Virus record (IMG/VR): IMGVR_UViG_3300028786_000007
Coordinates: 1-64,000 of that record
Origin: a virus
Direction: 5' to 3' (one strand)
DNA: 64,000 nucleotides
A program made the position numbers and the translations under genes. Positions 1 to 64,000 of this stretch are shown one piece after another. Every line of letters starts with the position of its first letter. The stretch's first letter is position 1. Below the pieces are notes generated by a model. That model had not been told where the DNA came from. It ran no database searches and worked only from the letters and a program-made list of their open reading frames with translations.

Positions 1-421
1 GTGTGGGTTTGTTCGTTGAAAAGCTTAATATTCGGCTTAATTGGTAGGCTGGGGCCTTGTAGGGCGCGGTGGGTTAGCCCACCGCGCCCCCAGGTTAAGC
101 ATTTACGCTCGCCGGGCGGGCACCTATATTGGTGTTGCCTTACGGGAAAGGGGACGGCGGAGCGCTCGGTAAAAACTGTCGCCAGCCCTCTATGGGAAAC
201 GTATAGAGTTCCCAGGCCCGTAAGGTAGCTAATGCGGGCAGGTGCTAACTCATTTGGGCATCTACCAGGTCGAGCAATGAACGTGAGCGGCCACTAGGTA
301 ATCCAGCGGATAAGGAGCGCGCTGGCCCCCATGATCCGACAAGGCCGGGGAGGGTGTCGCTAGGCCAACAGTTGCGGACGCGCCGGTTCTAGTCCGTGGC
401 GTGCCGCTCACGTTCCCTTAT
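1..421. other. Non-coding structured region, left edge
   Basis: No convincing gene. Two strong helices are visible. Positions 35-100 form a long hairpin: GCTTAA (35-40) pairs with TTAAGC (95-100), CTGG (49-52) with CCAG (90-93), and a perfect 12-bp apical stem 62-73/78-89 closes on a TTAG loop. Positions 280-291 pair perfectly with 403-414 (12 bp), enclosing about 110 nt. At 188-213, CTCTAT/ATAGAG and GGGAA/TTCCC interleave in a pseudoknot pattern, but with no linking nucleotides, so they may be alternative folds. Structured RNA, transcribed with the tRNA-like elements that follow, is the likely content. The strand is not proven; the neighbours read rightward. Confidence 0.5.
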
Positions 422-605
422 GGGGATGACGCCATTGGCATGGCGCTGGTGCGTGGAACCAGTAAGGTGAAAAGCCAATAGGCTACGCAAGTCCATCTGA
501 ATCTCTTCGGTAAGCGGCACGCGCAACAGATGGGGCAGCACAATTGTCGTAAGGCTTGGGTGTTGTGTGCTTATTAAGCGGGTTCGATTCCCGTCATCTC
601 CACCA
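422..605 (+). ncRNA. Oversized alanine-type tRNA-like RNA
   Basis: The ends form a 7-bp acceptor stem GGGGATG (422-428) with CATCTCC (595-601), followed by discriminator A602 and an encoded CCA (603-605). The third pair is G.U, the main alanyl-tRNA synthetase identity element, shared with tmRNA. A T arm (GCGGG, loop TTCGATT, CCCGT) sits at the correct distance. Inside are a D-like stem GCCA/TGGC, a 5-bp stem CTGGT/ACCAG with a 7-nt loop (GCGTGGA; position 33 is C, not U), then inserted helices: AGCC/GGCT, CCATCTG/CAGATGG and GCACAA/TTGTGT. At 184 nt it is far longer than a tRNA and much shorter than a usual tmRNA. A short frame GCA...TAA after the AATAGG stretch could be a tag, but no typical tag ending is seen. 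Confidence 0.6.
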
Positions 606-621
606 ATTTGACAGGCTTTCC

Positions 622-1062
622 ATGCAGCTTCCCTATTATGACTCCACTGATATTGATGTTCTTAAGCGGCTGAGCCCCGTTATCGGGCGGACGCGCATTC
701 AATTTGAACCGACTTGCCCCTGGCGCGGGGCGTCGTTGACGCAGCGGCTCGCAAGTTACGAGCAGCACGGCATGATCGTGCAATCCTCGGGAGCCTATAA
801 ACTGACTGCCCTGGGCGTAGAGGTGTTGCGTCGGGGATTGAGCTTCATTTGGCCGGCCGGCTTCCGCTATAATCCTGCCCACCCCCAAGGTCCGGGGCTT
901 CCTCTGAAGATGGCAACGCGCCGCATGACTGAGGCATATACCTTGTACCAAAAGTTGGGCAGCTATAGCCTAGCGGCTGAGGCAATGGGCACGAAGAAGC
1001 AAAATGCCCATGCCTTGGTGAAAGAATACCTCCGCAGAAAAGGTTCGGGGAGAGCCGACTGA
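622..1062 (+). CDS. Winged-helix/HTH DNA-binding protein
   Basis: Small basic protein of 146 residues starting MQLPYY. Residues about 10-75 look like a winged-helix unit (LTQRLASYEQHGMIVQSSGAYKLTALG: helix, helix, then a beta hairpin). The C-terminal 45 residues contain a second helix-turn-helix (YSLAAEAMGTKKQNAHALV). I chose ATG 622 because an upstream in-frame start (556) would lie inside the tRNA-like RNA. The Shine-Dalgarno is weak. It is embedded between structured RNAs, so it could be a regulator of this region or an RNA-binding protein; the target is unknown. Confidence 0.65.
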   Translation: MQLPYYDSTDIDVLKRLSPVIGRTRIQFEPTCPWRGASLTQRLASYEQHGMIVQSSGAYKLTALGVEVLRRGLSFIWPAGFRYNPAHPQGPGLPLKMATRRMTEAYTLYQKLGSYSLAAEAMGTKKQNAHALVKEYLRRKGSGRAD

Positions 1063-1286
1063 GGTCGAATAAGCTAAGCTCTTCTTGGGTGGGAAGGGCA
1101 AAACCCCCGGAAAACTGGTACCAAGTAACCGGGAAAAGCCCCTCGGCAACAAGCGGTAGGCATCCAGGCGAGCGAAATATGTGCAACTATGATGTGCTCG
1201 TAAGATTAGACCTATGTGAGCTGATTTTGCCCCTGACGGTTGCATCGTTTTGGGGTAAGGACGTAAGTCTTCCCACCTTTATTGCT
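1063..1286 (+). ncRNA. Putative structured RNA between HTH gene and tRNA-Asn
   Basis: No gene is seen. The ends of this stretch form a perfect 9-bp helix, GGTGGGAAG (1088-1096) with CTTCCCACC (1269-1277), enclosing about 170 nt. Inside are several C-rich and G-rich runs separated by AAAA linkers (for example CCCGG...CCGGG around 1110-1130), a pattern typical of pseudoknotted RNAs. The closing helix is followed by TTTA and then the tRNA-Asn. It may be a further expanded tRNA-like element without a recognisable T arm. The family is not recognised. Confidence 0.4.
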
Positions 1287-1362
1287 TTCGAGGTAGCTCA
1301 GTGGTAGTAGCGGCGCACTGTTAATGCGTTGGTCGGTGGTTCGATCCCATCCCTGGAAACCA
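1287..1362 (+). tRNA. tRNA-Asn (anticodon GTT)
   Basis: Cloverleaf is readable: acceptor TTCGAGG/CCTGGAA (one G.G mismatch), D arm beginning GCTCAGTGG, anticodon stem GCGCA/TGCGT with loop CTGTTAA giving anticodon GTT, T arm GGTGG-TTCGATC-CCATC, discriminator A and encoded CCA (1360-1362). Length 76 nt is normal. The D stem is imperfect (C.T pair). It is the only near-canonical plus-strand tRNA among the expanded tRNA-like elements. Confidence 0.85.
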
Positions 1363-1484
1363 ATTCCCATTCCGGCCCTGCGCAAGCATCCGGTTAGGCG
1401 GCGAGCCGGTTGTGCACTCTAGCTCGTGCGTTGGAGGAGTTGGGAACGGGGTGGAGGCATCCTAACCTAGTACCCTCCCCTTTT
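1363..1484 (+). other. Intergenic spacer with local hairpins
   Basis: No gene and no T-arm motif. Short helices are possible (CGAGC...GCTCG and GCAC...GTGC near 1400-1430; GGGTGG-like strand near 1450 with CCTCCCC near 1474). It ends in CCCCTTTT just before the next tRNA-like element, which could be a weak terminator or just spacer. Confidence 0.35.
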
Positions 1485-1598
1485 GTTGGGGTAGCTCAGT
1501 GGGAGAGCGGCCGGACGCATCCGGTGTCTTAAATCTCCAGGCTGATACACTGCGTGAGGCCTGCGATAGCGCCGCGGGTTCGATTCCCGCCCCCAACG
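1485..1598 (+). tRNA. tRNA-like gene with long extra arm
   Basis: Acceptor stem GTTGGGG/CCCCAAC (7 bp, 1485-1491/1591-1597), a textbook D arm (TAGCTCAGTGGGAGAGC), and a T arm GCGGG-TTCGATT-CCCGC (1574-1590) are all present. The anticodon arm would be GCCGG/CCGGT with only a 6-nt loop ACGCAT. It is followed by about 45 nt holding another hairpin (CAGGC/GCCTG). The discriminator is G and CCA is not encoded. Total length is 114 nt. It could be a tRNA carrying an insertion, an intron-bearing tRNA, or a decayed tRNA; the amino acid cannot be assigned. Confidence 0.6.
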
Positions 1599-1608
1599 CT
1601 CCCCCTAT

Positions 1609-1725
1609 GCCGAGATGCGGGTTGCAACAGTAAGCAATCGCTTGCTTTCCTGTCTAGAAAGCGATCGCTTACTGAGGAGGTTCGAGCCCTCTTGGAAATC
1701 GGAGGTTCGATTCCTCCTCTCGGCC
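1609..1725 (+). tRNA. tRNA-like gene with 15-bp hairpin and doubled T arm
   Basis: Acceptor GCCGAGA (1609-1615) pairs perfectly with TCTCGGC (1718-1724), and the sequence opening resembles bacterial tRNA-Leu. A T arm GGAGG-TTCGATT-CCTCC lies at 1701-1717. A second T-arm-like motif, GAGG-TTCGAG-CCCTC, lies just upstream. The centre holds a long hairpin: 1628-1643 pairs with 1659-1674 with one A.C mismatch. An alternative fold, GCTTTC/GAAAGC, gives a normal 7-nt loop CTGTCTA (anticodon GTC). The CCA is not canonical. Function as a decoding tRNA is doubtful. Confidence 0.55.
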
Positions 1726-1730
1726 CCCAT

Positions 1731-1760
1731 CACGTCACAACGTGATCACGTTGTGACGTG
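1731..1760. repeat. Perfect 30-bp palindrome
   Basis: The 15-base arm CACGTCACAACGTGA is followed directly by its exact reverse complement, giving a gapless 30-bp palindrome. It lies between the last tRNA-like element and the ribonucleotide reductase gene and is not followed by a T run, so it is not a typical intrinsic terminator. It may be an operator, an RNA-processing site or a recombination/replication signal. Confidence 0.85.
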
Positions 1761-1860
1761 TGCAATATAGCCCACCGCGGCGAATTTACCCACTACAATT
1801 AGCCCCCCGTAAGGTAAAATAGCGCTACCACTAGCGTAAATACGGGGAATATCCACAAAA

Positions 1861-3627
1861 ATGGAACACATGAAGTTCGGGCCGGTTACGCCGGCCGCCG
1901 ACGCGGTTCATGCAGCCAAATACCGCGGTCGGCATGAATCCTACCGAGAAGCCACCGGTCGCGTTGCCTCCGCGATCTCGGATGGCTCTGTTCACTACGG
2001 CGAGCTGCGTGAGATGATGGGGGCCATGCGCTGGTCGCCGGCCGGGCGCATCTGGTCGGGCGCGGGCGCGGCGAAAAACGTCACGCTGCTCAACTGCTAC
2101 CACTCCGGCGTGATCGAGGACAGCCTGCTGGAAGGCGACGGCTCAATCATGAAGCGGCTCACGGAAGCGATGGCCACGCTCCGCATGGGCGGCGGTATCG
2201 GCTACAATTTCTCCCAGCTACGGCCCAACGGCGCGCTGATCAAGAAGCTCGGCTCGCATAGCTGCGGCCCGGTGCGCTTCATTGAGATGTTCGACGCCGC
2301 GGGCGGCACCATCTCCAGCTCCGGCGAGCGGCGCGGCGCGCAAATGGGGATGATGCGCATCGACCATCCGGATATCCTGGAATTTATCCGCTGTAAGCAG
2401 GGCAACCCCAACTACCTGACCCGCTTCAATCTGTCCGTGCAAGTCACCGACGAATTTATGGAATGCCTCGCCGCCAAACGGCCGTTTGAGCTGCGTCATG
2501 GCGGGCAGTCTTATGGCCATGTTGACCCGGAGGAGCTGTGGGAGACGATGATGCGCTCCACCTGGGATTGGGGCGATCCCGGCGTGTTCTTCATTGACCG
2601 CATCAATCAGGACAACAACCTGCGCTACTGCGAAGAGATCATCGGCTCCAACCCTTGCGGTGAAGTGCCGCTGCCGGCCTTCGGCTCCTGCCTGCTGGGC
2701 TCGCACAACCTGGCGAAGTACCTGAAGCCCGCGATGCTGAGCGACATCGCGATCGGCGGTAATGGCGTCACCGGCCGGGTCTATTCGTTTGATTGGGATC
2801 AGTTCGTGGAGGATATCCCGGTCGCGGTCCGGGCCATGGACAACGTCATCGACGTGACCACTTATCCGCTCTACATGCAAGAGCAGGAGATGAAGTCCAA
2901 GCGCCGTATCGGCCTGGGCTTCACGGGCCTCGCCAACGCGGGCGAAGCGCAAGGTTGGGCGTATGGCACGCCGGAGTTCGTGGAGTTTTCCGCGCGGGTG
3001 ACCATGGTGATGCGCAACGAGGCGTATCGCGCCAGCGCGAAGCTGGCTAAGGAGCGTGGTGCCTTCCCCCTCTTCGACTTCGCTAAGTTCCGAAAATCAC
3101 GTCACTTCGCGGAACTCGATGGTGATGTCCAAGCGCTGATCGAACGCCACGGGATTCGTAACTCGCACCTGATCTCCATCGCCCCCACGGGCACCATCTC
3201 TCTCACCATGGATAACGTGAGCTCGGGCCTGGAGCCGGTCTTCGAGCACGAGGGCGAACGCTTCATCCGCTTCCCCGGTTCGTCGGAGCCGGTCCGGACC
3301 GCGGTGACGGACTACGCCTATGGCCAGTTAGGGGTCAAGGGCCGGAAAATGGAAGAGGTTTCTCTCCAGCAGCATATCGACGTATTGACCGCGGTTAGTA
3401 AGTCGGTAGACCAATCTGTGAGCAAGACTATCAATGTCGGCAAGGAAGTGACCTGGGAGCAGTTCCAGGACATCTACCTGCAGAGCTATCAGGCGGGCTG
3501 CAAGAGCTGCACCACCTTCCGGCCGTCGGGGAAGAAGATGGGCATCCTGATGGGAAAGGCTGAGCCGGCCGAAGAGGGCGGAATGGCCTGTACCATTGGC
3601 CCGGACGGCCAGAGGGAATGCGCTTGA
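1861..3627 (+). CDS. nrdJ: Class II (B12-dependent) ribonucleoside reductase
   Basis: Reduces ribonucleotides to deoxyribonucleotides for phage DNA synthesis, using adenosylcobalamin and no separate radical subunit. At 588 residues it is a compact NrdJ. Visible family marks: redox pair candidates C79 (in NCYHSG) and C277, the NPCGE motif at 264-268 with the thiyl-radical cysteine C266 and E268, PTGTIS near 440, and C-terminal shuttle cysteines C577 and C587. ATG 1861 follows GGGGAAT. An intrinsic terminator follows the gene. It probably supplies the deoxynucleotide pool used by the dCMP deaminase and hydroxymethylase genes 15 kb downstream. Confidence 0.95.
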   Translation: MEHMKFGPVTPAADAVHAAKYRGRHESYREATGRVASAISDGSVHYGELREMMGAMRWSPAGRIWSGAGAAKNVTLLNCYHSGVIEDSLLEGDGSIMKRLTEAMATLRMGGGIGYNFSQLRPNGALIKKLGSHSCGPVRFIEMFDAAGGTISSSGERRGAQMGMMRIDHPDILEFIRCKQGNPNYLTRFNLSVQVTDEFMECLAAKRPFELRHGGQSYGHVDPEELWETMMRSTWDWGDPGVFFIDRINQDNNLRYCEEIIGSNPCGEVPLPAFGSCLLGSHNLAKYLKPAMLSDIAIGGNGVTGRVYSFDWDQFVEDIPVAVRAMDNVIDVTTYPLYMQEQEMKSKRRIGLGFTGLANAGEAQGWAYGTPEFVEFSARVTMVMRNEAYRASAKLAKERGAFPLFDFAKFRKSRHFAELDGDVQALIERHGIRNSHLISIAPTGTISLTMDNVSSGLEPVFEHEGERFIRFPGSSEPVRTAVTDYAYGQLGVKGRKMEEVSLQQHIDVLTAVSKSVDQSVSKTINVGKEVTWEQFQDIYLQSYQAGCKSCTTFRPSGKKMGILMGKAEPAEEGGMACTIGPDGQRECA

Positions 3628-3679
3628 CGGAGGTAGGGGTGAGATCTACGCTGTAGGTCTTCTGGCCCTGCGAACTCTT

Positions 3680-3712
3680 AAGGTCGCCCTGGTACCTCGG
3701 GGCGACCTTTTG
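3680..3712 (+). terminator. Intrinsic terminator after nrdJ
   Basis: AAGGTCGCCC pairs with GGGCGACCTT (10 bp), followed by TTTT. It lies about 50 nt after the reductase stop. Confidence 0.8.
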
Positions 3713-3868
3713 CGTTGCCGATTAGCAACTAAGCCTCCATTGCCACGCTAAAACCAACACTATCCAGCACACCGACTCGTGAGTCGCAGCATTAAGGTCG
3801 CCTAACGCCTGCGCCGCGTCATTGATGGGGGGTGGCGCGGTGATTGATACAACGGAGAGAGTAATCTC

Positions 3869-4636
3869 ATGAAGAATTCAATTCTGGGCGGCTTTGCCGC
3901 ACTGCTGCTCAGCGGCAGTGCGGTCGTCGCGGCCGACGCCTATGACCGCAAGGCCGGTTCCAACGTCAAGGAAGTCAAAATCGAGACGGCTTCCGAGAAA
4001 TCGTGGACCGGCATCTGGCTTGGCGCGTTCGGCGGTTATGGCATCAGCAATACCGAGCTGAGCCTGGACCATGTCTACGGCGATGGTTCGCCCGGATATA
4101 ACAAGGGCAAGGTCGATGGCCTCGGTGGCGAGGGCCTGTTCGGTGAGCTGCAGCTCGGTGCGGACAAGCAAATTGGCCAGTTTGTGGTCGGCGTGTACGG
4201 TTTTGTCGGTATGTCCGGCAGCGAAACCACTTTCAATATCGGCGGTGTTGGCGAAGTCGCTTCCGTCGAGGAGCAGTTCGGTTGGGGTGGCGCGATTCGC
4301 ATCGGCAAGCTGCTGAACAGCAACAACCTGCTTTACGTGGCGGGTGGCTACCGCGAAGTTGATGTTGACATCAACATCATCGGCAACCCAACCCAGGAGG
4401 AGACCTTCTCTGGCTTCTTCGGCGAAGTTGGCCTGGAATCGCGCCTGACTTCCATCAGCGACAACGCCTATCTGCGCATCGCCGGCCGGTATACCGTGTT
4501 CGACGACAAGACTTGGTCCGGTAAGAGTGGCGCAAGCGATCCTTGCTGGGACGAGCTGAACGCTGACCCCGGCAAGCTTGAAGTTATGGGCGGCCTGCTG
4601 TTCAAGGTCGGCGGCAAGGAAGTCGGCCTCGACTAA
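3869..4636 (+). CDS. Outer-membrane beta-barrel protein (Omp25/31-like)
   Basis: 255 residues with a clear Sec signal peptide (MKNSILGGFAALLLSGSAVVA, cleavage near residue 21-22). The rest is rich in Gly, Ser and aromatic residues in alternating patterns, as in an 8-strand outer-membrane barrel (WTGIWLGAFGGYGISN, then repeated xGxLGA/YxxGGYR-type strands). It resembles alphaproteobacterial Omp25/Omp31-type surface proteins. ATG 3869 follows GGAGAG. The gene stands alone between two intrinsic terminators, so it has its own promoter in 3713-3868. A phage-made barrel could change the cell surface and block superinfection; that role is inferred. Confidence 0.75.
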   Translation: MKNSILGGFAALLLSGSAVVAADAYDRKAGSNVKEVKIETASEKSWTGIWLGAFGGYGISNTELSLDHVYGDGSPGYNKGKVDGLGGEGLFGELQLGADKQIGQFVVGVYGFVGMSGSETTFNIGGVGEVASVEEQFGWGGAIRIGKLLNSNNLLYVAGGYREVDVDINIIGNPTQEETFSGFFGEVGLESRLTSISDNAYLRIAGRYTVFDDKTWSGKSGASDPCWDELNADPGKLEVMGGLLFKVGGKEVGLD

Positions 4637-4659
4637 GTTCTGACACATCTCAATGCGAA

Positions 4660-4689
4660 GGCTCAGGTTAAACAACCTGAGCCTTTTTT
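4660..4689 (+). terminator. Intrinsic terminator after outer-membrane protein
   Basis: Perfect 10-bp stem GGCTCAGGTT/AACCTGAGCC, AAAC loop, then six T. One of the clearest terminators in the window. Confidence 0.92.
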
Positions 4690-4706
4690 GCGTCTAGGGG
4701 GCCGCA

Positions 4707-4895
4707 ATGGACGAAGCCAAGCTCAAAGAGCTGAATGAGTGGATCAACGATACCTTTACCGTGACGGCCGCCGACGTTCTGGAGACGGCCCGCCAATATG
4801 GCGCGCATATCAAGAAGGGTGGCCGTACAGAAGCGGCTCTTCTCCAGGCCATTGAACCGTTGATTGGTTCCTACAATGCCCGAGATCAAGGATGA
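4707..4895 (+). CDS. Small acidic/helical protein, unknown
   Basis: 62 residues, predicted mostly helical (LKELNEWINDTF, AADVLETARQYGAHI). The start ATG 4707 follows AGGGGG. First gene of a tight run of small genes leading to the Tad2 gene. No family recognised. Confidence 0.65.
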   Translation: MDEAKLKELNEWINDTFTVTAADVLETARQYGAHIKKGGRTEAALLQAIEPLIGSYNARDQG

Positions 4896-5100
4896 GGACG
4901 GCCGCGTCGTAAAGGCCGGCCACATCATCGTCTTCACTTATGGCATTCCGCCCGTCGTGGTTCGGGCGGAGGTGGTGCGCCGCGCCGGCCACCTCGTCGC
5001 GCTCTGCCCTGGGCACAAGCCACCAGAGTGCCGCGTTGACTTACTCAGAAAACACGTGGGAGAATTTCACATTGACACTCAGAAGAAACGTGCACCATAA
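4879..5100 (+). CDS. Small protein, unknown
   Basis: 73 residues from ATG 4879, overlapping the previous gene by 17 nt. Valine-rich strands (IIVFTYGIPPVVVRAEVVR) suggest a small beta barrel. A Cys/His pair (LCPGHKPPEC) is seen, too short for a sure metal site. No family recognised. Confidence 0.6.
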   Translation, partial: PEIKDEDGRVVKAGHIIVFTYGIPPVVVRAEVVRRAGHLVALCPGHKPPECRVDLLRKHVGEFHIDTQKKRAP

Positions 5101-5293
5101 GCGGCAACTCAAGATACCCGAGCCCAAAGGCGGCTCTTCGGTCGCTTGGCCGGACAACTCCCGCTACAATTGGGCGAACCTGCCCGCCATCCGCGCGGTG
5201 AAGGGCGTGGGCCGGCCGCCGCTGGTCGCTGCGGCGCGCGCGGGCGTACTCTTCAAGAAGCTAAGACCCTCAGGACAAGGATTTACAGCATGA
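5072..5293 (+). CDS. Small basic protein with non-ATG start
   Basis: About 73 residues from TTG 5072 (GGGAGA upstream); GTG 5090 is an alternative. It overlaps the end of the previous gene, and its stop codon forms an ATGA overlap with the Tad2 gene start at 5290, which supports real translation. The sequence is basic with a conserved-looking RPPLVAAARAG segment. Function unknown. Confidence 0.5.
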   Translation: MTLRRNVHHKRQLKIPEPKGGSSVAWPDNSRYNWANLPAIRAVKGVGRPPLVAAARAGVLFKKLRPSGQGFTA

Positions 5294-5940
5294 GAATTGA
5301 ACCGACCGTCGGCCGGGTCGTTTGGTACTATCCCGCCAATGGCGACAGCAATAAGCCTTGCGCGGCCCTCGTCGCCAACGTGCACGATGAAACCCATATT
5401 GCCGTCGGCTACCTCGACCATATTGGTCAGGCGCACTCCGCGAGCTTTGTGCCGTTGATCCAGGAAGGCGAGGCCCGCCCCTATGGGCGCGACCACTGCA
5501 CCTGGATGCCGTATCAGGTCGGGCAGGCCAAGAAGCATGCTGAGCCGGCCGCGGCGAGCCCGAGCGTCCTGAATCTCCCCTACCAGGAAACTGCTGCAGC
5601 GCTCTCGTCGAGCTCAGCCTTGCGCTTCGGCGACGTGATCGCGGCCCTGGAGCTCGGCTTCCGCGCGCGCCGGACCGGCTGGAACGGCCGCAATATGTGG
5701 ATCGCCTACTCGCCCGGCTCCGAATCGCTACCCGCGGAGAAGTTTTGGTCGGGCGCGAACCGCGAATATGCGGAGCGGCGCGGTGGCTATGCGCGGGTGC
5801 AGCCCTGCCTCACTATGTGCACGGCGGATGGCTCTATCCAGATGGGCTGGTTGGCTTCCCAGCGGGATATGCTCGCCACCGATTGGGAAGTGCTCCACGG
5901 CTGGACGGACGAGGACGAGCGGCCGGAGGTGCACCTGTGA
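5290..5940 (+). CDS. Tad2-like (DUF2829) anti-Thoeris protein with extra N-terminal domain
   Basis: 216 residues. The C-terminal half (about 115-212) is a DUF2829 domain: LRFGDVIAALELG, RRTGWNGRNMWIAY, a basic/aromatic middle and the signature TADGSIQMGWLASQRDM followed by ATDWEVL. Family members called Tad2 bind the cyclic ADP-ribose-type signal of Thoeris defence and so block it. The first 85 residues form a separate small domain (VGRVVWYYP...HCTWMPYQ) common in phage proteins of unknown role, joined by a Pro/Ala linker. ATG 5290 follows AGGACAAGG and overlaps the upstream stop. Domain identity is confident; anti-Thoeris activity here is inferred. Confidence 0.88.
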   Translation: MRIEPTVGRVVWYYPANGDSNKPCAALVANVHDETHIAVGYLDHIGQAHSASFVPLIQEGEARPYGRDHCTWMPYQVGQAKKHAEPAAASPSVLNLPYQETAAALSSSSALRFGDVIAALELGFRARRTGWNGRNMWIAYSPGSESLPAEKFWSGANREYAERRGGYARVQPCLTMCTADGSIQMGWLASQRDMLATDWEVLHGWTDEDERPEVHL

Positions 5941-6173
5941 GAGAATCGTCCCGAGTAGATGTGCGGAACGCTATTGAAGCGCGGCTGTATGACCCCATCA
6001 CTGGCGTGTTGACTCACTTTGGTCGGCAAATGCTGGAGAATGCACTGGACAATACAGTCGGTGGCGGTAAGATCAAAGACGTTGATAATGGCGGTCAGAT
6101 CTTCACCGGCGAGATGGTGATTACTCAGGAATTCAACTTCCTTCTTCCGAACAGAAATAAATCTGAAGGCTAG
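5937..6173 (+). CDS. Small protein coupled to Tad2 gene
   Basis: 78 residues from GTG 5937, which overlaps the Tad2 stop (GTGA). Predicted helix early (VRNAIEARLYDP) and an amphipathic strand late (EMVITQEFNFLLP). No family recognised. Translational coupling suggests co-expression with the Tad2-like protein. Confidence 0.6.
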   Translation: MRESSRVDVRNAIEARLYDPITGVLTHFGRQMLENALDNTVGGGKIKDVDNGGQIFTGEMVITQEFNFLLPNRNKSEG

Positions 6174-6193
6174 GGGGAGCTTTTTAAGCTGAG

Positions 6194-6250
6194 ATGCCTT
6201 AGAGTTACGAGCACCTTCCTAAAGGTGTAACGAACTCTAAGGCTGCAATC
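6194..6250 (+). promoter_or_regulatory. Leader hairpin masking a ribosome-binding site
   Basis: 6196-6206 pairs perfectly with 6233-6243 (11 bp), with an inner CACCTT/AAGGTG stem. The 3' strand contains the AAGG that is correctly spaced from ATG 6251, so the folded leader should hide the Shine-Dalgarno. A two-codon frame ATG-CCT-TAG starts at 6194 and enters the hairpin; ribosomes there might open it. Inference from pairing only. Confidence 0.6.
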
Positions 6251-6919
6251 ATGAAATACATCCTCGCGTTGCTTTCTGTTTTCCTTCTTCCCTCCCCCGC
6301 GAACGCTGATGGCCCTTCTGACTACCGTCCCAACATCAACTATTACGCCCCGAAGCCCGCTTCTATGAGCTACGAGCGCCAGTTGCAGCGCGACTACCAA
6401 CTGTGGAAGCGCGATCAGGCGGAACAGCGCGAGATGGCGCTCATGTCGCGTAAAATGCGCACACGCCGGCTCCGTGAGTTGGAGGCGGAAGATCGCTACC
6501 GGGCGTCCCGAGCTAGGGACCGGCGTCTTCAGCGGCGCTACGAAGCCGCAGAGCGGCACGAGGGACGTACGGAGCGCCGGGACCGGCTACGGCGGGAAGC
6601 GCGTGCCCTCGCCGACGAGCGGGCTCGCTACGCCTCCCAGCGGCGGCGTTATGCAGTTAGTCAGCGCTATGACGAGCCGCGTGGCGCTATGTGCAAGCCT
6701 TATGTGATTGGCCATGGCCAGAAGAAGATCGGCCGGCCGCGCGCAGAACGGGATGCCCGGCTGGGCTGGGTCTCTGACGTCGAATCGCGCTGGGACCGCA
6801 GCTACGCTAATCCAGCACGTGCTGGGGATAAACGCTACCTCTGCGACCGTGATCCCTACACATTGACGCCGCAATATACCTGCAAGTTCAAAGCGCGGCC
6901 CTGTAGGGGAGAGTTTTGA
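6251..6919 (+). CDS. Secreted Arg/Glu-rich coiled-coil protein
   Basis: 222 residues. A signal peptide (MKYILALLSVFLLPSPANA, cleavage near residue 20) is followed by a strongly charged helical region (about 40-150; long runs of Arg/Glu with RRLRELEAEDR-type heptads) and a C-terminal domain with four cysteines (MCKPYV, LCDRD, YTCKFKARPC) that could form disulfides in the periplasm. Expression is probably controlled by the leader hairpin just upstream. No family recognised. It may act on the envelope; a lysis role is possible but unsupported. Confidence 0.7.
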   Translation: MKYILALLSVFLLPSPANADGPSDYRPNINYYAPKPASMSYERQLQRDYQLWKRDQAEQREMALMSRKMRTRRLRELEAEDRYRASRARDRRLQRRYEAAERHEGRTERRDRLRREARALADERARYASQRRRYAVSQRYDEPRGAMCKPYVIGHGQKKIGRPRAERDARLGWVSDVESRWDRSYANPARAGDKRYLCDRDPYTLTPQYTCKFKARPCRGEF

Positions 6920-6996
6920 GCTGCAACACCCTGTATAAGCGTGTTACGGGGGCCGGCTTACGTCCGGCCCTTAGCTTATTCTGGAGGGCGGGGCTC

Positions 6997-7662
6997 ATGA
7001 ATCTATACGAAATCCTTGGCGTGGATCCGAAAGCCCCCATTACTGCTATTCGAGCTGCTTATATGCGCCTGGCTAAAGTACATCATCCTGATAAAGGCGG
7101 CTCCGAGCAAAAGTTTCAACAATTGCAGCTCGCCTATAATGTGCTGAAGGATGAAACGAAGCGGGCGCACTACGACGAGACCGGAGAAACGCAGCCGAAA
7201 GCCAGCGAGGAAGAAGAGTTTCAGAACAAAGTTCTGATGTTCCTGAACTCTGTTGTGCAGTATGTTGTGTTTAACGACAACCTCACCCCTTTCGACAATT
7301 TGCAAGCGATTTGCATAGAAATGTGCGAACAAAAGCTCAAGGAACTCGACGACGAGATCAATGCAATTCGCAGCGCAGAGAAAAAGATACGCCGCGTAGT
7401 CAAGCGCTGGAAGCGTAAGACGCCGGGCAAGCAGGATTTCATTGCGGGCCTTCTTACCCAAAAATTGGAAGAGGTGCGCCGGAAAATCACTTTGGTGCGC
7501 AATACCCGTAAGATTGTGGAAGCGACCAAGGAAATCCTCGTGGATTACGACTTTATCGCGGCTAAGCCGAAACCGCAGCCTGAGCCGAACCCTCAGGTGA
7601 AGGTCATCGTGACGGAAATCACCCTAGCAGATATGGAACGCCTGATGCGGGGTACGGGATGA
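6997..7662 (+). CDS. J-domain (DnaJ-like) co-chaperone
   Basis: 221 residues. Residues 1-60 are a J domain (NLYEILGVDPKAPITAIRAAY, then HHPDKGG with the essential HPD, and YNVLKDETKRAHYDETG). The rest is a helical, charged region with no zinc-finger or typical client-binding domain. J proteins stimulate host DnaK ATPase and direct it to a client, so this protein probably recruits host Hsp70 to a phage process such as replication or assembly. ATG 6997 follows GGAGGG; an upstream TTG at 6916 lacks such a site. A GC-rich hairpin (GGGCCGG/CCGGCCC) lies in the preceding gap. Confidence 0.9.
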   Translation: MNLYEILGVDPKAPITAIRAAYMRLAKVHHPDKGGSEQKFQQLQLAYNVLKDETKRAHYDETGETQPKASEEEEFQNKVLMFLNSVVQYVVFNDNLTPFDNLQAICIEMCEQKLKELDDEINAIRSAEKKIRRVVKRWKRKTPGKQDFIAGLLTQKLEEVRRKITLVRNTRKIVEATKEILVDYDFIAAKPKPQPEPNPQVKVIVTEITLADMERLMRGTG

Positions 7663-8087
7663 GCCCGGCTTATATCAATCCAAGCCACTGCCCTTGCTGC
7701 GGTCAATCACTGCCTGTGGTGGGCTTGACTGCAGACCGCTTCACTAAGCGCGCTATCCGAGGCTCGAGGTCAGTTCAACTCTCCCCTTCAGAATATACGT
7801 TGCTGGCGCGTTTGTTGGTCAAGCCCGGCCAATGGGTCAGTTTGGACGCAATCATCTTCGCGATGTGGGTAAATGTCGGAGCAGAAGAGCCCAATTCGGC
7901 CGTGAGGGTGGTGTCCGCTATGACGTATCGTCTGCGGAAAAAGCTGCCGCAACTGGGGTTTACTCTCCAGGCTCATAAGAGTCATGGCCGCCGCCTGATC
8001 GCCTTGCCCGTCACGACCCCACCGGACAGAGGCTTTTCGGCAACTACGAATCGTGAGGATGTGGTTTATACACAATCTAGGACTTGA
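7659..8087 (+). CDS. OmpR/PhoB-type winged-helix protein with Cys motif
   Basis: 142 residues. An N-terminal CPCCGQ segment suggests a small metal-binding turn. Residues about 40-115 match the response-regulator C-terminal winged helix (LSPSEYTLLARLLVKPGQWVS, AMTYRLRKKL, then a basic hairpin HGRRLIAL). There is no receiver domain, so it is a stand-alone DNA binder. It overlaps the J-domain gene by ATGA. Possibly a transcription factor for the neighbouring early genes. Confidence 0.75.
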   Translation: MSPAYINPSHCPCCGQSLPVVGLTADRFTKRAIRGSRSVQLSPSEYTLLARLLVKPGQWVSLDAIIFAMWVNVGAEEPNSAVRVVSAMTYRLRKKLPQLGFTLQAHKSHGRRLIALPVTTPPDRGFSATTNREDVVYTQSRT

Positions 8088-8112
8088 CTTCTGCGCCCGG
8101 CAGCAGTAAAGT
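8087..8112 (+). promoter_or_regulatory. Copy 1 of the 26-bp directional motif
   Basis: ACTTCTGC, ten bases, AGTAAAGT. The same outer blocks at the same spacing occur at 52718-52743 (minus) and 58476-58501 (plus), each pointing toward a gene start. Here the next start is 52 nt away (8164). Could be a phage promoter or an operator. Confidence 0.6.
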
Positions 8113-8163
8113 TGCTTCTGCGGTGGTTGAGGGTGGTTCCTTAACCCACTAGGAGGGAATAAA

Positions 8164-8676
8164 ATGCTGCAGGAACTTACCCGTACAGCCGTTAAGGCTC
8201 CAGTTTCCAATAAAGATCTCGTCGAGCAGTATAACCGTCTGGCCAAGATGGTTGATGCTACGCCAGTCACGCGCTTCGCTTCTCGGGAAGTCGCCCTGAA
8301 GCGCTTGGAGCGGATCCAGGCTGAGGTCAAAGCGCGCTTCGTCACGACGCCGGAGCGTAAAAAGCGCCAGAAGGTGTTCAACTACCCGCCGCGCGACGAA
8401 CTTAAGGCATTGAAGCCGGGTACACTGCGTGCTGAGGCTCGCGACCTGCTTAAGGCCGGTGCAACGCTCGGTAAGGTGGAAGAGCTGATCGCGGATTGGG
8501 ATAAGCGCAACGGCGACAAGCCCTATCGCTTGGAGCCGCGTGCTTATGGCCTTGTGAGGCTGCTGCACACCTATATCGGCTATGCCCTCCGTGAGGAAGG
8601 CGAAGGCGACAATAAGATTATCTTCCTGATGGATACGAAGGAGTGGAATGCGTGGAGAGCCCAGAGAACGGCGTAA
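8164..8676 (+). CDS. Phage protein, unknown
   Basis: 170 residues, strong AGGAGG Shine-Dalgarno. N-terminal helices (VEQYNRLAKMVDATPVTRFASREVALKRLE) and a middle YPPRDELKALKPGTLRAEARDLL segment resemble a domain often seen in phage hypothetical proteins. First gene after the 26-bp motif, so it probably begins a transcription unit. Function unknown. Confidence 0.75.
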   Translation: MLQELTRTAVKAPVSNKDLVEQYNRLAKMVDATPVTRFASREVALKRLERIQAEVKARFVTTPERKKRQKVFNYPPRDELKALKPGTLRAEARDLLKAGATLGKVEELIADWDKRNGDKPYRLEPRAYGLVRLLHTYIGYALREEGEGDNKIIFLMDTKEWNAWRAQRTA

Positions 8677-9170
8677 CCTCCTCGGAAATAATTCCAGCAA
8701 AAGCCGATCACTTTGTGGTCGGTTTTTTGTTTTCTGAGGACGGAGAGAGTTTGTTGTTAATTGAGAAAAAGCGGCCGGCTTGGCAGGTTGGCTATCTTAA
8801 TGGCATTGGTGGGAAGATTTATCCTGGCGAGGCTCCGGTCGCCGCTATGGGGCGGGAGTGCATTGAGGAAGCCGGCGTGGACGTGGAGTGGTCTGAATTT
8901 GCCTGCGTTGAATATGGTGCCCACTTCTTGCATTTCTTTGCGGCGCGCGATGGTACAGCATTCCTGGATGCGCGGCAGCAAACGGATGAGCCCTTAGCGC
9001 GTGTGCGCTATTTATCGGTGCAGTACCCACAGAACATTTATGAACTATCGGTTATTCCGAACCTGAAATGGCTGATACCCCTAGCTCGGCACCACCTTTT
9101 CTATGAGAAGGTCACGTTGGCTCATGTCATTATGACGGGAGGGGGAAGTACAATAGCGAGGAAAATGTGA
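8652..9170 (+). CDS. Nudix hydrolase
   Basis: 172 residues from GTG 8652, placed by AAGGAG at 8638-8643; overlaps the previous gene by 25 nt. Nudix box: GGKIYPGEAPVAAMGRECIEEAGVD, shown here in parts as GGKIYPGE and RECIEEAG, with the metal-binding glutamates intact. Such enzymes cleave nucleoside diphosphates linked to X. It may sanitise the nucleotide pool or remove unmodified nucleotides; substrate not predictable. Confidence 0.85.
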   Translation: MESPENGVTSSEIIPAKADHFVVGFLFSEDGESLLLIEKKRPAWQVGYLNGIGGKIYPGEAPVAAMGRECIEEAGVDVEWSEFACVEYGAHFLHFFAARDGTAFLDARQQTDEPLARVRYLSVQYPQNIYELSVIPNLKWLIPLARHHLFYEKVTLAHVIMTGGGSTIARKM

Positions 9171-9985
9171 TACGCAAGCGAGAATACCGTGTAGTTGTGG
9201 AGGCCGTTATTCTCGCCCTACTATCAATCCTAATTGTGCACTTGTTCTTCGAGCGCTTTACCCCCACTGCCGATTGGCTCTGGCCGGCTATGGGCCTCAC
9301 TCTACTGATCATGGCCGGCGTCAGTGCCTATCAGGCTTGGCGACGCCGCATTATCCTGGCCGGCGATATTGGCCTGCTACAGGGCGCGACTTGGAACCTT
9401 GTGCTGCTTATGGAGAACTATGGCACGAAGTCCTCAGGCCGGCGCGCGGCCGGCCGGGCGAAGGTGCTAGAGCGCTTCGCGGTAGAGGGGGCCAAGGAAG
9501 TCGCCGCGGGCCGACCAATGCCTATGGGCGATACCGGCGCGCTCGACCTCACTACGCTCGGTTTTGAGCTCATTACCCGCAACGAGGAAGATGGCTCCAA
9601 GCACTGGCGGCGGGTGAACGGCATTCGTCGCGGGCTGTATTGCTACCTGGCATTGGTGGAATTGCAGAGCCCTGGCCTCGCCTATCGAGGCATGGTCGAA
9701 CACATGAAGACCCAGCGTAAGCTCGGCGACGGCGTGGACAATTTCCCGGAGTTAAGACGCCTGCTGGGCCTTCCCACGGAATGGCCGACCGACGACCTGC
9801 CGGAGTTTTGCGAGCGCATGGGTATCACTGTGGAACGGGAACGCGCCGTGCTGGAGGCCGTCGCTGCTGGAATGGCCGTCGCGTTTAAGGGGTTGCAATA
9901 CAAGCCTTGGCCAGAGGCGGGCGAACAAGAACAGGTTTATGTTGGTCGGGAGATATTGGCTGAGATGCGTGAATATATGAGGTAA
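9167..9985 (+). CDS. Two-helix membrane protein, unknown
   Basis: 272 residues from GTG 9167 (GTGA overlap with the Nudix gene). Two membrane helices near the N terminus (about 12-30 and 40-58) are followed by a soluble domain of about 210 residues with mixed helix content. Inner-membrane location is expected. No family recognised. Confidence 0.7.
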   Translation: MIRKREYRVVVEAVILALLSILIVHLFFERFTPTADWLWPAMGLTLLIMAGVSAYQAWRRRIILAGDIGLLQGATWNLVLLMENYGTKSSGRRAAGRAKVLERFAVEGAKEVAAGRPMPMGDTGALDLTTLGFELITRNEEDGSKHWRRVNGIRRGLYCYLALVELQSPGLAYRGMVEHMKTQRKLGDGVDNFPELRRLLGLPTEWPTDDLPEFCERMGITVERERAVLEAVAAGMAVAFKGLQYKPWPEAGEQEQVYVGREILAEMREYMR

Positions 9986-9987
9986 AA

Positions 9988-10191
9988 ATGAGCGATTTCC
10001 TGGCCAGTCTTGAGCCTCTCCTGAGACGGCGCTGCGAGGCTGTATTGCAAATTGACACGGCCCTGGCGCACCTCCCGCGCCACCAGCTCATCGCTGTTCT
10101 CACCAGTTATATCGACCTTGATCAGCTTGAAGAAGCCCTACCAACCATCTGCGGAAGCGATAATGCAAAATCACCAGCGCCTGAGCATTGA
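9988..10191 (+). CDS. Small helical protein, unknown
   Basis: 67 residues starting 3 nt after the previous stop. Hydrophobic helices (LASLEPLLRRRCEAVLQI, HQLIAVLTSYI). It precedes and overlaps the first modification gene. Unknown function. Confidence 0.55.
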   Translation: MSDFLASLEPLLRRRCEAVLQIDTALAHLPRHQLIAVLTSYIDLDQLEEALPTICGSDNAKSPAPEH

Positions 10192-11059
10192 AGAATTCGG
10201 CAAAATCCTGATCCAGAGCAATGACCTCGACCCGGTCTATTGCGCGCTCTACACCATGATGGAGGGCGACGTTCTCAGCCAGGAACACCTCTCGCGGTGG
10301 ATCCTCGCCTATAGCTGCCTCTACCATTGCGGCGTGGCTAGCTACCTTAGCGAGTTCGAAGGCGAGGCGTTCTTTAAGGCGCTGATGGTAGCGGCCTGGA
10401 ACGAGGAGCCCTCGCCGGTCGGTGAGCGGTGGCCGCGCGGGCATGAGCGCCGGCACTGGCGTGGGGCTCAGGCGGTGGACAGCTGCAAGGCGCTTTGGGA
10501 CCGCTACCACAGAGAGCCTGAGCACTTCCTGGATTACGTGATATGGCAATATGCGGCCGACGGTGAGCGTGGCCACCCCACTACCTTCGCTGATATCTCT
10601 GAGCGAGTCCGCACCCACCGCGGCTTCGGAGGGTGGATTGCCTTCAAGCTGGCGGACATGATTGACCGGCTACAACTGCGTCGGGTCGAGTTCAATTATG
10701 ATGATGTCACCATCTACACAGATCCTGTCAAAGCTGCGGAACGTCTTGTACGGCAACGCAATGGTTTTCCCGAAACAGCTTCAGTAAAACCGGAAGCCGT
10801 GAAAGCAGTTTTTGAAGCTTTAGAAGAGCATTTCTCCAATTACCCAGCTCCACCGGTGGGCGACCGGCCAATTGGACTTCAGGAAGTCGAATCAATATTG
10901 TGCAAGTGGAAGTCCCACATGAACGGGCACTATCCGCTCTACAATGACATCCGGGAGATCCGGGAAGGGCTGCTGCCCTGGGCGGAAGTCAGTGAGGTGG
11001 CCGGCTTCTTCCGCGCCGCGATGCCCAAGTTGCCCGCCGAGAAGAAGGTGGCCGCATGA
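10163..11059 (+). CDS. AGPT-pyrophosphorylase family, clade 3 (thymine hypermodification)
   Basis: 298 residues from ATG 10163. It matches my recollection of the alpha-glutamyl/putrescinyl-thymine pyrophosphorylase clade 3 proteins: YCALYTMMEGDVLSQEHLSRW, an aromatic YHCGVASYLSEFEGEAFF core, RWPRGHERRHWRGAQAV, and GGWIAFKLADMIDRL. These helical, DNA-glycosylase-like proteins are linked to replacing an activated 5-phosphomethyl-dU group in DNA with an amine or amino acid. A second family member (clade 2) lies at 15881. The start overlaps the small gene before; the stop overlaps the endonuclease (ATGA). Family call is good; exact donor unknown. Confidence 0.78.
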   Translation: MQNHQRLSIEEFGKILIQSNDLDPVYCALYTMMEGDVLSQEHLSRWILAYSCLYHCGVASYLSEFEGEAFFKALMVAAWNEEPSPVGERWPRGHERRHWRGAQAVDSCKALWDRYHREPEHFLDYVIWQYAADGERGHPTTFADISERVRTHRGFGGWIAFKLADMIDRLQLRRVEFNYDDVTIYTDPVKAAERLVRQRNGFPETASVKPEAVKAVFEALEEHFSNYPAPPVGDRPIGLQEVESILCKWKSHMNGHYPLYNDIREIREGLLPWAEVSEVAGFFRAAMPKLPAEKKVAA

Positions 11060-11673
11060 AACGCCAGAAGATATGCGGCGTGTATCGAATACGCTGTTGC
11101 ACTTCAGGATATGCATATATCGGAAGTGCGCTGGATATTGAGCAACGCCTTAAGCACCATCGCAGAACTCTCCAGGAAAATATCTGTGTTAACAAAGTGC
11201 TTCAATTTGCCTGGAATGTGTTCGGGGAAGGTAATTTTGCCTTTGAAATTGTAGAAACTTGCGAAAAAGAGCAGCTCCTGGATCGGGAGAGCTTCCACGC
11301 GGAACAAACTGAATTTCTCTTCAATCTAGGCAAAGTGGTACGCCGCCCGAAAGGCATGACCCCTGAAGGTCGTCTCCGTTGTTCTGAGGCGGCGAAGCGA
11401 GCACATAAAGAAGGTCGCCTTGGCACACCAACGTGGCGTGCAGCGACATGGGAAGGGCTTCCAGAGCGTGGCCGTAAACTATCGGCTGACCGCAAACCAC
11501 TATCCAAAGAACAACGCCAAGCTGCATCTGAACGCATGATTGCCATGCAAGTTGAGGGCAAAGTACCCCCTCGAACCTGGAGTGATTCAGAGCGCCAGAG
11601 GGTCAGGGAACAAGCGGAAGCTCAACGCAAAGAAGGTCGGCTGGGAAGTCGTTCCCATCGAGGAAGCAAATGA
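11056..11673 (+). CDS. GIY-YIG homing endonuclease
   Basis: 205 residues. GIY-YIG core at the N terminus (CGVYRIRCCTSGYAYIGSA, RLKHH, and the catalytic glutamate region RESFHAEQTEFLFNLG). The C terminus is basic with DNA-binding repeats of the NUMOD kind (GMTPEGRLRCSEAAKRAHKEGR, LSKEQRQAASERM, WSDSERQRVREQAEAQRKEGR). Free-standing, inserted between two modification genes with 4-nt overlaps on both sides. Probably a selfish element that spreads the adjacent locus between related phages. Confidence 0.88.
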   Translation: MKRQKICGVYRIRCCTSGYAYIGSALDIEQRLKHHRRTLQENICVNKVLQFAWNVFGEGNFAFEIVETCEKEQLLDRESFHAEQTEFLFNLGKVVRRPKGMTPEGRLRCSEAAKRAHKEGRLGTPTWRAATWEGLPERGRKLSADRKPLSKEQRQAASERMIAMQVEGKVPPRTWSDSERQRVREQAEAQRKEGRLGSRSHRGSK

Positions 11674-12515
11674 CCAATTTTGATACCATCGTTGTGGGAG
11701 CCGGCATCTTTGGTACCACTATTGGATTGTGGTTGCGCCGCCAAGGTCAAAGCGTGTTGATACTGGACGCGGAGAAGCCTCTCTCGGGCTCAGCTCCGGC
11801 AGCTTGCATTGTAAGACCCCAGTGGTTGGGCAAGATGTCTAAGAAGGAAATGGCCCAAGCTTTCTCCGTATTGGACGAGCTTTACGGCCTCCATGAGCTA
11901 GAGGCTCGTATTCTAGTTGCAGGCTTCACCAAGAGCATTTCCGTCTATTGGGTTGCACCACGTGCCATTCTCAAAGCAGGGCGTTTTGAGCCGGCCGAAG
12001 TTGTGGAAGTCGGTGTTGGTGAATCTCCTTGGGTTCGGTGCAGCGATGGTCGCATTATCCATGCCAGAAGCGTGGTGGTGGCTGCTGGCGTGTGGAGCTC
12101 GAAGTTATGCACAATCAATAACTTAACAGCTCAGGCTGGTGTGGCATTTACGTGGAAAACCGAAGACCCTGAGGATGGTCGCCCACGCATCGCTCCGTGG
12201 GCTCCATACCGGCAATTGGTGGCCCTGAACCGGGCACCGTATGAAACATGGGCGGGCGATGGCACTGCGCTAAAGCAGAGCTCACTGACCCCGGAACGTA
12301 TTGCGGCTTCTCGTGAGCGTTGTGCTAAATTTGTGAACATGCCCCCTGAGGATGCTACCGAGATTGTTGGTTTACGTCCTTACATTCGTGGCTTGAAAGA
12401 TCCATGCCTGGTCGAAGAGGTAATGCCGAACATCTTCGTCGCTAGCGGAGGCAGCAAGAACGGCACGGCCGGGGCCGGCTGGGCCGCGTATAAGATTGCT
12501 GAAGCAACGAATTGA
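11670..12515 (+). CDS. FAD-dependent oxidoreductase (DAO-like), probable base-modification enzyme
   Basis: 281 residues. Rossmann start TIVVGAGIFG (GxGxxG at 10-15) with an acidic end of the second strand (ILDAE), and a C-terminal FAD-closing segment (PNIFVASGGSKNGTAGAGWAAYKIAE). This is the D-amino-acid-oxidase/glycine-oxidase type. Flavin-dependent lyases of this type trim an amino acid already attached to thymidine in the ViI/M6 hypermodification pathways. Its position between AGPT-family and kinase genes supports that use. Alternatively it oxidises a free amine donor. Confidence 0.75.
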   Translation: MTNFDTIVVGAGIFGTTIGLWLRRQGQSVLILDAEKPLSGSAPAACIVRPQWLGKMSKKEMAQAFSVLDELYGLHELEARILVAGFTKSISVYWVAPRAILKAGRFEPAEVVEVGVGESPWVRCSDGRIIHARSVVVAAGVWSSKLCTINNLTAQAGVAFTWKTEDPEDGRPRIAPWAPYRQLVALNRAPYETWAGDGTALKQSSLTPERIAASRERCAKFVNMPPEDATEIVGLRPYIRGLKDPCLVEEVMPNIFVASGGSKNGTAGAGWAAYKIAEATN

Positions 12516-12525
12516 GGCTGAGGCG

Positions 12526-13494
12526 ATGGCGTTTTCCCACGAGGGCTGGACATACGGCGCGGAGCACGAGCTCGCCGACATCGACCGGCGCAAGCCGCTA
12601 CCGGCCGGCTATAAGTGGGACGACCGCGATGTCACGATCGTCAATAGCAACGGCATCGCCAATGACCCCAAGGGCCGCCTCTATGGTTATGGTGGTGAGA
12701 TCAACACGCCGGCCACCAATTCAATCTCTGGCCAGATGGGGTGCCTGCTGCAGATCCTGGAGTGGGACCTTAGTGCTCGTGTGAATTACCGCAGCAACCT
12801 ACATTTGCATATCCGGGTTCCAGGCCTCAAAGAAGATCTCCGCGCGCTGAAGCGCCTTGCACTCTACAACGCGCATTGGCTTCCGATTGTGCTTCCGATC
12901 ATTGAGCCCATTCCCTACCCGAATGGCGACGACTACGGCACGGAGCTCTCCTGGCAGGGTGCGCTGCGCCGCTATAAGCGCCGTAAGCGGTCCCACCAGA
13001 CGGTCTTGACCCCGCAGCGCACAGCGAAGATGATCGAGGCGCACACCGTGGAGGAGTTTTTCCGCGCGGAGGTGCCCGTGGACAGTAAGGGCAACCCGAT
13101 GTGGCATGCCCAGGCGCGCGCCGCAGTCAATATCCGCCAGCTGCGAGAAACTGAGACAATCGAGTTCCGCCACTTTTCGGGCACGCTGGACATCAACGAG
13201 CTCAGCCACTGCTTCGATTGGTGCGAGCACTACCTGCTGTGCGCGCTTTGCCCAACTTGGGGACTGCGGCCCTCCGCCTTAGACCCCTATCAGACCTTCA
13301 AGCCACACAAGCCGTTCCAGGGCGTGTTGGCCGGCTTCCCGGAGTTCCCGCCCTACGACCATGCCCTGGAAATCCGCTACCGGGCGACCTGCCATGACGG
13401 GTCGCTGGAGCAAGAGCAGATCGCTAGGAATATCAAAGCGATAGAAGAAAACAGTTTTGACGATGAAGCTTGGGAGAGATCACTAAAATGGTGA
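12526..13494 (+). CDS. COOH-NH2 amidoligase (GCS/GS-like fold)
   Basis: 322 residues from ATG 12526 (GAGG upstream). It has the features of the putative amidoligase family related to glutamate-cysteine ligase and glutamine synthetase: YGAEHELAD (metal-binding E-x-E-like strand), GYGGEINTPATNS, SNLHLHIRV and the late basic/acidic strand ETIEFRHFSGTLDINEL. Such enzymes use ATP to join a carboxylate and an amine. In this cluster it could extend an amino acid or amine on the modified base by an amide bond, or make the donor compound. The substrate is inference; the fold call is fairly confident. Confidence 0.75.
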   Translation: MAFSHEGWTYGAEHELADIDRRKPLPAGYKWDDRDVTIVNSNGIANDPKGRLYGYGGEINTPATNSISGQMGCLLQILEWDLSARVNYRSNLHLHIRVPGLKEDLRALKRLALYNAHWLPIVLPIIEPIPYPNGDDYGTELSWQGALRRYKRRKRSHQTVLTPQRTAKMIEAHTVEEFFRAEVPVDSKGNPMWHAQARAAVNIRQLRETETIEFRHFSGTLDINELSHCFDWCEHYLLCALCPTWGLRPSALDPYQTFKPHKPFQGVLAGFPEFPPYDHALEIRYRATCHDGSLEQEQIARNIKAIEENSFDDEAWERSLKW

Positions 13495-13775
13495 ATAACG
13501 CAAGAATAGGCGAATTTCGAATGATGGCGGCTCAGGTCTTTTATGCCGAAGACGCCGATGGCTTTCTCCGCCGTTGGGAGCCCACTCCGGAGACGTTGCG
13601 CGGCTCCGAAATGGCGCGCGCGATTCGCGGCGGCACGGCTATCAATGACACGCCAACCCTGATCGAATTTCTGGTCGATCGGCTGGTCAACCTTCATGGC
13701 GAAAGCCTTGACGTGGATTATATCCGGGCGGCAAAGGAACGTGCGGCAATGTTGCGCGACTCGTTGCCAAAATGA
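13488..13775 (+). CDS. Small protein, unknown
   Basis: 95 residues from ATG 13488 (GGGAGAG upstream), overlapping the amidoligase end. Mixed helix (AQVFYAEDADGFLRRW, LIEFLVDRLVNLHG). No family recognised; ATGA overlap with the DUF4031 gene suggests a shared transcript. Confidence 0.65.
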   Translation: MVNNARIGEFRMMAAQVFYAEDADGFLRRWEPTPETLRGSEMARAIRGGTAINDTPTLIEFLVDRLVNLHGESLDVDYIRAAKERAAMLRDSLPK

Positions 13776-14116
13776 CCGTTTACGTCGACGACATGTACGC
13801 CATGCCGATGGGGCGCTACCGCGGCATGAAGATGTCGCACATGATCGCCGATACGGAAGCGGAGCTGCACGCCATGGCGGATCAGATTGGCGTGAAGCGA
13901 CGCTGGTTTCAGCAGGTTCCGAGCGGCAACCATTACGACATTGCCATGAGTAAGCGCAGTCGAGCAGTGGCGGCCGGCGCGGTGGAGATCACCATGCGGC
14001 AGTGCGCGGCGATTTGCGCGTGTCAGCGCCGCGGTGAGGCTTACTCCTCGCCGGAGGACGCTTGGGAGAAGCACCGCGCGCGGCTTAGCGCGATAATCAA
14101 TGCGCCGGAGCAATAA
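13772..14116 (+). CDS. DUF4031 protein
   Basis: 114 residues. Typical DUF4031 start (TVYVDDMYAMPMGRYRGMKMSHMIADTEAELHAMAD), then RRWFQQ and HYDIAMSKRSRAVAAGAVEIT. A small domain widespread in phages and bacteria, of unknown biochemical role. Four-base overlap with the upstream gene. Confidence 0.85.
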   Translation: MTVYVDDMYAMPMGRYRGMKMSHMIADTEAELHAMADQIGVKRRWFQQVPSGNHYDIAMSKRSRAVAAGAVEITMRQCAAICACQRRGEAYSSPEDAWEKHRARLSAIINAPEQ

Positions 14117-14184
14117 TCCACATGCTGCGTTGGCTTAAGCGGCTACGTTGCGTTTTGTTCGAAGCATGAAAGAGGAATCGACGA

Positions 14185-14742
14185 ATGACAGTTCTGGTAC
14201 TTTGCCACGGAGCAATCTGCCGTTCACCTATGGCCGTTGCAGTGATGAAACGGGCAGGTCTTACGGATGTTCATTGCGCAGGCTTCAAGCCCGCGGACGA
14301 AAGGTCCAAACCTTCCCCGAAGAAGGTGCGCGACTGGGCGATGGAAAATGAGGGTCTGGACCTCTCATTGCATCGTTCCAAGTCTGTGACCGTGGACATG
14401 CTACGGCGGGCGGAGATTATCCTCTACATGGACAGCGGCCAGATGGGTCGGCTGGAAACGCTGTGGGAGGAAAACGGCCTCGCCGCTGAGCTTGGCCCGG
14501 TTTATGCGCGCGCCCGGCCGCTGGCCGCTTACCTGACCACCCCCCTGGGCCGCATCGGCGACCCGATGTTCCAGAAGCCGGAAACCCAGGAGTTTATGAC
14601 CATTATGGGTCAGCTCGTGGAAGCTTCCACGCGCTTCGCTCGCGAATGGCAGGAACTCAAGAAGGGCGACGCGCAAGTCGCCGGCCTGCAGGCGGCGGCC
14701 ACCGCCAGCACGGACGGTGCTCCTGAGGAGGCCGCGGCGTAA
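14185..14742 (+). CDS. Low-molecular-weight protein tyrosine phosphatase-like
   Basis: 185 residues. P-loop CHGAICRS at residues 7-14 fits C-x5-R-S, right at the N terminus as in LMW-PTP and arsenate reductase relatives; SLHRSKSVT and GDPMFQKPE resemble the later LMW-PTP motifs. Start ATG 14185 follows AGAGGAA. Its stop overlaps the start of the predicted 5-hmdU DNA kinase. It may act on protein phosphotyrosine, or on a phosphorylated nucleotide or base intermediate; the pairing with a DNA-base kinase makes the latter worth testing. An Ala-rich tail follows residue 165. Confidence 0.78.
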   Translation: MTVLVLCHGAICRSPMAVAVMKRAGLTDVHCAGFKPADERSKPSPKKVRDWAMENEGLDLSLHRSKSVTVDMLRRAEIILYMDSGQMGRLETLWEENGLAAELGPVYARARPLAAYLTTPLGRIGDPMFQKPETQEFMTIMGQLVEASTRFAREWQELKKGDAQVAGLQAAATASTDGAPEEAAA

Positions 14743-15347
14743 TGCCCCAATTGGTAAATATACGGGGCACTAGCGGCTCCGGTAAGTCCACAGCGGTCCG
14801 CTCCATTATGGAGCGGGCTGATAGCGTTGACCCCTTCCTGGCCGACCCGGCCGTGTTCGGCAAAAAGCGCAAGAACCCACTGTTCTATCTGTGTCAGTTC
14901 AAGGGTCATCCGGACGTGGCGGTGCTCGGCCACTATGGCGCAGATTGCGGCGGACTGGACACATTACCTTCTTATGCTTTCATCACAGAACTGATCCGGA
15001 CTCGCTACAGCGAAGGTCAACACGTGATCTTCGAAGGGCTATTGCTCAGCCATGACACCAAGCAGGTGCTCGGGCTGTGGGACTGGCTCGGTAAGAAGGA
15101 TTTCACCGTCCTGGAGCTTACCGAAACGGTGGAGACCTGCGTGCAGTCTGTCAGGGACCGGCGCGCGCGGAAGGGCCAACCTCCGGAGTTCAATACGAAC
15201 AACACCGTGCGTCGGCACGGCGAGGTTATACGGGCGTGTAGTAAGCTCGAGGCGGCCGGCGTACCGGTGCGGCGCATTAGCCGGGCGGAATGCGTTCCGA
15301 CCGTCCTGGAGCTGCTGGAGCTGCGTAAGGAGGCGGTGGCGGCGTAA
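14742..15347 (+). CDS. 5-hydroxymethyluracil DNA kinase-like P-loop enzyme
   Basis: 201 residues. Walker A GTSGSGKS at 9-16 in the N-terminal strand-loop (MPQLVNIRG), a mid-protein acidic strand HVIFEGLLLS, a lid-like RRARKGQPPEFN and a C-terminal helical part. This matches the phage P-loop kinases (5-HMUDK) that phosphorylate 5-hydroxymethyl-dU within DNA as the activation step of thymidine hypermodification. Neighbours (LMW-PTP, AGPT-family, dUMP hydroxymethylase) support that reading over a generic nucleotide kinase. Confidence 0.8.
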   Translation: MPQLVNIRGTSGSGKSTAVRSIMERADSVDPFLADPAVFGKKRKNPLFYLCQFKGHPDVAVLGHYGADCGGLDTLPSYAFITELIRTRYSEGQHVIFEGLLLSHDTKQVLGLWDWLGKKDFTVLELTETVETCVQSVRDRRARKGQPPEFNTNNTVRRHGEVIRACSKLEAAGVPVRRISRAECVPTVLELLELRKEAVAA

Positions 15348-15619
15348 TGGCGAAATATCGCAAGAAGGCGGTGGAAGTTGAGGCTTGGGGAACCAAGAGC
15401 GGCGAACGTGCACCGGATTGGCTTCAGCAGGCTGAAGTGGAAGGTCGTGCGAGCTACCACTTTGCTATTGGCGGTTCAGGCTTTTCCATGTCCATCAAAA
15501 CTCTTGAGGGGGTGATGACGGCGGATTTTGGCGACTTCATCATTCGCGGCGTGAAGGGCGAGATCTATCCTTGCAAGCCGGATATCTTTGAAGCGACCTA
15601 TGACAAAGTCGACGAATAA
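15347..15619 (+). CDS. Small conserved phage protein (KYRKKxVxVEA type)
   Basis: 90 residues. The opening KYRKKAVEVEAW and the end GDFIIRGVKGEIYPCKPDIFEATYDKV are typical of a small beta-rich protein found in many phages, often near modification or nucleotide genes. Function unknown. One-base overlap with the kinase stop (TAATG). Confidence 0.75.
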   Translation: MAKYRKKAVEVEAWGTKSGERAPDWLQQAEVEGRASYHFAIGGSGFSMSIKTLEGVMTADFGDFIIRGVKGEIYPCKPDIFEATYDKVDE

Positions 15620-15872
15620 GCTAGCCCTCGCGCTTCTTCTCCTCGGCGCTGGGCCCAGTCATGCCCAGCGCCTCGACGGGCCGGAGATCGGCGTGGATTG
15701 CCAATATGGTCGCGGCGTACTGAAACTGTGCCAAGCCGGGTGCCGTGCCGAGTCTGATTCAGCGCGAACATGGCGACGGGTAAATAACGAAGAGCGCGTG
15801 CAGCGGTTGGCACACTGCCTAGATGAATGTTGGGGTATCCGTAAAGCCTTGGAAGAATGCCCCAAGAGGTGA
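15600..15872 (+). CDS. Small secreted cysteine-rich protein
   Basis: 90 residues from ATG 15600. Signal peptide (TNKLALALLLLGAGPSHA, cleavage near residue 22) and six cysteines in the mature part (CQYG, LCQAGC, CLDECW, ECPK), likely disulfide-bonded in the periplasm. It overlaps the previous gene. A secreted protein inside a DNA-modification operon is odd; it may be an independent moron-like gene. Confidence 0.65.
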   Translation: MTKSTNKLALALLLLGAGPSHAQRLDGPEIGVDCQYGRGVLKLCQAGCRAESDSARTWRRVNNEERVQRLAHCLDECWGIRKALEECPKR

Positions 15873-15880
15873 GCCCCGTG

Positions 15881-16789
15881 GCCCGCAATAAGCACGCTAT
15901 TGTAACGGAAGCGCACCTGCAGCGCTTCTTCGATTTCTCCCGTGAGCGTTACCACATTATGCTGCGGCGGCGGTTAGGGCAACCGGCCCCCTGGACCACC
16001 GACCCGGTGCTGGCCATGTGGCGGTTCTGCAACGTGTTCCGCGAGGACGACCGCACCACGACTTGGTTCCGGGAAAATATCCGCAACGAGCTGAGCATGG
16101 AACCGCGCGTGGTCATGGCCACGATCGCTTTCCGTGCCTTCAATCGCGTTGAGACCGGCGAGATTCTCAAGCCCTTCCTGCTCAACGAAGACTATAATTT
16201 CCCGGAATGGCGGCGACTGCTTACTGAACGCGCAGAAGCTAATTTCCCTGTGGTTACAGGGGCTTACATGATAAAAACAGCGCCGAAACTAAATAAAATA
16301 GACGGCGTGCTGTATCAGCTCAGTGAGGCCAAAATGCGCGAAGCCTCCATCATGGACTGGATCCGTAATAACGATTGGGGCTTCTGCACTCAGGAAAGCC
16401 TGTGGGAACTGCTCTGCACTTTCCCCTATATTGGTCAATTTACCGCCAATGAAGTGGTGGTCGACCTTACCCACACTCACATTCTCCGCGCCGCGCGAGA
16501 CCTGGATACCTGGACCAACCCCGGCCCAGGCTGCTCCCTGGGCATTGGCATGCTACTCCACGGCGATGGGCAGGTCTACCGCCGCCATGCTCAAGCAGAT
16601 CGTCGGGTAATGACTGGCATTATGACTGAGTTCCTGTATGCTTCCCGGGAGGAGCGCTATTGGCCGCAGGCTTGGCCCCGTTGGACGCTCCATACGGTGG
16701 AATGGGGTTTTTGTGAGCTGAGTAAGTACCTTCGCGGCCTAGCCGGACAAAAGCTCAAAAGGAAGTACCGTGCCTCGGAACTTGCGTAG
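15881..16789 (+). CDS. AGPT-pyrophosphorylase family, clade 2 (amino acid:DNA transferase type)
   Basis: 302 residues from GTG 15881 (AAGAGGTGAG upstream). The opening HLQRFFDFSRERYHIMLRR, then PWTTDPVLAMWRFCNVFREDDRTTTWFREN, and later PYIGQFTANEVVVDLTHT (helix-hairpin-helix-like) and GPGCSLGIGML are characteristic of the clade 2 thymine pyrophosphorylase family. In ViI/M6-type phages related proteins install an amino acid on phosphorylated 5-hmdU in DNA. I consider this the best candidate for the transferase step here. The gene is followed and overlapped by a homing endonuclease. Confidence 0.82.
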   Translation, partial: ARNKHAIVTEAHLQRFFDFSRERYHIMLRRRLGQPAPWTTDPVLAMWRFCNVFREDDRTTTWFRENIRNELSMEPRVVMATIAFRAFNRVETGEILKPFLLNEDYNFPEWRRLLTERAEANFPVVTGAYMIKTAPKLNKIDGVLYQLSEAKMREASIMDWIRNNDWGFCTQESLWELLCTFPYIGQFTANEVVVDLTHTHILRAARDLDTWTNPGPGCSLGIGMLLHGDGQVYRRHAQADRRVMTGIMTEFLYASREERYWPQAWPRWTLHTVEWGFCELSKYLRGLAGQKLKRKYRASELA

Positions 16790-17513
16790 TGGGAAGGTCT
16801 ATTCCTACCTGCTCGTGCGCCCAAACGGCATTCCCTTCTATGCGGGCGTGGGCCGTTGTAGCCGATACAAGGCTAAGAAAGCGAATAAGTGGGCTGAGCG
16901 TATCCGCGCGAAGATTGAGCGTGAGGGTGGCCGAGTTCTCTATATAGTTTTTGACCAATCTTCTTGGGATGAAGCGTGTACTCATGAGAAGGAACTCATT
17001 GCAAAATATGGCCGCCAAGATCTAGGAACTGGCGTTCTGGTGAATGCTACGGATGGTGGGGAGGGTGTGCCCGGCCGTATCATGACCAAGGATCAGTTGG
17101 CACATTTGGGCAGTCAACAACGCGGTAAAAAGTGGGCACCCGATGACCCGCGTCGAGAGCTAATTTCTCGTCAATTCAAGGGACGTAAGCCCAATCACTC
17201 TCCTGAGCTAAAGCAACAACTTTCAGAAAGAATGAAGAAGTTCAATGAGGGCAACGCTGAGCGCAATAGGGCAAGAAAAGGCATCTCGCTAAGTGAGGAA
17301 CGACGGGCGCAGATTAAGGCCACAGCTGCAGCCCAACCCCCAATGAGCGAGGAACGCAAAGAAGCGTTTCGCCAGATGACCATCGCTCGTAATAGGGCAA
17401 ATAAAGGAAAGCCTCAAAGTGAGGAGCGTAAGGCTCAGTCACGAGAAACCCTTGCCCGAGCTCTTAAAATTCGATGGGAACGCTACCGTGCCAACAACCC
17501 TACCCATTCGTAA
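16770..17513 (+). CDS. GIY-YIG homing endonuclease with NUMOD repeats
   Basis: 247 residues. GIY-YIG variant (VYSYLLVRPNGIPFYAGVG), catalytic glutamate in CTHEKELIAKYG and the NxTDGGEG motif, then several NUMOD3-type repeats (GRKPNHSPELKQQLSERMKK, KGISLSEERRAQIKATA, NKGKPQSEERKAQSRET). It overlaps the end of the clade 2 gene and the start of the hydroxymethylase gene, so insertion has been adjusted to keep both frames. Confidence 0.88.
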   Translation: MPRNLRSGKVYSYLLVRPNGIPFYAGVGRCSRYKAKKANKWAERIRAKIEREGGRVLYIVFDQSSWDEACTHEKELIAKYGRQDLGTGVLVNATDGGEGVPGRIMTKDQLAHLGSQQRGKKWAPDDPRRELISRQFKGRKPNHSPELKQQLSERMKKFNEGNAERNRARKGISLSEERRAQIKATAAAQPPMSEERKEAFRQMTIARNRANKGKPQSEERKAQSRETLARALKIRWERYRANNPTHS

Positions 17514-18570
17514 CGTACACGCAGCTCTGCCTGCCTTTCTACTCACCCTCCTCGAAACTAGCATCTCTGAAGAAAGCCGCAACGGCCCCGTTTTCGTGTA
17601 CCCATACCCGCTGACGACTCTCTATGAGCGTCCTTGGGAACGAGTGATATTTTGGGAAGAGCGGGACGCTAACCCATTTTTTCACTTCCAGGAATCACTT
17701 TGGATGCTAGCCGGGAGGAATGATGTTGATTTTCCAGCGCATTACGCGAAGCAGCTACGCACTTATAGTGACGACGGTAAGACTTTGCATGGAGCTTATG
17801 GCCATAGGTGGCGCCATCATTTTGCTGACAAAGACCAGCTCTCCTGGGCTATTAGCCGGCTTAGGGACAATCCGTCCGACCGACGCACCGTAATCTCAAT
17901 GTGGGATCCAATCATTGATGCTGATATGGCGGACAAGGGTGGGAAAGATACTCCCTGCAATACGCAGATCTATCTTAACGTGCGTGACGGCCATTTGTGT
18001 ATGCAAGTGAATTGTCGATCGAACGATGCGTTGCTCGGCGCGTTCGGAGCCAACGCAGTGCACATGGCCTTTTTGCATGAATATCTTGCGGCCCATATCG
18101 GAGTTCCGATGGGCTGGTATGCTCAAAACAGCTTCAACATCCATGTCTACGAAGGTTTCTATAAGACGGTCATGAATGACCGCAAGGCTAGGGTCGAACA
18201 GCAGAGCCTGCGGTTCGCTATGACGCAGCCTGGAGAGCATCGCTGGAACCCGTACAGCGATTTACCCGGCCTGCAGCTCCACTCTCTCGTCAATTCCCCC
18301 CAAGCTACTTGGGATTCGGAGTTAGCCATTTTCCTGGCGGGCGGTTCCAGTAAGGCTGATGGCCTAGACGACCCATTTTTCACCAAAGTCGCTGTTCCAA
18401 TTAGGGACGCCCACGCAGCATACCGCAAGAGAGATCATGACCTCGCCAACGAAGTTATCTCCAAATGTGCAGCCGCCGACTGGCGCAGAGGATGCACCGA
18501 CTGGCTCACCCGACGTGCAGAGCAACGCAATACTCCGAAGCATGCTGAGCCGGATAGCGCTCACCCGTAA
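17488..18570 (+). CDS. Thymidylate synthase homologue, probable dUMP 5-hydroxymethylase
   Basis: 360 residues from GTG 17488 (GGGAAC upstream), overlapping the endonuclease end by 26 nt. Catalytic cysteine C157 in DTPCNTQIYL; substrate-binding RSNDALLGAFGANAVHM. The SND/GAFGAN form, rather than the canonical thymidylate synthase RSxDxxLGxPFN, is typical of phage pyrimidine hydroxymethylases. The reaction would be dUMP plus methylene-THF to 5-hydroxymethyl-dUMP, the entry to hypermodified thymidine. It could alternatively be a true thymidylate synthase or a dCMP hydroxymethylase; neighbours favour dUMP. Confidence 0.82.
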   Translation: MPTTLPIRNVHAALPAFLLTLLETSISEESRNGPVFVYPYPLTTLYERPWERVIFWEERDANPFFHFQESLWMLAGRNDVDFPAHYAKQLRTYSDDGKTLHGAYGHRWRHHFADKDQLSWAISRLRDNPSDRRTVISMWDPIIDADMADKGGKDTPCNTQIYLNVRDGHLCMQVNCRSNDALLGAFGANAVHMAFLHEYLAAHIGVPMGWYAQNSFNIHVYEGFYKTVMNDRKARVEQQSLRFAMTQPGEHRWNPYSDLPGLQLHSLVNSPQATWDSELAIFLAGGSSKADGLDDPFFTKVAVPIRDAHAAYRKRDHDLANEVISKCAAADWRRGCTDWLTRRAEQRNTPKHAEPDSAHP

Positions 18571-19084
18571 TGGTGGCCACGTCAAGCGCTGGCACACCAA
18601 GCAGATTATCGGCGAACAGACGGTCGGACACCACTCCTTTGGGGTGGTGTCGCTACTTCTGATCCTGCACCCCAACCCGAGCCTCGATTTGCTGAGGGCA
18701 GCGATGTGGCACGATATGGCGGAGCAGGTCACCGGTGACGTGCCCAGCCCTATCCTGCGTTCCGAGCATGAATTCGGCACCTGCCACGACAAGATCGAGG
18801 CGGAGTTCATGCGCAATAAGCTCTTCGTGCGCATGGACCACCTCCCCTTCAACGACCACAGTTGGCTCTGGGCTTGCGATAAGCTGGAGTGTTTATTGTT
18901 CTGCCGGGAGCAAGTTGCGCTTGGTAATAAGGGTTTTGAAAATATCTGCGGATTACTTACCGAGTGGTTTCTGAAAACTGACGCAGTACCTGGGCCAGTA
19001 ATGGCCATTGTCTATAAGCTTAGCCAAAGTTATTGCGGCTATTCTTTGGAGGATGTGCTTGAAGTTATGGGGACATCAACTTGA
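18542..19084 (+). CDS. HD-domain nucleotide phosphohydrolase
   Basis: 180 residues from ATG 18542, overlapping the hydroxymethylase end. HD metal site: H31 (GHHSFGV), H57-D58 (WHDMAE) and a later DKLE aspartate; GDVPSPI follows as in YfbR/DatZ-like proteins. These remove phosphates from dNMP or dNTP. In a hydroxymethyl-dU phage it may destroy dTTP/dTMP or another competing nucleotide; in 2-aminoadenine phages a similar protein (DatZ) destroys dATP. Upstream codons to 18437 are in frame but look non-coding. Confidence 0.8.
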   Translation: MLSRIALTRNGGHVKRWHTKQIIGEQTVGHHSFGVVSLLLILHPNPSLDLLRAAMWHDMAEQVTGDVPSPILRSEHEFGTCHDKIEAEFMRNKLFVRMDHLPFNDHSWLWACDKLECLLFCREQVALGNKGFENICGLLTEWFLKTDAVPGPVMAIVYKLSQSYCGYSLEDVLEVMGTST

Positions 19085-19500
19085 CTGACTTTCACGAAAA
19101 ACATCCCCAGGTCGGCGGAAATCATTACGCCAAAGGCGGAGACCTTCAGCATTGGGACCTGATTGAGCGCGGAAGCATCGGCTACCTGGAAGGCTGCGCC
19201 ACGAAGTATATTGCACGGTGGCGCGACAAGGGGGGGCTGCAAGACCTCAAGAAGGCCAAGCATTACGTAGAGAAGTTGATTGACATGCGGTCCAAGGCCG
19301 GCCGCATGGCGCGCGGTGAGGCTCTGCCAGAGGATCTGGAGCGCTTTTTTGCTACTTATGGGATGGGTGATATGGAGCGCGAGGTTATTCGGAAGCTGTG
19401 CTCCAATTGGAGCCGGGTGGATCTGTTCTGGGTGCTTGGTGCACTCGAAGTGATTATTGACAAGGAAGAAAATGGCCCTCAGCAAAGCCCAGCAACTTAA
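19081..19500 (+). CDS. DUF3310 protein
   Basis: 139 residues from TTG 19081 (GGGGAC upstream; TTGA overlap with the HD gene stop). DUF3310 signature: QVGGNHY, LQHWDLIER, GYLEGCATKYIARWRDKGGLQDLKKAKHYVEKLI. Often called nucleotide-kinase-like in phages, but the activity is not established. Sits among nucleotide metabolism and replication genes. Confidence 0.88.
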   Translation: MTDFHEKHPQVGGNHYAKGGDLQHWDLIERGSIGYLEGCATKYIARWRDKGGLQDLKKAKHYVEKLIDMRSKAGRMARGEALPEDLERFFATYGMGDMEREVIRKLCSNWSRVDLFWVLGALEVIIDKEENGPQQSPAT

Positions 19501-21463
19501 GAAGGGCTCCACCCTTCAATTGAGCCTTTTCGCGCCGGAGAGTGTTTGGTCACCTCCGGCGCTCAGCATGCTCCCTAGCTGGAAAGGGGCGAAGCGTGTA
19601 GCGGTCGACGTAGAGACGAAGGATCCGGACCTGCGGGAGCTCGGGCCGGGCGTGCGCCGGCCGAGCACCTCCCATATCGCCGGTTACAGTTTCGCGATCG
19701 ACGATGGCCCGGCCTATTACATGCCGGTGGCGCACCTCGGCGGCGATAACGTCGACAACCCGGATCAGGCCTGGCAATACCTCGCCGACCAAGCCAAGGA
19801 CTTTGACGGGGAGATTGTCGGTCAAAACCTCGGCTATGACCTGGATTGGCTGGCGGAGGCGCGGCGCGGTAAGCCGGCGATCGTGTTCCGGCGGGCGCGG
19901 GCGTTCCGCGATACGATGGTCGCCGCGGCGCTGATCTATGAGCTGCACATGAGCTATAGCCTCGGTGCGATTGCTGAGCGCTACGGTATGCCCGGCAAAA
20001 ATGAGGAGCTTCTTCGGCAGGCCGCCGCGGAGTTTAACGTAGACCCCAAGGGCGGTCTCTGGCGGCTCCCAGCGCGTTACGTGGGGCCTTACGGCGAGGG
20101 CGATGCCCACTTGCCCCTGCGCATCCTCGAGCGCCAGGAGAAGGAGATCGCTGAGCAGGATTTGGGCCGGATTTGGGATATTGAATCGGCGTTGCTGCCG
20201 GTGCTGGTCAAGATGCGCCGCCGCGGCGTGCGGATCGACTTCGACCGGCTGGCCCGTATCGAGGACTGGACCCTCCAGGAGGAGCGCAAAGCCCTGGACA
20301 TCGTCCGGTTTGAAACCGGCTACATGATTGAGGTGGGCGACGTTTGGAAGCCTACCGCGCTGGCTCCGGCCCTGGAAGCGGTCGGCATCAGTGTGGGGCG
20401 CACGGCCAAGACCGCTTCGCCGCAGATCGATAAGGCGCTGCTCTCCAGTTCGGACCACCCGGTCTTGAACGCTATCGCCTGGGCGCGCAAGGTCAATAAG
20501 CTCCGCACCACCTTTGCCCAGTCGGTGCGCACCCATGCCGTCAACGGCCGTATCCACACCACCTTGAACCAGCTCTTCGGCGAACGGGAGGACGGCGGGC
20601 TGCGCGGCGCGCGGTTCGGGCGCATGAGCTGTGAGAACCCGAATTTGCAGCAGCAACCTTCCCGGGATGAGTTCGCCCAAGAGTGGCGCGCCATCTACAT
20701 CCCGGAAGAGGGTATGCAGTGGGGCTGCATGGACTTTTCGCAGCAGGAGCCGCGGTGGTGCGCGCACTTCGCCAATGCGATGAAGCTGGAAGGCGCGGCG
20801 GCGATGGTCGCGCGCTTCAACGAAGACCTCAAGACCGACGTTTATGACCTCGTCGCCTCCATTACCGGCCTGAAGCGCAAGGAAGCCAAGATCGTGTATC
20901 TTGGCATTATGTATGGTGAGGGCGGCTACAAGCTCTGCATGGACCTCGGTTACGAGACCGCGGTCAAGGTGGTGCTGAAGGGCAAGTGGTCCGCGGAGAA
21001 CTCCCAGGAGGGCTATGACGCGCTCCGCGGCGGCGGCCGGAAAGTACAGGCGGCTGGCCCGGAAGGACAAGCGGTTATCGATCAGTTCGACAACAACGCG
21101 CCATTTGTGCGGAAATTGAGCAAAGCCTGCTCGACTGTTGCCGAGCAACGTGGCTACATCAAGACTATTCTCGGCCGGCGTTGCCGCTTTCCGAAGGACG
21201 ACCACGGCAATTACGACTGGAGTTACAAGGCACTCAATAGGCTCATCCAAGGTAGCTCAGGAGACCAAGTTAAAGCTGCAATGGTAGAGGTGGATAAGGC
21301 CGGTCACCATTTACAACTCCAGGTACATGATGAGTTGGATGGCTCAATCAAAGACCGTGCTGAGGGTGAGGCCATGGCTGAGATCATGCAGAACGTCGTC
21401 CAGATGAGCGTGCCGTTCCGAGTTGATGTAGAGGTTGGCCCTAACTGGGGTGAGATTAAATGA
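19472..21463 (+). CDS. DNA polymerase I-type (family A) with 3'-5' exonuclease
   Basis: 663 residues from ATG 19472 (AAGGAAG upstream). Exonuclease motifs: DVE with D46 and E48, GQNLGYDLDWL and YSLGAIAERYG. Polymerase motif A MDFSQQEPR (D421), motif B RKEAKIVYLGIMYGEGGYK, motif C VHDEL (D620). Both activities look intact and there is no 5'-3' exonuclease domain. This is the phage replicative polymerase and would have to accept hydroxymethyl-dUTP if the modification pathway is right. It lies directly after DUF3310 and before dCMP deaminase with overlaps. Confidence 0.95.
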   Translation: MALSKAQQLKKGSTLQLSLFAPESVWSPPALSMLPSWKGAKRVAVDVETKDPDLRELGPGVRRPSTSHIAGYSFAIDDGPAYYMPVAHLGGDNVDNPDQAWQYLADQAKDFDGEIVGQNLGYDLDWLAEARRGKPAIVFRRARAFRDTMVAAALIYELHMSYSLGAIAERYGMPGKNEELLRQAAAEFNVDPKGGLWRLPARYVGPYGEGDAHLPLRILERQEKEIAEQDLGRIWDIESALLPVLVKMRRRGVRIDFDRLARIEDWTLQEERKALDIVRFETGYMIEVGDVWKPTALAPALEAVGISVGRTAKTASPQIDKALLSSSDHPVLNAIAWARKVNKLRTTFAQSVRTHAVNGRIHTTLNQLFGEREDGGLRGARFGRMSCENPNLQQQPSRDEFAQEWRAIYIPEEGMQWGCMDFSQQEPRWCAHFANAMKLEGAAAMVARFNEDLKTDVYDLVASITGLKRKEAKIVYLGIMYGEGGYKLCMDLGYETAVKVVLKGKWSAENSQEGYDALRGGGRKVQAAGPEGQAVIDQFDNNAPFVRKLSKACSTVAEQRGYIKTILGRRCRFPKDDHGNYDWSYKALNRLIQGSSGDQVKAAMVEVDKAGHHLQLQVHDELDGSIKDRAEGEAMAEIMQNVVQMSVPFRVDVEVGPNWGEIK

Positions 21464-22020
21464 ACTTTCTTGACATCAAGCCCCTACCCCCAACGCCCGA
21501 AGAGATGGCCCGCCAACGGAAGTGGGACTTCCGCATGCTGTCTATGGCGCGGCTGGTTTCTATGTGGTCACAAGATCCCTCAACGCGCGTGGGAGCGGTG
21601 ATTACCCGGCGCGACCACACGGTACTCTCATTGGGCTATAACGGTTTTCCGCGCGGGTGTAGCGACGCTCCGGAGCTTTACGAGGACCGGGAACGGAAGT
21701 ATGCGCGCGTCGTTCACGCTGAGCTCAATGCCATACTCGCCGCGGCGGAACGGCCGATAGGGTGCACGCTTTACGTCTGGCCGCCCGCGCTACGGCCGGG
21801 CACATGCGCAAATTGCGCTTCAGCGATTATCCAGTCTGGCATTTCGCGCGTCGTAAGCGTGGAGTCAAATGCCATCGGGTTTAACGAACGGTGGGAGAAG
21901 TCTTACCGGGAGGCGGCTCAGATGTACGCAGAAGCGCTTATCCCCTTTGACAGTTACCCATTAGCGGAGTTCGAAGAGTGGATGAAGGCAATGTCCGCAC
22001 CACCGTTCTCAGCGCCCTGA
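21460..22020 (+). CDS. dCMP deaminase family protein
   Basis: 186 residues; ATGA overlap with the polymerase gene. Zinc motif HAE (VVHAELNAIL) and GTCANC; the allosteric-type SxDPSTRVGAV and GYNGFPRG segments are those of deoxycytidylate deaminase. Converts dCMP to dUMP, the substrate of the predicted hydroxymethylase, so it fits the thymidine replacement pathway. A proline precedes the CxxC by two residues rather than one. Confidence 0.92.
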   Translation: MNFLDIKPLPPTPEEMARQRKWDFRMLSMARLVSMWSQDPSTRVGAVITRRDHTVLSLGYNGFPRGCSDAPELYEDRERKYARVVHAELNAILAAAERPIGCTLYVWPPALRPGTCANCASAIIQSGISRVVSVESNAIGFNERWEKSYREAAQMYAEALIPFDSYPLAEFEEWMKAMSAPPFSAP

Positions 22021-22481
22021 GGCCGTTGCACGCCATTTATGTTGAGAACGGCGCGAAGGCTGGGACCGGTGACGTTAATTACATAGAAGGTTGGCTCGAA
22101 TTAAAATGGTTGCACAATTGGCCGAAACGCCCAAAGACGCCGATAAAACTGCCCGAATTCACGCCCCAACAGCGGCTCTTCCTGATCGAGCGATGTCGCA
22201 TGAACGGTCAGGCACGCGTGCTGCTAAGGGTGGGCAGGGAGTGGATCCTGCTGCCGGGGATGTGGTCGGCCTTCAGGCTCGGAAAGACCTCGACGCGCGC
22301 CGACATTCTGGCAGCAGCGGAAAAGCATTGGTTGGCAAATTTAAGCAGATCCGAGCTCGTCAGTTACCTTCGCGACCCACCTCCGGTGAACTCCGATTGG
22401 TCGAGCTTTCTAAAGGAGAGCGGCTACACATTTCCCGGCTTAGAAAGGGCGTCGATCAACACGTTGCTGCAGCTGCCTTAG
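21978..22481 (+). CDS. VRR-NUC/PD-(D/E)XK-type nuclease
   Basis: 167 residues, likely from GTG 21978, overlapping the deaminase end. Nuclease core: HAIYVENGAKAGTGDVNYIEGWLELKWLHNWP (G-x-G-D...E-L-K), followed by FTPQQRLFLIERCRMNGQARVLLRVGREWILLPG, a pattern shared by many phage VRR-NUC proteins. Probably a structure-specific or recombination nuclease. Start position is uncertain. Confidence 0.8.
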   Translation: MDEGNVRTTVLSALRPLHAIYVENGAKAGTGDVNYIEGWLELKWLHNWPKRPKTPIKLPEFTPQQRLFLIERCRMNGQARVLLRVGREWILLPGMWSAFRLGKTSTRADILAAAEKHWLANLSRSELVSYLRDPPPVNSDWSSFLKESGYTFPGLERASINTLLQLP

Positions 22482-22699
22482 GCGTCACTCGTTCCCGTTA
22501 CCAGGATATGGAGAAAGAGGACGGCGAGTTCCGCAAGATGCGTCTTACGGTGAACGAGTGGTGCCGCGTCATGCGGTGGCGCGCACGTAAGTCGCAACGA
22601 GTTGTCGCCGCGGAGATGGGAATGACCCGTAACTGGATCAATCGCATTGAATGCGGCTTGGAAAAAGCTGATTCACTTCTTTGGTATTGGGAACATTGA
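22397..22699 (+). CDS. Tandem XRE-type HTH regulator
   Basis: 100 residues from TTG 22397 as the most plausible start; the longer in-frame extension upstream has non-coding composition because it lies across the nuclease gene. Two helix-turn-helix units are visible: HVAAAALGVTRSRYQDME and RVVAAEMGMTRNWINRIE. Overlaps the nuclease before it and the MazG-like gene after it (ATGA). Likely regulator. Confidence 0.65.
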   Translation: MVELSKGERLHISRLRKGVDQHVAAAALGVTRSRYQDMEKEDGEFRKMRLTVNEWCRVMRWRARKSQRVVAAEMGMTRNWINRIECGLEKADSLLWYWEH

Positions 22700-23226
22700 T
22701 GACTGAGACGCCGGAAACAATATTGGATTGGTCACTGAAGACGTTTGGATTGCATTCAGTACTTTCTGTGGCGACGCGGGCGAGCAAGGAAGTCAATGAA
22801 CTTGTCTGCGCCGTCCTTAACGACGCACCGCTTGCAGCAATCCACGAGGAGATTGCTGACTGCGCCATTATGATGTGGCAAGTTGCGGGACTCAAGAATC
22901 TTGATCATCGGCCGGCTCTTCGTCAAATGACTAATCCGGAAGAGGTCAATAAGGGCATTGCAGCGCTGATGATTCAACGGCGCTTTACGTCTGTGTTGGA
23001 TGAGTTGGTCAAGGCTCAAAATCCCAGCAAATTTCCTGAATTGGCGCAGGCGCACTCCATGGGTATTTTGCGCGATTCGCTGATTTGCCTGGAGTTCCTC
23101 GCTTGGGCCTATGGCATAGACTTACAGGAGCATGTTGATGGTAAAATGGTAATCAACCGCAGCCGTAGTTGGGAAAAACTGCAAAATGGTGGTTACCAAC
23201 ATGTTGCCGCTGCTGTAGTTGCCTAA
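22699..23226 (+). CDS. MazG-like nucleotide pyrophosphohydrolase
   Basis: 175 residues. Metal-binding helix pattern KEVNELVCAV...HEEIADCAIMMWQVAG (E..E ... EE..D) of the MazG/DUF550 superfamily, which turns dNTPs into dNMPs. Expected role: trimming host dNTPs (for example dATP/dGTP or dTTP) beside the HD enzyme. ATG 22699 overlaps the HTH stop. Confidence 0.75.
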   Translation: MTETPETILDWSLKTFGLHSVLSVATRASKEVNELVCAVLNDAPLAAIHEEIADCAIMMWQVAGLKNLDHRPALRQMTNPEEVNKGIAALMIQRRFTSVLDELVKAQNPSKFPELAQAHSMGILRDSLICLEFLAWAYGIDLQEHVDGKMVINRSRSWEKLQNGGYQHVAAAVVA

Positions 23227-23334
23227 CAGCAACTAATTCCCTACGAAGAGAAAATCAACTTGCTCCAGCACAGTGAGAAATTGTGCTGGGAGGCTACACT
23301 GTGCACCCTAACAAACACGGGGGACGCACAGAAA
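23227..23334 (+). promoter_or_regulatory. Intergenic hairpin before 23335 gene
   Basis: CTCCAGCACA (23263-23272) pairs with TGTGCTGGGAG (23282-23292) with a one-base bulge and a 9-nt loop. No T run follows, so it is more likely a leader or RNA-processing hairpin than a terminator. Confidence 0.5.
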
Positions 23335-23688
23335 ATGGCAACAGATCTCCATAAAAGCTCGGAAAATCCATTGCGCACGGCGATGGATCGTGCGGGGGAC
23401 ATCGCCGGCCGGGCGCTGGGCCGCGGCCGTAATGGCGAAGAGCCTTATGAATTGACGGAGATGGCTGATGATCGCCGGCCCATGGGTCGGGTGGCAGCTA
23501 AATTGGAAGTCCTCAGCTACATCGACGCCATCTTTACTCGCCGCACGCCGACGGACGGCACCATTGTTGCGGTAAGTCGGGAACGGCTGATCGAAGATCT
23601 CACCGACATTTTCATGAAATTGGACAATACGCTGTTGGAAGCTTCTCCGCAGAAAAAACCTAATATTCCGGAGGGTCAGCGCTCTTAG
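23335..23688 (+). CDS. Phage protein, unknown
   Basis: 117 residues from ATG 23335 (GGGGACG upstream). Conserved-looking helical end (VSRERLIEDLTDIFMKLDNTLLE). No family recognised. It starts the run of accessory genes between replication and capsid blocks. Confidence 0.6.
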   Translation: MATDLHKSSENPLRTAMDRAGDIAGRALGRGRNGEEPYELTEMADDRRPMGRVAAKLEVLSYIDAIFTRRTPTDGTIVAVSRERLIEDLTDIFMKLDNTLLEASPQKKPNIPEGQRS

Positions 23689-23770
23689 GCCAGAGCGCGA
23701 CCAACTTGAATTAGGGTAGAGTGGCGTGCTAAAGAAGTTCTTCTAGATCAATCCCCTATGGAGTTACTGG

Positions 23771-24082
23771 ATGGCACGTTCCCTCTCTGAAATTCTCGGC
23801 GAGATCGACGCCGGTGCGTTGCTTGAGCAAGCTTCGGAAAAGCTTGCTGAAGTGGTCCGCAATGTTCAAGAAGTCGAAAAGCCGGGCACCTTTACTCTGA
23901 CGTTCTCCATCAAGCCCAACGGCTCCAACAAGGTTTTTGTTGACGCCAAGGTGACGGCGAAGTCCCCGGAGCGTGCGGTGGAGACGTCAATGTTCTTCGC
24001 CCGGCCGAACGGCGACCTGACTCGTCAGTCGCCCAAGCAGGAAGAAGTCGCAGCCGGTCCACGCATCGCCGTGGCCAACTAA
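23771..24082 (+). CDS. Small beta-rich phage protein
   Basis: 103 residues. N-terminal helix (SEILGEIDAGALLEQASEKLAEVVRNV), then strands (TFTLTFSIKPNGSNKVFVDAKVTAKSP). This type commonly precedes DUF2303 genes in phages, as here. Function unknown; nucleic-acid binding is possible. Confidence 0.65.
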   Translation: MARSLSEILGEIDAGALLEQASEKLAEVVRNVQEVEKPGTFTLTFSIKPNGSNKVFVDAKVTAKSPERAVETSMFFARPNGDLTRQSPKQEEVAAGPRIAVAN

Positions 24083-24124
24083 GCTTTCTCCCGCACCTAC
24101 TCTCTTGTAATTTAAGGACATTCC

Positions 24125-24964
24125 ATGACTTATGGTAATGACGAAGCGCATGCCGCGCTGAGCTCCGGCTTGCCCGGCCTCGTGGGCAAGATCGAAGCTC
24201 TTTCCGCGGCGGGTTTCGACCTCAAGAATCACCCGAACGGCTCCAGCCGGGTCGCCGTCCTTCCGGATGGTTACTCGCTGCACGAACTGACCGCCAAGGA
24301 ACCGGAGGTGATCAAGGCGACGCCGTCCTTCGATATGCTGGACAGCTTCCACGATTACGTCAACGCTTTCAAGACCAACCAGACGCTCATCTTCGGCTCG
24401 CAGTCGCAGGCCATACTGACCGCCGTGATGGATTACCACACCCCCACCACGGTCGGCAAGCTGGCCCATATCGCCAAGCTCAACCTGAAACATTCTCAGG
24501 CTTGGAAGGACTGGAATGCCATCAACGGCCGGCAGCTGGGTCAGGTCGACTTCGCTGAGTTCCTCGAGGAGCACGTCGACGACATTTTCACCCCGGACGC
24601 CGCAACATTGCTGGAGCTGGTGGAGAACTTCACCGAGAAGCGCACTATCGAGTTCCAGTCGAACGTCAAGCGCTCCAACGGCAATATCGTGCTGAGCTAC
24701 AAGGACACCGATGACAACTCCAGCGGCTCGACGAAGCTGCCAGAGCAGCTGACGTTGTCCTTGCCAGTCTACGAGGGCGAGGTTCCATTGCCCGTCAGGG
24801 CTTTCCTCCGTGCCAGTACCAAGGGCGGTGAGCTGAAAATCTTGGTGAAGCTGCAAGGCCTGCCCAAGATCCTGGCGGACGCTTTTGGGCTGATTTGCGC
24901 GAGCGTTGAGCAGACGACGACGCTTAAGGTCGCTCACGGCACCTACAGCAACCGCAGCTACTAA
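24125..24964 (+). CDS. DUF2303 (YfdQ-like) protein
   Basis: 279 residues. Family features: LPDGYSLHELTA near 48-60, the FKTNQTLIF region, AVMDYHTP, HSQAWKDWNAINGRQLGQVDFAEFLEEHVDDI. Found in many phages next to recombination or early genes; biochemical role unknown. Good Shine-Dalgarno (AAGGA). Confidence 0.88.
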   Translation: MTYGNDEAHAALSSGLPGLVGKIEALSAAGFDLKNHPNGSSRVAVLPDGYSLHELTAKEPEVIKATPSFDMLDSFHDYVNAFKTNQTLIFGSQSQAILTAVMDYHTPTTVGKLAHIAKLNLKHSQAWKDWNAINGRQLGQVDFAEFLEEHVDDIFTPDAATLLELVENFTEKRTIEFQSNVKRSNGNIVLSYKDTDDNSSGSTKLPEQLTLSLPVYEGEVPLPVRAFLRASTKGGELKILVKLQGLPKILADAFGLICASVEQTTTLKVAHGTYSNRSY

Positions 24965-25117
24965 TATCTGCACAGCTCGTCGTGCCGAGCTGGCCTAAAC
25001 TATGAACTGGGACCCCTGGGTGAGATACGGGCTCACAAGCGAAACCTTTATTATCCTTCCAAGCCGATGTTATCAGCACTCGGGGGCTCCCACTTTCCTC
25101 TCAAGGATTTCACAAAT

Positions 25118-25339
25118 ATGCCTCAGTTAATCGTCATGGACGGCACTGGCGACTCGCGCATGGACTTCAGTGGCGGTAAAAGTAGCGCCTCGACCAAGAA
25201 GGCGATGGAACGCTTCAATGAGTTGATGGGCCAGGGCTATATCGCTGTAAAGAGTGATGGTAGTGGCAATAAACAACTTACTCGGAAATTTGACGCCGGA
25301 GGAGATATCATCCTTCATCGACAGCTCATCGGTGGCTGA
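25118..25339 (+). CDS. Small Gly/Lys-rich protein
   Basis: 73 residues from ATG 25118 (AAGGAT upstream). MPQLIVMDGTGDSRMDF followed by a helix (TKKAMERFNELMGQGYIAVK). Function unknown. Confidence 0.6.
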   Translation: MPQLIVMDGTGDSRMDFSGGKSSASTKKAMERFNELMGQGYIAVKSDGSGNKQLTRKFDAGGDIILHRQLIGG

Positions 25340-26573
25340 TCGGATCTTCCGGACGGTGGAGCACCGCGACTCCGCGGAAGGTGAGGCGTTCAAGTATGAG
25401 GTCACGGAGCTCGCCCAAAACGGCTACCGACACGAGGTGCGAGAGCGGCGTACCGCAGACATCACGCCACTCCGACGCCTTGACGCTTATCATGAGGATG
25501 GGCGGCCCGGCGAATTTCGGCTTAGCGCCACGTTTGAATCCGGGTTCAGTTTCCACCAGATTGTCCGGCGTCCTTCCTCACCCCACTACTGGAACCAGCT
25601 CGTCGAAGAGACGGAGCGGAACCAGGGTCAGCGCTACCCTCGAAGTCACTCCCTCACCTATGAGGTGCACCGTTGGTTTGCGGAAGCTCTTGAGGACATA
25701 AGGCTTGAGCTCGCCTGCGAGGAAGCCGACCGCCAGTTCCACTATATTGTCGAGCGCACCACCGACCGTGATATTCTGTCACAAGCGGCCGCAAGGCGCG
25801 AGGAGGCCATTCATCGGTTACGCGAGCACCAGCAAGCGCGCCGGCCACTTCATCACCACTATCCCCCTGAAACGATGCGCCTTTCGCGCTCAACGGCTAC
25901 GGAAGTTCGCACCCGCCAGCAGGACGGTGAGCGACGGTTGCGTCAGCAAGAAGCCGAAATGCGCTTGCATTGGATGCGGGAGCTGCGTCGCGCAGACTTC
26001 ATGGCTTGGGATGTCTCCGGAGACGGTGGCAGCGCGGCCCGTAAGGAGGCCCAGGCTCGCGGCCTTAAGCTGCTGCGGGAAAACCTTTCCGTCGACCAGC
26101 GGGCCGAATACGACGCTAGGGAGCACTTCCACGTGATCGGCGGCGATACCGGCACCCGCTACCGCATTCTGCATGGCCGCCAGATCAACATCCGCCAGTT
26201 GGGCGAAGGCGATAAGATCGTGGCCAAGCTGTGCTTCCTGCCGGCCGGCAACCTCGTGGAAGGCGACGTGATGCTGGCTCAGAAGTTCGCCCTAGAGCTG
26301 CAGGAGAAGGCGGCGCTGAAAATAGCCAATCGGTTTCCGCCTGATGGTGAGTTCCAGGGCATGGAAGCATCTATGACGTTCGTGGATGAATATCAGCGAA
26401 TTGGCCGACGTACTCTTTCTCGGGAGGAACTATTCGGCACGTTTCCACCTGAAGAGCCCCGCGGAACAGTACGTGCTCCCAGTGACGAAGAATTGCTCCG
26501 TGAGCGTGAAATGTACCAGTACACTGACAATATCATGCGTAGATCACCAAATTCTCGGCGCAGATACGAATAA
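25332..26573 (+). CDS. Phage protein with C-terminal phage-type domain, unknown
   Basis: About 413 residues if GTG 25332 is the start (overlaps the previous stop). In-frame starts back to 25254 exist, but that stretch uses codons unlike the rest of the gene. Residues about 110-240 are Arg/Glu-rich helices. The region ending RYRILHGRQINIRQL...LCFLPAGNLVEGDVMLAQKFALE recurs in many phage proteins. Charged tail. It is the last gene before the capsid gene leader; no enzyme motif is seen. Confidence 0.65.
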   Translation: MADRIFRTVEHRDSAEGEAFKYEVTELAQNGYRHEVRERRTADITPLRRLDAYHEDGRPGEFRLSATFESGFSFHQIVRRPSSPHYWNQLVEETERNQGQRYPRSHSLTYEVHRWFAEALEDIRLELACEEADRQFHYIVERTTDRDILSQAAARREEAIHRLREHQQARRPLHHHYPPETMRLSRSTATEVRTRQQDGERRLRQQEAEMRLHWMRELRRADFMAWDVSGDGGSAARKEAQARGLKLLRENLSVDQRAEYDAREHFHVIGGDTGTRYRILHGRQINIRQLGEGDKIVAKLCFLPAGNLVEGDVMLAQKFALELQEKAALKIANRFPPDGEFQGMEASMTFVDEYQRIGRRTLSREELFGTFPPEEPRGTVRAPSDEELLREREMYQYTDNIMRRSPNSRRRYE

Positions 26574-26771
26574 ATCTGGCAAATAGTTGTTGTAACAAGC
26601 TTTTATTTAAGTTATTGCTGAATTGCGCTAATCACGCTTCGGCTGAACATCCCCGTCAGAGTGTTCCCACTACCAAGATCTAGTGTGCTAACAAAGATCT
26701 TGTTCGCGCTAAGCAGGCGTTCTGCTGACAAATTGGGAACATACACTCTTTAGCACACGGGAATTACCACA
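26574..26771 (+). promoter_or_regulatory. Structured leader of the capsid gene (pseudoknotted three-way junction)
   Basis: P1: GAGTGT-TCCCA (26659-26669) pairs with TGGGA-ACACTC (26734-26738 and 26743-26748) around a 4-nt bulge. Inside P1 lie P2, CAAGATCT/AGATCTTG (26674-26681/26695-26702, 8 bp), and P3, AGCAG/CTGCT (26712-26716/26722-26726). The P2 loop holds GTGTGCTAA (26683-26691), which pairs perfectly with TTAGCACAC (26750-26758), immediately before the translation start region. The interlocking 9-bp pairing makes a pseudoknot. There is no strong Shine-Dalgarno before ATG 26772. A capsid promoter must also lie here. Confidence 0.7.
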
Positions 26772-27848
26772 ATGGCTACTACGTCATTTGGCGTCAATGA
26801 CGCCTTGGCGGTCAAGCTGTGGAGCCGGTCCCTCGCAGTTGCCGAACGCGAATACCTGGACATCGCTCCGCTGATCGGCGAGGGCGAGGACAGCATCATC
26901 CAGCTCAAGACGGAGACCCGTAAGGGGGCTGGTGACCGTATCACGTTCGCGCTTCGTGCCCGCCTGACCGGCGAAGGCAAGACCGAAGGTGAGACCGCCG
27001 AAGGAAACGGCGAATCGCTCTCCAACTATTCTGACAACCTGCTCATCAACGAGCTCGGCCACATCGTCGGTGTCAAGTCCGAAAACACCATCGACGCACA
27101 GCGCGTTCAGTATGACCTGCGCGAGCAGGCTCGTGACGCGCTCGGCGAGTGGTGGGCGGACCGTAAGTCGGCCAGCTTCTTCAATCAGGTTTGCGGCAAC
27201 AATGCTGAGACCCGGCTGAAATACACTGGCCTGAATACGGCGACGGCACCGGCCGGCACCGGCCGGCAGATTTGGGCTGGCACCGCGGCTAACGACCAGA
27301 GCCTGACCTCGGGCGACGTCTTCACCCTGGACCTTATCGATGCGGCGGTGGAAAACGCCAAAGTCGGTAACAATATGGTGCGTCCGATCCGCATTGGTGG
27401 CCAGCCGAAATACGTGATGTATCTTCATCCGTATCAGGTCACGTCCATGCGCACCAACTCGGCCTCCGGTCAGTGGATGGACATTGCCAAAGCGGCCATG
27501 ATGGGCGGTCAGGTGACTGGCAACCCCATCTATACGGGCGCTCTGGGCGAGTACAACGGCGTGATCCTGCGCTCCTCGCAGGACGTGACCCTCGGCGTCA
27601 ATAGCTCGACTGGCCTCGCGGTATCTAATACCCGGCGTGCAGTTCTGCTCGGCGCTCAGGCTTGCGTGATCGCCTTCGGCCAGAACAACTACGGTCCCAG
27701 CAAATATCGCTGGAATGAGGAGTTGCTCGACCACAAGCGCAAGCTTGAGGTTTCGGCCTGGAGCATCTGGGGCATGAAGAAGACCGTCTTCAATTCGGCG
27801 GACTTCGGAGTGGTCGTTGTGTCAACCTACGCGGCAGCGGCGAGCTGA
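26772..27848 (+). CDS. Major capsid protein (N4-gp56 family)
   Basis: 358 residues. Family marks of the N4-gp56/DUF4043 capsid group: N-terminal helix with VKLWSRSLAVAERE, LKTETRKGAGDRITFALRARL, the LRE...WWADRKSASFFNQ helix, YVMYLHPYQ and the late NYGPSKYRWNEELLDHKRKLEVSAWSIWGMKKTVF. It forms the icosahedral shell. No scaffold gene is obvious in the window. Preceded by a strongly folded leader and followed by a short hairpin. Confidence 0.92.
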   Translation: MATTSFGVNDALAVKLWSRSLAVAEREYLDIAPLIGEGEDSIIQLKTETRKGAGDRITFALRARLTGEGKTEGETAEGNGESLSNYSDNLLINELGHIVGVKSENTIDAQRVQYDLREQARDALGEWWADRKSASFFNQVCGNNAETRLKYTGLNTATAPAGTGRQIWAGTAANDQSLTSGDVFTLDLIDAAVENAKVGNNMVRPIRIGGQPKYVMYLHPYQVTSMRTNSASGQWMDIAKAAMMGGQVTGNPIYTGALGEYNGVILRSSQDVTLGVNSSTGLAVSNTRRAVLLGAQACVIAFGQNNYGPSKYRWNEELLDHKRKLEVSAWSIWGMKKTVFNSADFGVVVVSTYAAAAS

Positions 27849-27858
27849 TAGCGGAGAA

Positions 27859-27879
27859 CGACCTGCTCTCTTAGCAGGT
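27859..27879 (+). promoter_or_regulatory. Intergenic hairpin after capsid gene
   Basis: GACCTGCT/AGCAGGTC, 8 bp, 5-nt loop, no T run. Similar stems follow the next two genes, suggesting mRNA processing or stability elements rather than full terminators. Confidence 0.6.
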
Positions 27880-27896
27880 CAATAGGAGACAAGACA

Positions 27897-28298
27897 ATGA
27901 CGACCAATACTGCAGGCTCGGCGGCCCAAGAGTACCATACCCGCCAGACCCACTTCCTGCGCTACGACCTTACGGAGACGAGCGCTTTGACGGGCACCAT
28001 CGGCATTCTGCCGGCCGGTGCCATCATCGATGCCGCGAATTCCGGCGTGTACGTCAATACTGTGTTCTCCGGCGGCAACCCGACGGTGGATATTGGCATC
28101 ACTGGTTCGACCACAAAGTATGCGTCCGCCCTCGACCTGGATGCTGCTCTGGGCTTCGTGGTGCTGGATGAAACGTCGGGCGATACGCTGAAGGTGACGG
28201 TGGACACTCCGCTGATCTATACGCTGGTGCTGGATACTCCGGTAGCGGCTGACGGCGACGCGTCGATCATCATCCAGTATTTCCCCCGCCTCGGCTAA
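27897..28298 (+). CDS. Probable capsid decoration/minor head protein
   Basis: 133 residues with strong SD (AGGAGA). Beta-rich (TGTIGILPAGAIIDAANSGVYV, VDIGITGSTTKYASALDLDAALGF). Its place directly after the capsid gene and its composition fit a head decoration protein. The exact role is inferred. Confidence 0.65.
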   Translation: MTTNTAGSAAQEYHTRQTHFLRYDLTETSALTGTIGILPAGAIIDAANSGVYVNTVFSGGNPTVDIGITGSTTKYASALDLDAALGFVVLDETSGDTLKVTVDTPLIYTLVLDTPVAADGDASIIIQYFPRLG

Positions 28299-28306
28299 CA
28301 ACGGTG

Positions 28307-28326
28307 GCAGTCCTCACGGGGACTGC
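28307..28326 (+). promoter_or_regulatory. Intergenic hairpin
   Basis: GCAGTCC/GGACTGC, 7 bp, no T run; second of three similar stems between capsid-proximal genes. Confidence 0.5.
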
Positions 28327-28351
28327 TCCCTAGCTATAAGGAGCTAAGGAT

Positions 28352-29308
28352 ATGGTGACCGGCGTTGGCGGAAACGAACGTAACTATGAGAACTTTCGGT
28401 TCCACGCCCGAGAGTTCGTAGCGAATGGCGTGAACGTGCTCGGCTCGGAGTTTACTACGGGCGACACTTTCTATGTCAACAGTGCGGCCCCGGCGAACGG
28501 CGATGGCCTGACGCCCAACACCGCATTGAACACCCTCGACGCAGCTATTGGTCTCTGCGAGGCCAATAAAGGCGACCGTATTTATGTTCTCCCAGGTCAT
28601 GCTGAGAACGTCTCTACGGCCAGCTTTATCACGGCGGACATCGCCGGGGTGCGCATTATCGGCCTGGGCCGGGGTTCTTCACGCCCGACCCTGACTTGGA
28701 CGGCGGCAGCAGCCACAATTGTTGTCAGCGCAGCTTCAGTCAGCTTCGAAAACTTCCGCTTTGTGAACAACTTTGTGGACGTTGTGACGATGTTCAGCGT
28801 GTCGGGCGCTGGCGATGACCTTCTGTTCATTGGTTGTCAGTTTACGGACACTTCGACAATCTTGAATGCGATCGACTTTGTCACGCTCGCCACGGGCGCT
28901 GATGGCCTGAGTTTCGTCGGTTGTCAGGTTATCGGCAAGAGTGCTCAGAACGACTCGTTCATTACCGGCGTGGCGCATGATCGTATTCTTATCGATCGGT
29001 GCCAGATCCAGTTCGACGTCGCGCAGGCCGCGGTTGTCGGCGTGATCGAAACGTCCGGTAACGCCACCAATGTTTGGATCAAGGACAGCTTGTTCCGCTC
29101 CAACGTGGACGGTGCACTGTTCTTGGACTTCAATGGTGCAGCGAATTCCGGCGGCGTGACCAACTGTTACTTCTCGTCTATCGATACGGCGGGTGCAGTG
29201 ACAGACGGCTTCGACTTTACGGGCGGTCACTTCTTCGAATGCTACGTGGCCGGCGAAGCTGACAGCTTCGGTCTGGTCGGTGGTGGTACTGTGTACAACA
29301 ACGCTTAA
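28352..29308 (+). CDS. Right-handed beta-helix virion protein
   Basis: 318 residues. After a short N terminus, FYVNSAAPANGDGLTPNTALNTLDAAIGLCEANKGDRIYVLPGHAENV is the usual opening of phage parallel beta-helix proteins, followed by repeated turns with VSFENFRFVNN, LLFIGCQFTD, LSFVGCQVIG, ILIDRCQIQF, VWIKDSLFRSN. Probably a surface head or tail decoration that may bind carbohydrate. No catalytic residues recognised. Confidence 0.75.
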   Translation: MVTGVGGNERNYENFRFHAREFVANGVNVLGSEFTTGDTFYVNSAAPANGDGLTPNTALNTLDAAIGLCEANKGDRIYVLPGHAENVSTASFITADIAGVRIIGLGRGSSRPTLTWTAAAATIVVSAASVSFENFRFVNNFVDVVTMFSVSGAGDDLLFIGCQFTDTSTILNAIDFVTLATGADGLSFVGCQVIGKSAQNDSFITGVAHDRILIDRCQIQFDVAQAAVVGVIETSGNATNVWIKDSLFRSNVDGALFLDFNGAANSGGVTNCYFSSIDTAGAVTDGFDFTGGHFFECYVAGEADSFGLVGGGTVYNNA

Positions 29309-29311
29309 AGG

Positions 29312-29331
29312 GTTGGGGCTCCGGCCCCAAC
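29312..29331 (+). promoter_or_regulatory. Intergenic hairpin
   Basis: GTTGGGGC/GCCCCAAC, 8 bp with a TCCG loop and no T run. Third stem of the series in the head gene block. Confidence 0.55.
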
Positions 29332-29362
29332 ACCTCCCTTCCCTCTGGCTCAGGGGCACCCC

Positions 29363-30001
29363 ATGACCACGCTCGCGACGATGAAGGCCCGAATTGCGAG
29401 CGAGTTACGGCGCTCCGACCTGACAACTCAAATCGCAGATAACATCAACACTGCTATTAGTGCTTACGAGCACGAGCGGTGGTTTTTCAACGAGAGCCGA
29501 GAGAACATCTTCCTTACCGTTGACGAACAGCCTAACTATGATTCTTCTGACGCGGCCTTTATTGGCCTGATTTCTAAGACGGACTACCTATTCATCGTTG
29601 TCGGCGATCAGCCCTTTCAGCTGTTGCCGGAAACGATGGCGTTCATCGAAGATTCCAACACGAACAACACCTTCCTGGGCCAGCCGGCCTGGTATGCCTG
29701 GTATGATGAGCAATTCTGGCTCTACCCAGTGCCCAATGAGGTTTGGACAGTTCGCGTTGGTGCCGTTCTAGAGCAGGCTGCGCCCGCGACGGATGGCGAG
29801 ACCGGCAACCCTTGGATGAACAAAGCGGAACGGTTAATCCGTAGCCGTGCCAAATATGAAATTTACACCCACATCCTCAAGGACTTAGAGCAGGCTCAAG
29901 TGATGGCTTCCGCCGTGACAGAAGCCTACGAACAGCTGAATACTCGCACCACTCGCAAGGTAAAGACTGGCCCCGGCCGGGTTAAAGCGATGAGGTTCTA
30001 A
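29363..30001 (+). CDS. Head-to-tail adaptor-like protein
   Basis: 212 residues, alpha-helical at both ends (LATMKARIASELRRSDLTTQIADNINTAISAYEHERWFF and NPWMNKAERLIRSRAKYEIYTHILKD) with a beta insertion. This architecture matches the podovirus adaptor/tubular-A-type connectors that sit under the portal. It lies directly before the stabilization protein, as in P22-like and N4-like orders. Confidence 0.75.
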   Translation: MTTLATMKARIASELRRSDLTTQIADNINTAISAYEHERWFFNESRENIFLTVDEQPNYDSSDAAFIGLISKTDYLFIVVGDQPFQLLPETMAFIEDSNTNNTFLGQPAWYAWYDEQFWLYPVPNEVWTVRVGAVLEQAAPATDGETGNPWMNKAERLIRSRAKYEIYTHILKDLEQAQVMASAVTEAYEQLNTRTTRKVKTGPGRVKAMRF

Positions 30002-30002
30002 G

Positions 30003-31481
30003 ATGCCCTCCCCGCAACCGCTGCCACTTGCCTTCGGGGAATATCGTCCGGACGTTTCTGACCACAACGCCACTTACACGAGTTCACTGCTCAATGTCAA
30101 GTCGCGGTCTGATGGCTACGGACCCATTAATCTTCCGGTAGCCTACACCCAAGCATTGCCTGCGGCTTGCCGCGGTTACTTCTATGCACGCAGAACTGAT
30201 GGCTCGGTGGCCATTTTCGCGGGGACGTCCACCAAGCTCTACCTCATGGACAACACAGACTTTTCGTGGGACGATGTCTCTTCGGGTGGGGGCACTTATG
30301 CTACGCTAACAGCGACGGCCCAATGGCAGTTTGTCCAATTCAATGACATCGTGCTGGCTACTCAGGCCAATGACATCGTGCAGGCCTTTACGTTGAGCAC
30401 GGACGTAACATTCGATGACCTCGCTGGCAGTCCACCGCAAGCTGCCTATATTGCGGTGGTCAATCGCTTTGTCGTACTTTCGGGCCTCCTGGGCCAACCT
30501 TTCCGGGTGCAGTGGTCCGGCCTCAATGAGATTGATAATTGGACAGCCGGCGACAATTTCTCGGACTTCCAAGACCTCGCGGATGGCGGTATTAACCGTG
30601 GCGTGGCGGGCGGCGAGTATGGCCTGATCCTGCAGGAAGGTGCGATCCGGCGCATGACCTATGTGCCTGGTTCGGAGCTGGTCTTTCAGATCAACCGCGT
30701 GGCGCAAGACCGTGGCCTCAACGCCCCTTATTCCCTAGTTGCGGCCGGCGAGAAGGTGTTCTTCCTGACCCCTCAAGGTTTCGTCCAATCAGACGTTTCG
30801 GGCCTACTGACCCCTATTGGCAAGGAGCGTGTAGACCGTACTTTTTATGCGGAGTGGGACGACGCTAACCCGCAATTGATGATCGGCGTGGCGGATCCCG
30901 CAGCGAACGTAGTGCTTTGGGTCTACAAAACTCAAAATGGGAGCATAACAGGCCGCTTTAACAAAGCGCTGCTTTTCGACTGGGCGCTCAATCGTTGGAC
31001 GCCTGCTGAGATTTCTGGTGAATTCATGGCTTCGTTGGCCAAGCCGGGCCTAACACTAGAAAACCTAGACATGATTTCCGGTTCATTGGATGCCCTGCCG
31101 TTTAGCTTGGATGAGGTCTCAACCTCTACGCTTCCGGCCCTTTCTATTATGGACGGTGATCATAAAGTTGCCTTCTTCAGTGGAGATTTTAGTGAAGCTA
31201 CTCTAGAAACAGCAGAGTATTCTGTGCCCGGTCAAGTGCTGGACGTTAATGGAATTTGGCCTCTGACTGACTCACCCAGTGTTTTTTCTAGTATAGGTCA
31301 ACGATTTAACCTAAATTCGTCTGTAACCTATTCTGATGAAACAGAAATTAACGAAGATGGGATGTGTCCGCAACTTGTAGAGGCCCGCTATCTTCGAATA
31401 AAGCTGCGAATTCCGGAAGGATCATCTTGGACGTATGCCAAGGGAGCAATTCCTGAAGCAAAGGCGGGCGGTAAGTCATGA
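30003..31481 (+). CDS. Packaged-DNA stabilization protein (P22 gp10-like)
   Basis: 492 residues, beta-propeller-like. PLAFGEYRPDVSDHN, the repeated short blades (LKSRSDGYGPINLP, YFYARRTDGSVAIFAGTSTKLYLMD, VNRFVVLSGL...QWSGLNEIDNWTAG, GGEYGLILQEGAIRRMTYVPG) are those of short-tail hub/stabilization proteins. Seals the head after DNA packaging and anchors the tail. Stop overlaps the next start (ATGA). Confidence 0.8.
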   Translation: MPSPQPLPLAFGEYRPDVSDHNATYTSSLLNVKSRSDGYGPINLPVAYTQALPAACRGYFYARRTDGSVAIFAGTSTKLYLMDNTDFSWDDVSSGGGTYATLTATAQWQFVQFNDIVLATQANDIVQAFTLSTDVTFDDLAGSPPQAAYIAVVNRFVVLSGLLGQPFRVQWSGLNEIDNWTAGDNFSDFQDLADGGINRGVAGGEYGLILQEGAIRRMTYVPGSELVFQINRVAQDRGLNAPYSLVAAGEKVFFLTPQGFVQSDVSGLLTPIGKERVDRTFYAEWDDANPQLMIGVADPAANVVLWVYKTQNGSITGRFNKALLFDWALNRWTPAEISGEFMASLAKPGLTLENLDMISGSLDALPFSLDEVSTSTLPALSIMDGDHKVAFFSGDFSEATLETAEYSVPGQVLDVNGIWPLTDSPSVFSSIGQRFNLNSSVTYSDETEINEDGMCPQLVEARYLRIKLRIPEGSSWTYAKGAIPEAKAGGKS

Positions 31482-31792
31482 GCGGCAACTATCCCACGCA
31501 GGGCGAAACCAGCCCCATCAAGCTAGTACAATCCATCCAGGATCTGTACGCCGGCCGCAATAACTGCTTCGGAGAATTTACGCTTGAGGTTGCGCCAGCA
31601 ACTACGACCGTAGTGCGCTCTCCTAACTCTGGCCCACAGTCTATTCCACTACTGACCCCGCTCAACAACCACGCTGCCACGGAGATTGGAGCGGGCGGTT
31701 TGTACATCAGTGCCCGTGCCCTGGGTGAATTTACGATCACCCATAGTTCCAGTGCAAATCTGAGGAATTTTGGCTATGTTGCTTTGGGCTAG
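31478..31792 (+). CDS. Small virion-associated protein
   Basis: 104 residues, beta-rich (FGEFTLEVAPATTTVVRSPN, ALGEFTITHSSS). Likely a minor tail or head component by position. Function unknown. Confidence 0.6.
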   Translation: MSGNYPTQGETSPIKLVQSIQDLYAGRNNCFGEFTLEVAPATTTVVRSPNSGPQSIPLLTPLNNHAATEIGAGGLYISARALGEFTITHSSSANLRNFGYVALG

Positions 31793-32234
31793 GCCGACAG
31801 AGGTCGGATGGGTACCGTCCGACCAAATTGGCGATGTTATTAAGGCATTCGGCTACTTTTTGCTCCGCGGCCTCAAGGCTGCTGATCTGACACTTGACCA
31901 ATTGGTCGAAGACCTTGCCAACAACCAATGTTGGCTCGGCGTTGCCTTTGAGACGGAGCCCTTTCGCCCCCTGGGCATTTGGGTCACGGACCTCCGCTAT
32001 GACGAGGACAGTGAGTTGAACTTCGCCACCATCTACGGGCTGAGCGGCGAACGGCTTCCTGCTTGGACCCAGGATTTTGAGAGGATTGTCACTGATTTTG
32101 CGCTCGCGAATAAGTGCAAATCGGTGCGCTTCTTCGGCCGCGCCGCTTATCGGTCGCTGATCGAAGACCTGGACATCATTGGTAAGTCAGAGGACGGTCG
32201 CGCGCTCCTGTTCGAAAAGAAAATCGCGGCCTGA
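31776..32234 (+). CDS. GNAT-like phage protein
   Basis: 152 residues from ATG 31776, overlapping the previous gene by 17 nt. WLGVAFETEPFRPLGIWVTDLRYD...LPAWTQDFERIVTDFALANKCKSVRFFGRAAYRSLIEDL resembles the acetyltransferase-like proteins commonly found among podovirus tail genes. The acetyl-CoA loop is weak, so it may be structural. Confidence 0.6.
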   Translation: MLLWARPTEVGWVPSDQIGDVIKAFGYFLLRGLKAADLTLDQLVEDLANNQCWLGVAFETEPFRPLGIWVTDLRYDEDSELNFATIYGLSGERLPAWTQDFERIVTDFALANKCKSVRFFGRAAYRSLIEDLDIIGKSEDGRALLFEKKIAA

Positions 32235-32245
32235 AAGGTATCGCT

Positions 32246-33556
32246 ATGAGCGCTTCACTCGGAATGTCTTCTACGAAGCAAAAGTCCAAGTCGGAATCAG
32301 ACCCTTGGTCCCCGACGATCCCATACCTTGAGGACTACCTCGGGCAGGTCGGGGATTTGTCGACGCAACCAATGACTGGCGACCAGAGCGCTGCGGCGAG
32401 CGAAGTTAAAAATATCTACGCTCAGGGCAACCCTTTCGCCGGGCAAATCGGCCAGCTTGCTAATGACACTTTTGCGGGACCGGGTAGTCAATCGGGCATG
32501 ATGGGCCAGGGCTATGCTGATCTACAGAAGCGACTGACTCCTTACGCTGACGGTAAGTTCCTGGATTTTAAGGAAAATCCCTATATCAACGACATGTTGA
32601 CAACAGTCGGTGATAGCGTCCAGCAGCGGATTAATGCCCAGTTCGCGGGGGCCGGCCGCGACTTGTCCGGCATGAACCAGAAAACAGTAGGGGCGGGCGT
32701 CGCGGGGGCAATGTCGCCGATCCTGGCTCAGCTGTATAGCCAGGAACAAGACCGGGCGCTCGGCGCAGCCAATACCCTCTATGGTGCCTCAAATACCACT
32801 GCTCAGGGTATGCAGGGACTAGATACTGCCGCTTTGCAGGCCCGCGCTGGTGCATTACCGATCTCCCAAGCTGCGAATGATGCCAATCTATGGGGTCCGC
32901 AGGGCATTTATAACCTGGAACAGCTCACAGCTAATGCACCCTTTGAGCGGATGGGTATGCTGGGCAACTTGCTACTGCCGGTGGCGCAGCTGGGTCAGCA
33001 GCAGTCTAGTTCCGGGAAATCCTCGACCGTCGGTGCTAATGTCGGCGCGAAGCTGCTTTCCGATGAGCGGCTTAAGGAGAATATCCGGGAAATCGGCATG
33101 ATGGCTGATGGTACGCCAATGGTGCGGTTCAACTATAAGGGCGACCCCACAGTTCGCATCGGCGTACGCGCTCAGGATGTTGAGGAGCTCAGCCCAGAAG
33201 CGGTGAGCGAGTATTCAGCTCCGCAGGCCGGGACCGACGATGGCAATGTCAAATATGTGGATATGGACCTTGCCACTCAGCGTTCCGCGGACATGATGGC
33301 GGACGGCGCTGGTCCCGGAATGGGTGGAGCGTTGAGCTCCATGATGCCCGGCATGTTGCCGCCTGAGCTGCAAATGCAAGCGCCGGCTCCGCAGGGCCTG
33401 CCGCCCGGCATGGCTCAAGGACCGGGTCCGCAAGGTCCAGGGGCTCCTGGCTTACCGGCCGGACCAATGCCGGGTGCTATGGCGCAAGGCGCGTTACCGC
33501 CACCAATACCGCGCCCGATGCTAGAAGACGAGATGTTTATGCGGTCCGCCGCTTAA
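32246..33556 (+). CDS. Ejection-type virion protein with S74 chaperone motif
   Basis: 436 residues. The N-terminal part is helical and Gln/Gly/Ala-rich as in internal ejection proteins. Residues about 270-330 carry LLSDERLKENIREIG...VRFNYKGDPTVRIGVRAQDVEELSPEAV, the signature of the intramolecular chaperone of endosialidase (peptidase S74), which normally trimerises and then cleaves itself from tail spikes. A Pro/Gly/Met-rich tail of about 100 residues follows. The location mid-protein and away from fibers is unusual. Confidence 0.72.
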   Translation: MSASLGMSSTKQKSKSESDPWSPTIPYLEDYLGQVGDLSTQPMTGDQSAAASEVKNIYAQGNPFAGQIGQLANDTFAGPGSQSGMMGQGYADLQKRLTPYADGKFLDFKENPYINDMLTTVGDSVQQRINAQFAGAGRDLSGMNQKTVGAGVAGAMSPILAQLYSQEQDRALGAANTLYGASNTTAQGMQGLDTAALQARAGALPISQAANDANLWGPQGIYNLEQLTANAPFERMGMLGNLLLPVAQLGQQQSSSGKSSTVGANVGAKLLSDERLKENIREIGMMADGTPMVRFNYKGDPTVRIGVRAQDVEELSPEAVSEYSAPQAGTDDGNVKYVDMDLATQRSADMMADGAGPGMGGALSSMMPGMLPPELQMQAPAPQGLPPGMAQGPGPQGPGAPGLPAGPMPGAMAQGALPPPIPRPMLEDEMFMRSAA

Positions 33557-33569
33557 GGGAGGGGGCCGT

Positions 33570-35075
33570 ATGCCCGCGCTCGATCAGATTTACTCCAACG
33601 CCACGAACGCCTTCGGGATGGACCCGGAGTTGCGGAACTTGTTGATGGCGACGATGGAACAGGCGACGGCGGGCGGCCAACCGGCTCCGCAAAGCGCGGC
33701 TGAACAGTTCATGCTCTCGGCCAGGAACCCGCCGCCCGAATCCTACTCCCCGCAGCAAATGGCGCAAATCAGGGCTCAACAGTCCACTCAGGCGAAGGGT
33801 GATATGCTGAGCCCGGCTCCGGGCACGCCGCCACCCGGCCCTTCCGCGCCGATGCCAGCCGCCCCACCGCCTTTTAGCCCGATGCGTCAATTCGCTCCGA
33901 CGGCCGCTAAACCGACGCCGGCCGCAGCACCAGTGGCCATGCCGCGCGCCGCGCCGCCAACGACGGGCCAGCAAATTTCTGCTTTTCTGCGCGGGCTGGG
34001 CACCTCCGACGCGATTTTACCCGCTATAGGCGGCGGCATGGCTGCGGTGGAGGGCTTGGAACAACAAGGCCAGCAACGGAACCAGACCATTCGTGCCCTG
34101 ATGAGCCGCGGCATCGACGCTGACACCGCGCAAGCGGCGGTGAGCAACCCGGAGGTGCTCAAAGCCATCCTCCCTGGGCTGTTCGGAGGTGGAGAACGCA
34201 AGCTCGGCGAGGACTACGGCGAGGATGGCCAGCCACGCAAGTTCTTCTACAACGAAAAGGGTCCGGCTAACATTGAATATATTGGTGGCTCCAAGAAGGG
34301 CGGCTCCACTACTGCACTCTCTAATGCGCAGGGCCGCGCCAATATTAAGCGCGTTGAGGGCATGAAAACTAATGCCCAGGCGGCGGACGAGATGCTCTCT
34401 AATTTGTCCACGCTCAAGACGCTACGCGAGGACACCAGTTATGAAGGCTTTCCGATGGGCGTCTCCCAGGGGATTGCTTGGGCGGGTGACGTTACGGGCA
34501 TGAGCCGCGGCCGGGCCATTAATTCCACGGCCCTCAACTTGCAGCTAGGCTTCACCGAAAAGACCAAAGGCGCGATCACCGACAGAGAAATGGGTATGTT
34601 CGCGGGGGCTGTTCCGGGCCTGGAGATGGGCGACACAGCAGCCCAGCCGGTGATCGCGGGCATGGAAGCAGCGGCGCTGCGGGTTAAAGAACGTGCCAAG
34701 TTCTTCGAGAAATATCTCAAGGTTCATGAAAATTCCTTGGAAGGGGCTGAAGATGCTTGGGAAGGTTACGTCAATGCAAACCCAATCATTACTAAGAACC
34801 CGGATGGAACACTCAAGGTTAACCGTTCCAATATTGGCAATTGGAAGGATTATGTTGGCGAAGATGGCCAAGATCCTCGCACTAACTTTGGACCTTCTCC
34901 GGGCGACGTTAACTTTTCCAACCCCACTTCAGCTAACACAGGCTCTAGCGCTGGTGGAGAAACTGTAGCACCCAAGGGTCCGACCATTAATACGCGGGCT
35001 GAGTATGACGCCCTATCCCCCGGCTCCATTTACTACGACGCCGAAGGCAATCAAGCCCAAAAGCCGAAGAGATAA
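33570..35075 (+). CDS. Probable DNA ejection protein 1
   Basis: 501 residues. Pro/Ala-rich first 130 residues, a hydrophobic Gly-rich stretch (SAFLRGLGTSDAILPAIGGGMAAVEGL), then long helices (SNAQGRANIKRVEGMKTNAQAADEMLSNLSTLKTLRED). This composition and the place before two larger similar proteins suggest an internal virion protein ejected with DNA. Confidence 0.65.
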   Translation: MPALDQIYSNATNAFGMDPELRNLLMATMEQATAGGQPAPQSAAEQFMLSARNPPPESYSPQQMAQIRAQQSTQAKGDMLSPAPGTPPPGPSAPMPAAPPPFSPMRQFAPTAAKPTPAAAPVAMPRAAPPTTGQQISAFLRGLGTSDAILPAIGGGMAAVEGLEQQGQQRNQTIRALMSRGIDADTAQAAVSNPEVLKAILPGLFGGGERKLGEDYGEDGQPRKFFYNEKGPANIEYIGGSKKGGSTTALSNAQGRANIKRVEGMKTNAQAADEMLSNLSTLKTLREDTSYEGFPMGVSQGIAWAGDVTGMSRGRAINSTALNLQLGFTEKTKGAITDREMGMFAGAVPGLEMGDTAAQPVIAGMEAAALRVKERAKFFEKYLKVHENSLEGAEDAWEGYVNANPIITKNPDGTLKVNRSNIGNWKDYVGEDGQDPRTNFGPSPGDVNFSNPTSANTGSSAGGETVAPKGPTINTRAEYDALSPGSIYYDAEGNQAQKPKR

Positions 35076-35078
35076 AGC

Positions 35079-37340
35079 ATGGCCACCAATCAGTGGGGCG
35101 ATGAGATCATCGTGCCAGCCCAAGCTGCCGCGCCGGCCTCTACGCCAGCGCCCGCCGCCCCCAAGCTGAATCAGTGGGGCGATGAGATCATCGTACCGGC
35201 CCCTAAGATGGGTTTCATGGCGCGGGTCAAGGACGCCTTTACTGGTGAAAGCCGCCAAGACCCGGCCTACAAGGATGCGCCGGAGTTTATGCAGGCGCAG
35301 CTCGGTCAACCCAAGGGACCGAACGGTGAGCTGCCGACGGCTGACCCAGGCGCAACGATGCGGTCCGCGATTGCGCCGACGGAAGCCGGTCAACTAGATA
35401 TCCTCAGGAAGAACATCCCCGGCCTGGAAGAGCAGCGCGACGCTAAGGGCAATTTGATGCTACGCGCGCCGGGCATGAAGGAATGGGCCTATCTCAACAA
35501 GCCCGGCTTCTCTGTGCGCGACGTTGACGAGCTCGGCACTCAGACGCTGGCTACCTTACCTTTTATGGGAGTGGCCGGCGCTGGCGGAGGTATTGCGGCA
35601 CGCACCGCTATGGGCGCGGGCGGTATGGCGGCCGGCTCCGTGGCGCAGGACGCTATGGCGACCGCGGCCGGCTCTGAGCAGGGCATTGATCCGGTTCGTG
35701 CCGCGGTCTCCGGCGCGGTCGGAGCAGCCATTCCGGGCATCGTCGAGCCCGTGGTGAAAACGGTTGGCACGATCGCGAAGGCCGCTTTCAACTACCCCTT
35801 CAACCGGATCCGCTCCGCTGTCAATCCAGAGGCCCAGGCCACCCGCGACGTACAAGCAGCGCTAACGGCCGACCGTACCAATCCGCGCGGCGTACCGTTG
35901 AACGCGGCGGAAGTGCGGCAGGCGGGCCGGGCCGGGCAAGACCCGCGCGTTGTGGACCTCGGCGGCGAGAATACCCGCGCGCTAGCCCGCAGCGCCGCCA
36001 ACCAATCTCCTTCGGCCCGCGCGGCGATTGAAAACCTCGCCGACGATCGCCTTGAGGGTCAAGCTGGCCGGATGGAAACCTTCATCCGCGACCTTGTACA
36101 GCGCCCTGGGCAACCGGGCGGCCCGAATGCCTTTGCGACTCGCGAGGCCCTGGAGACGGCCGCACGAGGCGCGCGTAAGCCATTGTATGATGCTGCTTAT
36201 GGCCAGGGCGCTACGGGCATGATGAGCCCGGTGCTGACCAAGCTGCAGGAAGCGCCGGCTATGGAATCGGCGATGCGTGCCGCGGCGGGCATTATGCAAA
36301 ATCGGGCGGCGGCCGGCAAGACGACGGGTTTGCGCGGTCCCAATGGCTTTACGCTGGAATATTGGGACATGGTCAAGCGCCACCTGGACGACCAGGTGAG
36401 CACCTTTAAGCGGCAGGGCGCGAAGTCCGCCGCCATGGATATTGACAATCTGCGCCGGCCGCTCGTCGCTGAATTGGACCGCATGGTTCCGGACTTTGCT
36501 AAGGCGCGCGGCACGGCCCAAACCTTCTTCAAGGCGTCCGACGCCCTGGAAGCAGGTGAAAATTACGTCAATGGCCGGTTCAATTCGGAGGCTACCCGTA
36601 AGGCGCTGGCTTCCATGACCCCACAGGAGCGCGACCTGTTCGCGGAAGGCTTCGCCAGCCGGTTTATGCAGCAGGCTCGCAGAGTAGGCGACCGCCGCTC
36701 CTTGTTGAACTCCATCAACAATTCCCCGGACGCTCGGGAACGCTTCACGATTGCCCTCGGCCCTAACCGGGCGCGGTCGATGGAAGCCTTTCTGCGCGTC
36801 GAGGGCGTACTAGACCTGCTGCGTAAGGCGCAAGGCAACAGCACTACGGCCCGACAGCTCGTCGAGCTGGGCCTTATTGGCGCTTCCGGCTATCACGCTT
36901 ACGAGACCGAACCCTCCGCCATCCTCGGCGCGATCCTAGTGATGGGTAATCGCCACATTAATCGCCGCGTAGCCGAGCGCGTCGCGCAACAGCTACTGAG
37001 CCCGAACGTGACGCAGATGATGGCCGGCCTGAAGCAGGTTGGTTCGACCCCCATGATGGACGCCCTGAGGAGCTTCGATAAGCTAATGGTCCGCACTGGC
37101 ATTGCCTCGCAAGGCGCTCGGGAAGCCGCGCCCGCCCAACCTGCGCCTGCTCCGACGCCCTCCACGCCCCCTCTGCCGGAGCGTAAGTCCGCCCCCACCG
37201 GCCGCGGCGCAGCGCTTCAGGGCCTCCAGGAGGCTCAGCGCATGGCTCAGGAGGCTATCGCACGCGGGGCTCAGGAGGACGCCGTTAATGCGCGGCTCGC
37301 CGCCTACATCAAAGCGAATAACCTGACTGACGGGGCATAG
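35079..37340 (+). CDS. Probable DNA ejection protein 2
   Basis: 753 residues. The motif NQWGDEIIVPA appears twice near the N terminus. A small-residue transmembrane-like region (about 165-215: ATLPFMGVAGAGGGIAARTAMGAGG...) is followed by a long helical region. Typical of phage internal/injection proteins that cross the cell envelope. No enzyme motif found. Ends one base before the giant protein start. Confidence 0.68.
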   Translation: MATNQWGDEIIVPAQAAAPASTPAPAAPKLNQWGDEIIVPAPKMGFMARVKDAFTGESRQDPAYKDAPEFMQAQLGQPKGPNGELPTADPGATMRSAIAPTEAGQLDILRKNIPGLEEQRDAKGNLMLRAPGMKEWAYLNKPGFSVRDVDELGTQTLATLPFMGVAGAGGGIAARTAMGAGGMAAGSVAQDAMATAAGSEQGIDPVRAAVSGAVGAAIPGIVEPVVKTVGTIAKAAFNYPFNRIRSAVNPEAQATRDVQAALTADRTNPRGVPLNAAEVRQAGRAGQDPRVVDLGGENTRALARSAANQSPSARAAIENLADDRLEGQAGRMETFIRDLVQRPGQPGGPNAFATREALETAARGARKPLYDAAYGQGATGMMSPVLTKLQEAPAMESAMRAAAGIMQNRAAAGKTTGLRGPNGFTLEYWDMVKRHLDDQVSTFKRQGAKSAAMDIDNLRRPLVAELDRMVPDFAKARGTAQTFFKASDALEAGENYVNGRFNSEATRKALASMTPQERDLFAEGFASRFMQQARRVGDRRSLLNSINNSPDARERFTIALGPNRARSMEAFLRVEGVLDLLRKAQGNSTTARQLVELGLIGASGYHAYETEPSAILGAILVMGNRHINRRVAERVAQQLLSPNVTQMMAGLKQVGSTPMMDALRSFDKLMVRTGIASQGAREAAPAQPAPAPTPSTPPLPERKSAPTGRGAALQGLQEAQRMAQEAIARGAQEDAVNARLAAYIKANNLTDGA

Positions 37341-40300
37341 ATGTTCAATTGGGATGAGCTGCTCTTTAATCCGAACCTGCTAACCCAACCCCAACCCGTC
37401 GTAGCGCCGGGCGGGTGGACCCCACGCCTAGAGCCCGTCAACTTCTCTCCCCAGCCTACACCCTCGCAGCCTACGGTGCAGCCTTCCTGGGCAGCGCCAA
37501 ACTTGGAACCCGCCCTAAACCCGCGGGTTCCCTTTTCCCCAGTGGCCGCGGAGAACTATGACCCCTTCAAGGCGTTCGCCGCGGACGTTAAGGAGCCCAA
37601 GAAGCCCAACCTTGGGCTGATGGGCGAAAGCTGGGGCACGCTGAAGCCGGACGACCAGAAGAAGTGGCTGGACGACCAGTTCGCTGCTTACGAAACTGGT
37701 CAGCAGCGCATCAAGAACCTGGAAGGCTTGATCGCTGCCTCGCCGAGCCCGGTGGCGCAGCGCGCTTTGCAATCGCAACTGAATGCGACGCGCTCTACGC
37801 TGCCGGACCTCGCCAAGCTTAACGAAATGCGGGCTGGCACCGCGCCGCTGCCGCTGAAGACCGGCCTGCGGGCCGGCGCGGAAAACGCTGTGCAAGGCTT
37901 CTCCGGCGCGGTTCTGGGTATCCCGGAGTTCGCGGGCATCGTCAAAGGCTACCTCGGCGATGAGAAGGTCGACGACAATACGCTGCTGAAGTGGGCGCAG
38001 GACGCCAAGCTGAAAGTGAATCAGCTGTTCCCCGGCGACGCGGCCCGCCAGGAGGATTTCTCCCAGAAGCTCGCCAACGGCCTGGGCCAACTCGGAGCGT
38101 TCTATGGCGGCGGCGCAGTCACTGCGCTACTGAAGGCCGGGCCGAAAGCCGTGGCGGCCGTGGTCACCGCGATGGGCGCTTCGGCCTCCGGCTCCCAAGG
38201 CTTTGAGGAAGCCACTGCGGAACTCAAGAAAGCCCAAGAGGCGGCCAAGGCGGCCGGCGATACGGCGCAGGTCAGCGAGCTCGACCGTATCCTAAAGACC
38301 TTCGGCTATGCCGCGGTCGGCACGACGGAAGCGCTGCCCATCGTCTCTACCTTCGCTCGAGTGGCCGCCCCCACGACGCGCATTGGTGCGCGGGTGGCCG
38401 GAGCCTTTGAGGGTGCGCTGGAGGAAGGTGCTCAGGAAGCGGCCAGCCAGCTTGCCCAGAACGCCATTACAGGCCAGACCACGGACCCGAATCGTCCGCT
38501 CGGCGAGGGCGTGGCCGAATCCGCGGCGATCGGCGCGGTCCTTGGCGGCGGTGCGGGCGGGGCCTTCGCCGGTAAGCCGGTCCCCGGCGTCGAGGAAGTC
38601 AACCCCTCCGTCGAAGCGCCTTTCGCGGGGCCGATGGAGATGAAGCCCGGCGAATCGCTGAGCTTTATTGACTTGATCCCGGACGAAAATGGCGAGTATT
38701 CCGTTGATGGTGGCCAGCGTGCGCTTAATGCTCCCGTAGCGGCCTTGCCGAGCCCCGAGGGGCCGGCCGCGGCTACCGTAGCGCCGGACTTGCCCCCCAC
38801 GGCTCCTGCGGGCTCCTCGTCCGCCTCCGCGCCGATCACGCCGCCGCCCGGCACGAGCTTCTTCGATGCGGGCAGTTATGACGCGGCGTTGAAGGGTAAA
38901 GAGCTCGGCAAGGACGAATATTACCATGGCGGCTCCTACAAGGGCGGCCAGAGCGACGGGGTGGTCTACCTTACCAAGAACCCGAACTTCGCTGACACCT
39001 ATGTCACAATGGCGAAGGAGCGCGGTATTGAAGGCGCTGACCGCCAACGCCTCTCTGTTCCGCTGCAGGCCGTCGCGCCGATGGACGCAGTTGAGCGCGC
39101 GGCGACCGCGGCCGGCATTGATACGGCCTCCAGCACGCCCGCTTCATGGTTCGACAAAGAGCTGCACGGCGACCAAGCTGTCAAATTGCTGACGCAATCG
39201 CTGAAGAAGGCCGGCTTCGACCACGCCGTGTTGCCGGACGTGAGTTATGGCGGCGGTATGCAGGAGGATGTGACGGTCGCCTTCGGGCCGAATGCGAAGA
39301 CTGCAGTGCAAGATGCCGCGGTGAAGGGTAAGGCCGCCGGACCAGACATGACCCGCCGTGGCTTCCTTAAGGGCCTGGGAGCGGCTGCAGGAGCGGCGGC
39401 CGTCGCCTCAACTGGCTTGCCTAAAAGCGTGGGGCAGTTAGCCAGCCCACCTCAAGCAGCAGCGACTCCGGTGGCAGCTGCTGCCCGGCCCGCATGGCGT
39501 CCTTGGAGTGAAATCACAAATCAATACCAGTATCGGCCCCTAACAGCTCAAACACTTGATCCCAAGCGTTACGAAAAACTCGCCAAATTTGTCACCAAAA
39601 ATATCGGCGGCAATGTCGACTTGGGTCAACAGCTTGCGGAAGGTAAGATCCAGGAGGTTGTCTTCGAAGGTCGGCCTGTGGGCTACAACATTGATATAGC
39701 CTTTCCCCACTACGCGACGCCTGACTTCCGATTGCAAAATCACCCGTTTAAGCTGTACGAAAAAGCCTTTAATCCGCTTCCGTACCCCAAAGCAATTGAA
39801 GCTCAGAAGCAATCGGAAGCTCCGAAAGCCGAAAAACCCACCCTCCCCGAGCAGCCCTTCAAAGCCGTAGGTGGCAAGCCCGGCGACGTCACCCGCGCAA
39901 TCGAAATCTCGCCGCAACTGAACGCGGATCAGGTTGAGCAGCAAAGCAAGCTGCTACTGAACGCCGGCCGTACGGTGCAGCTGCCCGACGCGCTGACTGA
40001 GCCTTATTTCCGCGCGATCAACGCCCTGGGCAGTATGATCCCGGAGAATATCCCGGCGAACGTGCTCGTGGAAGTTCGGCCGTCCGGCGTTACCGAAAAC
40101 GGTAAGCCGCTGATCAACGCGGTGTTCCGGACCGCGGCCGGCGCAGAGCAGATGGTGCAAGGCACCTGGGAAGAGCTAACCGACGTCCGGGCCTTTTACA
40201 TGCCCGCTGGCGGCGGGGCCGCTCACGGCCTTTTCCTTCTTCCGTTGGATCCGAGTCAAAGCGGCTCCGATCGTCTTGGGGGCGTATTGTGGCATGAGAT

Positions 40301-43300
40301 TCTTCATGCCCTCCGCCGAGAGGGGCACCTGCCCGCCCGTGACTGGAATCGGCTTCTTGGCCATGCGACGGACCTCGATATCCTGGGCCAAAGGTATCAA
40401 TCCTTTGCGCAGGCGACCCGTGACCCATACGCAAAAGACTACGAGCCGAACGGCACCATTCGTGAGCTTTATGCTGAGTTCAACGAGGGCCGACCGGACT
40501 TTGATGAGGCCATGGCTCAGGAAGCCGTCGCCCACATGCTGGAACAGTATAGCCACGGTGCGCTCGATGCACAAGCGATGGCCCCCATCCAGGATGTGCT
40601 GGACAACATTAAGAATGGCGCATATGCCCAGCCCGTGACCGGCGCGGAGGCGGGGCCGATTGATCAGGCTCGGCAGGGCGTTAAGCTCCCGGAAGGCGTC
40701 GTGCGCGTGTATCATGGCACGGTGCGGCCGGACTTCGAACGCTTCGACACGTCCAAATCGGAACATGGCGGCGACGCCTACTTCACCGAAAACCCTGAGC
40801 TCGCTAACGAATTTGCGGGCGGTAAATACCCGGAATCATTAGAGAACCCACCCTATTCACTGCCCTATAATTCTGCGCGTCGGGTGATCCCGGCGGATAT
40901 GGACGTGACCGGCTTTAAGCGGGTGAAGTTCGGCAGCTGGCTGCTGGGCCCCTATGAGTGGACCCGCGACGACGGCGCGAAGCTGCAGAAGGCGGTCGAT
41001 CAAGCCAAGGCGGAAGGCTACAAAGGCCTGGTCGCGGAGGGCATTACTGATCAGAAAGTGAAGGGTTCTCAGTACATCACCTGGACCCCGGATACGGTCA
41101 AGCACGCTTTTACCCAGAAGCCGCTTTATGCGCTGTTCGGGAAATGGGGCAAGGGAGAAGCTAGGACGGGAGAACCTGCCCCAGAGCTGCCGAAAGATCT
41201 TGAGTACCTCAATAAGTCAACTACAGAAGAGTGGGCCACGGCCAAGTATTCTAAGCCGTTATTTGCCATTGAAAACATCCCCGGCACCGTTTCTTATGAA
41301 ATTAGTAAAACCGTTCTTCAAAATTCATTGACTGAAACTACAAAGTGGATGAATGAGAAGAATATCGGCGGCACTAAAAATGAACTCTACGACCTGACTT
41401 TCAAGAAAATCTTCATCAAGAACATGATGAAGATGGGCCAAGATTACCTGCAGAAAGAAGGATCTGGCCCCAAAGAAGCAGGAATATACCTTACGGCTGC
41501 TGCGGCAGGATTGATGCCGGGCTCTGGACAACCTGTTTTAGCAAAGGCCCCACTCACAGAAACTGGACCAGCGAAGCCGGCCGGGCCGAAGCCAGCGACG
41601 GACTACACCAAAAAAGAGATCGACGCTCTAAACGACGCGGATTGGGCCACGGCCAAGTACCTCAACCCGTATTACGCCGTCGATTCATTGACGGGCTTCG
41701 CCCACGAGACGGCCACTAAGCTTTTGAAGGAGGCTGCGAAGAGCTCGGAGCCCCTCAAGAAGAAATTTCTGTTCAGTATCATCACGGTCGCTAACGTCTG
41801 GTCCACCTGGGCTGAGGGCTCAAAGAACAAGCAAGCCAGCGATCAGCTGCTCGCCGCGGCGCAGTTACTGCTGCCCGGTTCGATCCAGAAGCCCGCGGCC
41901 CAATCGGGAACCACGGTCACCACGTCCTACGGCCATAAACTGGCTGAGAAAAATAAGGCCGCCTTCAAGGCTGAGATCAATAAGACGCTGGATCAGCTTG
42001 TTGCTGTCGGCGAGAAGAAGACCTCAAAGCCCTTCACGGTTCAGCAAGCCTCCGAATACGCTGACGCCCAGCACCCCGGCGCAGGCGTGACCATCGACAA
42101 CCTTATGAGGTGGAATGAGGGCGCGGACACCGACCCAAAGCTCTTGGCGATAGCCATTGAGGAATTGTTGGCGGACCCAGAGACCAGCGGCATAGACATT
42201 TCCGAAGACCCCCTGCAGCTGGCCGTCCTGCAAGATATTGTGGCGATGCTGGAGGGGCAAAAGAGCCCGCCTGAGCCCACTACAGCGCAGACTTCCATCA
42301 CCGTCGACCAAGCCTTGGAATACGCCAAGACTCAAGACACTGATGCCTATTTCGCTCTCTATGACCTCGTCAAAGGAGCTTTCAAGGGAACGGATAGCGC
42401 CAAGCTCGACCCTGCACAGGTCGCCGACGCCCTTATTGACCATCTTGAGAACCAAGATGAGCCGATTACAGCGGCTGACTTCAAGTCAGACACGGTCCTC
42501 AACGATATTGCCGGGATGCTATACGGGCACAAGTCGCTGCCCGAGCCGGAGCCGGCCGCAGTAGAGGCGGCCGGAAAAATCATCATGGCCGCCTTTGGCG
42601 ACTATTATTGGTTCCAGGAAGCCAAAAATAATGCTGCAGCTAAGGTCAAGTCATCAGACGTTAAGAACCAAACACCTGCCTTTAAAACAGCCATTGCTGA
42701 GCACCTGAGCAGTCTTGCACCTGCATTTGCTCCGGAGTTTCAAGTGGCTTTTGGCAAAGCCATTGATATCCTGGGGGGTGTAAAGCCTACCGAGCCAGAG
42801 GCCGCTAAGCCTGCGGAAGACCCCCTAGAAGCGGCCGAAAAGATCATGAAGGATTACTTCGACCATGCCGATTGGTATTGGCAAGGGGCGAAGAATTACG
42901 GTGCCGCCCAAGTGACATTGGCTGATGTCAAAAACAAAACGCCAACATTTTATGCCGCGGTGGTGGAGGGCTTAAAGGAAACCGCTAAAACGCTTAAGCC
43001 TGGGGCGAAGGCAGCGATCCAAAAGGCCATCGACGTTCTGGAAGCTGGTAAGAGCAAGACTCTTGCCACCGCGGAAGATCCCGCCTTCAAGACCCTCGCC
43101 GAGGCGAATAACTACGCCAATGAGCTAGGCCCAGACGTGCAGGCTGCTTTCGTTCAAGCGCTCAACGCAACGAACAAGAAGCTGCCCCATGCTGTCAATT
43201 ACATCAAATTGGACGAGACCAGCAAAAACCTCGCTGTAATCGCCATTGAGACCCCTGATGCAGAGCTGAAAAGTAAGCTGCTGAAGATGATTAACGGGCT

Positions 43301-46300
43301 ATATGCCGGCTCCAAGGCGCTGAAGAAAGCCGGTGACACTGGTTATTACTCACCGTCGGCTGAGGCCGAGCCAACCCCGGCGAAGAAACCCGCCAATCCC
43401 ACGGGACACGCCATAGCCGACCCCGCGAGCGGGCTCGCCTATGAGATCGCCACCAACGCCTTCAAGGGGGCCAAGTCAGACGCGCAAAGCGCCTGGGAAA
43501 TGGACCAGCCGGTTAATGCGGAAATAGCCAAGATCGCTAATCTGAAAATTAGCGAAGCGGCAGGTGCAGTCCCCCTCACTGGAGTAGGTTCGCTGAGTGA
43601 GCCCGAGCTGAACCAGCTCCAGAAAATCTATGAGCAGCTGAATGCTATCGAGGGCGGCACCTTCGAGAGCGCCGCCGCGCCCGCACCCAAGACCTACAAG
43701 CACGTCACGAGCGCCCTGAATAAGTTCGTTGCGGTGTCCTATAAGGGCAAAAAGCATATCCAGGAGCAAATTCAGACGCTCTACGAAGCGGCCTTCAAGG
43801 ACAAAGGTGCTTTCCCGGTCGTTTCCAAGACTGCTGAGTTCAAAACGGAGCTGGTCAAATGGCTGCACAACGTCGCTCAGCAAAACGGCAGCTCCGACTT
43901 AGCGAAAGACTTCAGTAAATTTGCGGAGACCATCGATACTTCGGAAGGCGACGGCACCGTCGAAGAGCCTAAGCCTGAATTCAAGCCCACGCTCAGCTTC
44001 GAAGACATGATCCCCGCGCCGCAGCGAGAATACACCTTCGCCAAGAATGCGGGCGGCGGCACCAAGCCGAAGGAAATCTGGACCGACGAAGAGGGCAAGG
44101 AGTACCTGTTCAAGCCGGTCAAGAAGGGCGACGAGTTCGTTGCCTACGGCGAAGTCGCGGGCGGCCACATCTCCGCCCTGGTCAACCCCAAAGCCCCTAA
44201 AATCTGGCTCCAGGAGCTCAACGGCCGGACCGGCTCGATGCAGGAGATGCTGCCTAACGGCGGCGACCTGGGCGACGTAGCGATTGAGGACCTCACCGGT
44301 GCGGAGGTCCAATCGATCATGCGCGAACACGTGGTGGATTGGCTGATCTCCAATCATGATGGTCACCGCCGCCAGTTCCTGATCATGGGTGACGGCTCGC
44401 TGGTCGGCATCGATAAGGGCCAAGCCTTCAAATATTTCGGCAAGGACAAGCTCGACGTTGACTACCACCCTAACTCGCAATACGGCGAGGAGGAGCCAAT
44501 CTACAATAAGATGTGGCGCGCGCTGGTGGCCGGCAAGCTGACCAAGGCAACGAAGGACATTCTCGGCCCCGACGGAGATACTGAAGCTGTTAAGAAACAG
44601 TTAGGAGAGCTGCGTGCAAAATTAGCAGAAATTGCTCCTGAGGCTGAGAAAGCGCAATCTTGGCTTGTTAATTTTCAAAATGGACTGAAGTCGGAAGTTC
44701 GGTTACTGACTGATGCTACCAATGATGCTGAGTATGAAGATGCTCAGGATATGCATATGGCCTTGAATGCCAGGCTGTCCTCCATAGAAGAGGAATTTCT
44801 ACAGGACGCTGAGGAAAAACTCAAACTTGAGCCGCAGGAATGGTGGATTGCCGGTGAGCAAAAAGGCCGGTCTTTCTTTGCGTCCAAGGATAATAAGCAG
44901 GCCCGCATAGGCGCTTCGTACAATCAATTTATCCCGGTCTTGGCCAAGACGTGGTTCCTGCCGCAGAATGGCATCACCCTAAAGGAAGCGCAGGAGATCC
45001 TCGGAAAGACCCACCTTCATGCGGGCTCCTTCCTAGAAACTCATGGCTACAGTCAAGAAGCGGAAAAATATGCTACCGCGCTACGCGACAAAGGCTATGA
45101 CCACATCAAATTGAGCGATGATGCCATCGTTGGCCTCATCGCGCCGCAGGTCGTGCAGCCCTGGGAACCGATCACGCAAGAATACCGCGATAAGGTTCAT
45201 GTTGCTGCCAACGGCTATCTGGGCGACCTGCTCCGCAGCATGGCCCGGAATCTCAGAAACCCGGAAGCTCGGAAGCTACTGATTCGGCAAGCTGAAAAGT
45301 TTGAAAAAGCCAAAGGGGAATTACTTTGGAACAACGACATCCTTCCTGAACTGGAACAAAGCATAGACTCCACTGTACTGGTGGGTTGGCGCGTCAGCAT
45401 CAACAACCTCATTAATGACCGATATGCAGCCCTAACCCAAAAAGCAGAAACGCAAACTGATTCGGGTAATTTTTGGTCTGATCTGGTCAGTAGAACTCAA
45501 TATAATTTACGCACTAACCTCTATAATTTTGGTGTAAAGGCTCAAAGTTTACATCCAGCTGAGGGTGAGTATTCTCAAGGCCAAGTTGATGAACTCAAGA
45601 AAAGTAAATTTGCCACTGAGTTTCAAATATCTGAACTTGAGAATCAAAACGATACTGTCAAATTTGACAGTATCTTCTTCAAGGCCGCCAACGAAGCTGT
45701 CGATATTTTGCAAAACAAACTCTCGGACGACAACTTCTTGGGGCTGATCAAGCCCTATGCGGAACGTCGTTTCAAGGGCCGGCCGAACAACCTTGATGCC
45801 TTTCTGGACTACGCGCTGCAGCGGAAGGGCAACCTCGCCAACAAATTCAACCGATTTTTTCTAGGGTTGCGCACAGATCAAAAACGACGCAGCGACGCCG
45901 TTAGGGAGGTGACGAGCAGCAGCGACTACACTGTGAAAGAGTGGAAAACCACAGTCGCAGACATCAATAAAACTCACGGCATCAATCTGACCCCGGAAGA
46001 ATATGGGGCCATAAATGCCTACACGGGCTCTTCCTTCCGAGGCGTAAACAACACGTTACGCACTGGTACGCCGTGGGAAGCGGAGAAAAAGCTCAGCAAT
46101 GAGTGGCTGAGAGACATGAATTTTGCGGACCTGATCGAAAGCGGGTTGCAGAAGATCAAGCCCTACACAGGCACCGCATGGCGGGGTCAGGTAGTACACT
46201 CCGATGAACTGGCACGCTTACTGCCCGGTCGCGTACTCACCAATAAGGCATTTTGGTCAACGTCTTATAGCCCCGGTAACGCTTTCAACGGCAACGTGAA

Positions 46301-46493
46301 ATTCATCATTGAATCGAAGAGTGGTCGCAACATTAAGTTTTTGTCCGGCCATGCCTCTGAAGATGAGGTGCTGTTCCCAACGGAACGCCAGTTCCTGATC
46401 ACTTACCGGGAAGAAGGGACCAACAAGCACGGTGATCCCTGCACAGACATCTACCTGACCGAGCTGCCGGAGGTAGATTTCAATGCGCTTTAG
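37341..46493 (+). CDS. Giant polyvalent virion protein (ART, protease-like, kinase-like modules)
   Basis: 3,050 residues. Order: ejection-like N terminus with Gly/Ala-rich membrane segments (1-500); ART-like module with YYHGGS near H529; a Tat-like RRGFLKG motif at 672-678; a long helical segment; zinc-protease-like WHEILH (985-989); a second ART-like module VYHGT (H1125) with AYFTENPELANEF; repeated helical modules (about 1300-2010, three pairs of related units); a HipA/PI-kinase-like domain (K2258, NHDGHRRQF with D2340, GIDKGQAF with D2358); and a C-terminal actin-type ADP-ribosyltransferase with R2948, S2973-T-S and E3007-x-E3009. Likely co-injected and acting on host targets. Module calls come from motifs; targets unknown. 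One continuous frame. Confidence 0.82.
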   Translation: MFNWDELLFNPNLLTQPQPVVAPGGWTPRLEPVNFSPQPTPSQPTVQPSWAAPNLEPALNPRVPFSPVAAENYDPFKAFAADVKEPKKPNLGLMGESWGTLKPDDQKKWLDDQFAAYETGQQRIKNLEGLIAASPSPVAQRALQSQLNATRSTLPDLAKLNEMRAGTAPLPLKTGLRAGAENAVQGFSGAVLGIPEFAGIVKGYLGDEKVDDNTLLKWAQDAKLKVNQLFPGDAARQEDFSQKLANGLGQLGAFYGGGAVTALLKAGPKAVAAVVTAMGASASGSQGFEEATAELKKAQEAAKAAGDTAQVSELDRILKTFGYAAVGTTEALPIVSTFARVAAPTTRIGARVAGAFEGALEEGAQEAASQLAQNAITGQTTDPNRPLGEGVAESAAIGAVLGGGAGGAFAGKPVPGVEEVNPSVEAPFAGPMEMKPGESLSFIDLIPDENGEYSVDGGQRALNAPVAALPSPEGPAAATVAPDLPPTAPAGSSSASAPITPPPGTSFFDAGSYDAALKGKELGKDEYYHGGSYKGGQSDGVVYLTKNPNFADTYVTMAKERGIEGADRQRLSVPLQAVAPMDAVERAATAAGIDTASSTPASWFDKELHGDQAVKLLTQSLKKAGFDHAVLPDVSYGGGMQEDVTVAFGPNAKTAVQDAAVKGKAAGPDMTRRGFLKGLGAAAGAAAVASTGLPKSVGQLASPPQAAATPVAAAARPAWRPWSEITNQYQYRPLTAQTLDPKRYEKLAKFVTKNIGGNVDLGQQLAEGKIQEVVFEGRPVGYNIDIAFPHYATPDFRLQNHPFKLYEKAFNPLPYPKAIEAQKQSEAPKAEKPTLPEQPFKAVGGKPGDVTRAIEISPQLNADQVEQQSKLLLNAGRTVQLPDALTEPYFRAINALGSMIPENIPANVLVEVRPSGVTENGKPLINAVFRTAAGAEQMVQGTWEELTDVRAFYMPAGGGAAHGLFLLPLDPSQSGSDRLGGVLWHEILHALRREGHLPARDWNRLLGHATDLDILGQRYQSFAQATRDPYAKDYEPNGTIRELYAEFNEGRPDFDEAMAQEAVAHMLEQYSHGALDAQAMAPIQDVLDNIKNGAYAQPVTGAEAGPIDQARQGVKLPEGVVRVYHGTVRPDFERFDTSKSEHGGDAYFTENPELANEFAGGKYPESLENPPYSLPYNSARRVIPADMDVTGFKRVKFGSWLLGPYEWTRDDGAKLQKAVDQAKAEGYKGLVAEGITDQKVKGSQYITWTPDTVKHAFTQKPLYALFGKWGKGEARTGEPAPELPKDLEYLNKSTTEEWATAKYSKPLFAIENIPGTVSYEISKTVLQNSLTETTKWMNEKNIGGTKNELYDLTFKKIFIKNMMKMGQDYLQKEGSGPKEAGIYLTAAAAGLMPGSGQPVLAKAPLTETGPAKPAGPKPATDYTKKEIDALNDADWATAKYLNPYYAVDSLTGFAHETATKLLKEAAKSSEPLKKKFLFSIITVANVWSTWAEGSKNKQASDQLLAAAQLLLPGSIQKPAAQSGTTVTTSYGHKLAEKNKAAFKAEINKTLDQLVAVGEKKTSKPFTVQQASEYADAQHPGAGVTIDNLMRWNEGADTDPKLLAIAIEELLADPETSGIDISEDPLQLAVLQDIVAMLEGQKSPPEPTTAQTSITVDQALEYAKTQDTDAYFALYDLVKGAFKGTDSAKLDPAQVADALIDHLENQDEPITAADFKSDTVLNDIAGMLYGHKSLPEPEPAAVEAAGKIIMAAFGDYYWFQEAKNNAAAKVKSSDVKNQTPAFKTAIAEHLSSLAPAFAPEFQVAFGKAIDILGGVKPTEPEAAKPAEDPLEAAEKIMKDYFDHADWYWQGAKNYGAAQVTLADVKNKTPTFYAAVVEGLKETAKTLKPGAKAAIQKAIDVLEAGKSKTLATAEDPAFKTLAEANNYANELGPDVQAAFVQALNATNKKLPHAVNYIKLDETSKNLAVIAIETPDAELKSKLLKMINGLYAGSKALKKAGDTGYYSPSAEAEPTPAKKPANPTGHAIADPASGLAYEIATNAFKGAKSDAQSAWEMDQPVNAEIAKIANLKISEAAGAVPLTGVGSLSEPELNQLQKIYEQLNAIEGGTFESAAAPAPKTYKHVTSALNKFVAVSYKGKKHIQEQIQTLYEAAFKDKGAFPVVSKTAEFKTELVKWLHNVAQQNGSSDLAKDFSKFAETIDTSEGDGTVEEPKPEFKPTLSFEDMIPAPQREYTFAKNAGGGTKPKEIWTDEEGKEYLFKPVKKGDEFVAYGEVAGGHISALVNPKAPKIWLQELNGRTGSMQEMLPNGGDLGDVAIEDLTGAEVQSIMREHVVDWLISNHDGHRRQFLIMGDGSLVGIDKGQAFKYFGKDKLDVDYHPNSQYGEEEPIYNKMWRALVAGKLTKATKDILGPDGDTEAVKKQLGELRAKLAEIAPEAEKAQSWLVNFQNGLKSEVRLLTDATNDAEYEDAQDMHMALNARLSSIEEEFLQDAEEKLKLEPQEWWIAGEQKGRSFFASKDNKQARIGASYNQFIPVLAKTWFLPQNGITLKEAQEILGKTHLHAGSFLETHGYSQEAEKYATALRDKGYDHIKLSDDAIVGLIAPQVVQPWEPITQEYRDKVHVAANGYLGDLLRSMARNLRNPEARKLLIRQAEKFEKAKGELLWNNDILPELEQSIDSTVLVGWRVSINNLINDRYAALTQKAETQTDSGNFWSDLVSRTQYNLRTNLYNFGVKAQSLHPAEGEYSQGQVDELKKSKFATEFQISELENQNDTVKFDSIFFKAANEAVDILQNKLSDDNFLGLIKPYAERRFKGRPNNLDAFLDYALQRKGNLANKFNRFFLGLRTDQKRRSDAVREVTSSSDYTVKEWKTTVADINKTHGINLTPEEYGAINAYTGSSFRGVNNTLRTGTPWEAEKKLSNEWLRDMNFADLIESGLQKIKPYTGTAWRGQVVHSDELARLLPGRVLTNKAFWSTSYSPGNAFNGNVKFIIESKSGRNIKFLSGHASEDEVLFPTERQFLITYREEGTNKHGDPCTDIYLTELPEVDFNAL

Positions 46494-46680
46494 GCAGGTC
46501 CAGAGCATTTTCGATAAAGCGGGGGGAAAGCTCCTCCTGCTCCGCCAGCGGGTCGCTGACTTGCTGGCGGGCCTGATTTTGCGCCTGCGCCGCCTTCACT
46601 TCGGAAGTCTTAACCTGTGCATCCGTCATGCCAGAAGCTTTCAGCAAGGCTTTTACTTCAGGCGAATACGTAATTGTCAT
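46480..46680 (-). CDS. Small helical protein, antisense to giant gene end
   Basis: 66 residues read leftward. Good Shine-Dalgarno (GGAG, 8 nt before ATG). Charged helix (VKALLKASGMTDAQVKTSEVKAAQAQNQ). Its last 14 bases overlap the giant gene on the opposite strand. It follows a tiny membrane peptide gene on the same strand. Function unknown. Confidence 0.6.
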   Translation of the reverse strand: MTITYSPEVKALLKASGMTDAQVKTSEVKAAQAQNQARQQVSDPLAEQEELSPRFIENALDLPKAH

Positions 46681-46681
46681 G

Positions 46682-46795
46682 CTAAGTCTCCAATTCTTTG
46701 ATGATTTCTACGAACGAATACACAATAATGCCCGAGAGTGGCAAGTAGACATGAGACCACGCCGCATGAAATGCGGAGAAAGCCACAGCTAACAT
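46682..46795 (-). CDS. Tiny membrane peptide
   Basis: 37 residues with one hydrophobic helix (YLPLSGIIVYSFVEIIKEL) and a His/Trp-rich N terminus. Its stop is 1 nt before the next minus-strand ATG, and its end contains that gene's GGAG. No ribosome site is seen for itself. It could be a small holin-like or regulatory peptide; low confidence. Confidence 0.4.
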   Translation of the reverse strand: MLAVAFSAFHAAWSHVYLPLSGIIVYSFVEIIKELET

Positions 46796-47708
46796 GGCAG
46801 TTGAGAACAAAATTATCAATGCCGAAAGCGGTGGCCAGCGCTACGAGAAGAACCCGCGCTCCTCCGCCTACGGTCCTGGGCAATTTCTCAGCTCAACTTG
46901 GCTGAACATGATCTCTCGCTACCGGCCTGACCTCATGCAAGGCCGCGACTCGGCGGCCGTGTTGGCGCTACGCACCGACCCTACGCTCAACGCCGAGATG
47001 ACCCGGCGTTACGGCGAAGAGAACGGGCGCTTCCTCGCCTCCAAGGGCTTTGAGCCGAACGAGGGCAATATCTACCTCGCCCACTTCGCCGGCCCCTCGG
47101 GCGCAGTTAAGCTGCTCCAGAACCCGGATAAGCCAGCCGCGGAGGTACTGGGCCCAGCCGTCGTAGAGGCCAACCCCTTCCTGGCCAATTGGAAGGCCGC
47201 GGACGTCGACGCCTGGGCGGACCGGAAGATGGGCTGGAAGCCGGTAACAGGCGCTCCTCTGCCCAGGGAAGCCGCGGACGCGATGGCGCAGAGCTCATCA
47301 CCTCCCCCTATCCCAAAAGATGCAATCGCTAGCGCGGCCGGATCTCCCAATTCGGCTCCGGCCGCCGCTCAACCTCAGAAGGAAATGGCCGTGCTACCTT
47401 TTCTGGCTTCTCTATTCGGCGGTGGCGCGGGGGCCGGAGCCGCGGCGGGCGGCGCAGCCGGCCTGGGCTCTCAGCTCTCCGGCAGTGGCGGGTTGCTCTC
47501 TAGCCTCTTCGGTGGTGGCGAGGGCGGCGGCTTCGACTTCTCCAAGATGATGAATGATGGTGGTCAACCTGACCCCACCAATCCCCTCGCCGGCCAGCCC
47601 GGCGCTCCCCCCATGGGCCTGATGCCGCGGCCACAGGTGGACATGCGTGGCCTACAAGCCATGATTGCGAACCGTCCGCAACTCGGTGGTCCGGGAGTGC
47701 TGAGATGA
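46794..47708 (+). CDS. Virion lytic transglycosylase-like protein
   Basis: 304 residues. SLT-like N-terminal domain: IINAESGG (catalytic Glu near 11), SSAYGPGQFLSSTWLNMI, a lengthy helical part NIYLAHFAGPSGAVKLL. Cleaves peptidoglycan to allow DNA entry. A Gly-rich hydrophobic stretch (LASLFGGGAGAGAAAGGAAGLGS) and Pro/Gly/Met tail follow. Shorter than full SLT enzymes. Located after the giant ejected protein, which fits an entry role. Confidence 0.82.
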   Translation: MAVENKIINAESGGQRYEKNPRSSAYGPGQFLSSTWLNMISRYRPDLMQGRDSAAVLALRTDPTLNAEMTRRYGEENGRFLASKGFEPNEGNIYLAHFAGPSGAVKLLQNPDKPAAEVLGPAVVEANPFLANWKAADVDAWADRKMGWKPVTGAPLPREAADAMAQSSSPPPIPKDAIASAAGSPNSAPAAAQPQKEMAVLPFLASLFGGGAGAGAAAGGAAGLGSQLSGSGGLLSSLFGGGEGGGFDFSKMMNDGGQPDPTNPLAGQPGAPPMGLMPRPQVDMRGLQAMIANRPQLGGPGVLR

Positions 47709-48772
47709 CCCTTTGGAAATGGTCTCAGACTGCGGCCACAAACTCTAACGTCGATTCTACGATTAATTTCGCAGAAGGTCAGGCCCCTTCCAGCGTCAAT
47801 GATTCGGCGCGAGCGCTTATGGCGGCCGTGGCCAAGAAGCGTGACGACGATTCCGGCAATCTGCTTACGACCGGTACTTCCACTGCATATGCGGTTAGTT
47901 CCAATCAGGTTTTAACCGCCCTTACAGATGGCTTTAGTATCACGGTGCGGATCAATGTTGCCTCTGGCCTTGATCCGACCTTGAACGTAGACACGCTGGG
48001 TGCGAAACAAATTCGCACTGTTTTGGGCACGAACCTCCCCACGGCGGCCTTCTCCTTGGGTGGTATCTATACCCTTACCTATGATTCCACGGATGACGCT
48101 TGGATTGTGCATGGTCGATTTGGAGATAGCCTCAATGCTACATCCGCGCCTGACCTAGTTGCAATTGAAGCGCTTTCGGGCACGGGCATTCTTCGGCGAA
48201 CAGGGTCCAATACTTGGGACGTTGACGCCAGTGTTGCCGACTTGGCGGACACTACGGCAAATCGCCTGTTTGGTACGAACGGCAGCGGTGTTTCCGGTGT
48301 CATTACTGTCGCGGCACCTCTAACTCTTTCAAGTAGCGCGTTAAGTGTGAGCGCGGCCAGCGATACAGTCTCTGGAACAATCGAAATCGCCACCCAGGCG
48401 GAGCAGGTTACGGCAACAGACACCACGCGCGCCTCGACGCCGGGGCGGCAGATGCACCACCCCGCGCACCCGAAGGCGTGGGCGAACTTCGAGCAAACCG
48501 GAACTCAGTCAATCCGCGAAAGCTACGGCGTGAGTTCGGTGACCGATGACGGTCAGGGCAAAACAATCGTCACGTTCTCAACGGCTTTTGCCGCCACGAC
48601 CTATGGTGTTGTTGCGACTTGCCAAGACACCAGCACGCAGGGCGACGTCATGGCATCGATCAATGCATCTGGGGCTAAGACGACGACGCAAATTCAAATT
48701 GCTTGCAACAGTTCGTCGGCAAACCTCTTCGATTCCGATCAGATTGGCATGATTGCGGCGGGGGGCCAGTGA
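47705..48772 (+). CDS. Tail fiber-like protein 1
   Basis: 355 residues. The opening LWKWSQTAATNSNVDSTINFAEGQAPSSVNDSARALMAAV is the standard N-terminal attachment motif of many short-tail phage fibers, followed by Thr/Ser/Gly-rich beta repeats and a QxxATDTTRASTPGRQMHHPAHPKAWA linker with a jelly-roll-like C terminus. Receptor binding is the likely role. ATGA overlap upstream, GTGA overlap downstream. Confidence 0.82.
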   Translation: MTLWKWSQTAATNSNVDSTINFAEGQAPSSVNDSARALMAAVAKKRDDDSGNLLTTGTSTAYAVSSNQVLTALTDGFSITVRINVASGLDPTLNVDTLGAKQIRTVLGTNLPTAAFSLGGIYTLTYDSTDDAWIVHGRFGDSLNATSAPDLVAIEALSGTGILRRTGSNTWDVDASVADLADTTANRLFGTNGSGVSGVITVAAPLTLSSSALSVSAASDTVSGTIEIATQAEQVTATDTTRASTPGRQMHHPAHPKAWANFEQTGTQSIRESYGVSSVTDDGQGKTIVTFSTAFAATTYGVVATCQDTSTQGDVMASINASGAKTTTQIQIACNSSSANLFDSDQIGMIAAGGQ

Positions 48773-49296
48773 TCGCGAAACAGATCCTGTTCACCCGGCC
48801 GGACGGCGCGGTGTCGATTTGCACGCCTGCCCCCGAGTGCATGGATTGGCTTGCCTGCGGCGGATATTGGGACGGCCGAGGATTGGACATCGATGAGCAA
48901 ATCGAAAGGTCTGTGGCGGCGGGACATCACGAACACGCGGCGCGGCGCTTTGTTCGCGCCATGGATAGAGGCGGTTGCACCACAGCGGAAGCCTACGAAA
49001 TCATCCGCGACCGCGATTGCGGCCACCTTGGAAGCGCCTTCGAGCTTGTCGCGCCGGAAGAGTTGCCAGACCGCTGGTTCCGCAACGCTTGGCGGCGGTC
49101 GCACAATGGTGGCCCGATCTGCGTTGACATGGCTGCCGCGCGCCGCATCCAAAGGGCGAGGCTTGCCGATTTCGCCGAGCACAGACGTGTTGATTTATCT
49201 TGGCCACGCTGGCGCGAGCGAATGAGGCGCGCACAAACGCCGGAAGCATTGAAGGCAATCTGGCCCAAACTAACAAGGCTGTCCCCGTGCTCATAA
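48769..49296 (+). CDS. Phage protein between two fiber genes
   Basis: 175 residues from GTG 48769 (overlaps the fiber stop). Possible metal/Cys sites and an Arg/Trp-rich end (WPRWRERMRRAQTPEALKAIWPKL). It includes an EYxxIRDRDCGHLGS stretch. Perhaps a fiber assembly factor by position; no family recognised. Confidence 0.6.
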   Translation: MIAKQILFTRPDGAVSICTPAPECMDWLACGGYWDGRGLDIDEQIERSVAAGHHEHAARRFVRAMDRGGCTTAEAYEIIRDRDCGHLGSAFELVAPEELPDRWFRNAWRRSHNGGPICVDMAAARRIQRARLADFAEHRRVDLSWPRWRERMRRAQTPEALKAIWPKLTRLSPCS

Positions 49297-51452
49297 AAAC
49301 TGACATCAATGCTCGCAGCGAGGCGCTACAGACCGCTTTTCTACGGAAAAGCGACATCCCAGCGACCGACACTCAAGCGGCCATTGAGTATTTGCGTGCA
49401 CTAATCTCTTCACTGACACTATTAGTCCCACCCCTTAGTGCTGATTATATCGTCGGAACTGCTAATGGAACTTTAACCGCAGAACGAGTTGCTACCGATA
49501 CAGCGACGATCGATGTCGATATCGCCACAGCCGGGCAGGCGAAGTGGAATATTATTGCGGATAGCGTCGATAATACATTCCTCGCCAATATGGCCCAGGC
49601 CACCCTCAAAGGCCGCGCAGCCGGCGCGGGGACCGGTGATCCGACCGATCTAACTCCTGCCCAGGCCAAGGCGGTTGTTGGTCTTCCGACCGCCAGCACC
49701 GACAATATGATCCCGCGCTTTGACGGGACCAGCGGTGATCTTCAGACGTCCACCTTGCTGCTCGGCGATACTGGGCCGCTGACTCCGACCGCCAATGACG
49801 GCATCGCACTCGGTTCGGGTACGCTCGCTTTTTCCGATTTATTTCTAGCGAATGGGGGCGTCGCCAATTGGAACAACGGCAACTATACGCTCACCCATAG
49901 CGCGGGAAATCTTACTGCGGCGGGCGGCCCATTCACGGCTCCGAGCTTCATCCCCTCTGGCTCAACCGTGCCCAGCAATGGCATGTACCTCCCGGCCGCC
50001 AACACGCTCGGCTGGGCTGTCAATACGACGATTGAGTTGCAACTCACCGGCACGGCGCTGTCGCCGGGGGCCGATGGCGGGTCTTCGCTGGGAACGACAG
50101 CGCTCGGATGGCAAAATCTATTCGGGAACACTGGCTTCGTCCTCAACGTCGAAAACGGGGACTGGGTCGCCACTCATACGGCAGGGATTCTGACGGTTGG
50201 CACTGGCGACCTTCGCGTCACGACGGCGGGAACCAACGCGGCGTCTGCGGTGACGGTTGGCGGCACGCAGACGCTGACCAACAAACAACTCACTGCCGCG
50301 ACGGTGAACACCAGTTTCACGCCGACCGCCAATGACGGTTCGGCGCTGGGCTCTGGCACGCTCTCCTTCTCTGATCTCTTCCTCGCCACGGGCGGCGTCC
50401 TCAACTGGGTAAACGGCAACTACACGCTTACCCATAGCGCCGGGAATCTGACGGCGGCCGGTGGTCCGTTCACTGCTCCTAGCTTCATTCCATCTGACTC
50501 GACCGTTCCCAGTAATGGCATGTATTTGCCCGCTGCGAACACACTTGGTTGGGCTGTTAACACGGCGATCGAACTGCAACTTACCGGCGCGGCGCTTTCG
50601 CCAGGGGCTGACGGGGGGTCATCTCTTGGGACGACAGCACTTGGCTGGCAGAACCTGTTTGTCAACACTGGGTTTGTCCTCAACGTCGAGAACGGGGATT
50701 GGGTTGCCACACATACGGCAGGCATTCTGACAGTCGGAACTGGCGACTTGCGCGTCACCACGGCGGGAACCAACACAGCCAGCGCCGTTACGGTGGGTGG
50801 CACGCAGACGCTGACCAATAAGACGCTGACCAACCCAACCCTCGGTGCAAGTTACCTACAGGCGGCGGAAATCGCCACGCCATCTTCACCGGCCGCTGAT
50901 AATTTGCGCATTTACGCCAAGGATGTTGCGGGTACAACTAGGCTGCATACGCTTGACAGCTCGGGTACGGAAACAATGCTGGGCTCAGGTGGAGGTGGCA
51001 TTACCGCCTCGACAGTTCAGGCAGCGACATCGGGAACGGCAATTGATTTCAGCAGCCTGCCCGCCGCTATAAAGCGAATAACCGTTATATTCGACTCCGT
51101 CTCATTGAGCGGCACGGACAATTTCCTGATCCAACTCGGCGACAGCGGCGGAATAGAAACGACTGGCTACACGTCAGAAACTGGCAACAGAGGGGCGGTG
51201 GCCACGTCAACAGCCGGGTTTATCTGGTATGGCAACTCCGCCGCAGGCGATTCATTTTCCGGCCACATGACAATCACCCGCATTACGAGCAATAGCTGGG
51301 TGGCCTCTCATGCTGCGGGTTCTACCGGCGGCAGAGAGGTGATTACCGGAGGTGGCCGCAAGGATCTGAGTGACGAGCTGACGCAGATTCGTATCACGCG
51401 AAGCGGCACGAACACGTTCGACGCTGGCCAGATCAATATCTTCTACGAGTAA
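49287..51452 (+). CDS. Tail fiber with repeated 179-residue unit
   Basis: About 721 residues from GTG 49287 (AAGG upstream; TTG 49200 is an alternative). A helical N terminus (about 1-45) is followed by beta repeats. Residues encoded at 49785-50321 and 50322 to about 50820 are a near-identical 179-residue duplication, each made of two ~48-residue modules (ANDGSALGSGTLSFSDLF... and GADGGSSLGTTALGWQNLF...). The C-terminal ~170 residues (from DFSSLPAAIKRITVIFDSVSL) form a separate jelly-roll-like tip, probably the receptor binder. The two long repeats keep the protein but differ at many synonymous sites. Confidence 0.85.
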   Translation: MLIKTDINARSEALQTAFLRKSDIPATDTQAAIEYLRALISSLTLLVPPLSADYIVGTANGTLTAERVATDTATIDVDIATAGQAKWNIIADSVDNTFLANMAQATLKGRAAGAGTGDPTDLTPAQAKAVVGLPTASTDNMIPRFDGTSGDLQTSTLLLGDTGPLTPTANDGIALGSGTLAFSDLFLANGGVANWNNGNYTLTHSAGNLTAAGGPFTAPSFIPSGSTVPSNGMYLPAANTLGWAVNTTIELQLTGTALSPGADGGSSLGTTALGWQNLFGNTGFVLNVENGDWVATHTAGILTVGTGDLRVTTAGTNAASAVTVGGTQTLTNKQLTAATVNTSFTPTANDGSALGSGTLSFSDLFLATGGVLNWVNGNYTLTHSAGNLTAAGGPFTAPSFIPSDSTVPSNGMYLPAANTLGWAVNTAIELQLTGAALSPGADGGSSLGTTALGWQNLFVNTGFVLNVENGDWVATHTAGILTVGTGDLRVTTAGTNTASAVTVGGTQTLTNKTLTNPTLGASYLQAAEIATPSSPAADNLRIYAKDVAGTTRLHTLDSSGTETMLGSGGGGITASTVQAATSGTAIDFSSLPAAIKRITVIFDSVSLSGTDNFLIQLGDSGGIETTGYTSETGNRGAVATSTAGFIWYGNSAAGDSFSGHMTITRITSNSWVASHAAGSTGGREVITGGGRKDLSDELTQIRITRSGTNTFDAGQINIFYE

Positions 51453-51503
51453 GAAGAAGGCTACATTGAAATTGTATAACAAATGCATTGACAGCAAGAA
51501 TCA

Positions 51504-51525
51504 TCGTCTTGCATTTCGGGCACAA
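51504..51525. repeat. 22-bp direct repeat, copy 1
   Basis: Begins TCGTCTTGCATTTCGG and is identical to 52759-52780. Both copies are followed by an A-rich run and a CCCGCCGC terminator stem (minus strand), so they flank the DUF932 gene as a unit of about 1,255 bp. Confidence 0.75.
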
Positions 51526-51555
51526 TAAAACCCGCCGCAGTTTCCCGCGGCGGGC
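51526..51555 (-). terminator. Terminator of DUF932 gene
   Basis: CCCGCCGC (51531-51538) pairs with GCGGCGGG (51547-51554); reading leftward the stem is followed by TTTTATT. It also separates the convergent fiber gene. Confidence 0.8.
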
Positions 51556-51576
51556 CTCCATTACTCCTCAGGAAGA

Positions 51577-52653
51577 TCAGGCGGCGACTTCCATCGCCCG
51601 CCATTCCTTCGCCGGCAGCTCCATCACTTTCGCCCCGAGCGCCTCCAGCTGCACCGAGCGGTCGTAGCTCGGCACGTCCTGGGCCATGCGCGTTACCGCA
51701 TTGGCGAAGCCCCAACGGGAAAGGTCGCCGCCCTGCAGTAGGTGGGTGAGCACCGAGACCTGCTCTTCACCGTTCAGCCCGACCTGCTTGGCCAGCACTT
51801 CCACGGCCTTATCCGGGCGCTTGGTCTCCATATGCACTTCCGTCGCGGCGCGCATCCGGCCCAGGACCTTATCGAAGTTCTCCTGGGTGAAGATGCCGGC
51901 CGCTACGTCGCGCGCCTTCATCAACAGCACTTTGTCCTCGGCGACCTTCGTCTCGTCACGCAGCAGCTCATAGGCGGCCTCGTCGCCGGCCTGACGCTTG
52001 CCGAGGTGGAACGCCCGGAACTTACCGTCCGGCAGGATCATGCCGTTGAGGCAAGCTAGTCGATAGGCCAGCAGCGCGATAGAGAGCGCTCCAGCACCGA
52101 CTTCGGAATTGGAGGCGACCGTCCCGGCATACATCGTATCGCCGACCTTAACCTCACCCTGCACCTTGGGGGTGATGGCCTTAATATACATCCGCGATTC
52201 GGTCAGCGAGCATTCCGTGACAGTGAGCCCCTCGATCGCACCCAGAGCCGGCATCAGCTGCTCCAGGAAGTCCTCGTTGTCGAGCGGGCGATAGGCGTTG
52301 GAAAGATAAGCGCGGGCGGTGCGGTTGGCGTCCTTCTCCAGGGTGCGGATCAGGCGCGCGGTCGGCTTACGCTTATTGATGCGGTTGACGGTAAGGGCGA
52401 GCAGCTTGGGGTCTTCGCGTTGCAGCTTCTTGAAGAACACCGCGGGCACGCCAGCATGGGAGCCAACCTGCTCGAGGAAGAGGTCCGTCATCGCGTATTC
52501 GGCCGGGCGGCTCTTGATGCCCAGGACGAGGGAATTTTGGCTGTTGTCGTAGCGCAGGTGCATCTGGTTGCTCGGGGCAATGATGTCCTTGCGGGAAGCA
52601 ATATTCGTCGAAACCTGCTCAGCGAGCTGCTGGAGGGTGATGCCTGCTTTCAT
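51577..52653 (-). CDS. DUF932 phage/plasmid-like protein
   Basis: 358 residues. DUF932 features: early MxxLFLEQVGSHAGVPAVFFKKL, TARAYLSNAYRPLDNEDFLEQL, VKVGDTMYAGTVASNSEVGAGALSIALLAYRLACLNGMI, and LGKRQAG. Common in phages and plasmids; exact biochemical role unknown, though some relatives sit in recombination or replication regions. The gene has its own upstream copy of the 26-bp motif and its own terminator, so it is a monocistronic cassette. Confidence 0.88.
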   Translation of the reverse strand: MKAGITLQQLAEQVSTNIASRKDIIAPSNQMHLRYDNSQNSLVLGIKSRPAEYAMTDLFLEQVGSHAGVPAVFFKKLQREDPKLLALTVNRINKRKPTARLIRTLEKDANRTARAYLSNAYRPLDNEDFLEQLMPALGAIEGLTVTECSLTESRMYIKAITPKVQGEVKVGDTMYAGTVASNSEVGAGALSIALLAYRLACLNGMILPDGKFRAFHLGKRQAGDEAAYELLRDETKVAEDKVLLMKARDVAAGIFTQENFDKVLGRMRAATEVHMETKRPDKAVEVLAKQVGLNGEEQVSVLTHLLQGGDLSRWGFANAVTRMAQDVPSYDRSVQLEALGAKVMELPAKEWRAMEVAA

Positions 52654-52717
52654 GGTCAGTCTCCGGTAAAGGGGTCAAAGGCCAGAGCAACAGAGGCTCT
52701 CTCCCGCCCACTCCAGG

Positions 52718-52743
52718 ACTTTACTATTGCCGCCGGCAGAAGT
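52718..52743 (-). promoter_or_regulatory. Copy 2 of the 26-bp directional motif
   Basis: Read on the minus strand: ACTTCTGC, ten bases, AGTAAAGT. The DUF932 start is 65 nt downstream. Same outer blocks as the copies at 8087 and 58476. Confidence 0.65.
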
Positions 52744-52758
52744 AAACCCACTAAGTGC

Positions 52759-52780
52759 TCGTCTTGCATTTCGGGCACAA
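52759..52780. repeat. 22-bp direct repeat, copy 2
   Basis: Identical to 51504-51525. It lies just downstream (minus strand) of the SPFH gene terminator. Both copies keep the same order relative to an A/T run and a GC stem. Confidence 0.75.
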
Positions 52781-52811
52781 AAAAGCCCGCCGCGGCTGAA
52801 GCTGGGCGGGC
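52781..52811 (-). terminator. Terminator of SPFH gene
   Basis: GCCCGCC (52785-52791) pairs with GGCGGGC (52805-52811); reading leftward it ends in a run of T. Related in sequence to the terminator at 51526. Confidence 0.8.
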
Positions 52812-52828
52812 TAGGAGCATTCAGTGCG

Positions 52829-54127
52829 TTATGGGCGCGCAGGCGCGGCCGGGATGTTGGGGACGAAGGTCGCGGCGGGCTGGCTGGGCGCAGGGAGAAG
52901 CATTTTGCCCAGCTCCGCGATATTGCCCGGCAGCACGACCAAATTCGACGGCAGGCCGTGAGCCTTCAGGCCATCACTTAGCCCCTCAAGTGCACGGATA
53001 GTGGCTAGCCGTTCCAGGGTCGCCATGACCGGCGCAATTTTATCCGCGGCGTAACGGTCATTTAGCGCTTTCTGTACAATCGGATCATATTCGAAGGTCG
53101 AACCCCACCCGATATAGTCGAGGGTGATGCCGAACTCCTTGATCAGGTACTCGCGCACCTCGTCCTCGGCTCCGATTATATCCTTGCCATCTGCGCCCTT
53201 GCCGCCGTTGATGATGATTTCCGCATCAGCGTTGATCTCATCCACGGTGCGCACCGAGAAATATTTGCAGAGCAGGCTTTGCAGCTTACCCTTGACCACC
53301 GTATCCATGGCCTCGGTGAGGTTCTTGCCCTGGAACACGGACTGCCACTTCACTTGCGGATCGTCACGGTTGCCCTGAATCGGGCGGATGCCGAACCGGT
53401 AAAGAAAGCGTGGCGCGTCTTTCTCAAACACAGACGCCGCAATGGAGATCTCCACCGTGATGTCATGGCCGCCCTTCGATTGGCATTGCAAGGATTCATT
53501 GCCATCGCCCGTGCCACCTTTGTTCCGCCATTCCCGAGCATAGGGCGCACGATCAACGATGATCAACCGTCCGGCCGGCACGAAAAAGTCGAAGGTGTAG
53601 GAGGAGCCGGCCAGCTTGGTGTGGGGGATGTCGAAGCGCTTGACAGCGATCTTGTTCTCCCGGTAGTAGGCTTCCGAGCCGAACTCCGTTTGCGACGTCT
53701 TGTTGTCGCCGACGTCCGGCAGGTAGAAGGCGCTCTCGTTGGGCGCGACCCAGTAAACCTCCGGATAATTGGTCTTGTCGTAGTAGGCGCTCGCCGGCTG
53801 GGCAGACGTTGCCAAGGTCAGGACCAGGGCCGCTGTGGTCAGCGCCGCGATCAAGGCTTTGCCGGGCTTCCACCAAATCCACACGACCAGCAGTAGGAAG
53901 ACCAGGAAGGGGATGCCCAGCTGCGGCGCGAGCTTCATGCCGTAGGTGGACGTGACGTAACTGACATCGTCGGCCGCGAGCTGGCCACCGGCCGCCTTAC
54001 CCGCGGCGAGCGTCGCCACTGGATTGAGCAGGTGATTGAGGAACGCATAAACGCAATACAGCACGAGGGTAGAAAGTGCGCGGAGGGCCAATGAGGAAGC
54101 CCGCAGCGCAGGAGGCTGCTCTGTCAT
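52829..54127 (-). CDS. SPFH/band-7 domain membrane protein
   Basis: 432 residues from ATG 54127 (AAGGA upstream). Two membrane helices (about 14-30 and 62-110 region: PFLVFLLLVVWIWW, ALIAALTTAALVLTLA), then a stomatin/prohibitin-like domain: beta strands with IDVTVEISIAASVFEKDAPRFLYRFG-type core, LTEAMDTVVKGKLQSLLCKYFSVRTVDEINADAE, VREYLIKEFGITLDYIGWGSTFEYDP, and a helical tail. Related proteins scaffold membrane microdomains or control FtsH. In a phage it may protect the membrane or block superinfection; inferred. Confidence 0.82.
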   Translation of the reverse strand: MTEQPPALRASSLALRALSTLVLYCVYAFLNHLLNPVATLAAGKAAGGQLAADDVSYVTSTYGMKLAPQLGIPFLVFLLLVVWIWWKPGKALIAALTTAALVLTLATSAQPASAYYDKTNYPEVYWVAPNESAFYLPDVGDNKTSQTEFGSEAYYRENKIAVKRFDIPHTKLAGSSYTFDFFVPAGRLIIVDRAPYAREWRNKGGTGDGNESLQCQSKGGHDITVEISIAASVFEKDAPRFLYRFGIRPIQGNRDDPQVKWQSVFQGKNLTEAMDTVVKGKLQSLLCKYFSVRTVDEINADAEIIINGGKGADGKDIIGAEDEVREYLIKEFGITLDYIGWGSTFEYDPIVQKALNDRYAADKIAPVMATLERLATIRALEGLSDGLKAHGLPSNLVVLPGNIAELGKMLLPAPSQPAATFVPNIPAAPARP

Positions 54128-54161
54128 GAAAGATGTCCTTTTGGTTGGAATGCCAGGCCAT

Positions 54162-54235
54162 TGGAAGGGTGGATGGGAGTTGAACCCACTTATCCGGATT
54201 TGCAATCCGTCACATGACCGTTCTGCCACCACCCA
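54162..54235 (-). tRNA. tRNA-Cys (anticodon GCA)
   Basis: Reading leftward: acceptor TGGGTGG/CCACCCT (six pairs, first T.T mismatch), anticodon stem with loop TTGCAAA giving GCA, T arm GTGGG-TTCAACT-CCCAT, discriminator U as in tRNA-Cys, and an encoded CCA. The D arm is weak. It lies in the early leftward operon just after the membrane-protein gene start and outside the right-hand RNA array. Confidence 0.85.
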
Positions 54236-54444
54236 TACAATTAAAATCCCCTAGCAGGTCAGGAGAAAATTGTCCCCCAACTCCTGAATTCAGAAGCGGT
54301 CTTACTACCTGAAGGCTCAGGATTTTACAGCCGTCGTAGTTTCAGGGCCATTGGCTTACGTGCCGCACGCGTGTACCTACCACGCCGCCGCTAGGGTTTA
54401 CTCAGCGGCCGTTGATCACCGGCCGTGAGAAGCTCGTTAGGTGG
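54236..54444 (-). other. Gene-free stretch beside tRNA-Cys
   Basis: No gene and no clear second tRNA. Short helices such as CAGGAG/CTCCTG are present, and GC-rich repeats in 54380-54420. Likely spacer or RNA with local structure; transcribed with the tRNA-Cys. Confidence 0.35.
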
Positions 54445-54690
54445 TCAAGATACCTTGACCCACCGCATCGTGGTCTGCAGGAGTTGATCGTAGTCGCCGG
54501 CCATCGCTTCATTGCGATAGGCGTCGCGCTCCTCCGTGGGAATGCCAGCCCGGCGCATCGCCTTGGTGACGAGCGCCATAATATTGAAGGCGTTGCCATC
54601 CGCGCCGGTCAGCTGCACTTCAATGTCCGGGTATTTCGGACCCGTCGCTTCCGGTTCCACCGCCTCCGGCTGGGCTGTTTCTTCGCTCAT
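54445..54690 (-). CDS. Small phage protein, unknown
   Basis: 81 residues. Acidic start (MSEETAQPEAVEPEATGP), then PDIEVQLTGADGNAFNIMALVTKAMRRAG, a sequence type seen in many phage small proteins. Overlaps the upstream gene by 71 nt. Confidence 0.7.
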   Translation of the reverse strand: MSEETAQPEAVEPEATGPKYPDIEVQLTGADGNAFNIMALVTKAMRRAGIPTEERDAYRNEAMAGDYDQLLQTTMRWVKVS

Positions 54691-54955
54691 TTAGCATCCT
54701 TTCCAGGTTATCGGCCGCGGCCTTGCAGGTTTTATCAGGCACCGTCTCGTAAGGCGACGGGTCGTAATTGTCCGGGTCGAGCCGCGGGCAGGAAGAACCC
54801 ATGTCGTAGAAGCACTTCGGCTGGTCAGCATCAAGTTCGCACCGCGGGCATTGCCGCCCTTTCCTCCAGTCTTTGGGCAAGATGCGTACTTTGCGGGTGC
54901 GGAGGTGCTCGATCAGTTCGAGGATTTCTTCGTCGGTGGCGACCTCAATGGCCAT
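54620..54955 (-). CDS. Small cysteine-containing protein
   Basis: 111 residues. Acidic helix at the start (EEILELIEHLRTRKVRILP) and CPRCELDADQPKC and SCPRLD pairs that could bind zinc. No family recognised. Confidence 0.6.
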   Translation of the reverse strand: MAIEVATDEEILELIEHLRTRKVRILPKDWRKGRQCPRCELDADQPKCFYDMGSSCPRLDPDNYDPSPYETVPDKTCKAAADNLERMLNERRNSPAGGGGTGSDGSEIPGH

Positions 54956-55219
54956 TTACTTGTCCTCGTTGTCCTCGATAATAGGCGGGTTGAACAGCAC
55001 GTGCGGGAACATCATTTTTATGCTGCGAACGTCTAAGTCTCGGGGCGACGCTGAACTTTCCACGCCTCCCAGGCAGATCACGCCTTCCGCGCGTAGGGCA
55101 GAATTACCTTGGGGGTATTGCTTCTCATAGAGGCGGGTGATCAGGAAAGCGGCGGTGGGCTTACGCTTCTTGTCCGTGCGGATTTGCCCGACAGCGAACT
55201 CGTCCTCCAGGGTCGTCAT
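54956..55219 (-). CDS. Small protein, unknown
   Basis: 87 residues; starts directly at the end of the upstream gene (ATGA overlap), in the leftward operon. A hydrophobic C-terminal stretch FPHVLFNPPII. Function unknown. Confidence 0.6.
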   Translation of the reverse strand: MTTLEDEFAVGQIRTDKKRKPTAAFLITRLYEKQYPQGNSALRAEGVICLGGVESSASPRDLDVRSIKMMFPHVLFNPPIIEDNEDK

Positions 55220-55428
55220 GCATTAAGCCTCGCGCAAATGAAGCGAGCTGCTTCCTCGCCCACATCGATGCAGATGGGCCAATGCTTGTCTTTGGTGCCC
55301 GTCTTTTTACCCTTGCCATCAAAAACAGGGTCAGTGCGGATAAAATCCGTCCGGTCGTAAACCGAATAGCAGATATCACCATCTCTATCGAAAGTGTCCA
55401 CGTAGTAGCGGTCTTGCCCCTGGGCCAT
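55216..55428 (-). CDS. Small protein, unknown
   Basis: 70 residues; YYVDTFDRDGDICYSVYDRTDFIRTDP suggests a compact beta fold. Overlaps the next gene by 4 nt. Function unknown. Confidence 0.65.
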   Translation of the reverse strand: MAQGQDRYYVDTFDRDGDICYSVYDRTDFIRTDPVFDGKGKKTGTKDKHWPICIDVGEEAARFICARLNA

Positions 55429-55429
55429 C

Positions 55430-55648
55430 TCAATGCTCCTCCTCTACACGCTTCCGCCAATCCGGCCGTAACTCACTGCCATTGACGGTGATTGTATCCA
55501 ATATCGAGTTGGCATAAATGCGCAACTCCTTGCCCACTAAGGTCGGCGAGAGGCGCTTCAAAGCGCGCACAATGCGACTTTGATGGGAGCCCGGCTGGGC
55601 GAGCTCTTCCGCGAAAAACTGGCAAAATAACGCGCTTTGGTAGGACAT
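55430..55648 (-). CDS. Small helical protein, unknown
   Basis: 72 residues with strong helices (SALFCQFFAEELAQPG, RIVRALKRLSPTLVGKELRIYANSI). No family recognised. One base from the gene before it. Confidence 0.6.
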   Translation of the reverse strand: MSYQSALFCQFFAEELAQPGSHQSRIVRALKRLSPTLVGKELRIYANSILDTITVNGSELRPDWRKRVEEEH

Positions 55649-55652
55649 CGTC

Positions 55653-56009
55653 TTAGGCCCCTGCGAGCTTCCTGAGCATAAAGGAAACGTAAGGTTTACC
55701 GGCGTGGTGCTCGTAAAACTTGGCCGGGTGGCCGAAGCAATCTTCGCGCCGGCCGACGGCGATGCGCGCCTCCGGGCCGCCTTCCGTATTGTGCGGAAGG
55801 ATGCAGGCGTTGGCCGCTACCGCTAAGGCACCCGCGCACATTGCGGTGCGCGGGTTCTCCGGACCGTGATCCTGGCGGTGGCAGGCGGGCACCTCGTTAT
55901 TCGCCACCGCGTCGGCATAGAGCTCCGGGGTATGCCCACCCAGCCAGCCTGCGGGTGCACTGAGCCGCCAGGGGCACTCGCTACAAGGGGCGATGTGGCG
56001 TAGCATCAT
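55653..56009 (-). CDS. DUF6283-like cysteine-rich protein
   Basis: 118 residues from ATG 56009 (ATGA overlap). CSECPWR near the start followed by spaced cysteines and histidines (ACHRQDHG, MCAGALAV, NACILPHN) match a small zinc-binding family frequent in phages. Role unknown. Confidence 0.72.
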   Translation of the reverse strand: MMLRHIAPCSECPWRLSAPAGWLGGHTPELYADAVANNEVPACHRQDHGPENPRTAMCAGALAVAANACILPHNTEGGPEARIAVGRREDCFGHPAKFYEHHAGKPYVSFMLRKLAGA

Positions 56010-56248
56010 TTTAGTCCCAGCCATACACGATTGGCATCTGCCCAGTCATAAACGCGGTTAAGTCCGTCGTTGAAGACCAGCAGTGCAGTTTCAGGATCAG
56101 CGTCGGCCATATCACGGGCCTTCGCTAGCTGCTTCGTCGGAGCATCAGGAAGCCGCTCGATGATCCCATCGGCGGCGGCTTTGATGGCTTCCGGCGTCTC
56201 CTCTGCGGAGAGGAGATCCTTGATATTTACGGTGCGGTTCCAGCTCAT
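56006..56248 (-). CDS. Small protein, unknown
   Basis: 80 residues from ATG 56248 (AAGG upstream). Helical (PEAIKAAADGIIERLPDAPTKQLAKARDMADADPETALLVFNDGL). In-frame codons upstream to 56287 are probably not translated. Function unknown. Confidence 0.6.
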   Translation of the reverse strand: MSWNRTVNIKDLLSAEETPEAIKAAADGIIERLPDAPTKQLAKARDMADADPETALLVFNDGLNRVYDWADANRVWLGLK

Positions 56249-56616
56249 TCGGCAATACCTTCCCAGAGCAGCTTGAGGTGATTCCACCGCTGGCTGAGGA
56301 ACTTACGGACATTATCTTCGTCCTCATCCTTGATGCTAATTTCGCACCAACGGTAATCTCCCTTACGCTGCATCATAAAGAAGATGTACAGCGTATCGCG
56401 CCGCGGCCACCGGTCCTCTTCGTCTTCTGCGGGGTCGGCCTTTTTCCAGTCCCAACGGAAGACGAGGTTCATGTCCAGGTCTGAATCGCCCCATGCAGCA
56501 TAGAAGTCTTCCCAACTATCATAAGGGAAGCAAACTTCGTGATTCCTGTTACCAGCGCAACGATAGTTAGTTTCGCTGCAATAGTAGGGGTGCTTGATTT
56601 CCCAAAGATGCGTCAT
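56245..56616 (-). CDS. Phage protein with aromatic/acidic repeats
   Basis: 123 residues. PYYCSETNYRCAG...FPYDSWEDFYAAWGDSDLDMNLVFRWDWK is rich in Trp and Asp and resembles proteins in phages of unknown role. ATGA overlaps on both sides. Confidence 0.65.
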   Translation of the reverse strand: MTHLWEIKHPYYCSETNYRCAGNRNHEVCFPYDSWEDFYAAWGDSDLDMNLVFRWDWKKADPAEDEEDRWPRRDTLYIFFMMQRKGDYRWCEISIKDEDEDNVRKFLSQRWNHLKLLWEGIAE

Positions 56617-56804
56617 TCGAAAATCTCCCGGAGCATCACGGCCCGCAAAATACGGCGCACGTAACGGTGCTCCTTCTTGATGTCGCGCGCCCGCGCGCGG
56701 ATGGAGCGGCGGTTGCGGTACACGTCATTGGGCCACGTATCGTGGCCGGGGCAGCACTGGTCGAGGGCGCGAGGCCCTTTGAGGTCTTCGATCTCACGGC
56801 GCAT
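56613..56804 (-). CDS. Small basic protein, unknown
   Basis: 63 residues with a highly basic helix (RNRRSIRARARDIKKEHRYVRRILRAVM). Could bind nucleic acid. Overlaps neighbours. Confidence 0.6.
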   Translation of the reverse strand: MRREIEDLKGPRALDQCCPGHDTWPNDVYRNRRSIRARARDIKKEHRYVRRILRAVMLREIFE

Positions 56805-56994
56805 GTTGCACCTCTATGCCATACTTTTTGAGCGGGTCGCTTAGCTCCGGAAAGTCTACGATAATCGTATCGACGAAGCAGTTGCTCACCTTAGTGCACA
56901 AATGTTGCCTAAAACTCTCTGCCACAGCAGCGAGGTCTGGCTGAGCCGCGCCAAAGTCGGCGCGGACAATCACTTTGAGTGTAAATTCTTGCAT
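56794..56994 (-). CDS. Small protein, unknown
   Basis: 66 residues, beta-alpha pattern (FTLKVIVRADFG, FVDTIIVDFPELSD). It overlaps the next gene by 11 nt. No family recognised. Confidence 0.6.
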   Translation of the reverse strand: MQEFTLKVIVRADFGAAQPDLAAVAESFRQHLCTKVSNCFVDTIIVDFPELSDPLKKYGIEVQHAP

Positions 56995-57081
56995 CGCATC
57001 CTCCCTAAAGAGACGTCGGGAACCACCCCGGCGTCCGTCAAGAGAGGAGGAGCCGCGCGAACGACTCCTCCAATTTGCCCG
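56995..57081 (-). terminator. Possible weak terminator and gap
   Basis: Reading leftward: GGAGGAG/CTCCTCC (7 bp) followed by TCTCTT, and then GACG...CGTC and CGGG...CCCG stems. Could terminate the membrane-protein transcript or be leader structure. Confidence 0.4.
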
Positions 57082-58251
57082 TTAGTCCTTCTTGGGTCCG
57101 CTACCGAAGATCACCACATTTTGCTGACCGCCCAACGGGACAGCAGAAAGCTGCGGCTTGACTTGCGGCTTTTCCGTGACCGCGACGAGCTTGGCCTTTT
57201 TGGCGAAGCGGCCGTGGCTATCACGCATCTTACGCTTCGTTGCAACAACCGGCTCTGCCTTCTTGGCTTTCGCCACCGGCAGCGGGATCGGCGTTGCGAC
57301 CGGGGCGATAACAACCGGCTCAGTCACGGCCGGAGCCGTATAGCCGATCACGTCTTCCGGCTCGTCCACAAACAGGTCAGCGGCCTCAATCAGCATTGCC
57401 TGATAGTGGTAGAAGGGCACCAGCTCAGCGGCCCGGTCGTATTCGGTGCGGGCAGCGCTAATTTGCGCCTGGGCGTCCGAAATCAGGGCCAGGAGCGGAG
57501 AAAGGTCGACCGGCTGGCTAGCCGGGGCTTCAGTGACGACCACCTCCGGAGCGGCTTCCTTGCGGCCGCTAGGCCGGAAAGCGCAGTAGAAGAAGAAAGT
57601 CTGCGCCAGCTCAAGGGCCAGGGCCCAGAGCAGCGGGGTCAGCTTACCGACCAGAACGGCCGGCAGTTGAATGGCGAAACCAATCGCCTCCGCCTGGGCG
57701 TCCGCGCTACCCGGCCGGCCCTGATTGAGGGTGTACTGGGCGGTGGAGATATTGGACTTCGTCACCGCGACCTGTCCGCAGAACTCTTTAGACTTCGCTG
57801 CGGTAGCGTTGGAGCAGCCGGCAGTGGCTTCCCACCGCTTATTCTGCTTGAGTGCTTCCAGTTCGGCCTCAGCGCCTTTCAGTTGACGGTCGGCCCGCTT
57901 GTAAGCTTCAATTTTCAGGTCTGCACCCTCAACCTTCTCGGTGCGGTGGGTGGCCGTGTAGCCGACCGCATTCCACAGCACGAAAACGGTGCAGAGCAAC
58001 CAACCCAGGCGAACCACCCAGGCCGCTGCGCGCTCACCCTCTTGCTTCAAGTGAGCAGCGTAGGGCATAAGAAACCAGGAGCCGAAGGCCACTGCCGCGC
58101 CGGCCGAACCCAGAAGGTAGCCGTCAAGTCCCGGAGCGCTCATCAGTCCGTTGCGAAAGGCGCTGAGGCCGCAATAGCCGCCCACCACCGTACCAGCCAC
58201 GAGCATGCACGCCCGTACGACTGGCATATTATTCGATGCCATCATGTTCAT
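57082..58251 (-). CDS. Multi-pass membrane protein with coiled coil
   Basis: 389 residues from ATG 58251 (GGGGAGA upstream; ATG 58245 is also possible). Four membrane helices: ACMLVAGTVVGGYCG, YLLGSAGAAVAFGSWFLM, WVVRLGWLLCTVFVLWNAVGY and LTPLLWALALELAQTFFFYCA. Between 3 and 4 there is a periplasmic coiled-coil loop with three cysteines. The long cytoplasmic tail is Pro/Ala-rich with RDSHGRFAKKAK (basic, DNA-binding-like). No family recognised. First gene of the leftward operon. Confidence 0.7.
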   Translation of the reverse strand: MNMMASNNMPVVRACMLVAGTVVGGYCGLSAFRNGLMSAPGLDGYLLGSAGAAVAFGSWFLMPYAAHLKQEGERAAAWVVRLGWLLCTVFVLWNAVGYTATHRTEKVEGADLKIEAYKRADRQLKGAEAELEALKQNKRWEATAGCSNATAAKSKEFCGQVAVTKSNISTAQYTLNQGRPGSADAQAEAIGFAIQLPAVLVGKLTPLLWALALELAQTFFFYCAFRPSGRKEAAPEVVVTEAPASQPVDLSPLLALISDAQAQISAARTEYDRAAELVPFYHYQAMLIEAADLFVDEPEDVIGYTAPAVTEPVVIAPVATPIPLPVAKAKKAEPVVATKRKMRDSHGRFAKKAKLVAVTEKPQVKPQLSAVPLGGQQNVVIFGSGPKKD

Positions 58252-58605
58252 GTCTCCCCGTGGCTTATTAGCCGAATGGATGTGAAGAATAAGTCTGCTA
58301 ATCTCCATTGCTGGAGGAGGCGGCCGTTTCGTCCCGGTCGCCCGCCGTAGCAATGCTAGAAGTAGAACCGCTGAGACCGCCTTTTGTAGAGCCCCCGTAA
58401 CCGGGGAGAGGCACTAGTCGGGCGCTTCATTATGGTGACGGTGGAAGCGCTTCACCCGTTCAGTACAACCAATATACTTCTGCCGGCAGCAGAAGTAAAG
58501 TACCTTGTGTAACAATTCTGCAACATTTGTGCAGAAAGTTTGAAGAGGAGAGCGCATTGCATTGAAGAAGAGGCATGATCTTGGCTGAAACAGGAGGATG
58601 CGGAT
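58252..58605. promoter_or_regulatory. Divergent control region
   Basis: Between the leftward operon and the rightward HTH/RNA ligase unit. Contains the 26-bp motif (58476-58501), an inverted repeat TTCTGCA/TGCAGAA around 58524-58545, a palindrome GAAGCGCTTC (58444-58453) and a CCCC/GGGG hairpin near 58395. Promoters in both directions must lie here. Confidence 0.6.
58476..58501 (+). promoter_or_regulatory. Copy 3 of the 26-bp directional motif
   Basis: ACTTCTGC, ten bases, AGTAAAGT. In this copy ACTTCTGC and GCAGAAGT also form an inverted repeat around CGGCA. The HTH regulator start is 105 nt away. Confidence 0.7.
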
Positions 58606-58938
58606 GTGTCTAAGGCAAAAGTCATTCAGTTACAGGATAGTAAAAAACTCACAGATGTTCAGAAACGCAGCGCAAATAGTGCGCTAGCGGAAGGCGTCGA
58701 TGCAGATGATGAGGCGAAATACTTAGAAGACTTGCGCGGAGTTGTGTGGAAGGAAGCGGGCACCGGCAGCGGCAGTTGGAAAAGCCTCGCTGAAAAGGCC
58801 GGCCTCGCGGATATGACCGTGCGCCGGTTCGCCACCGGTGAGACGAAGCGCCCAACCCTATTCACCATCCGCCGTATGCTGGCGGCGCTCAACTACCGGC
58901 TAACCTGGCAGAAGATCCCAAGGCAGAGGAAAAAATGA
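58606..58938 (+). CDS. HTH transcription regulator
   Basis: 110 residues from GTG 58606 (AGGAGG at 58591-58596). The first 35 residues are polar. Then GSWKSLAEKAGLADMTVRRFATGETKRPTLFTIRRMLAALNY is a typical Cro/C1-type helix-turn-helix with recognition helix MTVRRFATG. Its gene lies directly downstream of the best motif copy, so it is a candidate to bind it. ATGA overlap with the RNA ligase gene. Confidence 0.82.
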   Translation: MSKAKVIQLQDSKKLTDVQKRSANSALAEGVDADDEAKYLEDLRGVVWKEAGTGSGSWKSLAEKAGLADMTVRRFATGETKRPTLFTIRRMLAALNYRLTWQKIPRQRKK

Positions 58939-59951
58939 GCACTCATTCCGTCAATATTGTGGAAATCCCAGAGGTTCTCCCGCACGACAACGCTGACCGG
59001 CTCGGCATTGTGCATATCAACGGGTGGAGCTGCGTGGTCGCCAAGGACCAGTTCAAGACCGGCGACAAGGCGGTTTACGTGGAGCCGGACTACGTTGTGA
59101 GCACCTCCCATCCGGCCTTCGCCTTCCTGGCTAAGGGCAAGGAAGGTAAGCTCGACCACCGCATGAAGGCGATCCGGCTCCGTGGCCAGCTTAGCTTTGG
59201 GCTGCTGATCCCGGTCCCGGAAGACCTTCAGGACTTACCGGTCGGCTCCGACGTCATGGAGCCCCTGGGCATTCGTCGTTACGAGCCGCCAATCCGGTTC
59301 ATGAAGGCCGGCGCGGACGATTCGCTGCCTCAGGCAGAGTGGCCGCAGCTCTACATGCCGAAGTTCGACCTGGAAGACCTGCGCAAGTTCGAGAACCTGA
59401 TGTTTGCGCCGGGCGACCGCGTCTTCGTGACGGAGAAGCTGCATGGCGGCAACGCCCGCGTGGTCTGGCACAACAACCAGCTTTACATTGGTTCGCGGAA
59501 CCGGTGGTTGAAGCCGGACAGCCGCAGCGCATGGACGCATTCGCTGCTGAACGATGAGCAGTTTGCGCCCGGCATCCTGGAGTTCTGCAAGAAGCACCCG
59601 GACGTGACGTTCTATGGGGAGGTGTACGGCCCAGTGCAGGAGCTGCGCTACGGCTTGACCAACCCACGCTTCGCCTGCTTCGCCGCCCTGGAAAAGGACC
59701 AGTGGTGGGACATGGAGAAGCTCTATAATAAGCTGACTGAGCATAATATCCACCGCGCGCCGCTGCTCTATGTCGGCCCCTTTGATCGGGAGCTGATCGC
59801 GGCGCTAGGGGAAACGGACAGCGAGATCGAAAGCGCCGGGAAGGGCCATATGAAGGAAGGCGTCGTGATCGTCGCGGAGCCGGCCCGCATGCACCCCAAC
59901 CTAGGCCGGGTGGCGCTGAAGCTGATCTCCAACCGCTATTGGCTGAGTTAA
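58935..59951 (+). CDS. RNA ligase (DRB0094/Rnl5-type)
   Basis: 338 residues. N-terminal OB-fold-like region (VNIVEIPEVLPHDNADRLGIVHINGW, VYVEPDYVV) and a nucleotidyltransferase core: motif I TEKLHGGNARV with the adenylated lysine, FYGEVYG (motif III), GHMKEGVVIV (motif IV) and VALKLIS (motif V). Ligates RNA nicks with ATP; likely repairs tRNAs cut by host anticodon nucleases or heals phage RNAs. ATG overlaps the regulator stop. Confidence 0.9.
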   Translation: MSTHSVNIVEIPEVLPHDNADRLGIVHINGWSCVVAKDQFKTGDKAVYVEPDYVVSTSHPAFAFLAKGKEGKLDHRMKAIRLRGQLSFGLLIPVPEDLQDLPVGSDVMEPLGIRRYEPPIRFMKAGADDSLPQAEWPQLYMPKFDLEDLRKFENLMFAPGDRVFVTEKLHGGNARVVWHNNQLYIGSRNRWLKPDSRSAWTHSLLNDEQFAPGILEFCKKHPDVTFYGEVYGPVQELRYGLTNPRFACFAALEKDQWWDMEKLYNKLTEHNIHRAPLLYVGPFDRELIAALGETDSEIESAGKGHMKEGVVIVAEPARMHPNLGRVALKLISNRYWLS

Positions 59952-60598
59952 TGGATATACCCAAGCGAGTCGTAAGCGTGGACGCCGCGATCTTCAATGG
60001 TCGCGGCGACCTGCTGCTCATCGAACGTGAGGACGGTCGCGGCTGGGCCCTGCCTGGCGGCGTGGTGGAAGAAAACGAGACCGTAGAAGACGCCGTGGTC
60101 CGCGAAGTGCAGGAAGAGACCAACGCCATTTGGCCAGAGGGCTTTGAGCTGCGTATGTTCCGGGTGTTTTCGGAGCCCGGCCGCGACCCGCGCGGGCCGA
60201 CCATCTCGGTGGCCTTCTATGGCGTGGTACCCGACCGCGTCCACGTGCGCGGCGGCGATGATGCTAGGCGGGCGGAATGGGTGCGCGATTGGGAAGTCCG
60301 GACCCTCGCCTTCGACCACAAGGATATTGCCCAGCGGGCCTGGGCCGTGACCGGGATTAGCCGCGGCCTCGCACCCTCCGAAGAGCCGTTTCCGGAGCCC
60401 TTGCCGGCTATCAGCTTTAAGCAACGTCGCTACCTAGAGGATCTCTATGGGGGCATCGGATGGGGCCGACCGGCCAACAACCCGACATTTCTAGCCCTGC
60501 AGAATAAGGGCTTGGTCATTCTTGAGCCTGGGGATGAAAAACCATACTCCAAGTGTTGGAAAATAACGACGCTCGGCCGGGCTGTAATCAGCACGTAA
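59951..60598 (+). CDS. Nudix hydrolase with C-terminal winged-helix-like tail
   Basis: 215 residues from ATG 59951 (shares bases with the ligase stop). Nudix box GGVVEENETVEDAVV then REVQEETN with the expected glutamates at residues about 36-58. The C-terminal 80 residues (QRRYLEDLYGGIGWGRPANNPTFLALQNKGLVILE...ITTLGRAVI) resemble a small winged helix. Partner of the RNA ligase in one operon; could act on NAD-linked or capped RNA, or on a nucleotide. Substrate unknown. Confidence 0.88.
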   Translation: MDIPKRVVSVDAAIFNGRGDLLLIEREDGRGWALPGGVVEENETVEDAVVREVQEETNAIWPEGFELRMFRVFSEPGRDPRGPTISVAFYGVVPDRVHVRGGDDARRAEWVRDWEVRTLAFDHKDIAQRAWAVTGISRGLAPSEEPFPEPLPAISFKQRRYLEDLYGGIGWGRPANNPTFLALQNKGLVILEPGDEKPYSKCWKITTLGRAVIST

Positions 60599-60666
60599 AA
60601 TCTGTGCTTTAACTTTGCACGCAGTCACGTTATTTTAGGGGTAATCCCTAATAAAGGGCTGCGTAA

Positions 60667-60993
60667 GTGGAATGTAACTTCTCTGTAAACTTGGGTGCTG
60701 GATTTTTCTGGTGCCTGACCCTCCTTGTGAGCGGGCTGGCGAGCTTCCTCTCCTGGCATGCCCGTCGAATCCTCGATAACTGGCTTACCGAGCGAGCCTT
60801 AAAAAAGGGGCAACTTTCCCTGCTTGGTCGGTATATCCCCCTACCTGAACGGCCGGCCAGGGAACGTCCCCAGCCCAAGGTGGAGGCCGTGCAAGCCATG
60901 CGCCTTAAGCCTCCGGAGCCGGAGCGTATCGCCCGCACCCGGCCCGGATGGCGTGCTCTAGACAATTACCCTTATTCTGTGGCGGCTGAATAG
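60667..60993 (+). CDS. Small membrane-anchored protein
   Basis: 108 residues from GTG 60667. One N-terminal membrane helix (AGFFWCLTLLVSGLASFLSW), then a basic and proline-rich cytoplasmic tail. No family recognised. Located before the terminase unit. Confidence 0.55.
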   Translation: MECNFSVNLGAGFFWCLTLLVSGLASFLSWHARRILDNWLTERALKKGQLSLLGRYIPLPERPARERPQPKVEAVQAMRLKPPEPERIARTRPGWRALDNYPYSVAAE

Positions 60994-61068
60994 GGAATTG
61001 CACACGTCCCAGTAAAGCGCGCAGCGTATATTGCCTTGCGCGCATTTCTCTGTTCGATGAGGGTCAAT

Positions 61069-61182
61069 ATGACTGGCAAGGCATGCCCGCCCGGTATGGG
61101 CGGCAAAAAGATGGGCAGTGGTGGCGGTAAGGCCGGAGCGCCGAAACCCCCCAAGGTTCCCAGCGGTAAGAAGGGCTATTAG
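61069..61182 (+). CDS. Tiny Gly/Lys-rich protein
   Basis: 37 residues (MTGKACPPGMGGKKMG...SGKKGY) with GAGGG upstream of ATG 61069 and stop 61180-61182; the next gene starts 3 nt later. Basic and flexible; similar tiny proteins near terminase genes occur in phages. Function unknown. Confidence 0.6.
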   Translation: MTGKACPPGMGGKKMGSGGGKAGAPKPPKVPSGKKGY

Positions 61183-61184
61183 CC

Positions 61185-61544
61185 ATGGCAGCTGTTCGGG
61201 TATTCGCCCTCCCTGGGCTCAACTCCTTAGCTATCGCTCCGGGTGGGACGAATCGCCCGAACAGCGATTCGGTTTATGTTCTCAGTCATCCGCCGCGCGG
61301 TCGTGCTAAGTTGACTGTCAACACGGCGACGCCTGTCGCCACCGATGCTGACTTCGCTCCGGCTAAGACTGAAATGATCTTAGTGCAAGTCGATCCTGGT
61401 ATTCGCGTACATATCGAATACACCCCCAGAAATATACCTGACATTGTCGATGCTACGGACGAATCAATCATCATTAGCGGCGACACGCAACTTCGTTTCG
61501 CCGAAGGTGATCGAGTCTCCTTTCTCCAAGTTACTGAGTCATAG
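61185..61544 (+). CDS. Small virion-like beta protein
   Basis: 119 residues, beta-rich (VRVFALPGLNSLAIAPGG, GRAKLTVNTATPVATDADFAPAKTEMILVQVDPG). Probably a minor structural protein by composition. No family recognised. Confidence 0.6.
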   Translation: MAAVRVFALPGLNSLAIAPGGTNRPNSDSVYVLSHPPRGRAKLTVNTATPVATDADFAPAKTEMILVQVDPGIRVHIEYTPRNIPDIVDATDESIIISGDTQLRFAEGDRVSFLQVTES

Positions 61545-61584
61545 TCGTTATTTGACTTGAAGCAGAACTAGAGACGTCCCATAC

Positions 61585-61615
61585 TCTGCGTGATAACCCT
61601 CTGTTACCACGCAGA
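61585..61615 (+). promoter_or_regulatory. Hairpin before small terminase gene
   Basis: TCTGCGTG/CACGCAGA (8 bp) plus inner TAAC/GTTA (4 bp) with one A.C mismatch, ending 7 nt before ATG 61622. No Shine-Dalgarno is seen nearby, so the stem may control translation. Confidence 0.5.
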
Positions 61616-61621
61616 TTTCCT

Positions 61622-62362
61622 ATGTCCGACGAAGAAAATACTGGTTCCGGCTGGACCACGCCTCCCAAAGGCAAAGCCAAAAAGCCCAAAACCACCAAGG
61701 CTAATGCACGCCGCCGCGGCAATAAACATACCGTGCAGCGACGCATCACTGCTGAGAAGGTCAATGGGGAACTTGCGGACGGCTTGCATCCCCATGATGC
61801 GCCGCGCGAAGACATTCCATTGATGAATGCCTTCGATCTTGTGCCGCCCGGAGAAATGATTCCGGAGCTCACTCCGGACGAAAAGCGCGGAGCCGGCGGA
61901 ACCTACCGCGAAGAGTTCGCCCGCATCGCCCGCACGATCTGCGAGCTCGGCGGCACGGACATCGAGGTAGCCACCGCCCTGGGCGTATCGCTCTCCACCA
62001 TGTGGGGCTGGCAAGCGCGTTATGAGGATTTCTTCCGCGCTATGATCGTGGGTAAGGACTTACCCGACGAACGGGTGATCCGAGCCCTCTACCAACGTGC
62101 CGTCGGCTACACCTATCCAGAGTTTGACTTGCGCGTCATTAACCACCAGCTGGTCGTGACGCCCACGCTGAAACACATTCCCCCGGACGTGGGGGCGTGT
62201 AATGCGTGGTTGCGGTCCCGGCGTAAGAGCGAGTGGAACCCGGCCGTCAATATGGAGCTCACTGGCACCGACGCCTTCCGCAATATGTGGGCCATGGTGG
62301 CGCAGGGGCAACTCGCGCCGATGATCGAAGGCACGGCCGTGGAGGTGGAAGATGGCCAGTGA
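61622..62362 (+). CDS. terS: Terminase small subunit
   Basis: 246 residues. A basic N terminus is followed by the typical small terminase HTH region (RIARTICELGGTDIEVATALGVSLSTMWGWQARYEDFFRAM) and PDERVIRALYQRAVGYTYPE, then a beta/helix part with RRKSEWN. Recognises the phage pac or cos site and feeds DNA to the large subunit. The hairpin directly upstream may regulate its translation. Confidence 0.85.
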   Translation: MSDEENTGSGWTTPPKGKAKKPKTTKANARRRGNKHTVQRRITAEKVNGELADGLHPHDAPREDIPLMNAFDLVPPGEMIPELTPDEKRGAGGTYREEFARIARTICELGGTDIEVATALGVSLSTMWGWQARYEDFFRAMIVGKDLPDERVIRALYQRAVGYTYPEFDLRVINHQLVVTPTLKHIPPDVGACNAWLRSRRKSEWNPAVNMELTGTDAFRNMWAMVAQGQLAPMIEGTAVEVEDGQ

Positions 62363-62792
62363 GGCACGTATCTGGCGAGCCCGGAATTGGATGCCCGCTT
62401 ATGACAAGTTGCCCCCGGAGCTCCGCAAGGCAATGCGGGAAGCCTTCTACGAGAACCACGACCCCACCGAGTTCCTGCCTTTTACCCTGTCACGCCACAA
62501 CCGCATCGAGCCAATGATCGAACAGATCAAGCGCGTTGATGAGGCTAAACTCGCAGATTGCCCGGTGGAACAGGTTGCCCGCGGCAGAGGCCGGCCGGTT
62601 GATACCGAAAGTGCCTTGGACCGGGCACTCAAGGGGAAGCGGCTCCCCAAGCCGGACCCGACTTCCCTACGCGCCGCGGCTGACCGCGCCCTGGAGCCCC
62701 CTACTTCCACTGCACCCTGCGAAGAATCTCCGTCGCCCGAACCCACCGACGCATCTGTTCTTTCTCGGCTGCGGAGGATGATCGGTGGCTGA
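62352..62792 (+). CDS. Protein between terminase subunits
   Basis: 146 residues; overlaps terS by 11 nt and terL by 8 nt. Helical and basic N-terminal two thirds (KLPPELRKAMREAFYENHDPTEFLPFTLSRHNRIEPMIEQIKRV); Pro/Ser-rich tail. May be a packaging accessory factor. No family recognised. Confidence 0.6.
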   Translation: MASEARIWRARNWMPAYDKLPPELRKAMREAFYENHDPTEFLPFTLSRHNRIEPMIEQIKRVDEAKLADCPVEQVARGRGRPVDTESALDRALKGKRLPKPDPTSLRAAADRALEPPTSTAPCEESPSPEPTDASVLSRLRRMIGG

Positions 62793-64000
62793 CACGCTCC
62801 TCGCGAGTTCGGCCCAGACCCGTTCCCTGCCCAGCTGGCAAGTTGCCTGGCTCCGCTCCAAAAACGATCCGTATATTTTCACAACCGGTGTATTGGGCGT
62901 CCTTCCAGTCGGAGCGCCGAATCCCAATAACGAGCCGCAACTGGAGTTCTGGCAAGAGCAGGTACTTCGAGCAATACCGTTGCATGACCGTATTTCCATC
63001 CGGTCCGGTCACGGTGTAGGTAAGGGCGCTTTCATGAGCTGGATCGTGCTCTGGGCGTTGCTCACTCACGATGACGTTAAGATACCCGTTGCCGCCAACT
63101 CCCAGAACCAGCTCCGCGACAACAATTGGCCAGAAATAGCCAAATGGCACAAGCGGCTTCCGGAACCGCTCCGTGAACAGATAGAGGTTCAGTCCGAGAA
63201 GGTTATTATCAAGGTTGCTCCCGAAAGCGCTTTCGCCGTGCGCCGGACAGCAACGAAAGAAAACCCCGAAGCCCTTCAAGGCTTGCGTGGAACCGCGACG
63301 TTCTACCTGATCGACGAAGCTTCCGGCATCCCGGACATTATCTTCGAAGTCGCCCAAGGCTCACTCTCCTCGCCCGGCGCTAAAGCGCTGCTGTTTTCCA
63401 ACCCGACCCGCGCGTCGGGCTTCTTCTATGACACCCACCATAAATTGCGCGGCCGGTGGAAAACCTTTGTGGTTAACTCGGAAGATGTCCCGCGCGCCCG
63501 CGGTCACATTGAAGACATCATCCAAGCTTACGGTAAGGGCTCCAATAAATACCGCGTCCGCGTCCTGGGCGAATTTCCGACCGCTGATGACGAGACGGTT
63601 ATCCCGCTGGAACTCATGGAAGCTGCACGCTTCCGAGAAATCTCCGTACCCAACGTCTACCCGGTGTGGGGACTGGACGTGGCCCGCTACGGTGACGACA
63701 GCACTGCGCTGTGCAAGCGTAAAGGCAATATGCTGCTGGAGCCAATCAGGGAGTGGCACCAGAAGGATACGATGCAAGTCGCCGGCCTGATTAAGGCTGA
63801 GTACGAAGCTACTCGCCCTGATGAAAAGCCGCAAGAGATCCTGATCGACGTGATCGGCCTGGGCGCGGGCGTGGTCGACCGGCTAGCCGAGTTGCGCTTG
63901 CCTGTGACCGGTATCAATGTCGGCGAATCGCCGGCCGCGGAAGACCTCTATATGCGGCTGCGTGATGAACTGTGGTTTAAGGGTCGCAAGTGGTTCATGG
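62785..64000 (+). CDS. terL: Terminase large subunit (partial)
   Basis: GTG 62785 with GGAGG upstream; open to the window edge (405 codons seen). ATPase: Walker A GHGVGKG at the GHGVGKGAFMSW segment, Walker B FYLIDEAS; coupling NPTRASGFFYD; nuclease domain GLDVARYGDD and IDVIGLGAGVVDRL carrying the metal aspartates. Packages DNA into the prohead. The end of the nuclease domain, and presumably the portal gene, lie beyond the window. Confidence 0.95.
   Translation, partial: MADTLLASSAQTRSLPSWQVAWLRSKNDPYIFTTGVLGVLPVGAPNPNNEPQLEFWQEQVLRAIPLHDRISIRSGHGVGKGAFMSWIVLWALLTHDDVKIPVAANSQNQLRDNNWPEIAKWHKRLPEPLREQIEVQSEKVIIKVAPESAFAVRRTATKENPEALQGLRGTATFYLIDEASGIPDIIFEVAQGSLSSPGAKALLFSNPTRASGFFYDTHHKLRGRWKTFVVNSEDVPRARGHIEDIIQAYGKGSNKYRVRVLGEFPTADDETVIPLELMEAARFREISVPNVYPVWGLDVARYGDDSTALCKRKGNMLLEPIREWHQKDTMQVAGLIKAEYEATRPDEKPQEILIDVIGLGAGVVDRLAELRLPVTGINVGESPAAEDLYMRLRDELWFKGRKWFM

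Follow-up and report, generated by a model that had tools for sequence, protein, structure and literature searches.

The window analysed here is a 64,000-nucleotide stretch of viral DNA (positions 1 to 64,000 of IMG/VR virus record IMGVR_UViG_3300028786_000007). It contains a gene cluster at 10163-23226 for which the initial annotation had proposed a thymidine hypermodification pathway, and every gene named in that proposal was recovered, all within this interval and on the + strand (Table 1). The two AGPT-pyrophosphorylases that it listed correspond to an aGPT-Pplase2 (ADDT) and an aGPT-Pplase1 (HMUDK_hel). The frame directly after HMUDK_hel, considered as a candidate second AGPT enzyme, was rejected because it matches a homing endonuclease family instead. 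The pathway frames are all intact, and the gene order is kept in relatives. The YfbR-like HD nucleotidase is predicted to function in precursor metabolism and the dCMP deaminase in dUMP supply, while both MazG-like proteins probably also have a role in precursor metabolism.

Table 1. Genes of the cluster, with the matches bearing on their assignment
Gene product	Position	Strand	Match or remark
ADDT / aGPT-Pplase2, predicted glycinyltransferase	10163-11059	+	PF18724, 5.5e-19; frame open from TTG 10052
GIY-YIG protein, outside the pathway	11056-11673		
FAD-dependent lyase (FAD DAO), predicted	11670-12515	+	PF01266, 1e-18
Amidoligase (COOH-NH2 ligase), predicted	12526-13494	+	Fold, motifs, IMG/VR relatives
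DUF4031 protein	13772-14116	+	PF13223, 1.4e-25; amidoligase on one side, phosphatase on the other
Low-molecular-weight phosphatase (LMWP)	14185-14742	+	PF01451, 2e-12
P-loop kinase, predicted 5-hmdU DNA kinase	14742-15347	+	AAA_33, 7.5e-6
MazG-like / nucleotide pyrophosphohydrolase-like small protein	15347-15619	+	PHROG 419, 1.3e-29; PHROG 4159, 2.8e-5
HMUDK_hel / aGPT-Pplase1, helical kinase partner	15857-16789	+	PF18723, 1.2e-42
Homing-endonuclease-like protein, outside the pathway	16770-17513		Homing endonuclease family match
Thymidylate synthase homologue, predicted dUMP 5-hydroxymethylase	17419-18570	+	PF00303, 5.7e-21; PHROG 5131, 7e-104
YfbR-like HD nucleotidase	about 18437-19084, start uncertain	+	PF12917, 1.8e-10; PaMx11_52 homologue
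Family A replicative DNA polymerase (PolA)	19457-21463	+	PF00476, 4.6e-49
dCMP deaminase	21460-22020	+	PF00383, 2.2e-17
MazG-like protein	22681-23226	+	PHROG 9147, 5e-12; PHROG 9236 (pyrophosphatase), 7e-5

The thymidylate synthase homologue has a CMP 5-hydroxymethylase as its best PDB match (2e-25), retains the catalytic Cys and an Asn equivalent to ThyA N177 (uracil-type Asn), and is likely to be a hydroxymethylase, not a methylase. The P-loop kinase has a borderline match to AAA_33 (26.7 vs 27 bits) and does not reach the threshold of the PF18748 profile, which the kinase of phage Simon also misses (24.3 of 27 bits); the latter matches HMUDK_HMUD1 (2.5e-5). The helical partner is 42% identical to PaMx11_50. 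Homology and gene position tie the kinase to its PaMx11 (PaMx11_49) and Simon counterparts, and on this basis it is predicted to be a 5-hmdU DNA kinase. Family searches place both the kinase with its helical partner and the thymidylate synthase homologue among phage hypermodification proteins, outside ordinary nucleotide metabolism; neither outcome that would have spoken against the proposal at the sequence level was seen. The ADDT protein matches the solved 'Glycinyltransferase' PDB 8z2m (E about 1e-82 to 7e-82) and 25qc (3e-84), with ~50% identity to YuA/PaMx11-group proteins, and the FAD protein matches the solved 'Flavin-dependent lyase' PDB 8z2o/8z79 (4e-53), with 38% identity to PaMx11_47. 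We take the glycinyltransferase (8z2m/8z2n) and flavin-dependent lyase (8z2o/8z79) structures to belong to the 5-NmdU work listed as reference 27 of PMC11946847. Together, the hydroxymethylase-like protein, kinase, HMUDK_hel, ADDT and FAD protein are predicted to form 5-aminomethyl-dU.

The matches of the transferase and the FAD enzyme to solved enzymes, and a gene order corresponding to that of Pseudomonas phage PaMx11 (JQ067087), support the initial proposal of thymidine hypermodification. Both phages share the order ADDT - FAD lyase - [capping gene] - kinase - HMUDK_hel, followed by hydroxymethylase - HD - PolA - dCMP deaminase. However, the FAD gene of PaMx11 is followed by one for a GNAT acetyltransferase, whereas the window has the amidoligase, the DUF4031 protein and the LMWP, and no GNAT was found at this slot. 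The whole gene set is shared with phage Simon (PQ683277, from raw sewage; unannotated and flagged UNVERIFIED), including an amidoligase (43%), LMWP, kinase, HMUDK_hel and hydroxymethylase, with Nmad5 at the position of the homing-endonuclease-like gene. Pseudomonas phage M6/YuA, which makes 5-(2-aminoethyl)-dU, shares the hydroxymethylase, kinase, aGPT-Pplase1 and aGPT-Pplase2. The naming of the M6-like cassette follows PMC9476957, which lists for M6 a PLP enzyme and a radical SAM protein in place of an FAD lyase, and models for the FAD lyase, amidoligase and LMWP had no match in the M6 stretch searched. Of the steps initially attributed to the ViI/M6 pathways, the hydroxymethylase, kinase and transferase apply to M6, while the FAD step is a PaMx11-type feature. 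The unusual part of the cluster, which the initial annotation did not single out, is the amidoligase and LMWP: this pair is probably the new element, while the thymidine route to 5-aminomethyl-dU is of the known PaMx11 type.

Against the Pfam amidoligase profile, the window protein scores 14.9 bits, below the 22-bit cut-off, while its relatives in loci L012 (27.2) and L033 (24.3) lie above it. A PDB sequence-profile search gave chance matches only, and the relation to the GCS/glutamine synthetase superfamily came from a fold search: with the AF2 model (pLDDT 86.8) as a Foldseek query, 50 of the 50 PDB matches listed belong to this superfamily (best E 2e-4), with ~12% identity to solved ligases and low TM-scores of 0.3-0.4. 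Matches in BFVD are amidoligases (5e-13), and the fold is common to many other phage amidoligases. Residues E23, E25, E68, H103, H105, E223 and R225 are invariant in 12 diverse members, and these motifs correspond to E. coli GshA E27/E29, E67, H150 and E328/R330, which are presumably catalytic. The protein shares the gamma-glutamyl-cysteine ligase/glutamine synthetase fold and is a predicted amidoligase.

A DNA-level search of the phage collection with the window matched nothing, and an IMG/VR scan with the amidoligase as a single protein returned zero relatives, which were found only with a three-sequence amidoligase alignment as the query. At least 121 relatives are present in IMG/VR, whereas the 50,697 phage records searched contain only 2 and the 84,980 genomes only 3, all of them metagenome-assembled contigs. 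Dereplication at 85% amidoligase identity gave 58 groups, and neighbours were counted within 8 kb. An amine-making enzyme was present near the amidoligase in 55 of the 58 groups (GATase 30, FAD 17, PALP 5, QueF 3), with labels from HMMs with few seeds, contigs often short, and related contigs not representing independent events. Four unrelated amine sources thus occur beside the amidoligase: glycine with the FAD lyase, GATase with ADDT, the M6-type PLP and radical SAM enzymes (in PALP loci L031, L033, L078 and L085), and QueF. In one locus (L179), ParB_N, N6_N4_Mtase, PALP and amidoligase are fused in a single 1184-aa protein, which links the amidoligase to DNA. Loci with GATase and ADDT often contain TET/JBP.

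The amidoligase and the acetyltransferase alternate at the capping position. The FAD loci contain an amidoligase (10), a GNAT (6) or neither (2), with both in 0. The 62 GATase loci contain an amidoligase with LMWP (31), a fusion of the two (1), a 'type B' amidoligase with GNAT (17) or GNAT alone (13), and in none of the 62 is a capping enzyme lacking. In the loci scanned, the window-type amidoligase and an acetyltransferase never occur together. Because GATase and ADDT also occur without any amidoligase, GATase is not present only for the ligase. The LMWP is beside the amidoligase in 51 of the 58 groups; a separate LMWP is missing in 7, one of which encodes a fusion. Its CX5R motif is present in 83 of 86 homologues, and the DP motif containing the general-acid Asp in 84 of 86. 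An LMWP accompanying every amidoligase was ruled out, as the second (type B) clade pairs with GNAT instead.

Phage 7-deazaguanine DNA modification involving QueF gives dPreQ1 (PMC6884629; a text search of this article did not find an amidoligase term). Two QueF IMG/VR records with QueF-amidoligase-LMWP also encode DpdA-FolE-QueC-QueD, suggesting a related cassette on a dPreQ1-type pathway, modifying a guanine-like base, whereas the window phage is predicted to modify thymidine. In these records DpdA was not detected with the TGT Pfam model but was detected with the 9g DpdA protein as query, which did not find DpdA in Vibrio phage 2.275.O. HMUDK_hel was absent from the one QueF amidoligase record examined. 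In loci L008 and L032 the LMWP follows the amidoligase, and the kinase and ADDT are absent. In a tree, the amidoligases of these two loci are nested within the FAD clade, suggesting that one amidoligase family serves both T and G.

We consider it probable that the cluster encodes a thymidine hypermodification pathway ending in an amide. In this pathway, the thymidylate synthase homologue would form 5-hydroxymethyl-dUMP, to be incorporated into DNA by the polymerase (step 1), the P-loop kinase and HMUDK_hel would phosphorylate the hydroxymethyl group in DNA (step 2), ADDT would exchange the phosphate for glycine (step 3), and the FAD lyase would cleave the glycine to give 5-aminomethyl-dU (step 4). 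Next, a carboxylate activated at the expense of ATP, probably supplied by an amino acid, would be coupled to the base amine by the amidoligase (step 5), an amide capping standing where PaMx11 has acetylation, and the LMWP may assist in this coupling (step 6). Steps 1-4 are predicted by homology with named, partly solved enzymes, while amide ligation in step 5 is suggested by the fold, the conserved catalytic motifs and the genomic association across four amine-making routes. In GATase loci, the amidoligase might instead amidate a DNA-linked carboxylate.

A reaction of opposite polarity, in which the amidoligase activates a base-borne carboxylate (e.g. the glycine adduct) and couples it to ammonia or an amine, as for CmoY on 5-carboxymethylcytosine, is in our view unlikely. 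Ligation of an amide on DNA has a precedent in CmoY from Synechococcus phage S-B43 (PMC12783734), an asparagine synthetase homologue that forms AMP and links the amine of glycine to a carboxylate on cytosine. The ADDT product bears a carboxylate, and the GATase adjoining the amidoligase in many loci could provide ammonia. However, the amidoligase is also present with the FAD lyase and with QueF, whose products contain an amine but no side-chain carboxylate, GATase and ADDT are found with GNAT and without an amidoligase, and the slot is shared with GNAT, an amine acylator. ATP-dependent amide formation on a base side chain would be common to both systems, but the window enzyme has a GCS/GS fold and is predicted to ligate an external carboxylate onto the amine of the base, whereas CmoY is of the asparagine synthetase type and uses a base carboxylate. 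Neither a cytosine C5-MTase nor CmoA was present among the scanned neighbouring genes. It is quite improbable that the pathway stops at 5-aminomethyl-dU, with the amidoligase and phosphatase directed at another target (a protein, a small molecule or the cell wall), as might be suggested by the widespread fold and by a phage module proposed to modify peptidoglycan, in which COOH-NH2 ligase genes accompany those for GGCT and ATP-grasp proteins (PMC11945000). The scanned neighbours included neither GGCT nor ATP-grasp genes, the amidoligase tracks base-amine genes in both the T and 7-deazaguanine pathways, and the L179 protein joins its domain to one of DNA methylase type.

The place of the LMWP in the amide pathway can also be questioned, as it may instead partner the 5-hmdU kinase and clear unreacted phosphate of 5-phosphomethyl-dU, with only an indirect link to the amidoligase. 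Most of these loci carry the kinase, and in L043 the LMWP is fused to the kinase, making action on 5-phosphomethyl-dU also possible. By contrast, among HMUDK-recruited loci the LMWP is present in 11 of 11 with an amidoligase and in just 1 of 69 without (Fisher p 1e-12), the latter (L103) ending at a contig end; the 68 kinase-helical loci with neither gene disfavour a mere kinase companion. The LMWP is also retained in L008 and L032, and there are two amidoligase-LMWP fusion proteins (L033 and L177). A kinase partnership is accordingly rather unlikely, and by association only, the LMWP is a putative partner of the amidoligase serving the amide step. That the cluster is decayed or silent, leaving DNA with ordinary thymidine or only 5-hmdU, is very improbable: two endonuclease genes lie within it, but no pathway frame is disrupted, catalytic residues are retained and relatives conserve the gene order.

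More broadly, the amidoligase-LMWP pair may be a general, portable amide-capping module acting on 5-aminomethyl-dU, 5-aminoethyl-dU-type bases and dPreQ1, with the amine supplied by any of the four routes, a generalization that we hold to be evenly balanced. An equally balanced prospect is that it entails a class of DNA bearing amino-acid or other acyl amides on its bases, of which none is described in the accessible literature; an earlier mention of amidoligases, GATases or LMWP in such clusters is possible. If so, one late-step cassette would be common to chemically unrelated T and G modifications, suggesting that DNA hypermodification is modular (handle, then amine, then cap), and many uncultured phages would be predicted to carry a new class of acylated bases. 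The amidoligase would also be an enzyme for coupling carboxylic acids to aminomethyl-dU DNA, useful in labelling, and its clearly defined substrate would suit a one-pot assay. As a minor observation, the DUF4031 protein adjoins the amidoligase in loci L006 and L007 too.

Profile searches over positions 10163-23226 bore out the gene list proposed for this stretch in the initial annotation, and every pathway gene there lies on the + strand. The IMG/VR record is 100.5 kb long in full, and its first 64 kb make up the window.

Genes of the predicted thymidine hypermodification cluster (window positions)
Feature	Position	Strand	Basis or remark
ADDT/aGPT-Pplase2	10163-11059	+	profile search
GIY-YIG protein	11056-11673		inside cluster
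FAD DAO enzyme	11670-12515	+	profile search
Amidoligase	12526-13494	+	profile score below the Pfam cut-off; start taken from sequence
DUF4031	13772-14116	+	profile search
LMW phosphatase (LMWP)	14185-14742	+	profile search
P-loop kinase	14742-15347	+	profile search
MazG-like	15347-15619	+	profile search
HMUDK_hel/aGPT-Pplase1	15857-16789	+	profile search
Homing-endonuclease-like protein	16770-17513		inside cluster
Thymidylate synthase homologue	17419-18570	+	profile search
HD nucleotidase, DUF3310, PolA, dCMP deaminase, second MazG-like gene	also in cluster	+	profile search

The GIY-YIG and homing-endonuclease-like genes are probably intruders in the modification cluster. GIY-YIG genes also occur between ADDT and the FAD gene in three other loci (L012, L022 and L108).

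Judged from the enzyme families, the first four steps should yield 5-aminomethyl-dU. The thymidylate synthase homologue, for which the closest solved structure is a CMP 5-hydroxymethylase, retains both the catalytic Cys and the Asn that corresponds to ThyA N177, the uracil-reading residue. PDB matches of the ADDT protein are 8z2m (‘Glycinyltransferase’, 7e-82) and 25qc (3e-84); that of the FAD protein is 8z2o (‘Flavin-dependent lyase’, 4e-53). The chemistry of 5-NmdU was reportedly the subject of work by Lee in 2022 and Wen in 2024 (cited in PMC11946847). The same gene order is found in Pseudomonas phage PaMx11, in which the gene immediately 3' of the FAD gene encodes a GNAT acetyltransferase, whereas the window has the amidoligase at that position. 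The FAD step had been credited to ViI/M6, which is wrong, as M6-like phages use a radical SAM protein and a PLP enzyme in its place (PMC9476957).

The AlphaFold model of the amidoligase is confident (pLDDT 86.8), and all 50 of the PDB matches listed by Foldseek are gamma-glutamyl-cysteine ligase, glutamine synthetase or their kin, with low TM-scores (0.3-0.4) that place the assignment at superfamily level. Its viral structure matches carry an amidoligase annotation. The invariant residues E23, E25, E68, H103, H105, E223 and R225 (counted from 12496) sit in motifs matching LERE, LEFITP, GVHYNF and IEVRSLD of E. coli GshA. Relatives were found in only two of 50,697 phage records (phage Simon and Vibrio phage 2.275.O), in none of 72,556 plasmid records, and, across 84,980 genomes, in only three contigs, all metagenome-assembled. 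With an alignment as query, IMG/VR yielded at least 121.

These relatives were recruited with amidoligase patterns alone, so their neighbour genes were not a criterion of recruitment. Dereplication at 85% identity gave 58 groups, with an amine-making enzyme within 8 kb of the amidoligase in 55: a class II glutamine amidotransferase (GATase) with an ADDT homologue in 30, an FAD lyase in 17, an M6-type PLP enzyme (PALP) in 5, and QueF in 3. The other three groups involve short contigs, proximity to a contig end, or, in L090, a more distant FAD gene. Neighbours were labelled using HMMs built from few seeds (E 1e-4 to 1e-6), collection scans covered the best 80 matches each, many contigs are short, and locus counts include near copies except where given as groups. 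In the PALP loci L031, L033, L078 and L085, a radical SAM protein is present, with Cys-motif surroundings identical to those of M6. The N-terminal Cys is retained in nearly all GATase proteins, and GATase-type records contain a TET/JBP oxygenase (10/12) and, in 1/12, a thymidylate synthase homologue, which would represent two routes to hydroxymethyl-U.

QueF phages are known to make dPreQ1, a 7-aminomethyl base (PMC6884629). The QueF records L008 and L032 both contain DpdA, FolE, QueC and QueD, and HMUDK_hel was not found in the L008 record. On the tree their amidoligases fall inside the FAD-type clade, so the enzyme has moved between T and G pathways. In the large Vibrio phage 2.275.O (L004, 10048-13937), an amidoligase relative lies immediately 5' of QueF and is preceded by a 596-aa protein of no assigned family with relatives in PA5oct-like phages. 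A Loktanella MAG contig (L179:5316-8870) encodes a single 1184-residue protein with ParB_N, N6_N4_Mtase, PALP and amidoligase regions, a fusion that, besides the pathway context, would tie the amidoligase to DNA.

Further loci were recruited by HMUDK_hel or by the GATase-associated ADDT. Among the HMUDK_hel-recruited FAD loci, 10 have the amidoligase, 6 GNAT, 2 neither and none both. In the GATase-associated ADDT loci, the slot holds GNAT alone, a second amidoligase clade (type B) with GNAT, or the window-type amidoligase with LMWP. For the 62 GATase loci with both flanks, the counts are amidoligase plus LMWP 31, amidoligase-LMWP fusion 1, type B plus GNAT 17 and GNAT alone 13; none of the 62 lacks a capping enzyme, and none has LMWP together with GNAT. 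The occurrence of GATase and ADDT without an amidoligase argues for a role of GATase in the ADDT step, and for the amine otherwise acylated by GNAT as the substrate of the ligase.

The type B clade has an IEFRC motif and occurs in the GATase/ADDT clusters of L198, L210, L221, L250, L256 and others, followed by GNAT, with LMWP absent from that place. This arrangement would be consistent with an amino acid being ligated first and its free amine then acetylated. In L036, L038, L039 and L040, a type B amidoligase is followed in tandem by one of the window type, and LMWP is present; the tandem pair could lengthen the side chain by two units.

LMWP is present in 51 of the 58 dereplicated groups. Among HMUDK_hel-recruited loci, it occurs in 11/11 with the amidoligase versus 1/69 without (Fisher p ~1e-12, the loci being partly interdependent), and in that single exception the contig is cut at the relevant end. 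Two amidoligase-LMWP fusion proteins were found, in an M6-type locus (L033) and a GATase-type locus (L177). QueF loci also contain LMWP, with kinase and ADDT not nearby. An exclusive link between the two enzymes is, however, countered by L043:3211-4257, where a single protein joins LMWP with a P-loop kinase resembling 5-hmdU kinases. Of 86 LMWP sequences, 83 retain the catalytic CX5R motif and the others are truncated; candidate reactions are dephosphorylation of a phosphorylated donor or of a stray phospho-adduct.

Phages do make amides on DNA bases, as exemplified by CmoY, an asparagine synthetase-like, AMP-forming enzyme for which the carboxylate is on the base (PMC12783734). By contrast, the window cassette, whose chemistry is predicted from sequence, would have the reverse polarity and another fold. 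Our literature search, outside which key comparative-genomics papers lay, returned no paper that connects 5-aminomethyl-dU or dPreQ1 with either an amidoligase or an LMW phosphatase.

Other genes were noted in the window. A NUDIX protein and a 272-aa protein of no assigned family lie 5' of ADDT (8643-9985), as in L006 and L007, and the latter also has a relative in L025. A ribonucleotide reductase large-subunit gene lies near the left end (1861-3627); nrdA/nrdB also lie upstream of the PaMx11 cluster. A 3050-aa ORF (37341-46493, +) has ADP-ribosyltransferase-type domains at about residues 1122-1257 (ART-PolyVal) and 2880-3026; it resembles the polyvalent proteins that phages inject.
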